NCBI GenBank assembly: GCA_021790385.1
Contig: JAJYDW010000005.1
Span: forward strand, 1 to 64,000
Direction: 5' to 3'
Source of the DNA: Planctomycetota bacterium
GTDB lineage: Bacteria; Planctomycetota; Phycisphaerae; WQYP01
DNA: 64,000 nt
Every line of letters starts with the position of its first letter. The stretch's first letter is position 1. The position numbers were made by a program, and so were the translations under genes. Of the stretch, positions 1 to 64,000 are shown piece after piece. The notes beneath the pieces were generated by a model, which saw only the letters and a list, made by a program, of their open reading frames with translations, ran no database searches and had not been told where the DNA came from.

Positions 1-352
1 TGGCGCTGACCTCCGCCGTCAGCGAACCGCCGCCCGTCCAATTCTCAGCCACCATGCTGACTTGATCTCCCGTGCCCCCGCCTACACTGCCCAAACCTGT
101 GCCCGCAGCGGTAACCTGCCACTGATTGCTCGACTGCACATACCCCGCCGTGCCGTTGATCGCTGGATTGCCTATGTCAACTGTCGAATATGGCGTGGGC
201 AGCGAGCTAAGCATGATCCGCGGTTCCAACGCTTCAAAAAGCAGTCGCCCCTGCCGCCGCCGCAGGTGATTCCGGCCATCGCGGCTGCGCCGGCTGGTGA
301 GTTTCTTTGTTTGCATATAAACCGCTGTTCGCAGATAGTCCAGGAAAGCCAT
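1..352 (-). CDS. Partial surface/adhesin-like protein with LEPR-XLL N-terminal motif; runs off the left edge
   Basis: Manual minus-strand translation from ATG at 352: MAFLDYLRTAVYMQTKKLTSRRSRDGRNHLRRRQGRLLFEALEPRIMLSSLPTPYSTVDIGNPAINGTAGYVQSSNQWQVTAAGTGLGSVGGGTGDQVSMVAENWTGGGSLTAEVSA. FEALEPRIMLSS matches the LEPR-XLL motif. Absent from the ORF track because it has no stop in the window. Confidence 0.85.
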   Translation of the reverse strand, partial: MAFLDYLRTAVYMQTKKLTSRRSRDGRNHLRRRQGRLLFEALEPRIMLSSLPTPYSTVDIGNPAINGTAGYVQSSNQWQVTAAGTGLGSVGGGTGDQVSMVAENWTGGGSLTAEVSA

Positions 353-764
353 GACGAATCCTTTCGCTTAATAATCCCCCGGGACTATGGAAGCTGTCGA
401 TGATAATGCCGGATGCGGCATGAACACCCAGACATTCCAGCCCCAAACTCCTCCCAAACTCCTGCACTCCACACCCCGATGACGCAGCAACTCTAACACG
501 TAGAGATTCCCGGCACAATATCCATTTGCGCAAAACTTAGGACACTTTGCGCAAAGTTGTAAATATGGTTTTAGCACGTATGTGGCCTAGTCTAGAACAA
601 AATTTGACAGTCTCTCTGCCAGCCAAATTAGCCTCCCCTAACATTAAATAATCTTCAAATCTCCAATCTAAAAATCCAAGTTCTACAATTTCCAATCCGT
701 TGTTCAATCCGCTCCTCCCCATGGACTGAAATCTTAAATTTCAAATTCGATCCCAATTCCGTCC

Positions 765-809
765 GCTGATCGCTGAAAGCTGATCGCTAATCGCGGGCCG
801 CAGCCCGCG
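765..809. repeat. Direct 14-mer repeat (GCTGATCGCTGAAA / GCTGATCGCTAATC) followed by a GC-rich hairpin CGCGGGC-cgca-GCCCGCG
   Basis: Read directly: 765-778 and 779-792 repeats; stem 792-798 / 803-809. Confidence 0.6.
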
Positions 810-911
810 CCCCCTGTCGAGCCATGGATGGCGAAATCTCCCGTCGCGGCCGGAATAGGCCTTTGCGGCAAGAATCAAGCCATCGAGATGCCCCTTTGTG
901 ATTCAATTCGC

Positions 912-1114
912 CTGTGGGCAGGAACTTGTTCCACAGCCACAGACAAGAATGTCTGTGCTATGCTCGGCGGTGAATACATATCTCCCGCTGACCGCTCGCC
1001 CGCCCTTCAACCTCAGCTATGGGGCCGCGAAAAAATAACTTCACTCTTTCTGCCCAGCTCTTCTTGCCGCGCGACCTCGTGGCCACATGAATGGCCACAA
1101 GGTGCCGGGGCACC
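912..1114. repeat. Series of palindromes/hairpins upstream of ilvC
   Basis: GGAACTTGTTCC 921-932; CACAGACA-agaa-TGTCTGTG 938-957; GTGGCCA-catgaa-TGGCCAC 1079-1098; GGTGCC-gg-GGCACC 1101-1114. Confidence 0.6.
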
Positions 1115-1224
1115 GGCCAAAATACCCGCAGCGCATTTGACCGCATCGCTGCGCATCAGTATTCTCAAAGGGCTGGGCAAATGTGGCTTCAGTTGATGGT
1201 TGAATAATACAAGGAATCAAAACA

Positions 1225-2247
1225 ATGGCGGATGCAGTTTCTGGTCTTAAAATCTATTACGAAAATGAAGCACCTCTGAAGGGCCTGCAAGGCAAAACCG
1301 TGGCCGTGATTGGTTACGGTTCGCAGGGCCACGCCCATGCGCAGAATCTGCGCGACAGCGGCGTTAAGGTTGTGGTGGCGAATCGGCGCGATTCGGCCAA
1401 CGGCAAACTGGCCATCAGCCACGGGTTTGATCCGATGCCTGTGGCGGATGCGGTGAAGGCAGCGGACCTGATTATCATCGGCCTGCCCGATGAAGTGCAG
1501 TCGGAGATTTATGCCAAAGAGATTGCACCGCATCTCAAGGCGGGCAAAGCCTTTGGTGCCACGCACGGGTTTAACATTCACTTCAAGCAGATTGTGCCGC
1601 CGAAAGATGTGGATGTCATTATGATCGCCCCCAAAGGTCCGGGCCATCTGGTACGCAGCGAATTTGTGAAAGGCGGAGGTGTGCCATGCCTGGTGGCGGT
1701 GCATCAGGATGCCACCGGCCATGCTTTGGCTACAGCGTTGGCGTGGGGCAATGGCATCGGCGGGGCACGGGCGGGCATTATCCGTACTACGTTTAAGGAT
1801 GAATGTGAAACCGATTTGTTCGGCGAGCAGGCGGTTTTGTGCGGCGGCCTTTCCGCCCTGATCAAGGCCGGCTTTGAAACCCTGGTCAAAAACGGCTATC
1901 CGCCGGAAATGGCTTATTTTGAATGCGTGCATGAGGTGAAACTGATTGTGGATCTGATTTATCAGGGCGGCCTGAACTATATGCGTTACAGCATCAGCAA
2001 TACCGCTGAATACGGCGATTTAACCCGCGGTCCACGCATTGTTACCGATCAGACCAAAAAGGAAATGCAGAAAATACTCGATGAAATCACCAGCGGCAAA
2101 TTCGCCGCCGAATGGATGGCCGAACACAAGGCCGGCAAACCGAATTTTAATGCGCTATACGAAGCGGATAAAAACCATCCGGTGGAAGTAACGGGCCGCA
2201 AGCTGCGTAACATGATGAAATGGATCAATGCCAAGAACATTGAATGA
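1225..2247 (+). CDS. ilvC: Ketol-acid reductoisomerase
   Basis: [24 protein letters not shown] Rossmann motif, [13 protein letters not shown], full-length 340 aa. Confidence 0.97.
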
Positions 2248-2303
2248 TCTGCGGCGGCAGCATTTTGCCGGGGCGTACCGGGCCATTGGTGGAGTACACA
2301 TTT

Positions 2304-2747
2304 ATGGTTGAGTTTTGCCAGCGACTGGATCATGTAGCCATCGCCGCGGACAATACGGAGTTGATGGTGAAATGGTACCAGCGGATGCTGGGGCTGGTAG
2401 TGGTGGCGCAAACCGATCCGCAGCCGCCCAGCAATCAGGCCACTTATCTGGTAGGCCCGCCGGGGCCGCTGGGAATCCACGGCGGGATGTTGATGGAAAT
2501 TATGCCCCGCAACGACCATGTGCGCCGACCGCGTGAAAGTCACGATGCCGGCATCAGCCACGTGGCGTGGGTGGTGAGTGATTTTGACGCGGCCTATGCG
2601 CACCTGGTTTCGGAAGGGGCGGGGTTTATCGGTTCGGCCGTGCAGGCCGTCGGCGGCGGGCGGCTGATTTCCTTTGTAGATTGTGAGGGAAATCTAATGC
2701 AAATTGTGGAACGTAAAAAGACCGGCGGCACGAGCACGAAAATATAG
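2304..2747 (+). CDS. VOC (glyoxalase/bleomycin resistance) family protein
   Basis: RLDHVAIAADNTELMVKWYQRMLGL...ISHVAWVVSDFDAAYAHL. Start likely at internal Met (2304) rather than 2244. Confidence 0.85.
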   Translation: MVEFCQRLDHVAIAADNTELMVKWYQRMLGLVVVAQTDPQPPSNQATYLVGPPGPLGIHGGMLMEIMPRNDHVRRPRESHDAGISHVAWVVSDFDAAYAHLVSEGAGFIGSAVQAVGGGRLISFVDCEGNLMQIVERKKTGGTSTKI

Positions 2748-2761
2748 CCAGACTGCGCCAG

Positions 2762-3799
2762 TTGATTGGAGTTCAATTGAAGATTCAAGCAGGCAAAATA
2801 AATTCGGCAGCATCGGTGGCGGCCAGCGGTATTTTCCTGATGCTGCTGGTTTTGCTGGGTGGCTGTTCTGACCGGACGGTGCAAATCAGTCTGGTGCCAA
2901 CGCATCAGAACATTGTTCCACACACCATACATCAAACCCGGGCATGGTTTAACAGCAACCGCGTGGCGATTATCAATATCAGCGGCATGTTGGTGGATTC
3001 GCGCGGCGGGCTGCTGACTTCCGGCCACAATCCGGTGAGCGATTTAAGCCAGACTCTCCGCGCTATTGCCCATGATCCACGCGTGAAAGCGGTGATTTTG
3101 CGGTTGAACACGCCCGGCGGCACGGTAACCGCCAGTGCCATGATGTACCATGACATTTTAACATTCAAGCGAAAGACGCATCTGCCGGTGATAGCCTCGA
3201 TGATGGATGTGTGCGCCAGCGGCGGGTATTACGTATCCTGCGCTGCGGATTATCAGATGGCGTATCCCACCACCATTACCGGGTCCATAGGTGTGATTGT
3301 GCAACTTTTTAATTTTCACAAGTCGCTGGCGTATCTGGGCATTTCGGCCCCGGCGTTTGTCAGCGGCCCCAACAAGGAAACCGGCTCGCCATTTTCGAAA
3401 ATGACACCTTCACAAGCCCGTATTATTCAGGGTTTTGTACGTCAGTTTTATGCCCGCTTCAAAGGCATTGTGGAAAAAACGCATCCATTGGTGGCCAAAG
3501 CCAATTGGCCGCGGCTTACGGATGGGCGTCCGCTCACCGGGCAGAGCGCGGCGCGCTACCACCTGATTAATTCTGCAGGCACATTGCAGGAAGCCATTGC
3601 CCTGGCCAAAAAGATGGCCCACATTCAACACGCCAGTGTGGTACTTTACGGCAGGGCGTCGCACGGAAGCGGATCCATATACGCCAAGGCCCAGCCGCTC
3701 AAGCCCATGGGCAATGTTAATCTGGTCAACATTCAACTGGGTTCCGCGGAGATGGCGGCCATGCTGCATCCACAATTTTTGTATATGTGGGAACAGTAA
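2762..3799 (+). CDS. S49 family signal peptide peptidase (SppA-like), probable lipoprotein
   Basis: LLGGCS lipobox; VKAVILRLNTPGG; ASGGYYVSCAADYQMAYPTTITGSIGV typical of SppA. Confidence 0.9.
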   Translation: MIGVQLKIQAGKINSAASVAASGIFLMLLVLLGGCSDRTVQISLVPTHQNIVPHTIHQTRAWFNSNRVAIINISGMLVDSRGGLLTSGHNPVSDLSQTLRAIAHDPRVKAVILRLNTPGGTVTASAMMYHDILTFKRKTHLPVIASMMDVCASGGYYVSCAADYQMAYPTTITGSIGVIVQLFNFHKSLAYLGISAPAFVSGPNKETGSPFSKMTPSQARIIQGFVRQFYARFKGIVEKTHPLVAKANWPRLTDGRPLTGQSAARYHLINSAGTLQEAIALAKKMAHIQHASVVLYGRASHGSGSIYAKAQPLKPMGNVNLVNIQLGSAEMAAMLHPQFLYMWEQ

Positions 3800-3876
3800 G
3801 GGGCCGCGCAACCATACGGGCTGTAAAACATGACCTGTACCCGCCGTATTCATCCACTTTATTTCCTGCCAGCCCC

Positions 3877-5223
3877 TTACCCGCCGGTAAGCTGACTGGC
3901 CAGAATGGTCTGCGAGATCAAAGTGCGACCATGGGCATCTTTGAGTTCCAGAATGATATGGCGGTTGCCCAGCGGTCCACCAACGCGGATGAGGCCGAAA
4001 TTATGCTCGAAAAATGGCACGCCCACACGTCGTGGATTGGGCCAAGCGGAGGCCCTGGGCGCACGGACCGGCGCAGCCGCCAGAGACGAACTGGTCAGAT
4101 CATAAAGCGGGTATTGATCGAACCCCTGTGCATTGGCCGGGCGCAAACTCAACTCGCCAAAACGCCGATGTCCGCTGAGGAACACCACGCCCGTAACATC
4201 ATGGGCGAATATCCAGTTAATCAACGCGGCCCGTTCATGATGAAAATTTCCCCAGGATTCATGCCCCGGGTAATCGGATAAAACAGGGTCGCCATCCACA
4301 ATCAATTTGAAGGTGGCCCGGCTGCGCATCAAGTGGCTTTTAAGCCAGGCAAGTTGCCGCCAGCCCAGCATGGTACGCGGATGTGGAGTTTTGGGGGAAT
4401 CACGGAAACTGCGGTCATCCAGTAAAAACACCGCCACATCACCAAGCCGAAAGTGGCAGAAGGTTCCGGGGGCATGGGCTATGCCGTAACCAGGATTGGG
4501 CCAATAGGATTCAAAGGCCTGCAGGGATTGCTGTCTGAAAACAAATTGGCGATTGCTGTGCAGAGTGCCAAAATCGCGGTCATCCCAGGTGGCATAAACA
4601 GCAGCAATGCGAAACAGCCGCTGAAAGCCCGAAAAATGTCGTGCCCGCTGGTAGTGCTGCATGATAAATCTGGCGGCATGAACATAGGTGTACGGAAAAT
4701 CCTTCAGGTGGGGTGGCAGATAAAAGGCGTTTCCGGCAAAAATAAACGCCAGTGGTTGCGTGGCGGCAATACTTTTCCAGATACGTGGGCTGGCATATTG
4801 GGCCGTATTGGCACAGGAACCAAAGGCCAGCGTGATGGCCGCACCGGAATTTCTGGCCGGGGCGGTATGGATAACCAGCGGGGGACGGGGCAAATGCACG
4901 GGCGCGCCGCCCAGATTGACCTTGATGCGGTAATCATGGTCGCTGCGCAGGTTGGCCAGATTCAAATCGGCGACAAAGGGTGGCGGCCCCACCACCGTGA
5001 AACCGTAGGCGCTTTGCAGTTGGCCGGTGTTGGCGTCCAGACATTGTACTTTCACACGATTACTGTTGTTGATTTCAAACCAGAGGCGGGCGGAATGTGC
5101 CGTCAGGCTGCCCACCATCGGCCCGGCTACCAGATGCGCAGCTTGCGCTGTGGTGCCCGGAGGAGCCAGAAACATCAAAATCGCCATCACTGTTACGGTT
5201 CTAAATTTTACAAAATTCAGCAT
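3877..5223 (-). CDS. PhoD-like alkaline phosphatase / metallophosphatase
   Basis: VAGPMVGSLTAHSARLWFE, FGSCANTAQ, YATWDDRDFG, FLLDDRSFRDS, VFLSGHRRFGEL. Confidence 0.85.
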   Translation of the reverse strand: MLNFVKFRTVTVMAILMFLAPPGTTAQAAHLVAGPMVGSLTAHSARLWFEINNSNRVKVQCLDANTGQLQSAYGFTVVGPPPFVADLNLANLRSDHDYRIKVNLGGAPVHLPRPPLVIHTAPARNSGAAITLAFGSCANTAQYASPRIWKSIAATQPLAFIFAGNAFYLPPHLKDFPYTYVHAARFIMQHYQRARHFSGFQRLFRIAAVYATWDDRDFGTLHSNRQFVFRQQSLQAFESYWPNPGYGIAHAPGTFCHFRLGDVAVFLLDDRSFRDSPKTPHPRTMLGWRQLAWLKSHLMRSRATFKLIVDGDPVLSDYPGHESWGNFHHERAALINWIFAHDVTGVVFLSGHRRFGELSLRPANAQGFDQYPLYDLTSSSLAAAPVRAPRASAWPNPRRVGVPFFEHNFGLIRVGGPLGNRHIILELKDAHGRTLISQTILASQLTGG

Positions 5224-5355
5224 TTTTTCTACCAGTATTTAACCGGGCCATCCAGTTGGTTTAGTATCATAACGCTTGAACAGGGCGGTTGGCACAACGC
5301 GGCACAACCGCCGGGTTGTAGCCAGGAAGCCGCCCCACCGCCAGAAGCACAAAAA

Positions 5356-6132
5356 TCAACGCCTTTGCAGCTCCAGCCAGGCCTTTATGCCCACCGCCCC
5401 GTCCACCACAAGCTGCCCCTGTCCGGCGACCAGGAAATCCACCAGTGGTTGCAATCTGCAATTAACTGTTGTGGGCGAGTGGATATTTGATCCTCCCAGT
5501 CTGGCCTGCGTAAATTCACTCATCGGCCGCGGGGCACCTGGGAGTTCGGCGGGGCCAATGCAGGCCAGCACCATCTGGCAACGTTCTGGAGAAACTTGCG
5601 GTTGGGCTGTAATTGCAGCGTCCGCAGACACATGGGCTGGGGCGATACCGCCTGGAATAGCTTCATTCCAAACTTCAATTCCGCCGACAATTGCCAGCGG
5701 CACCATACCGCGCCGAATATATTCCGCGCCACGTACGCACGCTACTACGGCGGAAGCTGCACCGGCCGCGTAGACCACCACCGGTCCATGCAGGCCAAGG
5801 TCCATGGTAAGTTCGGTGGCGATGGTACTGGGCAAGGTTCGGCGGAAGGCATTGGGGCTGGGATATTGGCCGCCATCAGTTGTGCGAGAGTTATCAAATA
5901 TTATATCGTCGTGCAGTGAACCGGTGGTGGTGCCGATGAACAAGCCGCTGCCGTCGCGCAACGTAGGCGCTACGCCGGCCATTAAGGCTTGTGCGGCATC
6001 GCAGGCCAGATTGGCTGCTTTGGTCGTGGGCCGCTCAACTGCCTGCCAGGAACCACTGCCCCAGCCCAGCACCTGCGGAGTACGGCTGGTATCCAGCGAA
6101 ATCCAGGCATACAAATAAACTGGAATATTCAT
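5356..6132 (-). CDS. Ketosynthase-like protein lacking the catalytic Cys (chain-length-factor-like)
   Basis: LHGPVVVYAAGAASAVVACVRGAEYIRRG aligns with the KS nucleophile region but has no Cys at the nucleophile; 258 aa; ATGA overlap with the upstream KS gene. Confidence 0.7.
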   Translation of the reverse strand: MNIPVYLYAWISLDTSRTPQVLGWGSGSWQAVERPTTKAANLACDAAQALMAGVAPTLRDGSGLFIGTTTGSLHDDIIFDNSRTTDGGQYPSPNAFRRTLPSTIATELTMDLGLHGPVVVYAAGAASAVVACVRGAEYIRRGMVPLAIVGGIEVWNEAIPGGIAPAHVSADAAITAQPQVSPERCQMVLACIGPAELPGAPRPMSEFTQARLGGSNIHSPTTVNCRLQPLVDFLVAGQGQLVVDGAVGIKAWLELQRR

Positions 6133-7229
6133 TGGGACACCGTGTGGGCTAAAATAACCGCCGCATTTAAGCCGCCAAAGCCACTGGCGGTTTTAAGAAG
6201 ATATTTTATGGGCCGGGCAGGTCCGGGTTGCATAACCAGATTTAAATCCGGGTATTCGGTGTGTTGCAGGCCAACCATGGGCGGCACAATGCCGGTGGTG
6301 AGGCACTGCCCGGCCAGCAAGGTTTCAATCAGGCCGGCCGCCCCCAAGGTGTGGCCTATAAGTCCTTTAAGACCGGTAAGGGCCGGACGATGGGCAAATA
6401 GCTCCCGCATGGCGGTGGCCTCCATCTGGTCGTTATAGCGTGTGCCGGTACCATGCAGAACCACGGCATCAATAGCCTGCGGATCAACGCCGGCCATGCT
6501 CATGGCGTTGCGGATGGCCCGAATAAGTCCGCCCGCCGCACGATCCGGGGCGGTGCGGTGCATGGCATCTGCGGCTATTCCCCAACCGATCACCGAAACG
6601 GTGCGCAGGGGTGGCGTGCATGGGGCACACCGGCGCAGCAGGCACGCCGCCGCCGCCGAACCCAAGGCCAGGCCGTCACGATTTTTATCAAACGGACGGC
6701 AGGTGGTTTGGGTGAGCGCCTTAAGCGATTTAAACCCGTCACGGGTAAAACCGGTGATTGTATCCGCCGCCACCACAATCACTTCTGAAACCACACCGGA
6801 TGCGATGAGTTCGCGGGCTTCAATGAGGGCCGTTAAACCGGAGGTGCAGGCAGTAGAGACCACATAACAAGGCCCACCCAGGCCCAACTCGCGTCCCACG
6901 ATGTTAAGCGAATCGGACATTAACTCCGGCAGTTGGCCAGCATTTTTCCCCTGCCGCAGGTTTGCCATCCACTCCTCAATATTGGCGATGTTTCCCTTGG
7001 CCGTAGCCAGAATCAGGGCGCAATGCGGGGAATCGCGCACGTGGCCCAGGATCGGGAGAAGCGTGCTGGCCAGCAGATGATGCCAATTGGGAGCAGCGGG
7101 CGGTGGAGTGGCATGGTGCTGCGGCCGGTGGCCTGTTTGCCAGATGTTCCACAGGGCGTTGATGGAGGGAAACTCCGGGGTAACCACTGCGCCGGCTACG
7201 ATTTCCATGGCATGGTCTGGCTTGGGCAT
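6129..7229 (-). CDS. Beta-ketoacyl-ACP synthase (KAS II/FabF-like)
   Basis: STACTSGLTALIEARELI (Cys), VVLHGTGTRYND (His), KGLIGHTLGAAGLIE (His). Confidence 0.9.
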   Translation of the reverse strand: MPKPDHAMEIVAGAVVTPEFPSINALWNIWQTGHRPQHHATPPPAAPNWHHLLASTLLPILGHVRDSPHCALILATAKGNIANIEEWMANLRQGKNAGQLPELMSDSLNIVGRELGLGGPCYVVSTACTSGLTALIEARELIASGVVSEVIVVAADTITGFTRDGFKSLKALTQTTCRPFDKNRDGLALGSAAAACLLRRCAPCTPPLRTVSVIGWGIAADAMHRTAPDRAAGGLIRAIRNAMSMAGVDPQAIDAVVLHGTGTRYNDQMEATAMRELFAHRPALTGLKGLIGHTLGAAGLIETLLAGQCLTTGIVPPMVGLQHTEYPDLNLVMQPGPARPIKYLLKTASGFGGLNAAVILAHTVSQ

Positions 7230-7510
7230 TAATGCATCCTGACAGAATATCGGCCCACATCATCGATAAATCGGGGGCGAATACCTTCTTCGTTGTGGGG
7301 GCATGTCCCGCACGGTATTATCTGAATTTAGCACATTTGTGCATGGACTTTAAGTGTGCTGCCCTGCGGTGTCCGCCAAAGTCCGCAAGGTTTGGGGTGG
7401 TAGAGCGCGGGAGATGCCGGGAAATCCACACGTCGGCGAAGCGCTGCTGGCAAGCTATAAACCCGGATGATCAATAAGCAATAACATTGCGATTAGAAAA
7501 GGTTGTGACC

Positions 7511-8320
7511 ATGCCATCGGCGCAGGAAATTCCACGGGATCGGCAAAATGCCAGGTTAACCTGGCGCATCCGCTGGCGCACAGCCCTGGTGTACACGTGG
7601 TTCGGACTGTACCTGTTGGTACTTTCTGTGGTGCTGGGACCGCTGCTGTGGCTGGCAGGTGCAACTACGGATCCGCAGCGCCGTATGGCCCGCCGCTGGA
7701 CCCGGGCCTTTTACCGTCATGGCATGCGCGGCTTTTGCCAATCTCGCATGGTGATTGAAAATCTCCCCGGCCAAACTATTCCGGAACCCTGCATTGTGGT
7801 GGCCAACCATCAATCCGCCATCGACATTCTTTTGCTGTTTCAGCTTTCTCCGGATGCCCGATGCTGGGCCAAAGATTGGCCCTTCAAAAAGCCGTTGCTG
7901 GGTTGGCTGATGCGGCTTTGCGACCACCTGCACGTGGATGACCCCAACGTGCTCGAGCAGGCGGCGGAAAGTATCCGGCAAGGCGTGGGAATGTACGTGT
8001 TTCCGGAAGGTACCCGGTCGCGCAGCGGGCGGCTGGGACGGTTTCATGATGGAGCTTTTATACTGGCTGTGCAAACTGGAGCACCCATAGTGCCGGTGGC
8101 CATTTGCGGCAGCGGGCGTTGCATGACCCCCGGTTATGTGGCCATTATGGATGTGCCAATTACCGTGCGGCCGCTGGGCATTCTTTATCCCGACCCTACG
8201 GTGCCTAAAGCCCATCTGGTTTTGAAGCGGCAAGCCCATAGCCTGATTGCCGCGGCGCTGAATGCAGATGCAGCCGCCTTGGCAGTAGAAGACCATAAGA
8301 GTCAGGCTATAGCAAAGTAA
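7511..8320 (+). CDS. Lysophospholipid/1-acylglycerol-3-phosphate acyltransferase (PlsC-like)
   Basis: VVANHQSAIDILLLF (HX4D variant NHQSAID) and FPEGTRSRSG motifs. Confidence 0.9.
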   Translation: MPSAQEIPRDRQNARLTWRIRWRTALVYTWFGLYLLVLSVVLGPLLWLAGATTDPQRRMARRWTRAFYRHGMRGFCQSRMVIENLPGQTIPEPCIVVANHQSAIDILLLFQLSPDARCWAKDWPFKKPLLGWLMRLCDHLHVDDPNVLEQAAESIRQGVGMYVFPEGTRSRSGRLGRFHDGAFILAVQTGAPIVPVAICGSGRCMTPGYVAIMDVPITVRPLGILYPDPTVPKAHLVLKRQAHSLIAAALNADAAALAVEDHKSQAIAK

Positions 8321-8458
8321 AGGGCCAATCTAAAAGTCCATAGCAGCCGGCCGGCACCGATGACCAAAAATCGTTGCTTCCAGCCGATACAGTGCTGGAA
8401 CGCCATGGTGAGAGGTTTATAATGGGGATGTGTTGACTGGCAGATTCGGCAGGATTTC

Positions 8459-8893
8459 ATGGAAAATTTAGCTCAATTCATTCCCCATAAACCTCCGATG
8501 CATTGGCTGGATCAGGCTTGGCTGGAAGAGGATGGCTCTATTGGTGCACGCTGGACCATACCGGATGACAACCTGGTAATTAACACATTGCTGCAGGCGA
8601 AGGTGCTTCCGCCAGGGGCGGTGCTGGAAGTACTGGCGCAAGCTGCCGCGTGCAAGGCCGGATTGTCTGCGAGCCAAAGTCGCGCACCGATTCCTGCCGG
8701 CCGTTTGGTAGCCATTGAAGACCTGTCGTTTGCGGGGCCCATTCGAGTGGGTGATACGTTAGAACTGCGGATAAGTGTAATACGGCAGTGGCAGAATCTG
8801 TTGAAATGCCGCCTGTTGGCCACAGTACGTGGAGAAGTAGCAGCCATGGGCGTGGCAACATTTGCCGTGGTGGTGCAGGGGCAATTTCCTTGA
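8459..8893 (+). CDS. Hotdog-fold 3-hydroxyacyl-ACP dehydratase-like protein (FabA/FabZ/ApeP-like)
   Basis: FIPHKPPMHWLDQ N-terminus, LPPGAVLEVLAQAAACKAG, LEDLSFAGPIRVGDTLEL-like segment. Confidence 0.75.
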   Translation: MENLAQFIPHKPPMHWLDQAWLEEDGSIGARWTIPDDNLVINTLLQAKVLPPGAVLEVLAQAAACKAGLSASQSRAPIPAGRLVAIEDLSFAGPIRVGDTLELRISVIRQWQNLLKCRLLATVRGEVAAMGVATFAVVVQGQFP

Positions 8894-9079
8894 CTGTAGC
8901 GCATAATTCGGTTAATGTTGATGTGTCGGCGTTTCTTGTTGTCGGAAAATGAGGTTGGTTTGGACCGTCCGCAAAAAATTTGCCAAGCGGGCCAGTCATT
9001 GGACTTCGTTAAAGACAAGCTATCCCGGCGTACGGGAAGGCCATTGTGCTATCATTTTTAACTTTTAAGGAGTAATCTT

Positions 9080-9562
9080 ATGGCAGCGAGTTCATCCATC
9101 AACGGAAAAAGCCGCGAAGCTCAACATCTGACCAGCCTGGGCATTCTGCTGGTGCGGGTAGTTTTAGGAATTATTTTTATTTATTATGCCGGCCAACATG
9201 CATTTAGCTGGTTCGGCGGACGCGGAATTGGGGCCTTTGCCAATACACTGGCGCATGATCATTTTCCCGTGTTGCCGCCACTGGTGTGGGCCTGGATGTC
9301 TGCGACTGCAGAATTGATCGGGGCATCGCTGATTATTATTGGCCTTGTTTCCCGGTGGGCGGCGCTGTTGATGATTCTGGATATGTTCGGAGTACTTTGG
9401 GCACATTGGGCCGAAGGCTTCGGCGGCACCGATTTCAATATCGCCCTGATCGCCATGGCTGGTCTGGTTCTAATTGCCGGACCGGGACAAATTGCCGTTG
9501 ATCATCTGATTCGCCGTTCGCTTAGTCAACCGCAACCCACTGGTTCGGCCGCTACGGCTTGA
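9080..9562 (+). CDS. DoxX family membrane protein
   Basis: LLVRVVLGIIFIYYAGQHAFSWFGG, four hydrophobic helices. Confidence 0.85.
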   Translation: MAASSSINGKSREAQHLTSLGILLVRVVLGIIFIYYAGQHAFSWFGGRGIGAFANTLAHDHFPVLPPLVWAWMSATAELIGASLIIIGLVSRWAALLMILDMFGVLWAHWAEGFGGTDFNIALIAMAGLVLIAGPGQIAVDHLIRRSLSQPQPTGSAATA

Positions 9563-9745
9563 AGGAATCAGGGCGGAAGTTAAGTCCGGTCAGGCAAGCG
9601 ACAATATAGTCGTGCAAAAGCTTCAGGGCATCGAAAGCAGTGTGCGGGTGGTACATGGCCTGCATAAGTTGCGCAGAACAGGATTGGCATGCTGGATGTC
9701 GCGCGGACTTCCCGGCCAGGTCGCAAAAGTGTTCGCAAATTGGCC

Positions 9746-10183
9746 TTACTTCGGACCAAACGCATGCCGCAGGTAGTCAATCACTTCCCATCGCTGTTTG
9801 CGACTCAGGGAATCCTGAAAACTGGGCATAGGGCTTTTTCCATGGGTAATTTTCCAGAAAATGGCCCCGTCCGTTTGCTTCCAGAATTTAGCGGTAGTCA
9901 GATTGGCCGGATGCGGGCTTAAAAATGCTCCCGTCGGACCATCGCCTTTGGCGTTGGCACCATGGCAGGCTACGCAATTTTGGGTAAAGATAGATTCGCC
10001 GGCGCTGATAGACTGGGCGTTTATTGGAATCGGATTTTTATGTCGGGATGCGGAATGTGGAGCCTTCCAATGGGAAAACATTTCCGGCTTGGGAAACATA
10101 CTGGCGGTGGGCATGGCTCCCAGCGTCAACATGGCCGCACAAGCCGCTGCAATCAGAGGAATCTGGGAAGACTTGAAGGACAT
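9746..10183 (-). CDS. Secreted c-type cytochrome
   Basis: Signal peptide; FTQNCVACHGANAKGDGPTGAFLSPHPANLT with CXXCH; SMPSFQDSLSRKQRWEVIDYLR. Confidence 0.9.
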   Translation of the reverse strand: MSFKSSQIPLIAAACAAMLTLGAMPTASMFPKPEMFSHWKAPHSASRHKNPIPINAQSISAGESIFTQNCVACHGANAKGDGPTGAFLSPHPANLTTAKFWKQTDGAIFWKITHGKSPMPSFQDSLSRKQRWEVIDYLRHAFGPK

Positions 10184-10285
10184 AGGCGCAATCTCCATTA
10201 AAATTTTGACCTTGATGGTCCAAGCCGACGCCACAAACGAGTATCATATCGTCAAAGGAGAGATAAAATCAAGTAAGCGGATATG

Positions 10286-11719
10286 TTAGTCCGATTTTCC
10301 GATTTTGGGGTGTGCCATGCCATGGGATGGTTGCACCGGAACCTGTTCTATCGGTGCGGCAATGATGGAGTCGATATCGGCGATACGTTGATCCTGATCA
10401 GATTGCAGATCGACCAGGGTCTCTTGAATTTGCAGCATGGTCTGGTCCAAGCCAAGCTGCTGATCGGCAGAAGCCCTGCCTTGCTGGTATGCGGCACGAG
10501 TCAGGGTGGACATCATCCGCCATCGCGGCAGAATATGTCGGCGAAAAAGCCGCAACTGGCGGTGATCATTGCGCAGAGCAATCAGATCGATAAGCAATCG
10601 GGCGGCTAGAATGTTAAATTGGCTGCGCCAGGCAGCGTGGGTAGCGCGAAGCTGGTACCGGGCCTGCCGGATGGAGGCGTTGATAGCGTGATAGCGCAGG
10701 GCCGGCAACACGAGTGCCCCGGTAAGATTTTGTACGGTGCCATCCAGCGACGTGGACAGGCCGATATCGAAATTGGGGATGTACTGCATTTTAGCACGGC
10801 GAATGCTGATGCGGTCCGCCACCGCCAGCTTGCCAAGGGCGTGGAGTTGCGGATTGCGACGCACGGCCAGGGCCAGAAGCTCGTGATTACTCAAGGCAGG
10901 TATCGGCACGATGGCAATGGTCTGTGGGGGCTTAAGCGGAGTATTGGCCGGTCGGCCCAGAAGCGAGTTCAGGGAAGAGAGTTGCCGCGGCAGTTGATGG
11001 GTAAGCTCCAGAATACGGCTGCGCAGCAGATCGAGGCGATTTTGTCCGGACAGCCATTGTTGCGGAGTAACTGTGCCGGTTGAAATTCCGGCCCGGTTCA
11101 TGGCAACAATATTTTGCAACAAGGATAGGCGTTGCCGGAATAGTTGCAACGTCACTGCGGTGCGAGCGTAGTTGTACCAGGCATCCAGCACGTTGCGGCG
11201 CAACACAAAGCGACGGGACTGGAAGTTCCATCCGGCAGCGACAGCACGTAACAGTGCGGCTTTGGCATCGGCAGATAACTTGGACGGCCACTTTAGATCC
11301 GCACTGCCCATATTAGCCGCCCCAACGGTGGTGTTGGCCAGAGAAGCCCCCCCGCGGTTCAACAGGGTGCCTGCGTTAAGCATCAGCGTGGTGGTCTGGG
11401 TGCCCACCTGCGGAATATTTTCAATGGCCGCACGCCACTGCCAATAAGATTCCTGCACCTGCGGGTTATTGCGCAGCGCGTAACGCACCAGTTGACGAGG
11501 TGTGGCGTTCAATGGCAAAGGCGATGGATGGCGTTGGGCGTACGGCTGGGCAAAGGGCTTGCCGGCGACTTGCGCCTGGTGGCGAAGCTGGCTTTCACCT
11601 GGCGGATGTACTGTACAGCCCGCCAGGCTGATAAGGGCTGCCAACACCAACGTTGACCACCATGGGCATGATCTGCACCAATGGCGCAGGGTCTTGGTGC
11701 CAAGCGCAAGCACAATCAT
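10286..11719 (-). CDS. TolC/CusC-family outer membrane efflux protein
   Basis: Lipoprotein-like N-terminus (SLAGCTVHPPGES), OEP-family repeats, ATGA coupling with the RND gene. Confidence 0.85.
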   Translation of the reverse strand: MIVLALGTKTLRHWCRSCPWWSTLVLAALISLAGCTVHPPGESQLRHQAQVAGKPFAQPYAQRHPSPLPLNATPRQLVRYALRNNPQVQESYWQWRAAIENIPQVGTQTTTLMLNAGTLLNRGGASLANTTVGAANMGSADLKWPSKLSADAKAALLRAVAAGWNFQSRRFVLRRNVLDAWYNYARTAVTLQLFRQRLSLLQNIVAMNRAGISTGTVTPQQWLSGQNRLDLLRSRILELTHQLPRQLSSLNSLLGRPANTPLKPPQTIAIVPIPALSNHELLALAVRRNPQLHALGKLAVADRISIRRAKMQYIPNFDIGLSTSLDGTVQNLTGALVLPALRYHAINASIRQARYQLRATHAAWRSQFNILAARLLIDLIALRNDHRQLRLFRRHILPRWRMMSTLTRAAYQQGRASADQQLGLDQTMLQIQETLVDLQSDQDQRIADIDSIIAAPIEQVPVQPSHGMAHPKIGKSD

Positions 11720-14700
11720 ATATCAGCTCCTGTTTGAGGGTTATGTTCATGGACAACCGGGGTTGACGTGTTCCATTTTTTTTGCAGTTGCCACCCCATG
11801 ACGATGTAATACAAAGTCGGCAACACCAGCAGTTCCAGAATAAACGCGGTACCCAGGCCCCCGAACATGGGTGCCGCCAGGCGGCGCATTACCGAGCCAC
11901 CGGCACCAGTGGCCCACAGCAGCGGGGTTAAGCCGATGATCGCCGCAGAGGCAGTCATGGCCTGCGGACGGATGCGGCGCACGGCCCCGGTATAAACGGC
12001 CTCGAAGAGATCTGGTTTGTTTTCAAGCCGGCCGTCCTTCTGGGCCTGCTTCACGCTCCCATCCAGGTACAGCAGCAGCACCATGCCCATTTCGACGGCT
12101 AATCCACAAAGAGCGATAATGCCCACCCACACCGCGACCGAGAGATGGTAGTGCAGGAAATACAACGTCCATATCGCCCCCACCAGACCAAAGGGAATGG
12201 ACAAGAGTACGCCGAGCACGCGGCCCACGCTGCCGGTGGATACCAGCAGCAGAATGAAAATAATCAGTAAAACCATGGGCACCACCAGTTCAAGGCGGGC
12301 GTTAGCCTCCTGGATCTGTTTGTACAAGCCGATCCATTGATACGTGTAGCCGGTGGGAAGTCGGACCCCGCGGCGGATGGCGGCGTTGGCCCGCTGGACA
12401 TAGCCAACGGTATTGCCGGTGGTGGTGGTGATGTTGATGTAATTCACCGTCATGGCGTTCTGGCTGTCGATTTCAGGTGGTCCGGCGGCGTAATGGATTT
12501 TGGCGATCATACCCAGGGTGATGGTACTGCCGTCAGGCGTGGCGATGGGAAGTTGGCGAAGCTGCGAGGCACTGCCGCGCAGCTTGCGAAAATAGCGGAT
12601 GTTTATGGGCAAACGCTGCAAACCCAGCACCATGGTGCTCACCGGATCGCCGCCAATGGCCATGGTGATGACACGCTGCACGTCGGCCTGGGTCAGGCCG
12701 TAGCGCATCGCCAGCAAGCGGTTGATATGAATATCCAGGTAGTAACCTCCCAGGGTCTGGTTGGCGATGGCGCTGCCGGTACCGTGGACGCCTTGCAGCA
12801 CGCGGGCGATTTGGTTAGAGACCCGGCCCAGCATCTTGAGATTTTCGCCGAAGATGCGCATGCCCAGCAGGGTTTTGCTGCCGGTGTTGGCCATGTTGAC
12901 GCGGTTGGCGATGGGCATGGTCCAATAGGCGGCCAAGCCAGGAATCTGCAATGCTGCGTTAAGGCCCTGATGATGATGTCCGCGATCGTTGGTCCAGCCA
13001 TGAAGGAGTTGCCGAAGAGTAAGCCGGGCATGTGCCGGCCAGAAGGTGTGCCGCAGCGGCCAGGCCAACCAGTGCGGCCAGCGGTCATAGAACCGAGCCA
13101 CCGGCACCATGGGCCATTGGGTCCGGCGTTTAAGGCGGATGATGGTATCAATCATATTCAGTGGAGCAGAATCGGTGGCGCTATCGGCCCGGCCGATCTG
13201 CCCCCATACGCTTTGCACCTCCGGAAAACTTTTGATGATTTTGTCACTTTGCTGGAGCACGTAACCAGCCTCGCCGATGCTGATACCGGGATAGGTGGTG
13301 GGCATATATTCCAGATCGCCTTCATACAATGGCGGCGTAAATTGCGTGCCCAGGCGGCTCCATGGCCAGTAAATGGAAACGCACAATGCCGCCACCAGCA
13401 CGAGCAGCAACCACCGCCAGGCCAGGGCCGCGTTAAACAGCGGATGAAAGGCCTTCTGCAGGCACCGGCTGACCAGATTGCGCTGCTGGGAGACAATTTT
13501 CTGCGGCACCACCAGCATCACTGCCAGAACTACCCAGCCCAAGGCCAGCCAGCCCCGGTACCGTATCAATTCGCTGCTGTGACCGGCGGCGTCAGACAAG
13601 CCCATCGCAGGAATGATGATCAGGGCCAGTGCGGCGGGCCATTGCAGCCACCAAGGCCACTGTTTGGGGAATAACCGCGGGGTAATAAAATAGATCATCA
13701 AAATCGGAACCACGGTGATGGAAAGTACCGCCGCAGCACCGATGGCGAACGTTTTGGTCAGAGCCAGCGGGCCAAACATTTTGCCGCTTTCACCCGGTAA
13801 AATAAATATCGGCAAAAAACTGATGGTGATAATCAGCAGGCTGAAAAACAATGCCGGCCCCACTTCTCCGGCCGCCTCCAGCATGATCTGATCGCGGGGG
13901 CGGGGCGGTTGGCCGTCGGCCAGACGCTGCTGGTTACGGTTCAACTGCTGGTGGGCGTTTTCAATCATTACGATGGAACTATCCACCACCACGCCGATGG
14001 CAATGGCAATACCGCTAAGACTCATGATATTGGCACTGACTCCCAGCCACTCAAGAATCGCCAGGCTGATGACCATGCTGGCGGGAATAACGAGAATGGC
14101 CACCAGAGAGCTGCGTGCGTGCCATAAGAACAGCAGGCATACGGCCGCCACCACAATCATTTCCTCCAGCAGCGTGTCGGAAAGCGTATGAATAGAACGG
14201 TTGATGAGGTTGTCGCGATCATAGCCGGTTTTAATCAATACGCCAGGAGGCAGGCTGGCGGCGATGGCGGCGAGTTTGTTTTTTACGCGTTGCACCACAC
14301 GATACGTATCGGCACCGGACCGCACCACCACAATGCCGCCGACAACCTGTCCGCGGCCGTTCCAATCTAAAATTCCCTGGCGTTGCCCGCTGGCAATTTG
14401 CACCGTGGCCACGGTATGCAGCAGAATCGGCGTGCCATCCTGGGCCTGACCCACGGGTACGTTGCGGAGTTGGGTGATATTCCGCAGGTAGCCCCGGCTG
14501 CGGACCAGGTACTGTAATTCACCAATGTTCACGGTGGCCCCGCCGACATCGTTGTTCGATTTCTGAATGGCGTCGGCCACCTGCTGTACACTCAGGTGAT
14601 AAGCCTGGAGGCGGTTGGGATTCACCACCACCTGATATTCCTCGGAAAAGCCGCCAAGGTCCGCCACCTCGGCCACGCCACGTACTGAATCAAGCTGGTA

Positions 14701-15357
14701 ACGCACGAACCAGTCCTGCACGGACCGCAACTGTCCGAGATTGATATTGCTGGAAACCAGGGGCCGGCCGGACAGCGGTGATTTACCGGGGTGGTCAAAT
14801 GCCCGCACCAGCACCAACGTAGACCGGAGCGCAGCGGGTGCCTGATGGCGGTGGGCATACCATTGATGGGTGGTGGGATCTTGCCAGATTCCTCCGGGGT
14901 GATTTTTGCAGTACCAGCCAGGATACAGCACGTATTGATAGGCCCACCCCGCTCCGGTGGCATCCGGGCCAAGCTGCGGGGTTACGCCGTTGGGCAGCAA
15001 TGCTTTGGCAGTGTTCAGGTACTCCAGCACTACGTTGCGGGCCCAATACAAATTGGTGCCGTTTTTAAAGACCACAGTTACCAGGGAATACTCGAACATG
15101 CTTTGGCCGCGCACGGCCTTCACATCGGGCACGTGAATAAGCTGGGTTTCCAGCGGATAGGTTACCTGTTTGTCCACCACGCCGGGCGTCTGACCCTGGT
15201 AATTGGTAAGTACCAGCACCTGCACATCGGAAAGATCGGGCACGGCGTCGAGTTTGCTGTGAAAGGCGGCCCAGCCGGCCACGGCCATTACCCCCAGCGC
15301 TACCAGCAGCACCAGAAAGCGGTTATGGACAGAAAATTCTATGATTTTGCGTATCAT
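11716..15357 (-). CDS. Heavy-metal RND efflux pump (CusA-like)
   Basis: MIRKIIEFSVHNRFLVLLVALG, DAVPDLSDVQVLV, GVVVDSSIVMIENAHQQL, 1213 aa. Confidence 0.93.
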   Translation of the reverse strand: MIRKIIEFSVHNRFLVLLVALGVMAVAGWAAFHSKLDAVPDLSDVQVLVLTNYQGQTPGVVDKQVTYPLETQLIHVPDVKAVRGQSMFEYSLVTVVFKNGTNLYWARNVVLEYLNTAKALLPNGVTPQLGPDATGAGWAYQYVLYPGWYCKNHPGGIWQDPTTHQWYAHRHQAPAALRSTLVLVRAFDHPGKSPLSGRPLVSSNINLGQLRSVQDWFVRYQLDSVRGVAEVADLGGFSEEYQVVVNPNRLQAYHLSVQQVADAIQKSNNDVGGATVNIGELQYLVRSRGYLRNITQLRNVPVGQAQDGTPILLHTVATVQIASGQRQGILDWNGRGQVVGGIVVVRSGADTYRVVQRVKNKLAAIAASLPPGVLIKTGYDRDNLINRSIHTLSDTLLEEMIVVAAVCLLFLWHARSSLVAILVIPASMVISLAILEWLGVSANIMSLSGIAIAIGVVVDSSIVMIENAHQQLNRNQQRLADGQPPRPRDQIMLEAAGEVGPALFFSLLIITISFLPIFILPGESGKMFGPLALTKTFAIGAAAVLSITVVPILMIYFITPRLFPKQWPWWLQWPAALALIIIPAMGLSDAAGHSSELIRYRGWLALGWVVLAVMLVVPQKIVSQQRNLVSRCLQKAFHPLFNAALAWRWLLLVLVAALCVSIYWPWSRLGTQFTPPLYEGDLEYMPTTYPGISIGEAGYVLQQSDKIIKSFPEVQSVWGQIGRADSATDSAPLNMIDTIIRLKRRTQWPMVPVARFYDRWPHWLAWPLRHTFWPAHARLTLRQLLHGWTNDRGHHHQGLNAALQIPGLAAYWTMPIANRVNMANTGSKTLLGMRIFGENLKMLGRVSNQIARVLQGVHGTGSAIANQTLGGYYLDIHINRLLAMRYGLTQADVQRVITMAIGGDPVSTMVLGLQRLPINIRYFRKLRGSASQLRQLPIATPDGSTITLGMIAKIHYAAGPPEIDSQNAMTVNYINITTTTGNTVGYVQRANAAIRRGVRLPTGYTYQWIGLYKQIQEANARLELVVPMVLLIIFILLLVSTGSVGRVLGVLLSIPFGLVGAIWTLYFLHYHLSVAVWVGIIALCGLAVEMGMVLLLYLDGSVKQAQKDGRLENKPDLFEAVYTGAVRRIRPQAMTASAAIIGLTPLLWATGAGGSVMRRLAAPMFGGLGTAFILELLVLPTLYYIVMGWQLQKKWNTSTPVVHEHNPQTGADI

Positions 15358-16691
15358 GGCATGGCCTTTCGTTTTGGTGATGGCCGGGGCGTAAAACGGG
15401 CCTTGATCTGATTGAGTTGCGATTCCACGTCGATCAGGAATTGGCCGCTGGTAACGACTTTTTGGCCCGGTGTCAGGCCGGAAATAACCTGCACCAAACC
15501 ACGAGCACCGCGTAAGCCTGTCTGAACCCTTACCGGATCAAAATGACCGGGCGATACTTCCACAAAAGTCAGTTTGCCGGTGCCGGTGTTAAGCACCGCT
15601 TGGCGCGGAATCAGCACACAACGCAAAACCGGAGTGGTATGAATATCCGCAAGGGCGTACATGCCGGGACGAAGCCGGCCGGAGCGGTTATCCAGCATGA
15701 TGCGGACGGTGGTGTTATGAGACTGCGGGTTCTCATACGGATCGATGAAAATGATTTTTCCGGTAAAGGCGCGTCCGGGCAGCGCCTGGAACGCGGCTGT
15801 TACGCGCTGCCCCTTGCGAATCCAGGGTAATTGATTGTCGAACACCTGTACATTGAGCCACAAAGTGCCAATATTATCGATGCGCATGGCGGTGGTGCCG
15901 GCTTTGAGGAAAGATTTCTGCCAGACCTGCACATGGGTGAGGGTACCGCCGACCGGGCTGTAAAAGGTGATGTAGGTACGGGCATGCAGTTTTTTTTCGA
16001 TTTGTCTGATTTGTGCGCCGCTGACCCCCAGAAATTTTATTCGATGTTCAATGGATTGCAGGAGGCTCTCCGCGTCGCGGTGGGCACCGGCAGCGCCGGA
16101 TTTAGGCAAGGCGAGCATTGCTTGACGCGCCGCAATAAGCTCGTTCTCGGCGGTTACGATAGCCGGGCTGTAAAGCGTAAAAAGCTTTTGGCCTTTGGTA
16201 ACGGCAGTGCCGTTGGTGGAGGCATAAAGCATGCCAATCCAGCCACTGGTGCGAAGATTGACGCTGAATCGGTACGGGGCGGCGGCCTGCAGATAGCCGA
16301 CGGTGCGGAGCGTTTTGCGGAGCGGCCCCACCGTTACTTTGGCGGTTTGAATACCCATATCCTGCACCATAGTCGGATCGACGCGGACCTGCCCAGCCGG
16401 GGCTGGTTGGCCGGTGGAGGCGTAAACGGGAACTAATTTCATGCCCATGGAACTGATGCCGGGCTGGTTGGAAATGGACGACGGCCCTACCATGGGGTCC
16501 CACCAATAAAGTATTTTCCGTTTGGAATTGCGGGGTGCGACTGCCGCCGGCTTGTGGCCGGCAACCGCAGCGGCGGTTTTTAATCTGATCCATCGACCGA
16601 TGGAACGATGATTCCACGCCCCAACAGCCAGACCTATCAGCAGGCTCAGAACTATTGCGGCAATCAAGAGCAGTGTTTTGAGAATTTTCAT
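15354..16691 (-). CDS. RND efflux periplasmic adaptor (CusB-like) with heavy-metal-binding N-terminal domain
   Basis: ILYWWDPMVGPSSISNQPGISSMGMKLVPVY metal-binding segment; membrane-fusion-protein fold motifs; ATGA overlap with 15357. Confidence 0.92.
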   Translation of the reverse strand: MKILKTLLLIAAIVLSLLIGLAVGAWNHRSIGRWIRLKTAAAVAGHKPAAVAPRNSKRKILYWWDPMVGPSSISNQPGISSMGMKLVPVYASTGQPAPAGQVRVDPTMVQDMGIQTAKVTVGPLRKTLRTVGYLQAAAPYRFSVNLRTSGWIGMLYASTNGTAVTKGQKLFTLYSPAIVTAENELIAARQAMLALPKSGAAGAHRDAESLLQSIEHRIKFLGVSGAQIRQIEKKLHARTYITFYSPVGGTLTHVQVWQKSFLKAGTTAMRIDNIGTLWLNVQVFDNQLPWIRKGQRVTAAFQALPGRAFTGKIIFIDPYENPQSHNTTVRIMLDNRSGRLRPGMYALADIHTTPVLRCVLIPRQAVLNTGTGKLTFVEVSPGHFDPVRVQTGLRGARGLVQVISGLTPGQKVVTSGQFLIDVESQLNQIKARFTPRPSPKRKAMP

Positions 16692-16785
16692 GGCATCCTC
16701 TGTTGTGATGAGGGCAAATGGTGTGCGTCAACAGCGACACCCGGTGCCACAGTGGCGTATAGAACAGAATGTTATATCGAAATGT

Positions 16786-17226
16786 TTATATTATTAATGT
16801 GCATTTTCTGCGCAGAGTCGGAAGTGAAAAGCCGGCGTTACCAGGATGGAATCGGCTTATGGGCGGCGGGGCTGAATTCAAGATGATGTTGCTTACCGTG
16901 GCCTGCTGAATAAGTGCCAGAGAATCGGGATGCTGCTCCATGCCGGTGGGCGCAGTGACGCAGAGTTGTCGGGCATTTACCACGGTGCAGGTGAGAGGCT
17001 TTTGGTGTGGAAAGGCGGCAGCCGGACACCCACGGTGCGCCCTGCCGGGCATAGCCGCCATCATCATGGAACTCATCATTTGGCATTGGCAGCACGGGCG
17101 GACCTCAGAGCCACGCGCAGCCCGGCACACCCCCGTGGTCACGACGGTTGGAAGCGCTGCGCCTAAAACCAAAGCCAGCACCATCAGATGGCGAATTGGC
17201 AAAAGCAATGTTCGGATAACGGGCAT
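16786..17226 (-). CDS. Small secreted Cys/Met-rich protein, candidate metal-binding component of the Cus locus
   Basis: Signal peptide followed by RPCCQCQMMSSMMMAAMPGRAHRGCPAAAF; sits directly upstream of the cusB-like gene. Confidence 0.55.
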   Translation of the reverse strand: MPVIRTLLLPIRHLMVLALVLGAALPTVVTTGVCRAARGSEVRPCCQCQMMSSMMMAAMPGRAHRGCPAAAFPHQKPLTCTVVNARQLCVTAPTGMEQHPDSLALIQQATVSNIILNSAPPPISRFHPGNAGFSLPTLRRKCTLII

Positions 17227-17294
17227 ATTTACTCACACAACCTGGGCATGCAATAGGCTCTATCCACTTTCAGCGGTGCCACGTGCGGTGGGCC

Positions 17295-17684
17295 TTAATG
17301 ATGCAACTGATCCCGCAGTTTGACAGCCATCCACATGCCGCCCATTTTCCACCAGATTCTGGTCGGAAAAATCGTATCATTCGCCGGGTCCATCTTGCCC
17401 TTCACTTTAATAGTTTTCCCCACATACGCGGCCAACGGAGCCGGATTGGTCAAAAGCGTCCACGCCTTGCCTTTCATTAGAATGCCAGCCGGAATGCCGC
17501 TGGCCAAACACTTTTTGCCGCAGGTTTTGCCATGCGCCCGGCCTTTCATCTGCATAGTGGTGTAACAGGCCATATCCAACAATTCGCCCTTGACGGTTAC
17601 TTGCTTTGCCATGGCTGCATGCGTCGGCAGACCCGCCATCGCCACCAGCATAAGGGTCGTCGCAATTGAAAAGGTTATTTTGTG
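17295..17684 (-). CDS. Secreted small Cys-containing protein (OB-fold-like)
   Basis: Signal peptide MHKITFSIATTLMLVAMAGLPTHAAMA; VKGELLDMACYTTMQMKGRAHGKTCGKKCLASGIPAGIL. Confidence 0.6.
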   Translation of the reverse strand, partial: HKITFSIATTLMLVAMAGLPTHAAMAKQVTVKGELLDMACYTTMQMKGRAHGKTCGKKCLASGIPAGILMKGKAWTLLTNPAPLAAYVGKTIKVKGKMDPANDTIFPTRIWWKMGGMWMAVKLRDQLHH

Positions 17685-17905
17685 CATACCTGAAGCTCCT
17701 GATAAAGAAACATCCTTAGCTGCCGGACGTCGGCAAAAGCCCGACTCCATAACTTACAACGAAACTGAAAGGACCAAAAGTTCCAAACCTTGTTTTTTTT
17801 GCAGATGCGGCTGGATTGGCCACGCACCAATACATATTTCCCGTGGGTCGCACGATGGTGGGTAAAATGCTTCTGGATGAATTGGTTAGGGGCTACGGCT
17901 GACAT

Positions 17906-18502
17906 TCACGCGGGAGGTTTTTCCAGATGCGGAGCGCTTTCGGCGGATCGATCACCAAGCAAGCAATTTCGCAAAATTGCCCGGCCACGGCTAAGTCGCG
18001 AGCGAATGGTGCCCACCGGAACAGCCAAAATCTCCGCCGCCACTTGATAGTCATAACCACCAATATCGACAAGTAGAATAGCCCAGCGCATGTCATCGGG
18101 CAGTTTCCGTATGCCCTGTATCAGTTGAGCATCGGACAGCCATTCCAACAATTCATCGGGATGCCCCAATTCCTCGGGCGCTGGGGGCACCGCAGAGATG
18201 GCACGGGCGGCAGGCTCTGCGGCCAAAGCCTCCAGGCTTATAACCGGTCCATCGCCGGCGTGCTTCCGCCACCGGTCCGTCCAGGTGTGACGCAAAATGG
18301 TCAATAGCCACGCGGGAATGTTACTTTGGACCTGAAGTGTGGGCAGTGCCCGGCTGGCTTTGATCAGCGTTTCCTGGGTGAGATCTTCGGCGTCGGCCAT
18401 ATTGGGGGATAACAGCACAGCACTGCGCAGCACCATGGACCGGTGTGGCCACACAAGGCGATAGAAATCAACGCACGTATCTTGCGATTCCGGAACGGCC
18501 AA
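17906..18502 (-). CDS. ECF-type RNA polymerase sigma factor
   Basis: NMADAEDLTQETLIKASRALPTL (sigma2) and RWAILLVDIGGYDYQVAAEILAVPVGTIRSRLSRGRAILR (sigma4). Confidence 0.92.
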   Translation of the reverse strand: MAVPESQDTCVDFYRLVWPHRSMVLRSAVLLSPNMADAEDLTQETLIKASRALPTLQVQSNIPAWLLTILRHTWTDRWRKHAGDGPVISLEALAAEPAARAISAVPPAPEELGHPDELLEWLSDAQLIQGIRKLPDDMRWAILLVDIGGYDYQVAAEILAVPVGTIRSRLSRGRAILRNCLLGDRSAESAPHLEKPPA

Positions 18503-18607
18503 TTCCCTTCAATAACGTCTCCTATTCCAAGGTTATTCTACACCCAACCACCGCGTCTAAACCAGCATGCGCCGGCGGCCTGGGCCGGAACGGGTTGAGG
18601 CGGGCAA

Positions 18608-19261
18608 TCAGTGCTGCAGGCGCGACGCCAGCGCCAGCAATTCTGCGGGCGACCCGCGCCCCATCACACACATCCAATGGCTGTGGCGTAAAGCCTCCAC
18701 CATGTTGAGGCGATGGGTTTGCACCACCTGATATTCAACCCCCTGAAAATGCACCTGTTGTCCTTTGGGACCGGCAATATGGCGGCCTGTAAGCACCACC
18801 ACCGGGTGAATTCCTGAAGAAAGCAGCGTACATGAAACCTGATGATGTCGAATTTCGGTCATATAACATGAATTCGTTGCGGCCATGGGACACGTTTTAA
18901 GCCCCGGCAGGCATGTACAGGCCTGGGCCATAGCCGCAGCCGCCGTTGTTCTGTGTAACCAGTCTGCAGCAGCAGACCTGTGGGCCACGGCTGACTGGTA
19001 TAGGTGGGTCAAATCGGCCAGCGAGGCCCGGGCGGGGGTGGGGGAAAAAATGGAAAACAGCACCAACCCCATGGCCAACAAAGCTGCGGCTCCGACCACC
19101 AGGCCCACACCAAAGCGGCGTAAGTTCTTGTGTGGCGGTGGGATGGCCCGCCGGAGCCGCTGGTCCAACGCCCCTGTATCTACAGGCAGCGTGGCCAGCC
19201 GTCGCAACCGGCGTGTCAGGGCGGCGTCAAATGAATTATCCATGGGATCCGTTGCAGGCAT
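18608..19261 (-). CDS. Membrane-anchored anti-sigma-factor-like protein with Cys-rich periplasmic segment
   Basis: Cytosolic N-terminus, one TM helix (FGVGLVVGAAALLAMGLVLFSIF), ACTCLPGLKTCPMAATNSCYM; upstream of the sigma gene on the same strand. Confidence 0.6.
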   Translation of the reverse strand: MPATDPMDNSFDAALTRRLRRLATLPVDTGALDQRLRRAIPPPHKNLRRFGVGLVVGAAALLAMGLVLFSIFSPTPARASLADLTHLYQSAVAHRSAAADWLHRTTAAAAMAQACTCLPGLKTCPMAATNSCYMTEIRHHQVSCTLLSSGIHPVVVLTGRHIAGPKGQQVHFQGVEYQVVQTHRLNMVEALRHSHWMCVMGRGSPAELLALASRLQH

Positions 19262-19514
19262 GGGCAACTCCGTGAGTTGTGAGCTGTGCAACAAGGCGTA
19301 CTAATCTACCATTCGCACACCTGCTCACGGTTATAAACGCGGCCGGTGGCAAAAAAGTTCAACCCTACTGGTAAAACGTGCGCCAACGGACCGCTCAAAA
19401 ATGAATTCATTCTTTACACGGCGATTGCGATCGCCAGCGCAAGGCACAACGGGCGAACAAATACCGCTCGTGGTGCTGTAATGTGCGAAGGATGAAGCCC
19501 GCGAAAGTATGAAG

Positions 19515-20597
19515 TTATGGTTTCCGCCCTTTGCGCGGCAGCAGCAGCAGACCGGCCATGGCCATGCCGAAAAGTGCCAGCGTGCTGGCTTCGGGAACCG
19601 GCACGTCATAACCGATGGCCTGCAGAGCAATGCCTTCCGGCGAAGTAAGGCTGACGCTGACTGCGCCTTGCGATGAGCTGGTGAACGCGTTCTGCACGTA
19701 GTTGTTGGTGCTGCTGAATGTGCCAATGCTGGAGGCCCAGTCTCCAAAGTCCCCCATGTTATTCGGCTGGTTGGGATTTTGATTGAACCCTACAATATTG
19801 GTGGTTCCGCCATTAATTGAAAAATAACTGGTGGCCGTCCCGCTGGTGGTATAACTGGGCACGCCAGCGGAAGCGTAACGGAAGAGGTCCATGGGTCCGT
19901 AATAAGTGTTGGCATTGCTACCGCCAGCGTAGTTCACGTTTAGTTGCGAGCCTGTTCCACCAATACCCAAAACCTCATCAACTTCGTGTTGAATAACCCT
20001 GCCCGGACTGTAGCCCCCAGAGGGATTGTTCCAACCGCTGAGCAAAGTTTTATTCAGCGTGATGACACCGTCATAAACGTAACCGGCACCGGAACCGGAA
20101 TTGCCGCTGGAGTTGAGAGTACCGGGGGCGATGTACCCCAAGGCCCTGAGATCAGCGCTGCTGGCAGCAATGCTTCTTGCCCCATTGCTGTCGTTGCCGA
20201 AGGATAGGTTGGCCACAGAGGTTGCCTGTACCGCGTTCGTGGGGTGGGCGGTTGCGTTGTTTGAAAGCCCGGTGGTGTATTGTGCATACGTGGGCGCATA
20301 GATGGCCGTAGTGCTTGCGCCCAGCCCACTAGTTGAGGTCTTAAAATAGATATTGACAGTTATGGGATTAGTAAAGGTATTGTCGTAGAAACTCAATGCA
20401 TTGTTAATATCGCCTTCGATTGTGCTGGCGTAGGAACTGCTGCTGATGGTGGTATCAAACGTCGGCATAATGGTTAAATTCGCCTGCGCCATACTGGCCG
20501 TGCCAAAGGCCATTGCCATTGCTGGCACCGCCAGGCACAGCCCACTTGGCTTCCGTAAACCCATCATAAAACCTTGGATTGATTTCCTGCCAACCAT
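19515..20597 (-). CDS. PEP-CTERM anchored putative metalloprotease (NF038122-like)
   Basis: RVIQHEVDEVLGIGG HExxx-type motif; C-terminal VPEASTLALFGMAMAGLLLLPRKGRKP sorting signal. Confidence 0.8.
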   Translation of the reverse strand: MVGRKSIQGFMMGLRKPSGLCLAVPAMAMAFGTASMAQANLTIMPTFDTTISSSSYASTIEGDINNALSFYDNTFTNPITVNIYFKTSTSGLGASTTAIYAPTYAQYTTGLSNNATAHPTNAVQATSVANLSFGNDSNGARSIAASSADLRALGYIAPGTLNSSGNSGSGAGYVYDGVITLNKTLLSGWNNPSGGYSPGRVIQHEVDEVLGIGGTGSQLNVNYAGGSNANTYYGPMDLFRYASAGVPSYTTSGTATSYFSINGGTTNIVGFNQNPNQPNNMGDFGDWASSIGTFSSTNNYVQNAFTSSSQGAVSVSLTSPEGIALQAIGYDVPVPEASTLALFGMAMAGLLLLPRKGRKP

Positions 20598-20855
20598 AAC
20601 CACACTCCTGTTTTTTGGTGCCTCTTGCTCCCCCGAAGCCATAACCACACTTCGGAACAAAGAGCCAAGCACCTGTATGGAATGCAATATAGTCGACGTC
20701 AAAGCTAAAGGCAAGAAAATAATTTAATTTTCCGTCAATAAAAATTTAGAAGTTGAATCGACGAACGGTCGCAGATGTATCAGCATCAAATATCTGCAGG
20801 CGTGCGTTGGTTGCCCCCACCATAAAAACGCATACGCGAATTATAGTGGCCAATT

Positions 20856-23549
20856 TCAGGATCCGCCTTGGCCGGCGAGGGCCGCCAATTCCGATTCCTG
20901 CTGGGCAAGCTGCGTTTTCAGCCCCTCCACCACTTTGGCCGGGGCTTTACTTACGAAAGCTTCATTGGCCAGCTTGGCCCGGTTGCCGGCAATAAAACGC
21001 TCCAGTTCTGCACGACGCTTCGCCAGTCGCTGCAATTCTACCTGCGGATCAATTACCCCGGCCACGAATATCTGCACATTGGGCACTATGGCAACTGCGG
21101 CATCGGCGGGCTTGGGCGCATCTGTGGCGATGGTCAACTGGCTTGCGGCGAGATGCTCCATGATTCCCCGGCCGTTCTCCAATAGCAATTGAATTTCCGC
21201 AGTGGCCGGTTGCAGCGATACCGCCAGAATCTTTTTGGAATCCACATTGTATTGGTTGCGGATGTCGCGAATTTTGCGGGTTATTTCCTGCACCAGGGCC
21301 AACTCCGCCTCCGCCTGCGGCGCAGCCAATTGCGGTATTACCCTGGGGAACGGCGCTGTAATCACCGGCCCTTTGCGTCCAGGCAATTTTTCCCAAATTG
21401 CTTCGGAAATAAACGGCATCAGCGGGTGCAGCAACCGCAGGCTGGTGTCCAGGCAATACAACAAAATGGCCTGCACGGTGCGATCTTGTTGGCGCAGGCG
21501 GTTTTTGGCAATTTCCAGATACCAGTCGCAAAGGTCATTCCACAAAAATTCGTACAGGGCCGCCGCCAGCGGAGCAAAGCGAAAATGGTTGATGGATTCT
21601 TCCACCACGCCAACGGTGTAATTAAGCCGGGCGAGTATCCAGCGGTCCGCAATGTTCATGTTGGCCGTCATGGCGGTTAATACCGCGGTGGCAGGGACCG
21701 CCGCACCGGCGGTGTTGGATAAAATAAACCGTGCCGCATTCCAGATTTTATTGGCGAAATTACGGCCGGCATCAAAACGCGGGCTGGTGTTACGGCCGGT
21801 GGTTTTATCTTTTACCACGGGCAGACGAATATCCTGCGTATCGGTAAGCATGGAAGCCAAGGTGTAGCGCAACGCATCGGCCCCGTGGCTATCCACAATA
21901 TCCACCGGGTCTACGCCGTTGCCAAGGGACTTTTTCATCGGTCGCCCCTGGCCATCCTGAATAACGGCATGAATGTAAACCTGTTTGAACGGTACTTCGC
22001 CATGCAAATACAGGCCGAACATGACCATTCGGGCCACCCACAATGACAATATTTCGCGTGCGGTGGAAAGCACGCTGGTGGGGTAAAAATAGGGCAAAAG
22101 CTGATCTTCAGGCTTATCGCTGGTGCCCGCAGCCGGATAACCCATGGTGGATAGCGGCCAAAGCGCCGAGGAAAACCAGGTGTCGAGCACGTCGGGGTCG
22201 CCCTCCAGCGGTATCGGGTGGCCCCACCACAACTGCCGGCTGATGCACCAGTCGCGCTTTTGGCTTAGCCAGTCGATATAACCTTTGGCATACCGTTCCG
22301 GCGTAATTGTTACCCGTCCCGATTGCACCGCATCAATGGCGGCCTGGGCCAGGCCGCTGACTTTGCGGCCATCAGCCAAGGTTATGCCGCCTTCCACATC
22401 ACCCATTTTTACAAACCATTGCTCGCTTAAATATGGTTCAATGGGCGTTTTGCTGCGGTCGCTGTGGCCCACTTCATGTTCGTGGGGCTTTTGCTCGGCA
22501 ATCAGGCCCAGCCCGGCCAGGTCTTCCAGCACTTTCTGCCGGGCGGCGGTGGCAAATTTCAAACCCGTGTAATCGTATGTTTTTCCGCCAAAAGTGCCCC
22601 GGCCATGGTTATTGACTTTGCCATCCGGCGTGAGCAGATTTATTTGCTCCAGCGTGTGCCGCTGGCCGGTGGCGTAATCATTGGGATCATGCGCGGGAGT
22701 TACCTTTACCACGCCGGTGCCGAATTTGGGATCCACCAGCAAGCCATCGGCAATAATGGGAATTTCCCGGCCCACCAGCGGCACCTGCACGCGCCGGCCA
22801 ATAAGATTTTTGTACCGCATATCTTCCGGATGCACCGCCACGGCGGTATCGCCCAGCATGGTTTCGGGGCGTGTGGTGGCCACAACTAAATAATCCGGTT
22901 CGCCATTGTGCCGCCCCACCAGCGGATAGCGGATACTGGTCAACTGCCCCTGCACCGGTTCATAATAAATTTCATCATCGGCGACGGCGGTTTGCAGTTG
23001 GGTGTCCCAGTTCACCAGGCGCAATCCGCGGAAGATCAGTCCATCCTTAAAAAGCTTGAAAAAAGCCGCATGAACAGCCTTGGCGCATTGGTCATCCAGG
23101 GTAAAGCGGGTACGGTCCCAATCGCAGGAGCAGCCGATCAGTTTAAGCTGGGAAATAATGCGGGTCTGGTATTCATCCTTCCATTGCCAGATTCTTTTAA
23201 CCAGGCCATCTTTGCCCAAGTCGTGGCGGGAAAGTTTTTCCTCTTCAAAAATGCGCTTTTCCACCACCGCCTGGGTGGCAATACCGGCATGATCTGTGCC
23301 GGGCATCCACAGGGTGTTGTCTCCCTTCATCCGGTGGTAGCGGATTAAAATATCCTGAATGGTGCCGTTGATCGCATGACCCAGGTGCAAGGCCCCGGTC
23401 ACATTGGGAGGCGGAATCACAATGCTGAAGCGCTGTTCGGGCGGGCGATTATCCGGTGCGGCATGAAAGGCACGTGCTTCCAGCCAGCGGGAATAAATCC
23501 GCGTTTCCACGGCCTGGGGATCATATTGTGGGGCCAATTCGCTGCTCAT
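20856..23549 (-). CDS. valS: Valyl-tRNA synthetase
   Basis: PPPNVTGALHLGHAI (HIGH region), DTWFSSALWPLSTMGYP, GRPMKKSLGNGVDP (variant KMSKS), 897 aa. Confidence 0.96.
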   Translation of the reverse strand: MSSELAPQYDPQAVETRIYSRWLEARAFHAAPDNRPPEQRFSIVIPPPNVTGALHLGHAINGTIQDILIRYHRMKGDNTLWMPGTDHAGIATQAVVEKRIFEEEKLSRHDLGKDGLVKRIWQWKDEYQTRIISQLKLIGCSCDWDRTRFTLDDQCAKAVHAAFFKLFKDGLIFRGLRLVNWDTQLQTAVADDEIYYEPVQGQLTSIRYPLVGRHNGEPDYLVVATTRPETMLGDTAVAVHPEDMRYKNLIGRRVQVPLVGREIPIIADGLLVDPKFGTGVVKVTPAHDPNDYATGQRHTLEQINLLTPDGKVNNHGRGTFGGKTYDYTGLKFATAARQKVLEDLAGLGLIAEQKPHEHEVGHSDRSKTPIEPYLSEQWFVKMGDVEGGITLADGRKVSGLAQAAIDAVQSGRVTITPERYAKGYIDWLSQKRDWCISRQLWWGHPIPLEGDPDVLDTWFSSALWPLSTMGYPAAGTSDKPEDQLLPYFYPTSVLSTAREILSLWVARMVMFGLYLHGEVPFKQVYIHAVIQDGQGRPMKKSLGNGVDPVDIVDSHGADALRYTLASMLTDTQDIRLPVVKDKTTGRNTSPRFDAGRNFANKIWNAARFILSNTAGAAVPATAVLTAMTANMNIADRWILARLNYTVGVVEESINHFRFAPLAAALYEFLWNDLCDWYLEIAKNRLRQQDRTVQAILLYCLDTSLRLLHPLMPFISEAIWEKLPGRKGPVITAPFPRVIPQLAAPQAEAELALVQEITRKIRDIRNQYNVDSKKILAVSLQPATAEIQLLLENGRGIMEHLAASQLTIATDAPKPADAAVAIVPNVQIFVAGVIDPQVELQRLAKRRAELERFIAGNRAKLANEAFVSKAPAKVVEGLKTQLAQQESELAALAGQGGS

Positions 23550-25132
23550 GCCGGTCGTGTTTCCTTTTCCGCTTCTTCCGCTTCATGGATCAACCGGTAT
23601 TCAATGCCGTCCACAAGAGCCTGCCAACTGGCTTCAATCACATTTTCGGAAACGCCCACGGTACCAAATACGCCTTCCGGCGAACGGAATTCAATAACCA
23701 CACGTACTTTGGCGGCAGTCTCGGCGGATGAATTCACCACCCGCACCTTGTAATCCAGCAAGTGCAACTTGGCGATGCCGGGATAGTGCGGCAGCACCGC
23801 AGCCCGCAGGGCCGCATCCAGGGCGTTCACCGGGCCGTCGCCCGTGGCCGATTCGCTGACCGAGTTGTTGCCGATGCGCATTTTCAACGTGGCTACGGTG
23901 GATACCGGGCCGTCACCGCTGCGGGATATGGCGCAGTGGTAGCTTTCCAGATCGAAAAATTTGCGATACCGGCCAATCTGTTTACGCAGCACCAGTTCAA
24001 ACGAACCTTCCGCAGCTTCAAACTGATAGCCCGCGGCTTCACGTGCGGTAATCTGATCCAGCACTTTTTTAAGGGCCACGCGGTCATTTTCAATTTGAAA
24101 TTTTCGTCCGGCTTTGGCGGCGATATTGGAAATACCGGACAGCTCCGATACCAGAATGCGCCGCGAATTACCCACCGCCTCCGGCGGAATATGCTCATAC
24201 GAACGCGAAAGCTTGTTCACCGCATGAACGTGCATTCCACCCTTGTGGGCAAAGGCGCTGGCTCCTACAAACGGCTGATTGTTGAGGTAATTAAGATTAG
24301 CAATTTCATATACAAACCGCGACACTTCCGTTAAATGATGCAGGGATTCGGGCAGCAGGCAATCCATTTCCATCTTCAGCCGGAGGTTGGCAATCACCGT
24401 GGTGATATCCACGTTGCCGCAGCGCTCACCCAGGCCATTGATGGTACCCTGCACGTGTACCGCTCCGGCCCGTACCGCCACCAGCGAATTGGCCACCGCC
24501 AGGCCACTGTCGTTATGGGTGTGAATGCCCACCGGAACGGAAACACTTTCCGCGGCTTTTTTTACAAATTCCGCCACCCGCAGCGGCAGCGAGCCGCCAT
24601 TGGTATCACACAGGCATACCAGCACCGCGCCAGCCTGGGCTGCGGCCACCAGCGTTTTCAGGCCATATTCCGGATTGGCCGCGGTGCCATCAAAAAAATG
24701 CTCGGCATCGTAGATCACCTTGCGACCCAGCCGGGTCAGGTAAGCCACGCTTTCGCCGATCATATCGAGATTTTCCTGCAATGTAACGCCCAACACCTCG
24801 GTGGCGTGAAGATCCCAGGTTTTGCCGACCACGGTAACATATTCGGTTTCGGCATCGCGCAGGGCGTTTAAACCGGTATCCTCCTGGGGTTTTATTCCCT
24901 TGCGGCGGGTCATGCCAAAAGCCACCAACCGCGAGGTTTTCAGACCCAGCGTACGCGCCTCGCGGAAGAAAGCCTCATCCTTGGGATTGGAAAGCGGATA
25001 GCCGCCTTCGATAAAGTCCACCCCAAGTTCATCGAGCCTGCGGGCAATCAGCAGTTTGTCCTGCACCGAAAAAGAGATTCCCTCCCCCTGGCTGCCATCG
25101 CGCAATGTAGTGTCATATATTTCGATGCGTTT
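23546..25132 (-). CDS. cimA: Citramalate synthase
   Basis: MKRIEIYDTTLRDGSQGEGISFSVQDKLLIARRLDELGVDFIEGGYPLSNPKD; LeuA dimer domain at C-terminus; ATGA overlap with valS. Confidence 0.93.
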   Translation of the reverse strand, partial: KRIEIYDTTLRDGSQGEGISFSVQDKLLIARRLDELGVDFIEGGYPLSNPKDEAFFREARTLGLKTSRLVAFGMTRRKGIKPQEDTGLNALRDAETEYVTVVGKTWDLHATEVLGVTLQENLDMIGESVAYLTRLGRKVIYDAEHFFDGTAANPEYGLKTLVAAAQAGAVLVCLCDTNGGSLPLRVAEFVKKAAESVSVPVGIHTHNDSGLAVANSLVAVRAGAVHVQGTINGLGERCGNVDITTVIANLRLKMEMDCLLPESLHHLTEVSRFVYEIANLNYLNNQPFVGASAFAHKGGMHVHAVNKLSRSYEHIPPEAVGNSRRILVSELSGISNIAAKAGRKFQIENDRVALKKVLDQITAREAAGYQFEAAEGSFELVLRKQIGRYRKFFDLESYHCAISRSGDGPVSTVATLKMRIGNNSVSESATGDGPVNALDAALRAAVLPHYPGIAKLHLLDYKVRVVNSSAETAAKVRVVIEFRSPEGVFGTVGVSENVIEASWQALVDGIEYRLIHEAEEAEKETRPA

Positions 25133-25297
25133 CATAAATAACCTCCGGCCACCGGTTGAGGTGCCAACCTCTATTGTGGCGGCATCCGGACGGAATATCA
25201 ATGATCACCCCCACCGGCACCAACGGCCAACAACGCAATTGAATCTCGGATCACATGGTCTCCCTTCAGCGAATGAAGAAATTAGAAGACCGCCCGG

Positions 25298-26383
25298 TTA
25301 CGCTCGTTGTAAATTGAGATTGCCCAACTGGCCGCAGGCACCCATTAAATCCCGGCCATGGGTTACACGGCGTTTGGCAAAAATGCCCAGATTTCGCAGT
25401 TGGCCGACAAAAGCGATCAATTTATCTTCGCCAGGTGTTGCAAATTCCGCCGGTTGCTGCGGGTTGTAAGCAATCACATTGACCGTTACCGGCAACGGCC
25501 GGCACCATTGGGCAATGTTCAGTGCGTCCTGCGGCCGGTCGTTGATATCTTTAATCAGCACGTATTCTATTAGAAAGCGCCCCCGCCGCGGCAGCGGATA
25601 TTCCAGCAGCGTCTGGCGAAGCTCGGCCAGCGGCATGGCCTTGTTGACGGGCATCAACCGGCTCCGCAGATCATCATCGGCGGCATTGAGAGAAATGGCC
25701 AGACGCAGATGCGGCCAGTTCAGGGTCGCCAACTTTTTCAGGCCGTCAATTCGCCCCACCGTAGAAACGGTAATGCGCGACATGGGAATATTTAGCCCGG
25801 AGGTATCGGTGAACACCCGAATCGCCTGCACTACAGCGTCAAAATTATCCAGCGGCTCGCCCATGCCCATAAACACCAGATTACGAATGGCCGTGTCGCA
25901 CGTATTCAGCGGACGCACAGGCAATTCGGCCCCCGCCAGCCGATGCAAAATGCCCCGGGCCACCAGCAACTGCACCACAATTTCCGCCGCGGAAAGGTTG
26001 CGCAGCAGGCCCATGCGCCCCGTCTGGCAGAAAGTGCAACCCATCCGACAACCAACCTGGCTGGAAAGACATAAGGTATACCAGCGATGCCCATGAAAGC
26101 TTTGCATCGGCACAATCACCGATTCCGTTTCCAGTGCAGCCGCCCCGGACCGCCCGTCCTGCAGACAAAACTTAATGCCTCCGGCGCTTTGCTCCACCCG
26201 CGTTACCGCCGCCATGTGCGCCAACGATGTTTGCCGTAAAAAATCACAGTAGATGCCGCGTGCGGATTCCCTCGCCATTCCTCCAGCAGCCGCAAATTCA
26301 GCCAGTGTCTGCCCGCAACCAACCGGTACAATTCCAGTATTGCCAGGCAGTAAAGAATCAAGCGTGGACATTTCCAAAAGCAA
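25298..26383 (-). CDS. rlmN: 23S rRNA (adenine2503-C2)-methyltransferase
   Basis: SSQVGCRMGCTFCQTGRMGLLRNLSAAEI radical SAM motif; GMGEPLDN; ISLNAADD. Confidence 0.95.
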   Translation of the reverse strand: MLLEMSTLDSLLPGNTGIVPVGCGQTLAEFAAAGGMARESARGIYCDFLRQTSLAHMAAVTRVEQSAGGIKFCLQDGRSGAAALETESVIVPMQSFHGHRWYTLCLSSQVGCRMGCTFCQTGRMGLLRNLSAAEIVVQLLVARGILHRLAGAELPVRPLNTCDTAIRNLVFMGMGEPLDNFDAVVQAIRVFTDTSGLNIPMSRITVSTVGRIDGLKKLATLNWPHLRLAISLNAADDDLRSRLMPVNKAMPLAELRQTLLEYPLPRRGRFLIEYVLIKDINDRPQDALNIAQWCRPLPVTVNVIAYNPQQPAEFATPGEDKLIAFVGQLRNLGIFAKRRVTHGRDLMGACGQLGNLNLQRA

Positions 26384-26466
26384 TCTCCGGGGCGGTTTTT
26401 AGCAGCCGCTGGTTCATCGGCAGCAGCAACAGCAACAGTATAACACGCTGGGCTGGCAAGGCGGAT

Positions 26467-27024
26467 TTAGCTGTAGCAATCCACACTCTCCTGCCGCATC
26501 AACTTGCGAATTTCTATCAGCAACCGCTGCATATCCGCTTCATCCGTTACCCCCGCTGGAACCAGGGACACGGTTTCCACCGACTGATCCGGACCAATTT
26601 TCCAGGTCACATCCACCACCAGTGACGCTTCCATAAACCCCTGCCAATGGACACTTTCCACCCGTGGCCGGGCCACCTGCGACCACGGCAATCTTCGACC
26701 GTCAAGCTTAAGCCCACCCGGCCCCGCTACGGCCCAAGCCCCGCGCACCCAGCTCAAAACCAAAAACAAATGAATCACCGCCGCCAGCACCAATGCCGGC
26801 CCTGCCAAGTAAATAATGCGATTGTCGGCCAGGCCCAAACGCTGTGGCATCAGCAGCCCGACCACCATCAGGGTAATCGCCGCAACCACGGCCACCCATG
26901 CCGCCAGTTCGCGCAGCCGCCCTGCCGGCGGAATCTTGCGCGGACCAATAAACACCAGCCCCTGGCGTTTCCACCAGAAACCACCCGTGTCAGAGGTATC
27001 GTTTTTTGAGGCAGTCTTCATCAT
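26467..27024 (-). CDS. Hypothetical membrane protein
   Basis: Two hydrophobic helices; no family recognised. Confidence 0.5.
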   Translation of the reverse strand: MMKTASKNDTSDTGGFWWKRQGLVFIGPRKIPPAGRLRELAAWVAVVAAITLMVVGLLMPQRLGLADNRIIYLAGPALVLAAVIHLFLVLSWVRGAWAVAGPGGLKLDGRRLPWSQVARPRVESVHWQGFMEASLVVDVTWKIGPDQSVETVSLVPAGVTDEADMQRLLIEIRKLMRQESVDCYS

Positions 27025-27328
27025 GTCGGTTTTCAGTTTTGTTTGTGATCCACGGCCAGGCTTCAAACCCGATCGGTCCGTCGAATTGCATTAAATCGGA
27101 ATGAATGATGTATTCTCGTTATGGGCGATACAACCCTGAACAGTATACAAAAACATCAGCAAATCCGCCAGTTTCCAATGCTGTCGTTGCAAAAAGTGTT
27201 GCATTGGAACAATAATTTACCTTTATAAAAGAAAAGCACTCTCTACTACCCACTGAAATCAAGGCACAGATCATGGTTATCGTTCGACGCGGCTTAACCC
27301 GACGTAATAGCCGCCACCTGCTGAAACG

Positions 27329-28053
27329 ACATCGCTATAAAATGGAAGATTTTATTTTGGATGACCGGTGAGCAAGGACAGATGCAAGCAGAGACCGCAT
27401 GGATGCCCAACAATTATGGTCCTTGGTCCCGGCGTTGGTGAAGTATATCAAGGGATATTGGCTTTGGTTGAAGCGACACAACACCTTCCGACAGTTTTGC
27501 AGCTATCTGCCGGGTTTGATGGCGGATTTGGATCGTAAGAGCACTGTGCCCATTGCGTTGGCCACCGGCACGGCCGTTCGCACGTTACAGGAGTTCTTGG
27601 CCTTTTAAATCTGAGATCATGCCCGCATGGACCGTATGCTTGTGGACCACGTGGTTCAGCGTTGTCCAGAGGGTACATTGGAATCATAGAGGATAGCGGG
27701 CACGCCAAACGTAGGGACAACACGCCCGGCGTGCAGCGTGAGTATTGTGGTGAGACCGGCAGGATTGATAACTTCGTGTTTGGCCAGCATTTATTTTTTT
27801 ATGGATAACCAGCCTTCGAATCCATTTTGTTGCATGTTGCAAAGTGACCTGCATCTGCCCAAAGGATGGCCGAAAGATCGCCCACGGTGTCAAGAGGCGG
27901 GCAGTGGCGATGATCGCTACCGAACTATGGCAGCGGTACTATTGTACGCGACGGTGGCTGCTTCATTGTTGTGCTTCCTACCAGATACGCCATGCTGCTA
28001 CTTACGCCAGTCGAAGACGCAGAAACAAAAATAAAGAGTTTTTATAGCGCTGT
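27329..28053 (+). mobile_element. Decayed IS701-family-like insertion sequence with imperfect terminal inverted repeats
   Basis: Left end ACATCGCTATAAAA (27329-27342) and right end TTTTATAGCGCTGT (28040-28053) are inverted. Internal frames give DRKSTVPIALATGTAVRTLQEFL, then IIEDSGHAKRRDNTPGVQREYCGETGRIDNFVF, then HLPKGWPKDRPRCQEAGSGDDRYRTMAAVL, i.e. a transposase broken by frameshifts/stops. Confidence 0.85.
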
Positions 28054-28167
28054 TTTTAGGATCCACGGATCACTGAAGCTGCGATTCATAATACGATCCG
28101 CGCCGCTATATCCTAAAATAGTACTGCGAATGAGCACTAAACGTCATTTGACCATACTTAAACTATA

Positions 28168-28185
28168 TGGAATAAAGTTATTCCA
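28168..28185. promoter_or_regulatory. 18-bp palindrome TGGAATAA-AG-TTATTCCA (candidate operator/activator site)
   Basis: Perfect 8-bp arms; 31 bp upstream of a -35 TTGACA. Confidence 0.75.
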
Positions 28186-28216
28186 AAAAAACTTTTAAAT
28201 TTTGTAGCTTTTTTAT

Positions 28217-28244
28217 TTGACAAGGCCTATAAATGCTGTATGCT
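28217..28244 (+). promoter_or_regulatory. Sigma70-like promoter TTGACA-16-TATGCT
   Basis: Read at 28217-28222 and 28239-28244, upstream of the 28353 CDS. Confidence 0.6.
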
Positions 28245-28352
28245 GGTCAACGTAGTAACACTGGCGGCTCCGGAAATGAGCCAACGGTCAGATGAGGCGG
28301 TGTTTGCTTTGCCTGTGGTTTTTAGAGGGCGTTTGCATTGGAGGATTGAATC

Positions 28353-29921
28353 ATGCGAACGGAATTCAAATCATCTAAGTATGTAGCATTGGCACTGGCA
28401 GCGGCGGTGGCAACTGCGGGCATTGCCGCTTCGGGCACAGCGGCGCGAGCCACTACGGCTACGTGGACGGGCGGTGGTGGAAGCGGCAATACCAATTGGT
28501 CAGACACGGCCAACTGGAGCGGAGGCAGTATTCCCGGCACCGGCGATACGGTGGCTTTCGGCACCAGTACTTCTCTGACGAGCTATAACGACAATAGCGG
28601 CTTGTCGATTGCGGAATTGGCGTTTGGTTACCCGGCTTCTGGTGGCCCGGATTCATTTACACTGAGCGGCAACGCTCTGACCATTACCAGTAATGGAGTA
28701 TCCTCCGGGTACGGCGTGTACAGCGGGGCCGGTTCCGGAATAACCGAGACCGTCAATAACGATCTGAATTTCAGCGGTAACTCAACCGTGCGCGAAACCT
28801 CATCCGGAACAATTGTTCTTGATGGCACTATAGCTGGCAATGGCAACCTTACACTCAATGCCGGCAGTGGTGCCATCGTTCTTAACGACACCTCTGGTGG
28901 AACAGATACATTTACCGGCGGGCTGATTGGCATTAATGGCATTATCGACCTGAAGGCCGGTAACTACACGTTTCAGGGCAATAGCTACGCCTTACAAGGT
29001 ACCGTCACCATGACTGGCGGCAGTTTAACCCTCGGCAGTAGCAGTAGCGTGACAATAGAGAATGTAACCAACATATTCAACATCAGCGGTGGCACACTTG
29101 CCTACAACGGTTGGTACCGAGGTGCCGGTAACACGACCATTTCTACTGGCGGCACTTTGACTGTTAACGCCGTCGGAGCCTCCGGCCCGCGCATCTCGAC
29201 TGACACCTATAACGGGGCGTTGACCGTAGCGGGGGGTAGCGCAACCTTCTCCAGTGTAATCACGGTCAATAATGCCGGCTCGACAAACACCGGTACCATT
29301 AACCTCAATTCAGGCACGCTTACAATGCCTGGCCTTCTATTTAACAGCACCACTAACGGCACGGCCGTAATCAATTCCAACGGTGGAACGCTGGAATTTT
29401 CCGCTGCGGACACCATCGCATCCAGCACCGCCGCCACCTGGAATGTGCTGGCTGGCGGGGCGGTTATTAATACTGATGGCAACAAGGTTACTATTGATCA
29501 GGCGCTGGTAAGTGATGCCACCGCCGATGGCGGTTTAATCAAAGAGGGATCAGGTATGCTGAACCTGGCCAGCACTGCAAATACGTACAATGGCAATACC
29601 ACTGTGAATGCCGGTACGCTGGAAATTAATTCCAACTTTCTGGCCAGCACCAGTACCGTGTCCATAACCAGTGGTGCCATCATGGACTTAAATTACAGCA
29701 ACACCGTTACAGATATCGTTAAAGCCCTGTACCTCAATGGCGTAAGCCAGGGAGCGGGCGTCTACGGCGCGGGCCATTTGGGTTCCACTTATTTCTCTGG
29801 TACCGGCACGCTGACGGTGCAGGGCAGCGACATTCCGGAGCCGGCAACACTGGCGCTGATGGCGATGGCCGGCATTGGCATGCTGACGATAAAACGGCGA
29901 AAGAACATCGGTTCACTTTAA
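28353..29921 (+). CDS. PEP-CTERM protein with autotransporter-type passenger repeats
   Basis: ATWTGGGGSGNTNWSDTANWSGG; GLIKEGSGMLNLASTANTYNGNTTVNAGTLEIN; C-terminal IPEPATLALMAMAGIGMLTIKRRKN. Confidence 0.9.
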   Translation: MRTEFKSSKYVALALAAAVATAGIAASGTAARATTATWTGGGGSGNTNWSDTANWSGGSIPGTGDTVAFGTSTSLTSYNDNSGLSIAELAFGYPASGGPDSFTLSGNALTITSNGVSSGYGVYSGAGSGITETVNNDLNFSGNSTVRETSSGTIVLDGTIAGNGNLTLNAGSGAIVLNDTSGGTDTFTGGLIGINGIIDLKAGNYTFQGNSYALQGTVTMTGGSLTLGSSSSVTIENVTNIFNISGGTLAYNGWYRGAGNTTISTGGTLTVNAVGASGPRISTDTYNGALTVAGGSATFSSVITVNNAGSTNTGTINLNSGTLTMPGLLFNSTTNGTAVINSNGGTLEFSAADTIASSTAATWNVLAGGAVINTDGNKVTIDQALVSDATADGGLIKEGSGMLNLASTANTYNGNTTVNAGTLEINSNFLASTSTVSITSGAIMDLNYSNTVTDIVKALYLNGVSQGAGVYGAGHLGSTYFSGTGTLTVQGSDIPEPATLALMAMAGIGMLTIKRRKNIGSL

Positions 29922-29939
29922 TAAAGATTGGGCGGTTAC

Positions 29940-31244
29940 ATGACGGAAATGCTGCAGCCACGCAAAACAGTGGGCGAAAGCTCATGGTTTGTGCGGGATC
30001 GGTTTGGGATGTTTATTCACTGGGGGTTGTATTCCATGGCGGCCCGGCACGAATGGGTGATGCATCACGAAAAAATTTCGCCCCAGGACTATGAAAAAAA
30101 ATACTTTTCACGCTTTGATCCAGACCTGTATAACCCGCAGGCCTGGGCGGATGCGGCCAGCCGCGCCGGGATGAAGTATTTTGTGATTACCACCAAGCAT
30201 CACGAAGGATTTTGCCTGTGGGATTCCAAGCTTACCCCTTACAAGGCCACGCGCACGCCGGCCGGTCGTGACCTGCTGCGTCCCATGGTGGAGGCGTTTC
30301 GCCAACGGGATCTGCGGGTGGGCTTGTACCATTCTCTGATTGACTGGCACCATGACCAGTATGTGATTGATCCACACATTGGGCCGCTGCGGGACCATCC
30401 GGATCGGGCCAAGCTCAACGAGGGGCGCAATCAGGCCAAGTATGCCGCGTATTTGCATGGGCAGGTGCGGGAATTGCTGAGCCACTACGGCAAAATTGAT
30501 GTGCTGTGGTTTGATTTCAGCTACCCCAAGCCGGATGGCTCCGGCAAGGGTCGCCAGGACTGGCAAAGCGAGAAGCTCTACAAACTGGTGCGTAAGTTGC
30601 AGCCGAAGGTGCTGCTCAACGACCGCATAGACCTGCCGGATAGCTGGGACATCAAAACGCCGGAACAGGTGGTGCCGCGGCAAGGGGTGGTGGTGGACGG
30701 GCGGCCCGTGGTGTGGGAGGCGTGCCACACCTTTTCGGGTTCGTGGGGTTATCACCGGGATGAGCAATCATGGAAAAGTGTGGGGCAGTTGGTGGAAATG
30801 CTGGTTGACACAGTAAGTAAAAATGGCAATCTGCTGCTGAATGTAGGCCCCACATCCCGGGGCACTTTTGATGAACGGACGATGGAGCGGCTAAGCGGCA
30901 TCGGCCAATGGATGGATCTGCACAGCCGATCTATTTACGGCTGCGGAGCTGCGCCGGCGGAATTTCCGGTACCGCAGGATTGTCGATTGACCTGGAATGC
31001 GGCCCGGAAGCGCATGTACGTGCATGTACTGGCGTGGCCATTCCGGCATCTGCACCTGGATGGATTCAAGAATCGGGTGGCATACGCCCAGTTGCTCAAT
31101 GACGGTTCGGAAATAAACTTTCATCAGGACGGCCACCATGGGCTGCATTTTAAGGGTGTGGCCACACCGGAAACGCTGACCCTGGAATTGCCGGTGCAGC
31201 GGCCCCAGGTTACGGTACCGGTGATTGAACTGTTTATGAAATAG
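29940..31244 (+). CDS. Alpha-L-fucosidase (GH29)
   Basis: WFVRDRFGMFIHWGLYSMAARHEWVMHHEKI; AGMKYFVITTKHHEGFCLWDS; GNLLLNVGPTSRGTFD. Confidence 0.93.
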   Translation: MTEMLQPRKTVGESSWFVRDRFGMFIHWGLYSMAARHEWVMHHEKISPQDYEKKYFSRFDPDLYNPQAWADAASRAGMKYFVITTKHHEGFCLWDSKLTPYKATRTPAGRDLLRPMVEAFRQRDLRVGLYHSLIDWHHDQYVIDPHIGPLRDHPDRAKLNEGRNQAKYAAYLHGQVRELLSHYGKIDVLWFDFSYPKPDGSGKGRQDWQSEKLYKLVRKLQPKVLLNDRIDLPDSWDIKTPEQVVPRQGVVVDGRPVVWEACHTFSGSWGYHRDEQSWKSVGQLVEMLVDTVSKNGNLLLNVGPTSRGTFDERTMERLSGIGQWMDLHSRSIYGCGAAPAEFPVPQDCRLTWNAARKRMYVHVLAWPFRHLHLDGFKNRVAYAQLLNDGSEINFHQDGHHGLHFKGVATPETLTLELPVQRPQVTVPVIELFMK

Positions 31245-31315
31245 CCGCAACTACAAATCGGCCCAACGGAACCGTTTGTCCCGCTGGGTTATCGACCGGC
31301 TTTTGTGCGTCTTGG

Positions 31316-32800
31316 TTATGGCGTAAGGCCCAGCCGGGTGTATTGTTCCAGCGGGGCTTCATAATTTTTCAGATGGGCTTTGAGCCGCTGAATAAAATGG
31401 CTTTCAATCCCCTCATCGGTCAGCGGATGTTGCTGGTTAGGGTCGTGGAGTAAATCCCATAACTGATGCGGCCGGTCATATCCGTCCTCCTTCGTGGGGG
31501 CTTGGGGTACGCGGCCCGGCGTGGGAATTTTATACAGTGGCAAGTTATAGGTATGGCCAAAATACCGGCCCATTTCAATGTGTTCATGCACGGACCGTGG
31601 AAACCATCTATTCATGCCGGCCACGGGCATGGCGGTATAGGCATGGAGCGGACCGCCATCGGGATTGATAGGATTACGCATGTAAAAATAGCGGCCATCG
31701 GTAATGTTGGTGGCCATGCCGAAATAGCCCAAAATACCGTCTTTGCGTACGGGCTGGCCGGCGATGGCGGGCCGAAGTGAGCGGCCATGGACAAACGGCG
31801 GTGGGGGCACACCGAAATAGTCCAGAAAAGTGGGCATGATGTCAATGGTCTGGGTCATGGTACTGATGCGGCCTGACGACGGGTTGCCACCGGGTGGTTT
31901 TATAATCAGGGGAATTCGTCCAATTTCGCGGTAAACGGGCATGAACACCTTCATCCAGAAGCCGTGTTCAGCGAGCATGGTACCATGGTCGGTGGTGAAA
32001 ATGATCAGGGTTTCATCGAAAATACCAATTTCCTCGAGCTTGGCGAGTATTTTGCCCAGCCAGAAATCCGTCATGGTAAGCAGACCGGCGTAACATTTGC
32101 GGATGTGCTCGACCGCCGCCGGGGATTCTTTAACCACGTCATATTTGGGCCAGTCAAAAAGAGGACCGTCCCAGGTATCATGGTACAAGTCGCGATATTG
32201 TTGGGTGCAATAGAAAGGCTCGTGCGGGTCAAATATCTCCACCTGCATAAACCAATTATCCGCATGACGATTATCTTCCAGCCATTGTATCGCACTGGCG
32301 GCCGTGCGGTGGCCGGAAAAATCTTCTTCCCGCAGTTGGCGCAGACGGTTTTTATAGTTCTGGTCATCGCGTGGGGTTACACGAGGATCAAGTCTTTCCG
32401 GCATGGCGGGGCGATCGACCAGAGAAACCCAGGGGTCATATTCCTGGCCGCGGAACAGCTCCCAGGTGTTAAATGCGGTGTGATAGTTCTCGCCGCCGAG
32501 TTCAAAATAATGGTAATGATCGGTTAATAAATGGGTAAAAATGCCTTGATTCTGGAGGATTCGGGGCAGGACATCATCGTAGGGTTCAACAGGGCCCCAA
32601 CCGCGATAGATAAAATTATACTGGCCGGTGGTAAATTCCCGTCTGGCCGGCATACAAGGCAGCGAACCGACCCAATGGTTATCAAATTGCAGACCGCAGC
32701 CTGCCAAACGGTCAATATTGGGTGTTTTTACCCACGGGCTTCCGTAACACCCCAGGTAATCCTGCCGGACGGTATCCAGCACCAAAAACAACGCTTTCAT
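31316..32800 (-). CDS. Type I sulfatase
   Basis: VLDTVRQDYLGCYGSPWVKTPNIDRLA; LPCMPARREFTTGQ (C-x-P-x-R formylglycine motif); FTTDHGTMLAEHGFW. Confidence 0.93.
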   Translation of the reverse strand: MKALFLVLDTVRQDYLGCYGSPWVKTPNIDRLAGCGLQFDNHWVGSLPCMPARREFTTGQYNFIYRGWGPVEPYDDVLPRILQNQGIFTHLLTDHYHYFELGGENYHTAFNTWELFRGQEYDPWVSLVDRPAMPERLDPRVTPRDDQNYKNRLRQLREEDFSGHRTAASAIQWLEDNRHADNWFMQVEIFDPHEPFYCTQQYRDLYHDTWDGPLFDWPKYDVVKESPAAVEHIRKCYAGLLTMTDFWLGKILAKLEEIGIFDETLIIFTTDHGTMLAEHGFWMKVFMPVYREIGRIPLIIKPPGGNPSSGRISTMTQTIDIMPTFLDYFGVPPPPFVHGRSLRPAIAGQPVRKDGILGYFGMATNITDGRYFYMRNPINPDGGPLHAYTAMPVAGMNRWFPRSVHEHIEMGRYFGHTYNLPLYKIPTPGRVPQAPTKEDGYDRPHQLWDLLHDPNQQHPLTDEGIESHFIQRLKAHLKNYEAPLEQYTRLGLTP

Positions 32801-32893
32801 AGAGTGTATCTCCGTGCCATGGCCGCAACGCGGAACCACTGAATTATAACAGAATATCGCGGAGAGAAGGAATTAGCATCATTCAATTTAATT

Positions 32894-32911
32894 CAGAATA
32901 AACTTATTCCA
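32894..32911. promoter_or_regulatory. 18-bp palindrome variant CAGAATAA-AC-TTATTCCA
   Basis: Two mismatches to consensus TGGAATAANNTTATTCCA; between divergent sulfatase and prepilin genes; 32 bp from -35 TTGCCA. Confidence 0.65.
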
Positions 32912-32943
32912 ATATATTGTGTTTATAGTCTGATTCATTTTCC

Positions 32944-32972
32944 TTGCCATGAACGGGAAATCATGTTAGGAT
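32944..32972 (+). promoter_or_regulatory. Sigma70-like promoter TTGCCA-17-TAGGAT
   Basis: Read at 32944-32949 and 32967-32972. Confidence 0.5.
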
Positions 32973-33070
32973 GATGATAAGGATGGCCGATAACCAAAGA
33001 GGTGGAGTGTAACTGCTACGTTTTTGGGCGGCCCAGGTGCTCGGCGGTTGATGAAAATCAGGTGGCAGCC

Positions 33071-33892
33071 ATGCCAAAAAGGAATCAGAAAGCCTTTACA
33101 TTGGTGGAACTGCTGGTGGTGATTTTGATCATTGCCATTTTAATCGCTCTTTTACTGCCGGCACTGGGGGCAGCAAGACAACTGGCGTATACGGTAGACT
33201 GCGAATCGAACTTAAGACAGATCGGCCTGGCTGCCCAAATGTATGAAAGTACGTACGATGATTTTATCCCCTGCCAGCAAAACTACGGCCCCCCAGCTTA
33301 TTCAGGCATGCTTACGTGGGATAAGCAGTTGTATGAGTTTTTGAGCGGCCGATCGCTGACGCCGCAGCAGATCAACCACGATCTTCCGGCGACGATGCGA
33401 TTGCCGGTTTTTATGTGCCCGGATGATATTCGCGCCAGCCAAATTGGAGCGTCCTATCTCTATAATCAAGCCCCATTGTCGTATGCCATTGTTCAAGGCC
33501 CCATTTTTACGCCTGGCGGTCCCGGAATTTATGGGCTTATTGCTCCGGGGCAGGCACCTTACAGTACCGGCCAAGGGCCGACGGGCAGTTCACTGCCTGA
33601 CCCATCGGGCACACTTTATTGCACCGACAGCTTTGGCTTCTGTGATCAGTTTGCCGACCCGCCTTCTGCAACGGCCGGGGCTTTTCAGGGCAACACATCG
33701 CCACCAAATTTTGTACGTAACCAGTATCAGGATGCCTGGACGGGCCAACTGCTGACACCGCCGCATAGCGGCGGCACGTACAATTATTTATACCTTGATT
33801 GGCATGTGGAAAATAAACGCTACCAGGACACCGTTGGCACCGGTACGGTCGCCGTTCCCCGTGGCGCATGGACGGTTGCCGCCGGCGACTGA
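33071..33892 (+). CDS. Prepilin-type N-terminal cleavage/methylation protein (DUF1559-like)
   Basis: [33 protein letters not shown]-terminal [34 protein letters not shown]. Confidence 0.92.
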
Positions 33893-34494
33893 AAAGAGCC
33901 TCGATTTACACCGCATCTGATGCACAACGTGTTGCTGCCGGCATGGTTGCGGCCAAGGCCATTGACCTGATAATCCTTACCTGATGACCCACAGCCGCTC
34001 TGCCCGCCGGCTTTACATCCATCGTTAACACACCGGTAGCTTTTAACAGTCTGTACGACGATCGGCGGCAGCCTACGGCGTTGGCTCTGACAGCAAGTTC
34101 ATAGGCGAAACGTCTTTTATGCCATATTGTGTCTGGCGCAGCTTAATAGGCCGCATGGCACCCCGTTTGATCCATGTGCCATTGGCAACGTGCAGGTTCT
34201 TGGAAACTTAACTGCTGAAACATTCATTGGTAAGAGTTGCTGCACAGGGAGGCACGCAGTGGCCATTGCACGCCATCGCGGGGTGGCCAAAATCCGCTCA
34301 ATAGCATAATGCCTCTGTCACCTGCGTAAATGAGAGGCAGGGTAATCCAATCTCTTATGCCCAACTCGTGGAATTGATGGCGACGATACGCTTGAGAGAG
34401 CCTCTGTCTGCAGCGATCAGGATCGCCGCGACGCTGAACATCGGGGTTATGTGCATATCACCTGGAGAAGAAATTAGTATCATCCTATGTGATA

Positions 34495-34512
34495 TAGAAT
34501 AAGCTTATTCCA
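34495..34512. promoter_or_regulatory. 18-bp palindrome variant TAGAATAA-GC-TTATTCCA
   Basis: One mismatch to consensus; 31 bp upstream of -35 TTGCTA. Confidence 0.7.
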
Positions 34513-34543
34513 AAATAACTATCCAACTTCTAATTATTTATCC

Positions 34544-34572
34544 TTGCTATCCATGGGAACACATGGTAGTAT
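34544..34572 (+). promoter_or_regulatory. Sigma70-like promoter TTGCTA-17-TAGTAT
   Basis: Read at 34544-34549 and 34567-34572. Confidence 0.55.
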
Positions 34573-34637
34573 AAAATTGAAGGGTAACCGATAACCCCAA
34601 GCGGTGGAGTGCAACTGCGGTGTTTTTGGACGGCCAT

Positions 34638-34723
34638 ATAAAAATCTGCACTATGCCCAAACTATCGGCCGGGGAGCGTTGGCTGTACCGGAAGGAATGT
34701 GGAGTGTGGCGGCCGGCGATTAG
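34638..34723 (+). pseudogene. C-terminal scar of a prepilin-type (DUF1559-like) gene
   Basis: PYKNLHYAQTIGRGALAVPEGMWSVAAGD* matches the end of the 33071 gene ([29 protein letters not shown]). Its leader also resembles that of the 33071 gene, but the prepilin body is missing. Confidence 0.75.
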
Positions 34724-34867
34724 GTGATCTTGGCGCGGTATTGAAAAAGTGGTTATTACTCTTGAGGAGTTATCATAAGTGTTAAAATTTCGGAAATTGA
34801 ACGTAGTTGCGGTGCTGGTAATTATATTGGCCCTGGCTGGAGGCAGCGCGTGCCGGGCGGCCCAGGC
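34694..34867 (+). repeat. Duplicated cassette copy A: prepilin tail + RBS region + start + signal peptide
   Basis: Near-identical to 38317-38491 by eye, including GTGTTAAAATTTCGGAAATTGAACGTAGTTGCGGTG and ATTATATTGGCCCTGGCTGGAGGCAGCGCGTGCCGG. Confidence 0.9.
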
Positions 34868-37800
34868 GGGTCAAACCGCCAAACCAGATACTCTGGCGGC
34901 CCAACGGCTGCTGCAACTGCTGGAGTTAAATCCGGGTCAGATGGCGAAGGATGCACTGCGCTTTCGGCCGCAACTGGTGCAGGTTTCCAAACTATATTCA
35001 GCCGGGCACTATCGCCGGGCGCTGGACACTTTTTACAGTTATTACCTAAGCAAGTTTACGGCCCCGCAGAATTATGGTCTGCCCAGTGCATTGGCCAGTC
35101 CGTATCTGGCGTGGGGTTGCCGGCCTTTTTACTGCGTTCCGCCGCTGTTTAGCGCCCACACGCCGCCAAAAACAATTGTGGCTGCGGCCAATGATCTGGT
35201 CAAAGGTATCATGAACCTTAATGGGCAGGAGGTTCATATCGGTCCGCCGGGCACAGTCAACTGGAATTATCCATTTCCCGCCGGCCAGCGTGTACCGGCC
35301 ATGTTAAAGCATCCGCAATTGCATCACTGGCAGGTGAATCCTAATCCGGAGCTCTTCACGCTGGGTGGATTTAATCCACTGGTCCAAGCCTACATGCTTA
35401 CCCATAAAAAGATATACCTGATAACCTGGGCGGCATACCTGCAGGATTGGTGTACGCATTGTCATTACCTGGGAGAACTCAATCCGCTGTTTGTGCCGGA
35501 TGGCGTTAATGCCCAACTCGGCGCAATGCCCATCAGCTTTATGCGCTTGCTGGAAGGTATAAAAAGTGTGAATCCAGATATTCAAAAGTATGTGCCGCCG
35601 GCGCTTTTTGCGGTGGCTTTGCGAAAAATGTACCTGGAATGTCTGCTGCCCGGCGTAGCTTATATTCGTTCCAACACTCACAATTGGACACCGGCTTCCA
35701 GTGCTGGCCTGATTAACCCGGTTGTGTTTGACGAGTTTAGCGGATCGGCCACGTTGTTTCGCAACATTGCCCGGCGCAGCATTGAAAATGTGGAAACCAC
35801 ACAAGCGTTCCGCGACGGCTCGGAAACGCAGGAAGACCCCTGGTATGATCAATTTGATTATGCCAATATCTGGTGGATGATGCGACTGCTGGATTCACGC
35901 TGCCTGATGGTGCCACCCTGGCAGATGATTTCCTGGGAATCGGCGGTGGCCAACAATCCATTTTTTCATCAGGATGTGCAGCGTCTGCTGCGCCGCAAAA
36001 ATACATTTTTAACACATCTGCAAACTCCGCAGGGTGAGTGGCCCATCACGTTCCGAGGAGATCAGCGTCGGGCCGGTGCAATGCCCTACCCATATGCGCC
36101 TCAGGCCTGGAATAATCCGGTAAATGCGGCGATTATGGAGGCCATCTTTAATCCTACGGCGGGCGTTGCGCCGCCGTATACCTGCGATTGGTTTCCTTAT
36201 ATCGGCTTGGCCATTATACGCGATGGGTGGAAGCCCACCAGTAGTTATGGAGCCTTGTTTTGCTCGCCGCATCCGCCGGGTTACGGAGCTTATCGTGGTC
36301 GCAGTGATAACAACAGTTTTGGCCTGGCAGCTTATGGTCAGGACTTGCTGGTGAACAATACCACCGGCCATTATATGTACCCAACTTCGCCGATGAAAGT
36401 GAATGGTTTTAACCAGTTTTTTGAGACCGGCATCTATAAAGTTCCGTCGCCGGAAGGCCATAAATCTTATGAAGTTCACGCCTGGCACACTCCGGCTCCC
36501 TGGCTGTGGTATGCCTCTTCCACGCTGAACCTGGCCGAGGGCATTTACGCCGGCCGCTGGGGCGATTTGCAGCGTCCGCGCACCGTGGCCGGCCCGTACG
36601 GCCCGGATCAAAGTATGCAGGGCACCCTGACCAAGGCCCAAACCTTTGGCGGGGTGATATTTCAGCGACAGGTGATGCAGGTACGCCGGGCAAAGCTGTG
36701 GATTGTTACCGATCGGCTGCTTACCAAAAAGAATAACCACTACACGCAGATCTGGCGTTTGCCGATTTCGCCGACGCCTTCTTCATATCCGAGAGCATTT
36801 AAGCTATCGCATATTCATATCAATGCGGCGGACAGGTCCATCATCACGGACCAGCCCAATGGGCATGGCAAGTGGAGGCCGATTCCCAAGGCCAATATGC
36901 AGTTGTTGCAATTCAGTCTGGCCCATCTGGCTTATTCTTCAAAGTTGGTCGTTCAGCCGCCCATGGTCTGGAAAACACGCAAATTTTATGTTCATCCAAA
37001 CCTGGATCGCATTGCCGTGAAATGGCATGGCAGGGGTAACCAGCAAATTGTTACGGCGATTCTGGTGGTGCCACCGGGATCCACCCAGGGCATGAAAAAA
37101 CTGCATCAAATCACCAGCGGCAAACAAGGAATTGGTTTTCAGGCGGTAACACCCGATGGCCTGCAGGTGGCGTATCTGGCTTCGCCCAGGGCGGAGGATG
37201 TTTTATCTTTGCCGCAAATGACGATCCATGGACGGGCGCTGCTTCTGGCCGGCAGCCAGGGCATGGCCCTGGGTTGCAGCAGCATCAGCGTGGGAGGGAA
37301 AGCGGTGCATGCAGGCTACCGCAACTTTGCATTCCACCTGGTGGGCGGCAGATTAGCCGACGTGCATCCGATTCATCGGCCGATTGTACCGGTGAAAATT
37401 ATGCCTGATACCACGGCCTTTGTTGGACACTTGAAAGTAACCCTAAGTACACCTACTGCGGGCGTAGAAATTCGGTATACCACCAATGGGGCCAATCCAA
37501 CGCCACAATCACCTTTGTACACCAGGCCCTTTACCCTTGATCACACCGCCAAGGTGCAGGCCCGGGCCTATCGACCGGGAGTAACATCCAATCCGATGAC
37601 CTTAAGCGGCATCCATGCCACCCCTGCTACCGAGGCGATATTTCATAAAATTCACGTGCAGCCGGCATTGCCTTTCTGGATGGCCAGAGTTTGTAAGCCT
37701 GGCGTAGAATGTGCATATTATCAGGCCGGCTGGCAACAGATGTGGTTGAACCTGCAAAATCTCAAACCCCAGAAAACCGGCGTGGTGGGCCACCTGTGGG

Positions 37801-38252
37801 CCATGAAATTTATTCCCGCCGACAATCCGCCGGTGGGAATGGCGGCAGCCCCGCGCAAAAAGTATTACGCGCTAGTGTATCATGGTTATTTAAACGTGCC
37901 GACAACCGGGGTGTATACCCTGCATGCGCCCAAAGTTTATTACATTGCCAGCACAGATCCTGGCTACCAGTTGCGGGTATATGTAGGCCAGCAGTTAATC
38001 GAGTGGAATCCATCCGAGCGCGTTCACGCTTTTGGCAACTGGAGCGTGGCTTTGGCCAAAGGGATGCATAAGTTTAAGATTGTGTATATCGATTACCGGA
38101 CGAATTCAACCGAGCGGCTGAATTATCCGGGCATCCGCGATTACATCTGGGATGGGGTCAGGCCGAACCTGGAGATTTCCGGTCCGGGTGTAAAGAAACA
38201 GCCAATCCCTACGACCTGGCTGCAATACCGTCCGCAGAAGACGGGCAAGTGA
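34779..38252 (+). CDS. Large secreted heparinase II/III-like polysaccharide lyase with CHB_HEX-type and PA14-like C-terminal domains
   Basis: Signal peptide MLKFRKLNVVAVLVIILALAGGSACRAAQA (GTG start); ARRSIENVETTQAFRDGSETQEDPWYDQF; GRSDNNSFGLAAYGQDLLVN; VTLSTPTAGVEIRYTTNGANPTPQSPLYTRPF; PTTGVYTLHAPKVYYIASTDPG. Confidence 0.75.
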   Translation: MLKFRKLNVVAVLVIILALAGGSACRAAQAGQTAKPDTLAAQRLLQLLELNPGQMAKDALRFRPQLVQVSKLYSAGHYRRALDTFYSYYLSKFTAPQNYGLPSALASPYLAWGCRPFYCVPPLFSAHTPPKTIVAAANDLVKGIMNLNGQEVHIGPPGTVNWNYPFPAGQRVPAMLKHPQLHHWQVNPNPELFTLGGFNPLVQAYMLTHKKIYLITWAAYLQDWCTHCHYLGELNPLFVPDGVNAQLGAMPISFMRLLEGIKSVNPDIQKYVPPALFAVALRKMYLECLLPGVAYIRSNTHNWTPASSAGLINPVVFDEFSGSATLFRNIARRSIENVETTQAFRDGSETQEDPWYDQFDYANIWWMMRLLDSRCLMVPPWQMISWESAVANNPFFHQDVQRLLRRKNTFLTHLQTPQGEWPITFRGDQRRAGAMPYPYAPQAWNNPVNAAIMEAIFNPTAGVAPPYTCDWFPYIGLAIIRDGWKPTSSYGALFCSPHPPGYGAYRGRSDNNSFGLAAYGQDLLVNNTTGHYMYPTSPMKVNGFNQFFETGIYKVPSPEGHKSYEVHAWHTPAPWLWYASSTLNLAEGIYAGRWGDLQRPRTVAGPYGPDQSMQGTLTKAQTFGGVIFQRQVMQVRRAKLWIVTDRLLTKKNNHYTQIWRLPISPTPSSYPRAFKLSHIHINAADRSIITDQPNGHGKWRPIPKANMQLLQFSLAHLAYSSKLVVQPPMVWKTRKFYVHPNLDRIAVKWHGRGNQQIVTAILVVPPGSTQGMKKLHQITSGKQGIGFQAVTPDGLQVAYLASPRAEDVLSLPQMTIHGRALLLAGSQGMALGCSSISVGGKAVHAGYRNFAFHLVGGRLADVHPIHRPIVPVKIMPDTTAFVGHLKVTLSTPTAGVEIRYTTNGANPTPQSPLYTRPFTLDHTAKVQARAYRPGVTSNPMTLSGIHATPATEAIFHKIHVQPALPFWMARVCKPGVECAYYQAGWQQMWLNLQNLKPQKTGVVGHLWAMKFIPADNPPVGMAAAPRKKYYALVYHGYLNVPTTGVYTLHAPKVYYIASTDPGYQLRVYVGQQLIEWNPSERVHAFGNWSVALAKGMHKFKIVYIDYRTNSTERLNYPGIRDYIWDGVRPNLEISGPGVKKQPIPTTWLQYRPQKTGK

Positions 38253-38316
38253 ATGCTGCCGGCGGCAGCGAATTTGCACGCCAAGGAGTATTTTGATGCC
38301 TTGGGGAAAAGCTTAA

Positions 38317-38491
38317 GGAATGTGGACGCTGGCTGCCGGCGATTAGGCGGTCTTGACGCGGTGTTGAAAAAAGTGGTTACTACTCTTGAAGGAGTTATCA
38401 TAGTGTTAAAATTTCGGAAATTGAACGTAGTTGCGGTGTCGGTAATTATATTGGCCCTGGCTGGAGGCAGCGCGTGCCGGGTGGCCCAGGC
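38317..38491 (+). repeat. Duplicated cassette copy B: prepilin tail + RBS region + start + signal peptide
   Basis: Counterpart of 34694-34867; preceded by another prepilin tail fragment (NLHAKEYFDALGKSL / GMWTLAAGD*). Confidence 0.9.
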
Positions 38492-39797
38492 AGCAAGCCC
38501 TGCCGGCAGGGAACATACCGCAGATATGCGCTGGTGGAAGCAGGCTCGCTTTGGCATGTTTATTCACTGGGGTATTTACAGCCAGGCAGCGGGCTATTGG
38601 CAGGGCAAATCCATACCTGGAGATGGCGCGTGGATCATGGATCAGGCTCATCTGACACGGAAAGCCTAAAGCACGCTGCCTGCACAGTTTGATCCGGTTG
38701 ATTTCAACGCGAACCGGTGGGTCCGCATGGCCAGGCGGGCGGGGGTCAAATACATCGTGATCACCTCAAAACATCACGACGGTTTTTGCATGTTCCATAC
38801 CAGGGCCACGCATTTTAACGTAGTCGATGACACACCCTGGCACAAGGATCCGCTGGCCATGCTGGCGAAAGCCTGCAAAAAATACGGCATCCGCTTTTGC
38901 ACCTATTATTCGATTCAGGACTGACATAGCCGCTACACGCTGCCGGCTATCGGCAATCCGAATCAGGGGCATCCAACGTGGCAGCCCATGCGGTTTACCG
39001 CCAATGGCGGCGGTGAAAAGTACGTGCATTATGTGCAGCGGCAGGTGGGCGAATTGATCCGCCAATACCATCCAGGCATCATCTGGTTTGATAATTTCTA
39101 TGTGAAACCGTGGGTAACACGGCACGGCCGGCATATTGCCGGCTGGACCTATTCCTATGCCAAGCAGGTGTTTGATGATGTGCGTAAGCTGGATCCAACG
39201 GTGATTGTCAACAATCGGCTGGATTATGGCTTGGGAGATTACAAAACTCCGGAACAGCACATTCCGCCACAGGGCTTGCCGGGCGCGTGGGAAACCTGCA
39301 TGACCATCAACGGGACCTGGGGTTATAAACGCGATGATCATCACTGGAAAACGCCGGCAATACTAATTACCAACCTGATCAAATGCGCCAGCGGAGGCGG
39401 AAATTTTCTACTGAATGTAGGCCCCACGGGCAAAGGCCTCATCCCGCAACCGGAAGTTCAGCGGATGCGGGCGATAGGTAAGTGGCTTAAAGTAAACGGC
39501 CAGGCCATTTATGGTTCGCATCGCACGCCATTTGCCAAGGCTTTACCATTTGGTTATGCGACGCAAAAACCGGGAATGCTATTTTTAGAAGTTACCCGCT
39601 GGCCTCATCACCAGCCACTGCTGGTGCCGATACGCAATAAAATACAAAGAGCGTATGTACTTGGGTTCCCGCAAGTGAAAGTAAAAGTGAAAAATGAACC
39701 ACGCGGCTGTTTGTTGTATCTGCCCGGCAAAATGCCCGATCCTGTGGCCACGGTTATCGCTTTGAAAATATCGGGTGCGCCGCATCCGTTGCCGTAA
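38403..39797 (+). pseudogene. GH29 alpha-L-fucosidase interrupted by two in-frame stops
   Basis: Same reading frame throughout. TAA at 38667-38669 (TRKA*STLPAQFDPVDFN) and TGA at 38922-38924 (YYSIQD*HSRYTLP); ORFs 38253, 38727 and 38988 all lie in one frame; RFGMFIHWGIYS and GGGNFLLNVGPTGKGLI motifs present. Confidence 0.88.
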
Positions 39798-39903
39798 AAT
39801 CTATCGCCGCTGGAGGTATGGGCTGCTTCAATAACGGCTTTGGCTGACTTTGGCCAGGCTATGATGAGAACGGGCGAAAATAAGGCTTTTTCGCCTGGGC
39901 CGG

Positions 39904-41202
39904 TCAGCTATTTTCGTCGGCCACCGCCTTAAACCATTGCACCAGTTTGTAATTGGGTTGCCATTGGCCATGCGCTGGTACCACCGTGGCGTTGGCATAG
40001 AGCATGGTCAGTGCATACTGAGCATATTTGGCGGCGCGCACGGGGTTGCCGATAATTTTATATTGTCGTCCGCCGGAATAGGCGCTAAGCAGCACGCGAT
40101 TCCGGCGCATCAATTGCCAGGACTTTTGCATAAAGGTGGGGCTTAGCGGGGCGGTGGCCATGAAATCATTCCATTGTTCCAGAACTACGGGATGTTGCAT
40201 GCAGGCGAGGGTGTAGTCGGCGTTAGTGAGTTTGGCGGGCTGTTTCCAATGAGAGGCAAAATGACCATCGAGTGGCTTTTTGATCCAGTCATTGAGTACC
40301 GGGCTTTGGCTCCATTCGGTACTTAGGAATGGCTTATCGGTGAGTGTACGGGCGAAGGTTAGTTGCCGGTGCATGGAGGCAACATCTTTAACATAAAGAT
40401 GCAGGTCCAGGGCGGAAATATGGCTGTTGCGATTGGTCCACGCGCACAGGTCATGGGTAAAACCGGTACAAGCCTTGATCCAGTTGGTAGAGGCGGCGTT
40501 GCAGCTCATCACCTGCGGGAGAATGTTAATGGCCGGGGCAGAAATTGGCAGGGTGGGGCGGATTTTGTGGATTTCCCGGGCCACGGCGGAGTACCAGGTC
40601 AATACAGGAATGGTGCCGTTGGCAGATCGGTGCCAATTGGACTCTTTAAGAAAGGTTAAAGGTTCGTTATCCAGTGTTACGTAGTAGAGTTGATCACCCA
40701 TGATGTGCATGAATTGCCGAACCAGTTGCAGCCATTGCCGGCCGCGGGGTGAATTCACTGCGGGTATAGGCAAGGCTTGTCCCCAATTGCCCCACAAAAA
40801 CGTTACCACCGGTTTGATACCCGCCTTATGGAGAGCCCGGATGACCGCAAAGGACCAGGGCCACGGGCCATGGCCGGCCTGGGCCGTCAGTGCCTGCGGA
40901 AGTATTTTTTGCAGCACTACAATGGGCACAATCAACCGTACCGCATGGGCGTCAATAGCCCGGGCCTCATGCAGAGATGGCACATCAAAGCCACCAAATA
41001 TGGTTGAGTGTGGCAACTTGCGTATGGATGCCTCAAGAGGTGGGGAGGCAAGAGAAGCTACAGATAGTGCGGTGCCGGTGGCGAGCATTTCGCGTACAAA
41101 ATGGCGGCGGGAAACCGGTTGAGTCGTCATGACGGGCTGGCCGGAATTTTCCGGTGTTATCTGGAGCATTGTGGACGGTAAAGGAATTTGAGAGATCGTC
41201 AT
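39904..41202 (-). CDS. Secreted TIM-barrel glycoside-hydrolase-like protein with twin-arginine-like signal
   Basis: SRRHFVREMLATGTALSVASLASPPLEA; VRLIVPIVVLQK, YYVTLDNEPLTF, DKPFLSTEWSQSP (acid/nucleophile-like positions). Confidence 0.65.
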   Translation of the reverse strand: MTISQIPLPSTMLQITPENSGQPVMTTQPVSRRHFVREMLATGTALSVASLASPPLEASIRKLPHSTIFGGFDVPSLHEARAIDAHAVRLIVPIVVLQKILPQALTAQAGHGPWPWSFAVIRALHKAGIKPVVTFLWGNWGQALPIPAVNSPRGRQWLQLVRQFMHIMGDQLYYVTLDNEPLTFLKESNWHRSANGTIPVLTWYSAVAREIHKIRPTLPISAPAINILPQVMSCNAASTNWIKACTGFTHDLCAWTNRNSHISALDLHLYVKDVASMHRQLTFARTLTDKPFLSTEWSQSPVLNDWIKKPLDGHFASHWKQPAKLTNADYTLACMQHPVVLEQWNDFMATAPLSPTFMQKSWQLMRRNRVLLSAYSGGRQYKIIGNPVRAAKYAQYALTMLYANATVVPAHGQWQPNYKLVQWFKAVADENS

Positions 41203-41405
41203 GGTGTTATTCTCCAAAAGATATTTTCCGGGCTGCAGGACCATTTGAAAACTCCAACGACAGCGTTTGCGGGCTGCGGATAAGCTGCTAAGCGGTGGCG
41301 GTTATACCCAATTCGACCACTGGTAATAGCTGTGGGCCAGGTTCGCAGCCGCAATCGAACGAACCAATCATAACCTGCAAAAATGACAATGCAAGCGCAA
41401 TATAT

Positions 41406-41423
41406 TGGAATAATCTTATTCCA
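41406..41423. promoter_or_regulatory. 18-bp palindrome TGGAATAA-TC-TTATTCCA
   Basis: Perfect 8-bp arms; 31 bp upstream of -35 TTGACA; lies between divergent genes. Confidence 0.75.
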
Positions 41424-41454
41424 AAATAATATTTATTTTTTGGAGTTTTTTTGC

Positions 41455-41483
41455 TTGACACGGCGGTGATTTTGTGTTACATT
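41455..41483 (+). promoter_or_regulatory. Sigma70-like promoter TTGACA-17-TACATT
   Basis: Read at 41455-41460 and 41478-41483. Confidence 0.6.
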
Positions 41484-41612
41484 TTGGACATCCATGGCAG
41501 GCTGATGTGGCTTGCTGACGTTTTGTAGTTGTTGGTCTTGGTCTGAGGGCAATGCACAGTCGTGTCGAGTGCCAGGGTTGGACCAGTGGACCCAGGAACA
41601 AGGAGTTTAATT

Positions 41613-42425
41613 ATGCGAAGCAAGAAACACACGATGACGGGCCAGAAGATGGCGTGGTTGGCGGGAGTGGCCGGAGCGGTGTCGCTGGCGGCGGGAGCCG
41701 GAATGCCGGGGCAGGCGCGGGCCACGGTTTACCTGAGCAACAACTTTAACAACAACGGCACCGGCTTAGGCGCAGGCTGGACTGCACCAAACGGCGATGT
41801 TACAGACACCGGCACTGAGTCGGCATTTACCAATATCACTGGCGGCAACAGCGCGTTGTTGGACTCATCGGCGAACACGGGGTTGCTCTCGCCAACACTC
41901 AGCGGGTTTACGACCAGTGATCCAATCCAAATAAGCTTCGATTTTGACATTACAGCAGCCAACCAAAGCAACAATGACACCTTTTTGTTAAACAACAGAA
42001 ACATCATTTTGAATTTCGGTTCTTCAGCAACCAAAATACCCAATACACCCTCGGCAATGGTGTACAAGAATGGGAGCAATGCTGTCACAGCAAGCTTTAC
42101 TCCCAGTCTTAATACGTGGTACCGGATTATACTTGGCCTTTCAGCCGAGAATGCCGCCCTTCCGTCATGGAACCTTAACGTTATTAACATCTCGGGCCAA
42201 TCGTTGTATTCTGCAGCAAACATCCATTTCTCCAACACTCTGGCACCTTATAGTTCGTTTAACTATTCCTTCAACGTGCCAACCCCTGTTTCTGGGGCCT
42301 CGTTTCAGATCGACAATGTGCTGGTCCAGTCGCCGGTTGTTCCCGAGCCGGCGGAGATTTCGCTGGTGGGTTTGGGCGGCTTGGGCCTGCTTATTTTAAG
42401 CCCACGCCGGCGGGCACGGAGGTAA
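41613..42425 (+). CDS. PEP-CTERM anchored secreted protein
   Basis: ATG at 41613 after AGGAG; C-terminal VVPEPAEISLVGLGGLGLLILSPRRRARR. Confidence 0.85.
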   Translation: MRSKKHTMTGQKMAWLAGVAGAVSLAAGAGMPGQARATVYLSNNFNNNGTGLGAGWTAPNGDVTDTGTESAFTNITGGNSALLDSSANTGLLSPTLSGFTTSDPIQISFDFDITAANQSNNDTFLLNNRNIILNFGSSATKIPNTPSAMVYKNGSNAVTASFTPSLNTWYRIILGLSAENAALPSWNLNVINISGQSLYSAANIHFSNTLAPYSSFNYSFNVPTPVSGASFQIDNVLVQSPVVPEPAEISLVGLGGLGLLILSPRRRARR

Positions 42426-42678
42426 TATGAGCGGATGGCTTAACACTGTGGTTGGTGCGGGCCGGTTGTGGCGATTTGACAGAAACGGAAAGAAGAACCG
42501 GTCCATCCCCAAGGTGGTTTTGAGCTGGCGGAGATCAGGCTGTTGGTGATGTTGACAGGCACCACTGCCAATGTGTGGGCTATTGAAGGAATTGCAGACG
42601 GTACCGCCAGCCAGATCCGGTGGTGTGGTGGGTTTTGTGCAGTGAGTCATCAGCTTACACCTTACAAGGAGCCTGGCC

Positions 42679-43707
42679 ATGAAACGACGCACCATTTCAG
42701 CGTTTACATTAATTGAATTACTGGTGGTAATTTCCATCATCGCAATTTTGATTGCGTTACTTCTGCCGGCTTTGGCTGCGGCAAGGCAGGATGCAGACAA
42801 GGTGGTATGTGCAGCCAACTTGCGCAGCAATGTGCAGGCTATGATCACTTATGCTCAGGCCAATAATCAGATGTTTCCGGCCACTCCCGGTCCGTTACCG
42901 GGCGATTTATTTAACAATTTCCCCTCCGATCCGACATATTGGTATGCAGGCCAAACCGCGAATTCGGTGATTAAAGACTGGTACGGCGGTGGCTATCCGG
43001 GCAGTTATGGCGCGCTGACAGTTAATGATTGCGGCAATCCGCTGGCATGTATGTGGCTGTTGGTGCTGGATGGCCAAACCACACCGCAAACGTTTATCTG
43101 CCCGTCAGACCCCATCGCTTTGGCACCATCGCTGTTGTATATTCCCAACAATCCAGGGGCTGGTGGGGCCTATGGGGACTTTTGCGTTACCGCTGCCGTG
43201 GCTGCAACCGGCAAGGACATGAACTACACCGGAGTTGGCGAAAGTTATTCTATTGCCTATCCATGGCAAACCTCGCCCACCACAAGTGCCGAGCCTATCG
43301 GCAATTGGTGGATGAATAATAATTTATCCAACCTGCCGCTGATGTGTGATATGGCTCCTGCCAACAGTCAAAACGGAGTGAACACCAAAACCACGTTGGC
43401 AGACGACACGGCCGGGCCGATTATTTTTAGCTCCGGCAACCATGCCGGCACGGGCGAAAATGTAGCGTTTGGCGATGATCATGTGGTATGGGAGGATAAT
43501 CCATACTGCGGACAGCACCATGACAATATTTTCACCATGGATGTCATTGAGCCGCCTACGACCGACGATCAAACACTATCGTACGACCAAATCGGCATAG
43601 GAGAAGGTGCCCCCCCATATTTTTCCAAAACGCCGCTATTGCCGCAGCAACAGCCTTTTGACACGGTCATGGTTCCGGTACGTAACACCACCAGCGCCAC
43701 GTGGTAA
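42679..43707 (+). CDS. Prepilin-type N-terminal cleavage/methylation protein (DUF1559-like)
   Basis: [64 protein letters not shown]. Confidence 0.92.
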   Translation: MKRRTISAFTLIELLVVISIIAILIALLLPALAAARQDADKVVCAANLRSNVQAMITYAQANNQMFPATPGPLPGDLFNNFPSDPTYWYAGQTANSVIKDWYGGGYPGSYGALTVNDCGNPLACMWLLVLDGQTTPQTFICPSDPIALAPSLLYIPNNPGAGGAYGDFCVTAAVAATGKDMNYTGVGESYSIAYPWQTSPTTSAEPIGNWWMNNNLSNLPLMCDMAPANSQNGVNTKTTLADDTAGPIIFSSGNHAGTGENVAFGDDHVVWEDNPYCGQHHDNIFTMDVIEPPTTDDQTLSYDQIGIGEGAPPYFSKTPLLPQQQPFDTVMVPVRNTTSATW

Positions 43708-43840
43708 TCGATCCTCCTCAGCCGGCATTTGGGTAAATGGCTGGGGCCGGCGTCTGGCGGCTGGTGGTACCTGGCGGTACGTTGGCGCATGCAAAAGCAG
43801 CCTGTGAATTTGATCCTGATGGTTGATTGATAATAGCAAG

Positions 43841-44743
43841 ATGAAAATAATGCTTGCTCCAAACCCTGCATTTTTTTCTTATCAGATAGCCATGGCGTAT
43901 GAGCCGTGCGTCACGCGGCGCGACCCGAGTCCGGTGATACGTGTGGGCGATAAATATTTTGTGTGGTACAGTAAATCTCTGACCGATTCGAGCGGGTATA
44001 ACGCTACCATATTCTTTGCGACGTCTACAGATGGTCTAACCTGGCGGGAGTGTGGTGAAGCCCTGGGCCGGGGGGCCAAGGGAGCCTGGGACGAGCATGC
44101 CGTGTTCACTCCGACTATTCTGGCAGCCGAAAAGCGCTTTTATCTTTATTACACCGGCGTACCGGAGCCATTTGACAACGACAACGGCGGCTCGCAGGCT
44201 ACACCCACCGCTATCGGCGCAGCCTGGGCCGAAAATCCGCAGGGGCCATGGCAGCGATGTGGTGCCGATCCGGTGTTGCAGCCCGGTAGAGAAAAGACAT
44301 TTGATTCGCATCGTGTGGATGACGCGTGCCTGATTGTACGAAGCGGTGGTTACTGGTTGTATTATAAGGGCCGGGCCGCCGGGCGTTCACCGCTGGAAAC
44401 AAAAATGGGCCTGGCGATTGCCAACCATCCGACGGGGCCATACATTAAATCCGCGCTAAATCCGTTGATTGATGGCGGCCATGAGGTGTGCGTGTTTCCC
44501 CGGGAAAGCGGCGTGGCGGCGCTGGTGTCGCCGGTTGGCCCGGCCGGAGCCACCCTTCAGTATGCCGCCGACGGTTTGCATTTTCAGCAACTCTATGGGC
44601 TTATGCCTCCGGCAGCGCCAGGGCCGTACCGTGAGGATCATTATCGGGATGGCGTTGGACCAGGCATTCGTTGGGGACTTAGTCATCAGGCTGATCCCCG
44701 ACAAACGCCCCGGCCGTACTTGTTGCGTTTTGATTGTCATTGA
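43841..44743 (+). CDS. Five-bladed beta-propeller glycosidase-like protein (GH43/GH117-like)
   Basis: DPSPVIRVGDKYFVWYSKS; GAWDEHAVFTPTIL; YLYYTGVPEP; RVDDACLIVRSGGYWLYYKGR. Confidence 0.75.
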   Translation: MKIMLAPNPAFFSYQIAMAYEPCVTRRDPSPVIRVGDKYFVWYSKSLTDSSGYNATIFFATSTDGLTWRECGEALGRGAKGAWDEHAVFTPTILAAEKRFYLYYTGVPEPFDNDNGGSQATPTAIGAAWAENPQGPWQRCGADPVLQPGREKTFDSHRVDDACLIVRSGGYWLYYKGRAAGRSPLETKMGLAIANHPTGPYIKSALNPLIDGGHEVCVFPRESGVAALVSPVGPAGATLQYAADGLHFQQLYGLMPPAAPGPYREDHYRDGVGPGIRWGLSHQADPRQTPRPYLLRFDCH

Positions 44744-44930
44744 AAACGTGGACAGCGCAAGGACAGGCAGGATGTGTTTAACCCGGATATTTAACAGGTT
44801 TCAGCCAGAAGTAAGCTGACGGCAATGGTCAAAGGTTATTCCGGATGAATTTTTCAAGTAAGCGCGTTCGGCACGTTAGGCTCTGGCCCCCAACATCTTT
44901 ACCTATATTTTTGTTTCATGCGTCAATCCT

Positions 44931-45198
44931 GTAACCGTTCACGGCCATGCCGACAGACCAGCATTACGGTAGTTACGGCGTAGCCAGTATCGCATGGCAC
45001 GTGCGATAATTCGGCCAGGTGACCGCAGGATAGATCGCCCCGGCTTGTGCCAGCCACGCTTTTATCCCAACCGCGATTGCTCTCCTGATCCTCTGTTCCA
45101 TTTTCACCGGCTCTATTTTGGCCAACGGCCATATTTATGTACACCCCTTGTGATACAGGCTTGCAGCCTGCCCGGTCGCCACTTTTGTAAACGGTTAC
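44931..45198. mobile_element. Possible MITE/IS remnant bounded by inverted GTAACCGTT(C/T)AC ends
   Basis: GTAACCGTTCAC at 44931 and its reverse-complement counterpart GTAAACGGTTAC at 45187-45198; no intact ORF inside. Confidence 0.35.
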
Positions 45199-45230
45199 GC
45201 AATCCTTTCTTTCCTGGTGGCCTGTTACGG

Positions 45231-45438
45231 TTTAACCGCTCATTGGTTTATCGACCGACACTGTCGTTAGTCTACCCAGCCGTTGGCAGACCAGTTTGAA
45301 CAACTCCTGCGGTATATAAGCTCTCGAAAGGTGCAGCACCAATGAGCGTACACTGACTTTTACCACCGCGCCGATCTTGAAGAGTTTGAGTCGGATCGTA
45401 TCCACCTGCGTGGCAAAGATGTGGAACCTATCTGCTTC
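45231..45438 (-). pseudogene. C-terminal fragment of an IS1380-family-like transposase
   Basis: Minus-strand translation EADRFHIFATQVDTIRLKLFKIGAVVKVSVRSLVLHLSRAYIPQELFKLVCQRLGRLTTVSVDKPMSG*. Confidence 0.7.
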
Positions 45439-47284
45439 CCGTAACGCCCGGTGTCCAATAGGGCTGGCCTTGTTGGTACGCGCCTAAATCGGGAGGTCGG
45501 CCGTGCACTAAAGGCGCAATACCGGCAACCATGTGGCCGGCATGAAGCGCCGGAGCGCCTGGCCTGAGCCGAAAATTGTTTCGTCGCGGGTCGATCAGTT
45601 GCCGACCGGGATTTTTGCCCAGATAAAGATTGTTCATGCTCTGATAATGGACTCCCACCGGCCAATGTATCTGATTCGCCGGCGTTCGGGAAACCCACAT
45701 CCGCGAGCCAACCGGCAAACAATTAAAAAGCGTGTTATTGACGATCATTTCGTTGGCACATGGGCCATTAATACGTACGCCGGCATCACCGGGACAATTC
45801 CATATTACATTGTGATCCACAATGAAATTGCGGCAGCCGTTGTCCAGATATACTCCGGGATCCGGACCGGAATTGCGATTGCCATGAATCCAGTTAAAGG
45901 CGATCCTGGTGTGGCCGCCGTTGGTACCCCATGCATAAATGATCCCCAGATCATGACACAGCAGACCGGCATGGTAAAAGTTATTAAATTCAATCACATC
46001 ATGGTGGGGGTGAGAAAATTGAAGTATATCGCGGCCGGCATTGAAAACGGTATTGAACAAAACCAGGTTGTGGCGCCCGGCGAGAAGCTGCAGCGGGCAG
46101 GCATAGGTACCGGAATAATCGATATCCCGGATAACATTGCGACTGACGAGGTTGTCATTTCCGTGAATAACGATGCCATTTCCGGCAGACCATGCGAGCC
46201 GACATTTTCGAATCGTGTTATGGTTTCCGATGACTACGATACCACATGCCTGTGGAGTTTTGTTGTGTAGATAGGCTTGGCGAGGCCAATTATATTGCCC
46301 TGGATATCGGCACCGGCAATGGGTTATAATACAATGACTGCCATCTAGACGTATAGCACCTGCGCGCAGAGAAAACCCGCGAATTATAACCCAGGATTGT
46401 CGCCGGATGTCCACACACCATGTCCGCTTTTGAACGCTGATGCGGTATCGGGCTGGTGATTTGCCCGGTGCCAGTCCCAGGAACAATCGACCAGCATGAT
46501 ACGCCCACTCGTCAGGCAGGCCCAGAAAGCGACGAAGGCCTATGAGGTAGCCATGGCCACGTCCGGCAAACCACCAAAGTGTGCGGTTGGCAACATTCAG
46601 GAATCCAGTACGACGGGACGATTTTACCCAGGCCGTTTGTACAGACCAGGCCGGTCCAACCCAACCCACAAAAAAGGCACCGTGAAAATAATTGCGGCGG
46701 CGACCCGCAAATTGCGGGGCATATATCCGCCGGGTGGTAGCAAACCGGTGTTGGCCTCTGGCAGGTACCGTAACTTGTGCATCACCCATGCGAAATGGTG
46801 TGACTGCGGCTTGTGGCGGATAGCGGGCGGGTAATATCAAACGTCCATTGAGAAACACCTGCATTAAGCCGGAGCCAGATTTGTGAGGCACGAGAGCAGA
46901 ATAGATATGTTTGCAGTATTGCTGCCAGCCGACGATGGTATTCGCGGCATCGATCACAACGTGGTTATGGAGATAAGGTTCAAACGTGATGGGCTGTCCG
47001 GCACGGCCCGAATGGACAATCGTCAATGTTTGATGGTATACGCCGGTAAAGATGCGGCAGGTATCGCCTGGGCGCATTCGCCTGACGGCCGCGGCAAAAG
47101 TGCGCAAAGGCCGGCTGGAATTCAGGCCGGAATTCGTATCACTGCCGTGTTTTGAGATATAAAAGACACGTCCGGTGGCCGAACCCCCGAAGGTCAACGA
47201 AAACGCCATCAATACTATAAAATACGCGATCCATTGCCAGAACTGCGAATTGGAGCGGGGCGTATCAGATACGTAATGGATCAT
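45428..47284 (-). CDS. Right-handed parallel beta-helix protein (polysaccharide-lyase-like)
   Basis: VFYISKHGSDTNSGLNSSRPLRTFAAAVRRMRPGDTCRIFTGVYHQTLTI; DYSGTYACPLQLLAGRHNLVLFNTVFNAGRDILQF. Confidence 0.85.
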   Translation of the reverse strand: MIHYVSDTPRSNSQFWQWIAYFIVLMAFSLTFGGSATGRVFYISKHGSDTNSGLNSSRPLRTFAAAVRRMRPGDTCRIFTGVYHQTLTIVHSGRAGQPITFEPYLHNHVVIDAANTIVGWQQYCKHIYSALVPHKSGSGLMQVFLNGRLILPARYPPQAAVTPFRMGDAQVTVPARGQHRFATTRRIYAPQFAGRRRNYFHGAFFVGWVGPAWSVQTAWVKSSRRTGFLNVANRTLWWFAGRGHGYLIGLRRFLGLPDEWAYHAGRLFLGLAPGKSPARYRISVQKRTWCVDIRRQSWVIIRGFSLRAGAIRLDGSHCIITHCRCRYPGQYNWPRQAYLHNKTPQACGIVVIGNHNTIRKCRLAWSAGNGIVIHGNDNLVSRNVIRDIDYSGTYACPLQLLAGRHNLVLFNTVFNAGRDILQFSHPHHDVIEFNNFYHAGLLCHDLGIIYAWGTNGGHTRIAFNWIHGNRNSGPDPGVYLDNGCRNFIVDHNVIWNCPGDAGVRINGPCANEMIVNNTLFNCLPVGSRMWVSRTPANQIHWPVGVHYQSMNNLYLGKNPGRQLIDPRRNNFRLRPGAPALHAGHMVAGIAPLVHGRPPDLGAYQQGQPYWTPGVTGSR

Positions 47285-48662
47285 CCAGATTCCTTTGTAA
47301 TTGCCGGAGGACTCGCCAAAGTTTTCTGCGTACGCCGGTGTAGCGGGCCGACGGGCTTAGATTGGTGGTCTCCCATGGATCGCGTTGGAGATCAAAAAGC
47401 TGCACCATATCCACATGAGGATAATAGATTAATTTGTGCTCCCGGGTTCGCACCGAGCGCTGAAAATCACGGTAGCGGCAGAACAAGGCCTGATGCATAT
47501 TTCGCGGCGGGTCGTAAAGCAGTTCAACCAGACTTGGAAACTCCACGGTGCCCGGTACAGGAAGACCAAGCAACTCATGTACTGTGGAAAAAATGCTGTG
47601 CTGATAGACCGGTACATCCACGATTTTTCCGACTGGTATACGGGGGCCGCGAAAGATCAACGGTACACGTACACTGCAATCATAAAGATTCTGCTTGCCC
47701 ATCAGACCATGCTCGCCGACGGCCAGGCCATGATCGGATGTAAAGATGACAATGGTATTAGCTGCGTGGCCTGATTTATCCAGCGCTGCAAGCACTCTTC
47801 CCACGGCCGCATCGAGTTGCGTTACGGCAGCATAATATTCTGATCGATGCAGCCGCACGGCCTCCGGCGTCCGTGGAAATGGCGCCAGCAGTTCGTCCCG
47901 GATGTGAAAATCTCCCTGATCGAATGGATGGCAGGGCCGGTAATTTGGAGGCAGCACCTGTTGTCTTTGCGGATAGAGCTGGACATATTTTCTTTCCGCC
48001 TGCCGTGGATCATGTGGCATATGAAAGCCCACGTACATACAGAACGGCTGATGAGCACCGGCTCTTGTGGATAAATATTCCTCTGCGGCCATCGCCCATA
48101 CCAGGGCGGAGTGGGCGATCTTATCCGGTCCATGGCCCAGATAGCGGCGCATGTTAATCCAGTTTCCTTTTTGACTTTTATCCCAGGGCTTCCAACGATT
48201 GCCCGGACCTGGGCGATGGTAGGCGGGGCCATTGACAGGACTGGATTCAAACATTCCGGCCGGTCCCAGAGGCCCAAAAGTGTGAAAGGCCTGTTCCAGA
48301 CGCGCCTGGGACAGATGCCATTTGCCGATAAGGTGCGTATCGTAGCCTGCTTGATTCAACGCTTCCGGCCACACGGGTACGTTTTCGGCGGCAGATTCCG
48401 CATGAAATACGGTCAAGCCAGTATGCAACATTGTACGACTGGCAATACATACCGCTGGGGTCCAAGAACCTTGATGGAACGCATGGGTGAACGCACAACC
48501 GTCTGCAACCAGGCGATTCAAGTTGGGTGTATGCACCATTCGGTTGTGCAATACACCAAGGGTACGGTAAGTCATATCATCGGCAATCATCAGCAAGATG
48601 TTGGGCGGACCGGCCAACGCGGGCTGCGGTACCGATTTATGCGGCATTTGTTTTATTTTCAT
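47265..48662 (-). CDS. Type I sulfatase
   Basis: NILLMIADDMTYRTLGVLHNRMVHTPNLNRL; WTPAVCIASRTMLHTG (C-x-A-x-R motif); TSDHGLAVGEHGLMGKQNLYD. Confidence 0.93.
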   Translation of the reverse strand: MKIKQMPHKSVPQPALAGPPNILLMIADDMTYRTLGVLHNRMVHTPNLNRLVADGCAFTHAFHQGSWTPAVCIASRTMLHTGLTVFHAESAAENVPVWPEALNQAGYDTHLIGKWHLSQARLEQAFHTFGPLGPAGMFESSPVNGPAYHRPGPGNRWKPWDKSQKGNWINMRRYLGHGPDKIAHSALVWAMAAEEYLSTRAGAHQPFCMYVGFHMPHDPRQAERKYVQLYPQRQQVLPPNYRPCHPFDQGDFHIRDELLAPFPRTPEAVRLHRSEYYAAVTQLDAAVGRVLAALDKSGHAANTIVIFTSDHGLAVGEHGLMGKQNLYDCSVRVPLIFRGPRIPVGKIVDVPVYQHSIFSTVHELLGLPVPGTVEFPSLVELLYDPPRNMHQALFCRYRDFQRSVRTREHKLIYYPHVDMVQLFDLQRDPWETTNLSPSARYTGVRRKLWRVLRQLQRNLDDPLRI

Positions 48663-48904
48663 AGTATATTCCGAATTATTTTCATCCCATGCCAGAAATG
48701 TGAACTGCCCCCCGCTTCAATCATCAAGGTTGCCTGGTGGTTGGCTAACAGTTATTCAATCACACATTTTGCGGCAGCCTATTTCACATATTATCAAATA
48801 ATTTTAGCTGAAATTTAATTTGACATCAACGCCACTTTAGTTGTAATATGGCTTTATGGAACATCAATGGAATAAAAATAAAATGACTTTTAACAGGAGT
48901 TCTC

Positions 48905-50002
48905 ATGGGTAGCGCCACTATTTTGGAAGTAGCGCAGGCTGCAGGTGTGGGAATCGGAACCGTATCCCGCGTGATCAATCATCCGGACACAGTTAAGTCC
49001 GCCACCGCCCAGGCCGTCCATAAGGCTATGGCCGGGTTGGGATACACTCCTCCGACTCCAGACAAACGCCGGGGCAGGCGGATCGGGCAGGTTTATCCAC
49101 GAAAAGCCCCTGCTAATTTGCTGCTGTTGATTGTGGGCGAGCAAGGTCTGCGCTGGATGTTGAGTATGGCTCCGATTTATTCCGCAGTCATTGATGGTAT
49201 CGAGAAAGGTGCAGCAGCACACGGCATGAATATGCTGGTCCGGCAAACCTCCAACTGGAATGATCTTACGGCGGTGGTTGAAGACAGTACCGCCCGCGGT
49301 GCCATTCTTTTTGGTTCCCATGAGCCTCTTGGTCTTCCCCCCGGCGTACTGCAAAGAAAACCGGCGGTCTGGGTAATGGGTAGCCCGGAACATTTTTCCG
49401 GAGATCATGTGCAGCCGGACCATACCAAAATCGGCGTTTTGGCAGCGGAATATCTCCGCCAGCGCAAACACCTTCACTGTGCGTATCTGGGATCCAGTGA
49501 AGGCACGCCTCAGTTTCACATCGGCTATCGGGCAACCGCTTTTCGCTGGGCCATGGAAAATGCGGGTGGTAGCGTGGACATGTTGGTTAACCCGGCGATG
49601 GTTATCAATGATAAGGATCATAACGCTCCCAATGAACCGCTTATCGCCAAGCTGCTGCAGCGACTTGTCGGCCTGAAGCCCCGTCCGTCGGCGCTGATGC
49701 TGGAAGCCGATATGCTGGCACCAGTTACCTATCGACTGCTGCAATCGCACGGTGTGGTCCCGCAAAAGGATATTACCATTGTAACCTGCAATAATGAACA
49801 GCCTTACCTGCTGTCCCTGTATCCACGGCCCGTGGTGATTGATCTTCAGGCACTGTCCATTGGCAAACGGGCAGTGGATCAATTGCTGTGGCGCAGCGAA
49901 AACCCACGTGAGCCATCGGTGCGGGTCATGGTAGAGCCTGCACTGGTGGAACCGGGTGTGAACGGTCATGCCGTTCCGGCCGCACGGCACAATGGGCACT
50001 AA
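48905..50002 (+). CDS. LacI-family transcriptional regulator
   Basis: ATILEVAQAAGVGIGTVSRVINHPDTVKSATAQAVHKAMAGLGYTP N-terminal HTH; periplasmic-binding-like effector domain. Confidence 0.93.
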   Translation: MGSATILEVAQAAGVGIGTVSRVINHPDTVKSATAQAVHKAMAGLGYTPPTPDKRRGRRIGQVYPRKAPANLLLLIVGEQGLRWMLSMAPIYSAVIDGIEKGAAAHGMNMLVRQTSNWNDLTAVVEDSTARGAILFGSHEPLGLPPGVLQRKPAVWVMGSPEHFSGDHVQPDHTKIGVLAAEYLRQRKHLHCAYLGSSEGTPQFHIGYRATAFRWAMENAGGSVDMLVNPAMVINDKDHNAPNEPLIAKLLQRLVGLKPRPSALMLEADMLAPVTYRLLQSHGVVPQKDITIVTCNNEQPYLLSLYPRPVVIDLQALSIGKRAVDQLLWRSENPREPSVRVMVEPALVEPGVNGHAVPAARHNGH

Positions 50003-50065
50003 GCCCGGGCCAGAGTTGTGGAACAAACATGGCCGGCAAGCCACAAAAAAAATGGGAAACGCTCT

Positions 50066-51160
50066 ATGCTGATTCATCAAGACGTTGGCTTGCACAACGT
50101 GACGCAACTCGAACCGGCCGAGGGTGGCGGTCTGTATCTGCGGCGTTTCCCCGCTACGGTACGCGGCAAATTTATTCCATTGGGGCGCATGGTTGCCGCG
50201 GAGTCCTCTGGAGTAGAGTTGCGTTTTGTTACCGATTCACCAAACTTTTGTCTATCTGTCGGCAGCCGTCCTTCGGTGCTGGCCCCTTTCGAAAAACACC
50301 AGCAGGATCTGTTTATTTTCCGGGGAGCCTTCCTGCATTCGCATCACCGTTTGGATCCGGGGAAAATCAACCACATCAACGTGGTGAATATTGGAAATCT
50401 CGATAAGTTCGATGAAATAGCGGAATCGCAGCGTCTGGCCTGCGGATTTTCCTGGAAAGTGTGGCGGATATTTTTCGGGCGGTACCCGGCAATTTATCTG
50501 GAATTGGATACGTATGGCGCACCGCGGCGACCGCCGCAGCCGGCAGAGGTACCGGCCTGTCGCTGGCTGGCCTACGGCTCGTCTATTACGCATGGGGGGG
50601 CGGCGACGCTGCATCATGGTGCATACATCTACCATGCGGCCCGTGTGGCCGGCGTGGATGTGTTCAATCAGGGGCTTTCCGGTTCGTGCCACTGCGAAGC
50701 GCATGTGGCAGATTATTTTGCAGCGCGCACCGACTGGGACATCATCACCCTGGAGATTGGTGTGAATCTGCGACCATCTACCAGTCCAACTGAGTATTGC
50801 CGACGCGTCAGCTATATGCTGGAAAAGCTGCGGCAGACGCATCCTGCAGCACCGATTGTCCTGCTGACCATTTTTCCTAATGCCGCCACGGCAGGCTACA
50901 CCGCCGGCACCAATGCGGCGAACACCCAGAGCGAAGGCCGCTTTAACGACATCTTGCGGGAGCTTGCAGGCCGTAGCGCACCGGCCAATGTACATTTCAT
51001 AGAAGGCCATGAACTCCTCGATAACTTCGGCGACTTAAGTGTCGATCTGATCCACCCCAGTGATTATGGGCACGTGCGTATGGGGACGAATTTGGGATTG
51101 CGGCTGCGTCAAATACTTAATGCCGCCTTTGCAAAACCGTTACCTGCAACAGAAGGATAA
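50066..51160 (+). CDS. SGNH/GDSL hydrolase-like protein (carbohydrate esterase candidate)
   Basis: CRWLAYGSSITHGGAA (block I), WDIITLEIGVNLR, DLIHPSDYGHVRMG (block V). Confidence 0.85.
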   Translation: MLIHQDVGLHNVTQLEPAEGGGLYLRRFPATVRGKFIPLGRMVAAESSGVELRFVTDSPNFCLSVGSRPSVLAPFEKHQQDLFIFRGAFLHSHHRLDPGKINHINVVNIGNLDKFDEIAESQRLACGFSWKVWRIFFGRYPAIYLELDTYGAPRRPPQPAEVPACRWLAYGSSITHGGAATLHHGAYIYHAARVAGVDVFNQGLSGSCHCEAHVADYFAARTDWDIITLEIGVNLRPSTSPTEYCRRVSYMLEKLRQTHPAAPIVLLTIFPNAATAGYTAGTNAANTQSEGRFNDILRELAGRSAPANVHFIEGHELLDNFGDLSVDLIHPSDYGHVRMGTNLGLRLRQILNAAFAKPLPATEG

Positions 51161-51162
51161 TT

Positions 51163-52992
51163 TTGATGAACCTTGCCATGGTCCGCGGCTTTACCGATTG
51201 GGATTATGCCGTCATTGCCTTTTATTTTACCTTCATGGTCAGCATTGGCCTGGTCTTTCGGCACTACAGCAAAAATATAAGCGATTATTTCCGTGGCGGC
51301 GGGTCTATGCTGTGGTGGATGAGCGGGGCTTCGGCCATGATGGGGGCGCTAAGTGCGTGGTCTTTTACGGGTGGTGCCGGCGAATATTATAAGACAGGGC
51401 TTTTGCTGTATCTGGGGGTATTTTTGCCTGGTAACATAATCGGTGGATTGATCGGCATTTTTTATACTTCTTATCGCTTTCGACAGATGCGCGTTATTAC
51501 CTCCGTTCATGCCATCCGCCGACGGTACGGCCCGGTCAACGAACAATTTTATGTGTGGTGTCAGGTTCCCATTAACCTGTTTTACGGCGGGCTGGTGCTC
51601 AATACGCTTAGTGTGTTCCTATGTGCGGCGTTCGGGACAAATTTGTTGGCCACCGTAATTACCACAGGCGTTATTGTATTGTTTGTAGCGTCTGCTGGAG
51701 GAGCGTGGGGCGTTATTGCGGGAGATTTTGTGCAGATGCTGGTGATGCAATCGGTGGTGCTCACCACCGCCTTTCTCACATTGCATCTGCCCCAGATTGG
51801 AGGTCTTGGGGGCTTGCTTCACCAATTGCCGGCATCGGCCTTCCACTGGACTATGTTGGTTCGCCCGCAGGTGTTGTACTTATGGCTGGGATCGATGATT
51901 ATTGGTGGAATAGTGGGTTCTTTTGACTTATCCAACGGAGCCGCCCGATTTATGACGGTCAAGGATGGCCGTAATGCGGTCAAGGCTGCCATCATGATGC
52001 TGGTCATCGGATCTTTTGGAGGCATATTTATCATGATACCGCCACTGGCGGCACGGGTGCTGTATCCTCACCTGCATCAGGTGGTTCCCAATCTGCATCA
52101 CCCTTCAGAAGCAGCATATCTGGTGGTGGCCATGCGTGTGCTGCCAGATGGCATGTTAGGACTGCTGGTAACGGGGCTTTTTGCGGTAACCATGGCCAAC
52201 ATGGACACCGGTTTGAATCGCAACGCCGGGATTTTTATTAAAAATTTTTACAACCCCATCCTGCGTCCGCACGCTACGGAGCGGGAACTGATGCTGGCCA
52301 GCCGCGTATGCTCAATTATTTTTGGTCTTCTGATTATTGGTATCGGCATTTTGATAGCACTGTTCCGCACGGCCAATTTGTTCAACTATGTGATTGTGTT
52401 GGGGGTGTTGCTGGGTGCTCCCCTGACGGTACCGTTGGCCTGGGGCATGTTAATCAAGCGCACGCCGCCGTGGGCCGCATGGAGTACGGTTCTGGTAGGC
52501 TTTTTCGTTGCCGCCATGTTTCGCTTTGCCATACCCGCGACCTGGTTTCCATACCTGATGGGATGGCATCGACCGCTTTCACCGACAGCTTCTCAGGATG
52601 TGATGTTTTTCAGCATGACCTTGGTCGTTCTGATAATCGCATCCGGGTGGTACTTGTTTACGATGAAATTTGCCGACCGCTCGCCGGTGCCGTACAAAAA
52701 GGATGTGGAAATGTTTTTTAAGGATATGAATACGCCAATTGATCCGGTGGCTGAAGGTGTCCCAGGAGAGGATTATCGGCAGTGCCGCGTAATCAGCAGG
52801 TTATGTCTGGTCTACGGCTCGGCCATGCTGCTGGCTATGTTGATTCCCAACACCTTGGGGGGGCGATTATGTTTTATGGCTATCGGTACCGCCATTCTCA
52901 CCATTAGTTTGTTGTTGCATCTGGCGGGGCGCAAGGCCCGGCGAACGAATGTCATAGCAGCGCCCGATTCGGAGGTATCAATACACTCGTAA
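51163..52992 (+). CDS. Sodium:solute symporter (SSS family)
   Basis: Multi-TM protein; DYFRGGGSMLWWMSGASAMMGALSAWSFTGGAGEYYKTG typical of the SSS family. Confidence 0.9.
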   Translation: MMNLAMVRGFTDWDYAVIAFYFTFMVSIGLVFRHYSKNISDYFRGGGSMLWWMSGASAMMGALSAWSFTGGAGEYYKTGLLLYLGVFLPGNIIGGLIGIFYTSYRFRQMRVITSVHAIRRRYGPVNEQFYVWCQVPINLFYGGLVLNTLSVFLCAAFGTNLLATVITTGVIVLFVASAGGAWGVIAGDFVQMLVMQSVVLTTAFLTLHLPQIGGLGGLLHQLPASAFHWTMLVRPQVLYLWLGSMIIGGIVGSFDLSNGAARFMTVKDGRNAVKAAIMMLVIGSFGGIFIMIPPLAARVLYPHLHQVVPNLHHPSEAAYLVVAMRVLPDGMLGLLVTGLFAVTMANMDTGLNRNAGIFIKNFYNPILRPHATERELMLASRVCSIIFGLLIIGIGILIALFRTANLFNYVIVLGVLLGAPLTVPLAWGMLIKRTPPWAAWSTVLVGFFVAAMFRFAIPATWFPYLMGWHRPLSPTASQDVMFFSMTLVVLIIASGWYLFTMKFADRSPVPYKKDVEMFFKDMNTPIDPVAEGVPGEDYRQCRVISRLCLVYGSAMLLAMLIPNTLGGRLCFMAIGTAILTISLLLHLAGRKARRTNVIAAPDSEVSIHS

Positions 52993-53004
52993 CTTGCCGG
53001 GCAG

Positions 53005-53271
53005 GTTACCCGAACGTCGAACGTTCCGTGCCGGTGGCCAACGCGATGGGCACAGTGCTCTTGCGATCCAAAGCAGCCATCTGCCCCGGCCAATAGCTGC
53101 GAAAATACCAGGAGGTGTTGTGTCGCTTCAAACAAAGCCAATATCCCTTGATATACGCCTCCAACGCCTGGACCAATGACTGCAATTGTTGGGCATCCAT
53201 GCGGTCTCTCCTTGCATCTGTCCTTGCTCATCGGTCATCCAAAATAAAATCTTCCACTTTTATAGCGATGT
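53005..53271 (-). mobile_element. Truncated second copy of the IS701-like element (inverted relative to 27329)
   Basis: End TTTTATAGCGATGT at 53258-53271; minus-strand MDAQQLQSLVQALEAYIKGYWLCLKRHNTSWYFRSYWPGQMAALDRKSTVPIALATGTE parallels the 27399 ORF. Confidence 0.85.
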
Positions 53272-53280
53272 CGTATTAGT

Positions 53281-53490
53281 CAATTTACGAACCCCAATGG
53301 TTGCCGTCGTACCATCCGGCTGGACAAGATGAATGGACGGATGGCTGAAAATGTCCGGCGCTATATTGAGGATTTAATCAAGGCCGGGTTAGCCAATGTC
53401 GCCATAACCAATGAAACCGCTGCCTGGCTGGGTGGATTATATGATGATCTGTAGAGCCAATTGGTAGATGTGGGGCTGGCAAAGCTACGG
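53281..53490 (+). pseudogene. N-terminal fragment of a tyrosine-recombinase/integrase-like protein with one in-frame stop
   Basis: QFTNPNGCRRTIRLDKMNGRMAENVRRYIEDLIKAGLANVAITNETAAWLGGLYDDL*SQLVDVGLA resembles planctomycete integrase N-termini. Confidence 0.6.
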
Positions 53491-53988
53491 GCCAAGAATG
53501 CACCCCAGCATGAGGATTCCGCCTACTGGAAAGGCCGGCTGGAGCCCATGGAAGTTGTCACCGTGTGGCTGGCCATCGACCCTTCCACACCAGCCAACGG
53601 CTGCATGCAGGTAATTCCCCGCACACACCACAATGGCTTTTCCCAATATCAAAACGTTTCCGATCCAGAGCGTGCCGTATTCTCGGCGGAAATCAAAGCC
53701 GAGGAGTTCGATGCCTCCAAGGCTGTGGATTGCGTGTTGGAGCCGGGCCAATGCTCCTTGCATGACGGCCGGCTGATTCACGGCTCGGCGGCCAATACGG
53801 GGACCATGCGCCGTTGCGGCTATACCATGCGCTACATACCCACCACCTCGCGGTTTATCGCCAATGGCCTGCACCAGATTTATCTGGCGAGTGGCAAAGA
53901 CCGTGCGGGTAACACTTACGGCGATCCGACAAAGCCCAACAAGGACTGGCTCGACGCCTATCCGGACGACCAGCCCGCGGGGCATTGA
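53491..53988 (+). pseudogene. C-terminal part of a phytanoyl-CoA dioxygenase family (PhyH) protein, fused in frame to the integrase fragment
   Basis: SAYWKGRLEPMEVVTVWLAIDPSTPANGCMQVIPRTHH; CSLHDGRLIHGSAANTGTMRRCGYTMRYIP. Confidence 0.75.
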
Positions 53989-54122
53989 TGTCGGCAGCCG
54001 ATGCTGCTAAAACGGCCACAGTCGGCTTTGGTATAAGGCCCCGGAACCCGCCTATTTGACGAAACGCCCACCAGGCCGTACCTTACGGCCGTTGGTTTGC
54101 TGTTGTTTCAGGAGCAATCGAA

Positions 54123-54203
54123 ATGCCTAAACCTCGTCGTCGCCGTAAAATTGGCAGTAAGAAGCGCCACGCCAAGTGGAAGGCTCGGCATCACGTTCAA
54201 TGA
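54123..54203 (+). CDS. 26-aa highly basic microprotein (MPKPRRRRKIGSKKRHAKWKARHHVQ), possibly ribosome-associated
   Basis: ATG preceded by CAGGAG at about 6-7 nt spacing; extreme Arg/Lys content; below the ORF-track length cutoff. Confidence 0.5.
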   Translation: MPKPRRRRKIGSKKRHAKWKARHHVQ

Positions 54204-54235
54204 TCGCCGCCGAGATGGGCTTTTTCGTCACATCC

Positions 54236-55831
54236 TCATTGCTCCAACGATGAACCCTGCGTAATGGTACGTTTGGCCATGGTGCGAATGCGATTGATCG
54301 CAGCCAGGTACGCCTTGGCCGAGGCTTCCAGAATATCGGTACTAAAACCGCGTCCACGCACCTTGCGGCCATTGTGAGTAAGTTCAACCATGACTTCGCC
54401 CTGGGCCTCACGGCCGCCGGTAATGCTGCGCACCTGGTACGATTCCAGCCGGGCGCTGATACGCGTGATGCGCTGAATAACGGCGAACATGGCGTCAATC
54501 GGGCCGTCGCCGGTGGCGGCATCGGTAATGGCTGCATCCGAGGAATCCATGAGAGTAACGGTGGCGGTGGCTACACCCTGGTTGCTCGCCATCACCTGGA
54601 GATTTTTAAGGCGAAACAGCGGAGCGGATGTTTCCAACTGCTCTTCGACCAGGGCTTCCAGGTCTTCATCGTAGATTTCCTTTTTCTTGTCGCAAAGAAC
54701 CTTGAACCGCTCGAAAGCTACATCCAAAGCGGACTCCTCCAACTTCAAATCCAATTCCTCCAGGCGCTGGCGAAATGCATGGCGTCCGGAGTGTTTGCCC
54801 AGGACCAGCCGATTCTGGATTAACCCTACATCCGACGGAGACATTATTTCGTAGGTGCTGCGCTCCTTGAGAATGCCATCCTGATGAATGCCGGCCTCGT
54901 GGGCGAAGGCATTTTCTCCGACAATGGCCTTGTTGCGCTGCACCTGAAGACCGGTCAACGAGCTGACCATGCGCGAACAGGGCACAAGTTTTCGGGTGTT
55001 AATGCCTGTTTCATACGGGAAGTCCGCCTGCCGCGTGCGTATGGCCATGACGATTTCCTCCAGAGCCGCGTTGCCGGCGCGTTCACCGATTCCGTTGATG
55101 GTACATTCCACCTGCCGCGCCCCACCCGCGACAGCCGCCAGGGAATTGGCCACGGCCAAACCCAGGTCGTTGTGGCAATGGGCGCTGAAAATAACCTTGG
55201 AGGCGCAAGGCACGTGCTGCATCAGGTATTCAAACATAGCCTGATATTCCGCCGGCAAGGCATAGCCCACAGTATCGGGGCAATTGATGGTGGTAGCTCC
55301 GGCTTCAATGGCGGCGCTAACCACTTCCGCCAGAAAATCCAATTCAGTACGGCTGGCATCTTCCGGCGAAAATTCCACATCCTGCACGTAGCTGCGGGCC
55401 AGCTTTACGCTTTCTACAGTCAGCCGGATAATTTCATCCTTGGCCTTTTTAAGTTTGAACTCGCGATGAATTTTACTGGTGGCACAGAACACATGAATGC
55501 GGCCATGCGCGGCCCGCTGTACCGCTTCGCCGGCGCGGCGAACATCCTTTTCCGTGCATCGGGCCAGGCCGGCAACCGTGGCCCTGGTAATTTCCGAGGC
55601 GATGGCCGCTACGGCCTCAAAATCGCCGGGACTGGTGATTGGAAATCCGGCTTCTATAACATCCACCCCCAGTTGTTCAAGCGAACGGGCGATTTCCAAC
55701 TTTTCATGCAGATTCAGCGAAGCCCCCGGCGATTGCTCGCCATCACGCAGGGTGGTGTCAAAAATTCGAATTCGTGGACGATTCGCAGCAATGTCCGCGG
55801 TCACTGGTGATGGGTTTGCTTGGGTGGTCAT
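54236..55831 (-). CDS. leuA: 2-isopropylmalate synthase
   Basis: IRIFDTTLRDGEQSPGASLNLHEKLEIARSLEQLGVDVIEAGFPITSPGDF; GRHAFRQRLEELDL. Confidence 0.95.
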   Translation of the reverse strand: MTTQANPSPVTADIAANRPRIRIFDTTLRDGEQSPGASLNLHEKLEIARSLEQLGVDVIEAGFPITSPGDFEAVAAIASEITRATVAGLARCTEKDVRRAGEAVQRAAHGRIHVFCATSKIHREFKLKKAKDEIIRLTVESVKLARSYVQDVEFSPEDASRTELDFLAEVVSAAIEAGATTINCPDTVGYALPAEYQAMFEYLMQHVPCASKVIFSAHCHNDLGLAVANSLAAVAGGARQVECTINGIGERAGNAALEEIVMAIRTRQADFPYETGINTRKLVPCSRMVSSLTGLQVQRNKAIVGENAFAHEAGIHQDGILKERSTYEIMSPSDVGLIQNRLVLGKHSGRHAFRQRLEELDLKLEESALDVAFERFKVLCDKKKEIYDEDLEALVEEQLETSAPLFRLKNLQVMASNQGVATATVTLMDSSDAAITDAATGDGPIDAMFAVIQRITRISARLESYQVRSITGGREAQGEVMVELTHNGRKVRGRGFSTDILEASAKAYLAAINRIRTMAKRTITQGSSLEQ

Positions 55832-55886
55832 GGTTGGTTACCTCAAAAAAAAGCCACGGCGAAAAGACCATGGAAAATCAGGCCAT

Positions 55887-55918
55887 AAAAAAACCCCGCG
55901 AGGATCGCTCGCAGGGTT
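55887..55918 (-). terminator. Intrinsic terminator/attenuator in the leuA leader
   Basis: Minus strand AACCCTGCGAGCGATCCTCGCGGGGTTTTTTT: GC-rich stem and T run, about 55 nt upstream of the leuA start. Confidence 0.85.
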
Positions 55919-55945
55919 AGAAAGCATATTGCAGACAATACCACC

Positions 55946-56035
55946 CTACCAGCGTCCAGGCCAAAGGCCGGCCAGCCCCAGATTCAACAGGGTAAGCGAC
56001 AGATACGGGAGCGTATTGGACAATCCAAATTTCAT
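55946..56035 (-). CDS. Leu-rich leader peptide upstream of leuA
   Basis: ATG at 56035: MKFGLSNTLPYLSLTLLNLGLAGLWPGRW*; 9 Leu in 29 residues, ends about 30 nt before the attenuator stem. Confidence 0.75.
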   Translation of the reverse strand: MKFGLSNTLPYLSLTLLNLGLAGLWPGRW

Positions 56036-56175
56036 GCCATTTAGTGTACCGCATGTTTTTGTTCTCGTCAAGTCAAAAACCGCCCTCGAAAAATAGATAA
56101 AAAAATCGCCGCATTGAAACGAGTCGTACACTTTCAAAATCAACCGGAGCCTTTTATAATCGTTCGTGGCCGATC

Positions 56176-56259
56176 GCCGGAGTGGCGGAACTGGCAGACG
56201 CGCCGGACTCAAAATCCGGTTCTCGCAAGAGAGTGTGGGTTCGATTCCCTCCTCCGGCA
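56176..56259 (+). tRNA. tRNA-Leu (anticodon CAA)
   Basis: Acceptor GCCGGAG/CTCCGGC, anticodon stem-loop CCGGA-CTCAAAA-TCCGG, long variable arm, T-loop GGTTCGATTCC; CCA not encoded. Confidence 0.93.
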
Positions 56260-56263
56260 TTGG

Positions 56264-56299
56264 CCCAGACGATAACCCAGACGATAACCCAAACGATAA
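56264..56299. repeat. Three tandem 12-bp repeats CCCAGACGATAA
   Basis: 56264-56275, 56276-56287 and 56288-56299 (third copy with one change), directly after tRNA-Leu. Confidence 0.8.
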
Positions 56300-56311
56300 C
56301 TAGGAGTGTTC

Positions 56312-56614
56312 ATGAAAACCCACCGGAAGGTGAAAGGACTACCCACCGCCAAAAGCCCCCTGACGGTCCAAACCGTTGAGCTGCCGTCCGCCCCGCCCAA
56401 GGCCAATGCCCGACGCGTGCAGCAGGTACGCAAGGGGTTGGGCATGTCCCAGGCGGTCTTCGCGGCGACGCTCAATGTATCCGTTAAACTGGTTCAAGGT
56501 TGGGAACAGGGCTTGCGTACGTGCGGTCGCGGTGAACTGCGGCTGCTGGAAATGATGGCCAAGCACCCTGAATTATTCCAGAATATTGCCACAACCTCGG
56601 CCCCCCGCCGCTGA
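56312..56614 (+). CDS. XRE-family HTH protein, antitoxin-like (HigA-type), no adjacent toxin gene
   Basis: RRVQQVRKGLGMSQAVFAATLNVSVKLVQGWEQGLRTCGRGELRLLEMMAKHPELF. Confidence 0.8.
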   Translation: MKTHRKVKGLPTAKSPLTVQTVELPSAPPKANARRVQQVRKGLGMSQAVFAATLNVSVKLVQGWEQGLRTCGRGELRLLEMMAKHPELFQNIATTSAPRR

Positions 56615-56615
56615 A

Positions 56616-57509
56616 TCACCAGAAACATTCCAACGGCACCCCCGGCAACCGCAGTTTGACGATCTCTAAGATCGCAGTCATTTCCTGGGGCGATAACGGC
56701 GCGACATAATTTTCCGCGGTCTTCCGGGCCACGGTATAAAGCTGCACCAGCTTGATTCGGCCGCCGGCAGCGATGATATCCGCAATCCGCTGCGCATAGG
56801 CGTGTATTTCTTCCGGCGGCGGTGGTTGGCCATGAATTTTCATCAGCAAGGTTTGAATCACGGTGGGCCGCACCTGTGCACACCAGGTAATATTGGCCAA
56901 AATCCGCGCCAAGCCCACACCCGGCCGATCTACCAACTGATAATAAGCGGCAGTGCCCGCATCCAGCTTGGCCCAGATTTCCCCGCCATGTTGATCCAGA
57001 TATTCCAAAGCCTCGCGCACAGATCGTCGGCCAAACATGGTGGCATTGGTTATCAGCACCAGTTTCACTCCGGATAATCCTGCCCTTTGCAGTTCCTGCG
57101 CGGCAATGTGGCAACATGGACCGAACACCGGGCAAGTGGTCGGCTCACCATCACCGGAAAAGGCGATGTCATTCAGGCGCATCAAATCCGGCCTGATGGA
57201 TGCAAAATCCGGCAACCTGAAAATCTCTCCGGAAGCGGCCAGGGCCAGCATATGGCGCAATTCCGTGCGAACCACGGCCGTCTCCACGCGCCCGGTCTGG
57301 CCGGGCACACTCCGCTCGACACTGCAATAAATGCAATCAAAGTTGCAGACTTTATCCGGGTTCAAATTGATGCCGATACTTAAGCCGCCGCTGCGTCGCG
57401 ACACCACCGGGTACACATAGCGATTGCCGGCCCAGGCACGTGAATGGCGGGAAAAAGCCAGTCGCGTAGCTGCCAATATTTTCGAGTTTTGGAGCACTTT
57501 ATCATCCAT
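56616..57509 (-). CDS. Radical SAM protein
   Basis: LSIGINLNPDKVCNFDCIYCSVERSVPG (CX3CX2C); IAFSGDGEPTTCP. Confidence 0.9.
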   Translation of the reverse strand: MDDKVLQNSKILAATRLAFSRHSRAWAGNRYVYPVVSRRSGGLSIGINLNPDKVCNFDCIYCSVERSVPGQTGRVETAVVRTELRHMLALAASGEIFRLPDFASIRPDLMRLNDIAFSGDGEPTTCPVFGPCCHIAAQELQRAGLSGVKLVLITNATMFGRRSVREALEYLDQHGGEIWAKLDAGTAAYYQLVDRPGVGLARILANITWCAQVRPTVIQTLLMKIHGQPPPPEEIHAYAQRIADIIAAGGRIKLVQLYTVARKTAENYVAPLSPQEMTAILEIVKLRLPGVPLECFW

Positions 57510-57816
57510 TGCAGATCCCTTTTGGGGTGCCGCCGAATCAGGACCTGATGCCGGGGTCCAAGCAATTCTGACCGCCGATGCATCCGTCGGCTGCACCGGC
57601 CGACTGCGGCCATTTGACGCAAGCCTATCCGCTCAACTAGAGTACGGCTTGGGAAATTGGCCCAACGGGCCAGAATTCCGCCTGCGCCTGGCGGTTTTTC
57701 ACCCGACCGGCAGATGCCCCGGGCTGGTACGATCCGGGCGGGCGGACTTTCCCCGGGAACCAGCATAACGTTTTGCGGCCCGTTGTAGAAGACCCGATGC
57801 AGGAATCACCGCGACT

Positions 57817-58692
57817 TTGGATGAAAAATCAGAACATCTCACCGGGCTTTCCAGTATCCGCAACGCGCATGAAGCCAACACGACCGATCCTGTGTCGGCT
57901 GCGCCCGCGGCACAGGCAGATGCAGGCAATGGACAATCGGACTCCCTGGCGATTATTTCCGATATTCACGCCAACCTCGAGGCCCTGACCACGGTACTGG
58001 AGAATATCGCCAAACGGGGCATCCGGAAGATTTGCTGCCTTGGAGATGTCATTGGCTACGGCCCCAATCCTCTGGAATGTATTGACCTGGTGCTGGAGAA
58101 TTGCCAGTTTACCATTATGGGCAATCATGATTTTGCGATATTTTATGAACCTTATAATTTTAATACCGCTGCTGAAAACGCAGCTTTCTGGACGCGCCAG
58201 CAGTTTGAAACTGATCCGGACAAGCCGCGCCGCAATCGGCGCTGGCGCTATCTGGGATCCATGCAAACCCGCATGTTAAACGAAAAATTTCTGGCCGTGC
58301 ATGGATCCCCCCGGCGACCGATCAATGAATATATTTTTCCGGACGACATTTATTCCGCCACCCAAAAACTCTCCGGCATTTTTGACCGCGTGCCCCACTT
58401 GTGCTTCGTGGGCCATACCCATGTGCCGGGGGTATTTGTGGAGCACCCTGATTTTTATTCGCCGGCCGATCTGGACAATCGTTACACCATCAGCAGCGAA
58501 AAAGCGGTTATTAACGTTGGCAGTGTAGGCCAGCCGCGGGACCACGATCCACGGGCGAGCTTTGCCATTCTTCACGCGGATGCCGTCGAATTCGTCCGGC
58601 TGTCCTATGATGTCAACGCCACGGTGGAAAAGGTGAGATCCATAGATGCACTCGACAACTTTCTGGGGCAACGCCTGCTGGAGGGCGTTTAG
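57817..58692 (+). CDS. Metallophosphoesterase
   Basis: LAIISDIHANLEAL, CLGDVIGYGPNP, IMGNHDFAIF, CFVGHTHVPGVF. Start codon uncertain. Confidence 0.9.
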   Translation: MDEKSEHLTGLSSIRNAHEANTTDPVSAAPAAQADAGNGQSDSLAIISDIHANLEALTTVLENIAKRGIRKICCLGDVIGYGPNPLECIDLVLENCQFTIMGNHDFAIFYEPYNFNTAAENAAFWTRQQFETDPDKPRRNRRWRYLGSMQTRMLNEKFLAVHGSPRRPINEYIFPDDIYSATQKLSGIFDRVPHLCFVGHTHVPGVFVEHPDFYSPADLDNRYTISSEKAVINVGSVGQPRDHDPRASFAILHADAVEFVRLSYDVNATVEKVRSIDALDNFLGQRLLEGV

Positions 58693-58835
58693 TGAAGATG
58701 TAATACTAGTCCCCCGCCGCCGACAGGATCCCGGAGATCATCCGCAAGCAGTACCCTTGGTACCGGTGGGTTTAACGATACGACGGTTGCCATGACCTGG
58801 CCAAGCCTTTACCGCATACGTAACTGGAGGTTTTG

Positions 58836-60791
58836 ATGAACGGTAAAAAACTGCTCAATTTTCTAATGATTTTCGTCGTGGCTTTTCTGGCCATGAACCT
58901 GTTCACGCATTTCTTTTTTAAGCCCAAAGGCAAGCCTCACGCCCGCCCGCAAGGCGGCACGGAGGCAACGGGCGGTGCGGCCACAGGATATCAAAAGGTG
59001 GTACCTGTCAATGTCGTGCAACCCACCCGCATTACCCTGGGTAGTGCGGTCAAGGGCCAGCCGTATCTGCTGGCGGTTTCGGTGAGCAATGTTTCCGCGG
59101 GTATTGAAAATGTCCAGCTCAACGCGGCCCAATATCGGCAACATATCGGATCTGATCAACCGCTGCTGCTGCTGACCGCCCGCCCGTCTTCGCCACTCCC
59201 GTTTGCTACCACGGGTGTCGTCATCAACGGAATCAGCTATCCGCTGGAGCACGTCGTGTGGGGCGTGCTGCCGACCCCGGCAATCCTCAGCCGGCTGAGT
59301 ACCACGCTCAGCGTAACCGTGGCGGATGCCGCCGGCCATCCGTTGGCCCGCATCGACAAAACTTTTCGCATTAACCCGACAACCTATGATGTGCGCATCA
59401 GGCAGAAAATTTACAACTTAACTTCCCAGCCGATACGCGTTGCCGTAGATCAACTTGGACCAACCGATCTGCCGCTGCAGGACCGGCAGGAAGACATGCG
59501 CACGTTTATGAGTGCCGGCTATCGGCAACAAAGTCATTATCTGGATACCAGCGGTTTTCCTGAGGTGTATCAAACCGCCATGGCCGAATCTGGTGCCAAG
59601 CCGGTAAAACTCGGGCTATTTACCGGCCAAAACCGCCTCCTGTGGATCGCCACGTCCAATCGTTTTTTCACCGCCATTGTAAGGCCTCTGCCGTATGGTC
59701 CCATTCACTGGGATCCATTGGATAACGGCCAGCAGATTCCGCGCATTACGTACCTTCATTCCGCCTGGGTTAAGCGTATAGGCTCAGAAAACAGCAGTGC
59801 CGAACCACGCGGAATTGCCGCGGTGGTGCTGCACGGCGCGCCTTTGCTTATCCCCGCGGGCGGCCACACCGCCATGCCCCTGAGCGTTTATTTTGGCCCG
59901 AAAAAGCGTTCCCTGCTCGCCGGATCAGCTCATGCCAAGCCGGGTACCCCCGCCTACGAATACAACCTGTTTCATTACCTGGCGGTCATACAATTTAATC
60001 AGGGAAGCTGGTGTTCTTTCCTGACGTTTGCGTGGCTGGCCCTGGCCATTCTCAAAATTTTGACCTGGCTGCACGCCCTGATTCCCAATTACGGCATCGC
60101 CATTATGATCTTTGTGCTGCTGATCCGTCTGCTGCTGCACCCCTTGACGCGCTACGGGCAGGTCACCATGACTAAAACCCAGCGGAAAATGGCGGCGCTG
60201 GCCCCCGATCTGGAACGCCTGCGCACCAAATACGCCAAGGACAAGGCCCGTCTTCAGCAGGAAACAATGGCGTTATACAAAGAACGCAACGTGAATCCGG
60301 CCAGCAGCATACTGGGTTGTTTGCCCATGCTGCTGCAAATGCCCATCTGGATAGCTCTGTATTCAGGCCTGGCTGTGGACATAGACCTGCGCCAAGCGGG
60401 CTTTATTCCGGGCTGGATTACGAATTTATCCAACCCCGATACCATCTTCAGCCATCAGATCGGCTTTCATATACCCATTCTCGGCTACCAGTTTGAAGGA
60501 CATAATTTCATCGCGTTTAATCTGCTGCCCCTGCTTTTAGGCGTGGTTTTCTATCTGCAGATGAAAATGCAGATGAAACTGGCTCCACCCCCAACCGACC
60601 CCCAGCAGCGGCAGACACAAATGATCTCGCAGTACATGATTCTGCTGTTTCCGCTGTTTTTGTACAACGCTCCCTCCGGGTTAAACCTGTACATCTGCGC
60701 CAGTACACTGGGAGGACTGGTGGATTCCTGGCTGGTGCGACGTCACTTGCGTAAGATGGACGCTGCGGCAGCCCTGGCCGGTGCCAAATGA
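58836..60791 (+). CDS. yidC: Membrane protein insertase YidC
   Basis: N-terminal TM and periplasmic domain; YGIAIMIFVLLIRLLLHPLTRYGQVTMTKTQRKMAALAPDLERLRTKY; SILGCLPMLLQMPIWIALYSGL. Confidence 0.95.
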   Translation: MNGKKLLNFLMIFVVAFLAMNLFTHFFFKPKGKPHARPQGGTEATGGAATGYQKVVPVNVVQPTRITLGSAVKGQPYLLAVSVSNVSAGIENVQLNAAQYRQHIGSDQPLLLLTARPSSPLPFATTGVVINGISYPLEHVVWGVLPTPAILSRLSTTLSVTVADAAGHPLARIDKTFRINPTTYDVRIRQKIYNLTSQPIRVAVDQLGPTDLPLQDRQEDMRTFMSAGYRQQSHYLDTSGFPEVYQTAMAESGAKPVKLGLFTGQNRLLWIATSNRFFTAIVRPLPYGPIHWDPLDNGQQIPRITYLHSAWVKRIGSENSSAEPRGIAAVVLHGAPLLIPAGGHTAMPLSVYFGPKKRSLLAGSAHAKPGTPAYEYNLFHYLAVIQFNQGSWCSFLTFAWLALAILKILTWLHALIPNYGIAIMIFVLLIRLLLHPLTRYGQVTMTKTQRKMAALAPDLERLRTKYAKDKARLQQETMALYKERNVNPASSILGCLPMLLQMPIWIALYSGLAVDIDLRQAGFIPGWITNLSNPDTIFSHQIGFHIPILGYQFEGHNFIAFNLLPLLLGVVFYLQMKMQMKLAPPPTDPQQRQTQMISQYMILLFPLFLYNAPSGLNLYICASTLGGLVDSWLVRRHLRKMDAAAALAGAK

Positions 60792-60826
60792 TGTGTTGAT
60801 GGGGCCACAGCCCTTCGCGAGCCATC

Positions 60827-62188
60827 ATGATTACCACAGATACCATTGTCGCCGTCAGCTCGCCACCCGGTCGTGGAACCAGGGGAATTATCCGCCTCAG
60901 CGGCCCGGACTCTCATCGCCTGGCGATGCAGGTCGTAGAAATTCTGCAACCTTTGAACACCGGCTTTTGGCTTGCGGCGCAGGTGCGCAGTGTCAAGGCC
61001 CCGGCGGGCGTTATTTTTCTGGAAAAACCGCGAAGTTTCACCGGCCAGGCGATGGTCGAACTTCATCTGCCTGGATCCCCCGTATTACTCCAGATGGTTA
61101 TGGCGGAACTGCTCCTGGCCGGCGGCCGGAGCGCTCAACCCGGGGAATTCACAGCCCGGGCATTTTGCGGCGGCAAATTTGACTTGACGCGTGCCGAGGG
61201 TATTGCCGCGACCATCGCCGCCCGCAATCGTCGACAACTCCGCGCCGCTGAAAACCTGCGAAGCGGAGAATTGTTTCGTTGGACGCATAACCTGGCGGAC
61301 CAACTGGCGGAGCTTTTGGCGCTCGTGGAGGCCAATATTGATTTTACCGAAGAGCCCGATGTCAGTTTCATCTCCGCTGCAGCCCTGCACCGGCAGTTGG
61401 AAGCTCTGGGTGATAAAATCGCCGCACTGGTGGATAGCGCCGGCCGGTGGGAAGATTCTGATTGCCAACCGTCGGTGGTCATGCTGGGCCGACCCAATGT
61501 CGGCAAAAGCTCACTTTTGAACGCCCTGCGCGGCGAACACCGGGCCATTGTTTCAGACCTGGCCGGCACCACACGCGACGCGATCTCGGTGAGCCTCTGC
61601 CACAAGGGGCTGCACTTTCGCCTGACCGATGTTGCCGGCACAAGTGATCACCCATCCCCGTTGGGGCTGCAAATGGACATGGCTCGCGAGCAATGTCTGC
61701 AGACTGCCGATGTCATTTTACTGGTAACAGCTCCACCGGAAGATCCACGGTTGGCCGCGAAAGCCCTGGCCGACACTATGGAAAAATACAGCGTACCGCT
61801 CATTTTGGTGCAAAACAAGGCTGATCTTCCTGCATTTTCTGCCGTAGATGCCCATCATTTACCCTGGCCGACTATCAACGTTTCTGCCCGCACCGGCCAG
61901 AATATCGATCCGCTCCAAGACCTGATAACCAGTGCCATCAACCAGGGACCTGCGTTGACCGGCGACCATATCGCGCTGAATGCCCGTCATCGCGTGGTGC
62001 TGCAGCAGGCACTTGGCTCCATGCGGGAAGCGGAAAAACTCTGCTCCACCACCGCTGGTGATACCATGCCGGAACTGCTGGCCGGAGAACTGCGGCAGGC
62101 CTTGCAGGCCCTGGGCGAAATTTCCGGGGCCATCAGCGCCGATGACCTGCTGGGTAAAATTTTCGGCCGATTCTGCATCGGCAAATAA
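60827..62188 (+). CDS. mnmE: tRNA uridine-5-carboxymethylaminomethyl modification GTPase
   Basis: DTIVAVSSPPGRGTRGIIRLSG; GRPNVGKSSLLNALRGEHRAIVSDLAGTTRD; C-terminal FCIGK. Confidence 0.95.
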   Translation: MITTDTIVAVSSPPGRGTRGIIRLSGPDSHRLAMQVVEILQPLNTGFWLAAQVRSVKAPAGVIFLEKPRSFTGQAMVELHLPGSPVLLQMVMAELLLAGGRSAQPGEFTARAFCGGKFDLTRAEGIAATIAARNRRQLRAAENLRSGELFRWTHNLADQLAELLALVEANIDFTEEPDVSFISAAALHRQLEALGDKIAALVDSAGRWEDSDCQPSVVMLGRPNVGKSSLLNALRGEHRAIVSDLAGTTRDAISVSLCHKGLHFRLTDVAGTSDHPSPLGLQMDMAREQCLQTADVILLVTAPPEDPRLAAKALADTMEKYSVPLILVQNKADLPAFSAVDAHHLPWPTINVSARTGQNIDPLQDLITSAINQGPALTGDHIALNARHRVVLQQALGSMREAEKLCSTTAGDTMPELLAGELRQALQALGEISGAISADDLLGKIFGRFCIGK

Positions 62189-62195
62189 CGCCTCT

Positions 62196-63047
62196 CTATG
62201 CCACCGCGGCCAGGGAAATTACCTGCTCGCACAAAGCGGACACCGTGTATTGCCGGGCCAGATCGATCGCCACCACCGCACCGTGATTGTGCGACGAATC
62301 AATCAGAAACAAACGCTCGGCCATATCACCAAACCCCTTTTCCCGGGGTTGATGTCCACAGATAAAAATCTCTGCAAACCACAGGCGGGAAAGTTCCCGG
62401 AGCACCCCCACAGTCTGATGGCGCCCCCAAATCATGCGGTAAACCGAGCCCATCCGGGCATAATCACCGGCGCCAAGCGGGCGCGTGAGAATGCCGGGGT
62501 CGAAATGGGCCATATCCGTCGGCCCGGGCAGCGAATGACTGACCAAAATACCATTCACCGTAATACAGGCCAGCGGTAAACTCAGCACAAACGCCCGAAA
62601 CGCCGCCGCCACCTCCGCCGCCCGCGAGCCGAAATGCACACTTATCGCCCGGTTAAAGCGATCCGTCAGGTCGTATCCATCCTTGAGAATAGGCATGCCG
62701 AAAATCTGCGCCCAGTCGTGATTAGACAAGATAAAATGCACGCGTCCGGGAAACTTCAGGGACCAGGCAATGGCTTCCATAAGTAAATCCAGACTGTTGT
62801 CCTCGCCGTGCGCCCCCAAGGCTCCACCATGAATTAATTCCTGCAGCACAACATGCCGTTGGGTGAAAGAGTCTAAAGCAGAAAGCGTGACGATCCGCTC
62901 AAAATTGCGGCGGTGATTGTGCAGATCGCCGGTGACTATCAACTCACCTTCTGCAGGTAAATGCAAAAGCTGGCTGTTTCGCAGCGGGTTGCCCACGGCC
63001 TGTCGGGCTGCCTGCATCAATAAATCAATCGTGTGACTGGTCTTCAT
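62196..63047 (-). CDS. Metallophosphoesterase
   Basis: ELIVTGDLHNHRRNFERIV; FILSNHDWAQIFG; GILVSHSLPG. Confidence 0.85.
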   Translation of the reverse strand: MKTSHTIDLLMQAARQAVGNPLRNSQLLHLPAEGELIVTGDLHNHRRNFERIVTLSALDSFTQRHVVLQELIHGGALGAHGEDNSLDLLMEAIAWSLKFPGRVHFILSNHDWAQIFGMPILKDGYDLTDRFNRAISVHFGSRAAEVAAAFRAFVLSLPLACITVNGILVSHSLPGPTDMAHFDPGILTRPLGAGDYARMGSVYRMIWGRHQTVGVLRELSRLWFAEIFICGHQPREKGFGDMAERLFLIDSSHNHGAVVAIDLARQYTVSALCEQVISLAAVA

Positions 63048-63151
63048 ATAAAGCGTCCGCCGCGAGAGTGCTTCAGGTGTTTTATACTACCAACCTGGTT
63101 TATCGCCAACATCCATCCCGCCTGGCCGCACCCGGGTTGACACTTTTTTAG

Positions 63152-64000
63152 TTACGTAACCGTATCGTCCTTATTGCCGGTAGCGGCCGGGCTGGTACCG
63201 CCCAAGCCGAGGGTATCATCCAGGCGCAGGGTGGAGCTTAAGCTTAATACCAGTTCCAACCGGGAAATCACCTCATCCATACTGGCCGGGCGATCCGATG
63301 GACGATTTTCAATACATTCCAAAATGAGTTTGGAAAATGACACGGGAATACGCGGATTGATTTCATGCGGAGAAACCAATTCGCGCGAGGATACCGCGGC
63401 CAATCCCTGCCGGCGCTTGGGAATGACCGTGGGAACGTGCCGATCGGTGACGCACCAGTAAAAGGTGGCCCCGAAATTGAAAACGTCGGTGGCCGGGGTC
63501 AGCGGGCCCAAGGCCACCTGTTCCGGGGCGATATAATCCGGAGTTCCCTGGATGCGGGATTTGACCGTACCGATGGTACAACTCTGGCCGAAATCAATGA
63601 TCTTGCAGTGGCCATCCGGGTTGACTAGAATGTTGTTAGGTTTGATATCTGCATGTACATAGCCCAACTTATGCATGGCCCCCAGCCCGCGCGCGACCTG
63701 GCAGGCGATGGACAGCAAATCCCGTAAATTGGCCGGCCTTTCGGAGTCCAGCGAGGTGCCATCCACCAGATCCATCAGCAAATGCAATTCAACGGTGGTC
63801 AGCAGTTTGCGTTTTTTAATCAGCCGGTGGCTTTTACGCAGGGCTGGATGGTCAAACTGGCTACTGATCTGATATTCCTGGCTGGCCTGTTCCAGGAATC
63901 TATCATCTTCGGCACTGCGGCGTATAACCCTTTTGAGAGCATAGACCTGGCCCGTCCGGTTTTCGCACACGGCATAAATAGTGCTTCTTGCTCCGTAGCC
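63152..64000 (-). CDS. Serine/threonine protein kinase, partial (runs off the right edge)
   Basis: GYGARSTIYAVCENRTGQVYALKRV; YVHADIKPNNILVNPDGHCKIIDFGQS; GTPDYIAPEQVALGPLTPATDVFNFG. Confidence 0.9.
   Translation of the reverse strand, partial: GYGARSTIYAVCENRTGQVYALKRVIRRSAEDDRFLEQASQEYQISSQFDHPALRKSHRLIKKRKLLTTVELHLLMDLVDGTSLDSERPANLRDLLSIACQVARGLGAMHKLGYVHADIKPNNILVNPDGHCKIIDFGQSCTIGTVKSRIQGTPDYIAPEQVALGPLTPATDVFNFGATFYWCVTDRHVPTVIPKRRQGLAAVSSRELVSPHEINPRIPVSFSKLILECIENRPSDRPASMDEVISRLELVLSLSSTLRLDDTLGLGGTSPAATGNKDDTVT

Follow-up and report, generated by a model that had tools for sequence, protein, structure and literature searches.

A local palindrome regulon in a planctomycete fucosidase-sulfatase cluster and its candidate LacI-family activator

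The window, meaning the whole 64,000-nucleotide stretch analysed here, lies on contig JAJYDW010000005.1 of a Planctomycetota bacterium. Between about 28.3 and 54 kb it carries a gene cluster whose products include alpha-L-fucosidases, two sulfatases, a GDSL esterase, a GH43-like protein and a heparinase II/III-like lyase that has a chitobiase-type domain. It also encodes PEP-CTERM and prepilin-like (DUF1559) proteins, a right-handed beta-helix protein and a sodium:solute symporter. Its single LacI-family regulator is P0001, whose gene is the only one in the cluster recognised as coding for a transcription factor. Judged from these enzymes, the cluster would be directed at a sulfated, probably fucose-containing glycan, a sugar of seaweed type. 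The Tat-signal protein encoded in the cluster is probably a glycoside hydrolase, and the esterase and symporter genes probably form one operon with the LacI gene. Transcriptional control in planctomycetes is a little-known field, and the features in Table 1 amount to a concrete wiring diagram for a cluster that probably degrades such a glycan.

Table 1. Operators, promoters and regulator-associated features of the cluster (window coordinates).
Feature	Position	Strand	Genes served	Evidence or remark
Operator 1, TGGAATAAAGTTATTCCA	28168..28185	+		Orthologous site in G003, G001, G002
Promoter TTGACA-16-TATGCT	28217..28244	+	PEP-CTERM 28353-29921; alpha-L-fucosidase 29928-31244	31 bp from operator 1; best score within 0-60 bp, unbiased scan
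Divergent promoter, weak -35 and TATAAT	32843..32872	-	Sulfatase 31316-32839	21 bp from operator 2
Operator 2, CAGAATAAACTTATTCCA	32894..32911	+		Between divergent genes; one orthologous site each in G004, G003, G002
Promoter TTGCCA-17-TAGGAT	32944..32972	+	DUF1559 prepilin-like gene	32 bp from operator 2
Operator 3, TAGAATAAGCTTATTCCA	34495..34512	+		Operator 2 duplicate; pattern match and congener comparison
Promoter TTGCTA-17-TAGTAT	34544..34572	+	Heparinase-like lyase 34779-38252	31 bp from operator 3
Divergent promoter TTGCAT-16-TATGAT	41367..41394	-	Tat-signal protein 39904-41244	11 bp from operator 4
Operator 4, TGGAATAATCTTATTCCA	41406..41423	+		Between divergent genes; 16/16 arm bases kept in G004, G003
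Promoter TTGACA-17-TACATT	41455..41483	+	PEP-CTERM (true start ~41614); prepilin-like 42679; GH43-like 43823	31 bp from operator 4; unbiased promoter scan
LacI-gene promoter TTGACA-18-TAATAT	48820..48849	+	LacI gene	Followed by the tandem half-sites
Tandem half-sites TGGAACAT and TGGAATAA	48857..48875	+		Near +1 of the LacI gene, 11 bp apart; kept at LacI orthologs
LacI-family regulator P0001, candidate binding protein	48905..50002	+		PF00356 E=1.7e-15, PF13377 E=5.8e-10
GDSL esterase and sodium:solute symporter genes	50018..52992	+		Downstream of LacI gene; gene order kept in congeners

The cluster contains an 18-bp palindrome, TGGAATAANNTTATTCCA, of which a sequence-only reading of the window had reported four copies. 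All four are present where it placed them, with 0, 2, 1 and 0 mismatches in operators 1 to 4, and their centres read AG, AC, GC and TC, so that none has a central CG. When three mismatches are allowed, the window holds five matches against 0.21 expected, and none of 100 shuffles reaches five. When two are allowed, the whole 3.6-Mb assembly (95% complete) also yields five, every one on this contig, while a reversed control pattern has no match in the assembly. The fifth match, at 5653, lies within a ketoacyl-synthase reading frame and is without the promoter geometry of the others.

The PEP-CTERM motif has 51 matches genome-wide. Because the palindrome is restricted to the cluster although there are about 50 PEP-CTERM genes in the genome, the regulon is a local one, belonging to the fucosidase, sulfatase and lyase cluster with its single LacI-family gene. 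A PEP-CTERM-wide regulon is ruled out by the absence of the site elsewhere in the genome, and the general links to PEP-CTERM and DUF1559 genes for which an enrichment test had been proposed find no support in this distribution. The local regulon ties PEP-CTERM and prepilin-like surface proteins to specific sugar clusters.

The sites recur at three orthologous promoters across four congeneric genomes (G001 to G004). Synteny of the cluster extends to G004 and G003; G001 and G002 contain partial assemblies of it. At the first PEP-CTERM gene, the distance from site to -35 is 31 bp in the window and 32 bp in each of G003, G001 and G002; at the second PEP-CTERM gene it is 31, 32 and 29 bp in the window, G004 and G003. 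For the DUF1559/lyase unit, the 32 and 31 bp of the window pair are matched by 31, 31 and 32 bp in G004, G003 and G002. Before the lyase, the congeners have just one site and one DUF1559 gene, which marks operators 2 and 3, by sequence comparison, as duplicates of one ancestral unit. The regulon described as having four members is real, and its count is revised to three ancestral sites, one of them duplicated, and six candidate transcription units. At operator 4, conservation is concentrated in the arms of the palindrome: all 16 arm bases are identical in three genomes and the two centre bases vary, while the 60 bp upstream match at only 15-25 positions and the spacer at 12-15 of 29. Sites and LacI ortholog (88-96% identity) lie within one syntenic cluster in G003 and G004, and both are present in G001, on separate contigs. 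In G002 (87% complete) the sites are present and the LacI and GDSL genes were not found, the contig stopping inside the cluster. Two further genomes, G005 and G008, both without a close LacI ortholog, have single sites with at most one mismatch, at the background rate.

Each palindrome had been described as lying 31, 32, 31 and 31 bp, respectively, from the -35 of a sigma70-like promoter, and these gaps were confirmed. Operators 2 and 4, moreover, also face divergent promoters, those of a sulfatase gene (31316) and of the Tat-signal protein gene (39904), which had not been counted. Promoters were scanned with a sigma70 matrix over 0-60 bp on either side of each site, with no preferred distance. 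Of the 12 forward cases in the window and the congeners together, 11 have their best promoter at 31-32 bp and one at 29 bp; the four divergent sulfatase promoters (four genomes) all lie at 21-22 bp, and the three divergent promoters of the Tat-signal protein (three genomes) all at 10-11 bp. All 19 directions tested therefore place the best promoter at 10-11, 21-22 or 29-32 bp, or about one, two or three helical turns, although the 19 include orthologs and so are not 19 independent cases, and a common ancestry of the forward promoters is possible. In shuffle tests of the individual promoters, p was 0.185 for the sulfatase promoter of the window, 0.125 for that of the lyase and 0-0.06 for the rest. 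The sulfatase promoters combine a perfect TATAAT in four genomes with a poor -35, and a poor -35 is a frequent trait of activator-dependent promoters.

Part of this regularity may be inherited. The spacers of operators 1 and 4 are identical at 22 of 31 positions, above shuffles, and the equal forward spacing would then partly reflect descent. As the forward promoters have possibly descended together, fresh evidence for phasing comes only from the divergent promoters and from the paralogous contigs described below. In the extreme form of this argument, the fixed spacing would be a functionally meaningless trace of a single operator-promoter cassette that was copied, and operators 2 and 3, being a duplicate pair, fit it as well as the similar spacers do. 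We regard this as improbable: the spacer of operator 4 is near-random between species and yet keeps a distance of 29-32 bp, the divergent promoters are not copies of the forward cassette and also fall near whole turns, and the related sites on the paralogous contigs stand at 20-21 bp. The independent support for helical phasing is suggestive rather than overwhelming. It is very improbable, in turn, that the palindromes serve not as operators but as hairpins in a transcript, as terminators or as sites of recombination. Their inverted repeats are indeed perfect, but they sit upstream of promoters, a hairpin would have a loop of only 2 nt, the T-run layout of a terminator is absent, the arms are kept where the centre varies, and no mobile element was noticed at the palindromes within the window.

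The regulator P0001 has an N-terminal LacI helix-turn-helix domain (PF00356, 56.9 bits against a cut-off of 27) and a C-terminal effector domain of the periplasmic-binding-protein-like type (PF13377, 39.9 bits against 26.5), in whose predicted model helices and strands alternate. In the LacI family a hinge helix inserts at the central CG of the operator. This trait, typical of the family and not universal in it, is lacking in P0001 and its putative operators. The linker PPTPDKRRGRRIGQ replaces the canonical hinge helix; its segment KRRGRRIGQ is basic, no helix is predicted there, and residues 53-67 have pLDDT<50. The linker is non-canonical and, judging by the model, probably flexible, and such a linker fits an operator without CG. 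A resemblance to AT-hooks (RGR/RRGPKP/RGRPRR) remained a resemblance only, as a Pfam AT-hook search of the linker gave no match; a literature search found nothing on LacI proteins combined with AT-hooks. In a survey of LacI-family transcription factors, 1173 of 1303 (~90%) have even-palindrome operators with a central CG, and about 6% of regulators have a different or degenerate centre (PMC4052901). Because of this minority, the assignment of P0001 to the LacI/GalR family on its sequence stands despite the atypical hinge and centre. Many LacI homologs of other genera with ~31-36% identity carry RRGPKP-like linkers, and no convincing multi-copy palindromes were found near these homologs. The evidence for a rule that would join operator to linker thus comes from this genus.

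The promoter of the LacI gene is followed, near the start of its transcript, by two half-sites in tandem. Every LacI-bearing congener locus has the same arrangement of TGGAAYAA repeats 11 bp apart at about +1, and a search of 349 kb of loci showed the tandem, with 0-1 mismatches, at no other place; at a more distant LacI ortholog (G009, 54-58% identity) the half-sites are weaker. This suggests a candidate autoregulatory site. Another possible reading of the same bases is a short leader peptide, with the sequence MEHQWNKNK.. in the window and MEQKWNKNK.. in G003; in G001 this frame is broken and the half-sites are retained.

Paralogs of P0001 in the same genome provide a further comparison. The pattern GGAAT-N4..16-ATTCC-N15..42-TTGACA has four matches genome-wide, two in this cluster and one on each of contigs C24 and C66, these being the only further contigs that carry LacI paralogs of the P0001 clade; a third wide-spaced site, GGAAC-N14-GTTCC, lies on C66. 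Contig C66 also has fucosidase, PEP-CTERM, DUF1559 and lyase genes of its own, in parallel to those of the present cluster. In these operators 13 bp (once 14) separate the GGAAY pentamers, against 6 in the present cluster, and the distance to the -35, counted from the pentamer end, is ~20-21 bp in all three promoters seen. The recognition helix of the C24 paralog is nearly the same as that of P0001 (GVGVGTVSRVIN against GVGIGTVSRVIN), with G[IV]GTVSRVIN shared.

Based on these observations, the reading that we favour on balance is that the palindromes are operators of the cluster's own LacI protein, which would activate transcription from helix-phased upstream sites. P0001 is very likely the binding protein, because the sites are restricted to its locus, sites and gene occur together in syntenic clusters, half-sites stand in its own promoter, and the same half-site is found near its paralogs; the sequence-only reading, which had listed this LacI among candidate regulators, is supported on the same grounds. 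If P0001 binds, activation is the likely outcome and upstream repression the lesser one. The earlier proposal of an activator working from one face of the helix thus holds in its helix-face logic, which the divergent promoters at 21-22 and 10-11 bp strengthen, and activation itself is what we infer from geometry. A P0001 dimer would bind two TGGAATAA half-sites around a degenerate 2-bp centre, upstream of the core promoter and on the helix face of RNA polymerase, with the palindrome centre ~55, 65 or 75 bp before the start site. From there it would aid polymerase binding in a class-I-like manner, probably via the C-terminal domain of the alpha subunit placed over the A/T-rich spacer, and it would do so in both directions where an operator separates divergent genes. 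Fucosidases, sulfatases, the heparinase-like lyase, and PEP-CTERM and prepilin-like proteins would then be produced together on the signal of a sugar ligand that probably arises when the sulfated, fucose-containing glycan is broken down, while the tandem half-sites at its own transcript start would let P0001 limit its own synthesis.

Two alternatives to this mechanism concern the mode of action and the identity of the protein. P0001 could bind the sites and repress from upstream, by contacting or trapping polymerase, by blocking an unseen activator, or by looping between the sites, several of which fall within 13 kb. Repression is the usual role of LacI-family proteins. Dependence on the helix face applies to repression too (PMC3463425), CcpA at lev and CytR with CRP are precedents for blocking an activator, and CytR works by anti-activation (PMC3454398). 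We nevertheless consider upstream repression rather unlikely, as a site lies over the core promoter in none of five promoter architectures, whereas the three sites of a canonical LacI of the same genome all fall between -35 and -10, and no second conserved element that an unseen activator might use was noticed in a non-systematic look. Less probable again is that another, unlinked transcription factor binds the palindromes and that the LacI gene is a mere neighbour. Binding by P0001 is after all deduced, and the operators lack the central CG of ~90% of LacI operators (PMC4052901); against this stand the restriction of the sites to this locus, the half-site in the LacI promoter, the fact that, outside this locus, the half-site precedes promoters only where a contig also carries a close LacI paralog, and the linker of P0001, itself non-canonical in keeping with a CG-less operator.

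A local LacI regulon is of a kind already known. Local regulators of sugar clusters of the RegPrecise type (PMC4052901) share with the present system the cluster-local range, the even 18-bp palindrome, candidate autoregulation and the carbohydrate genes; the present system differs from them in having no central CG, sites upstream of the -35, shared divergent promoters and a non-canonical hinge. A parallel for the mode of action is CcpA of Firmicutes (ackA, pta, ilvB), also of the LacI family, which activates from sites upstream of the -35 in a helix-face-dependent manner (PMC3463425). CcpA, however, regulates globally and through CG-centred cre sites, whereas P0001 would be a local one with another half-site and a degenerate operator centre, and the CcpA model matches P0001 weakly, over the helix-turn-helix only (28.6 bits, cut-off 442). 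CytR of gamma-proteobacteria is comparable for its flexible linker and variable spacing: the title of a reference listed in PMC5263246 ascribes its relaxed half-site spacing to a flexible unstructured linker. Most CytR operators are inverted repeats and the one at cytR itself consists of direct repeats (PMC3454398), and the candidate site at the P0001 gene is likewise tandem. CytR is the second-best NCBIfam model for P0001, at 52.3 bits below its cut-off of 436. It differs in being an anti-activator that works with CRP on nucleoside genes; at this cluster no CRP-like partner site was noticed. A literature search found neither a published PEP-CTERM/LacI/planctomycete regulon nor the combination of a hinge without helix, operators without CpG, phased upstream sites, divergent promoters and paralog-specific spacing.

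As a tentative generalisation, one that we think possible and would not yet call probable, there may be a Phycisphaerae-like branch of LacI proteins in which a flexible basic linker takes the place of the CpG-inserting hinge, activation proceeds from ~10, 21 or 31 bp upstream, often in both directions, and paralogs hold the half-site and vary its spacing (6 vs 13-14 bp) for their own sugar clusters. If true, the flexible linker would have moved this branch from promoter blocking to upstream activation. The canonical LacI mentioned above, on contig C57, is instructive in this respect. Like P0001, its gene adjoins PEP-CTERM genes and has several local operators. Unlike P0001, it has a canonical-type linker, GYRPNRLAQSLSGR, and CG stands at the centre of its three operators, GTTTAAYCGGTTAAAC, all of which lie between -35 and -10. 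A single genome that holds LacI proteins with canonical and non-canonical hinges, differing in the centre and place of their operators, constitutes a natural experiment that bears on how a family of repressors yields activators.

Among the six LacI-family genes of G000, the genome to which the window belongs, four apparently have a PEP-CTERM gene as their nearest neighbour (L217, L060, L218 and L219, on contigs C57, C91 and C101); the genome holds 51 PEP-CTERM motif matches in total. In G000, then, sugar regulators may as a rule be paired with PEP-CTERM surface proteins. One of these loci, L217, presents a second local regulon of the canonical type, with three GTTTAAYCGGTTAAAC sites (see table).

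Features in the window and on other contigs
Feature	Location	Position	Remark
GTTTAAYCGGTTAAAC site	L217 (G000:C57)	9467	between -35 and -10
GTTTAAYCGGTTAAAC site	L217 (G000:C57)	9715	between -35 and -10
GTTTAAYCGGTTAAAC site	L217 (G000:C57)	14978	between -35 and -10
Possible leaderless short frame MEHQWNKNKMTFNRSSHG	window	48856-48905	directly 5' of LacI
Duplicated DUF1559 gene remnant	window	33900-34779	body gone, leader and operator retained
Second fucosidase	window	38253-39797	short frames 38253-38669 and 38988-39797
Transposase-like frames, then fucosidase fragment	L058 (G000:C24)	6612-8054	fragment at contig end
GGAATAAG-N6-CTTATTCC	L043 (G004:C51)	17228	3' of PEP-CTERM gene

The short frame preceding the window's LacI gene has a similar counterpart, MEQKWNKNKFTKKRWG, in the congeneric genome G003, and in G001 the frame is broken. 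A further contig carrying LacI, GDSL esterase and SSF symporter genes occurs in G004 (L052, C86), and both the promoter and the start of LacI on it agree with their G003 counterparts; G004 also has its own copy, and the extra one probably reflects strain mixture in the assembly. Upstream of LacI homologs in another genus (L220-L223 and L225), TGCAAATTAATGGTAAATAATATTGCA or a similar element is conserved, with TGCAA half-sites lying far apart. The G004 element at L043 has half-sites of the window type, spaced wider, and no promoter was seen there.

The window's second fucosidase is matched as a single frame in G003 and G004; its split is a frameshift or an assembly error. At L058, where the transposase-like frames were recognized by eye, the fucosidase fragment shares 94% identity with the window's alpha-L-fucosidase at 29928-31244.
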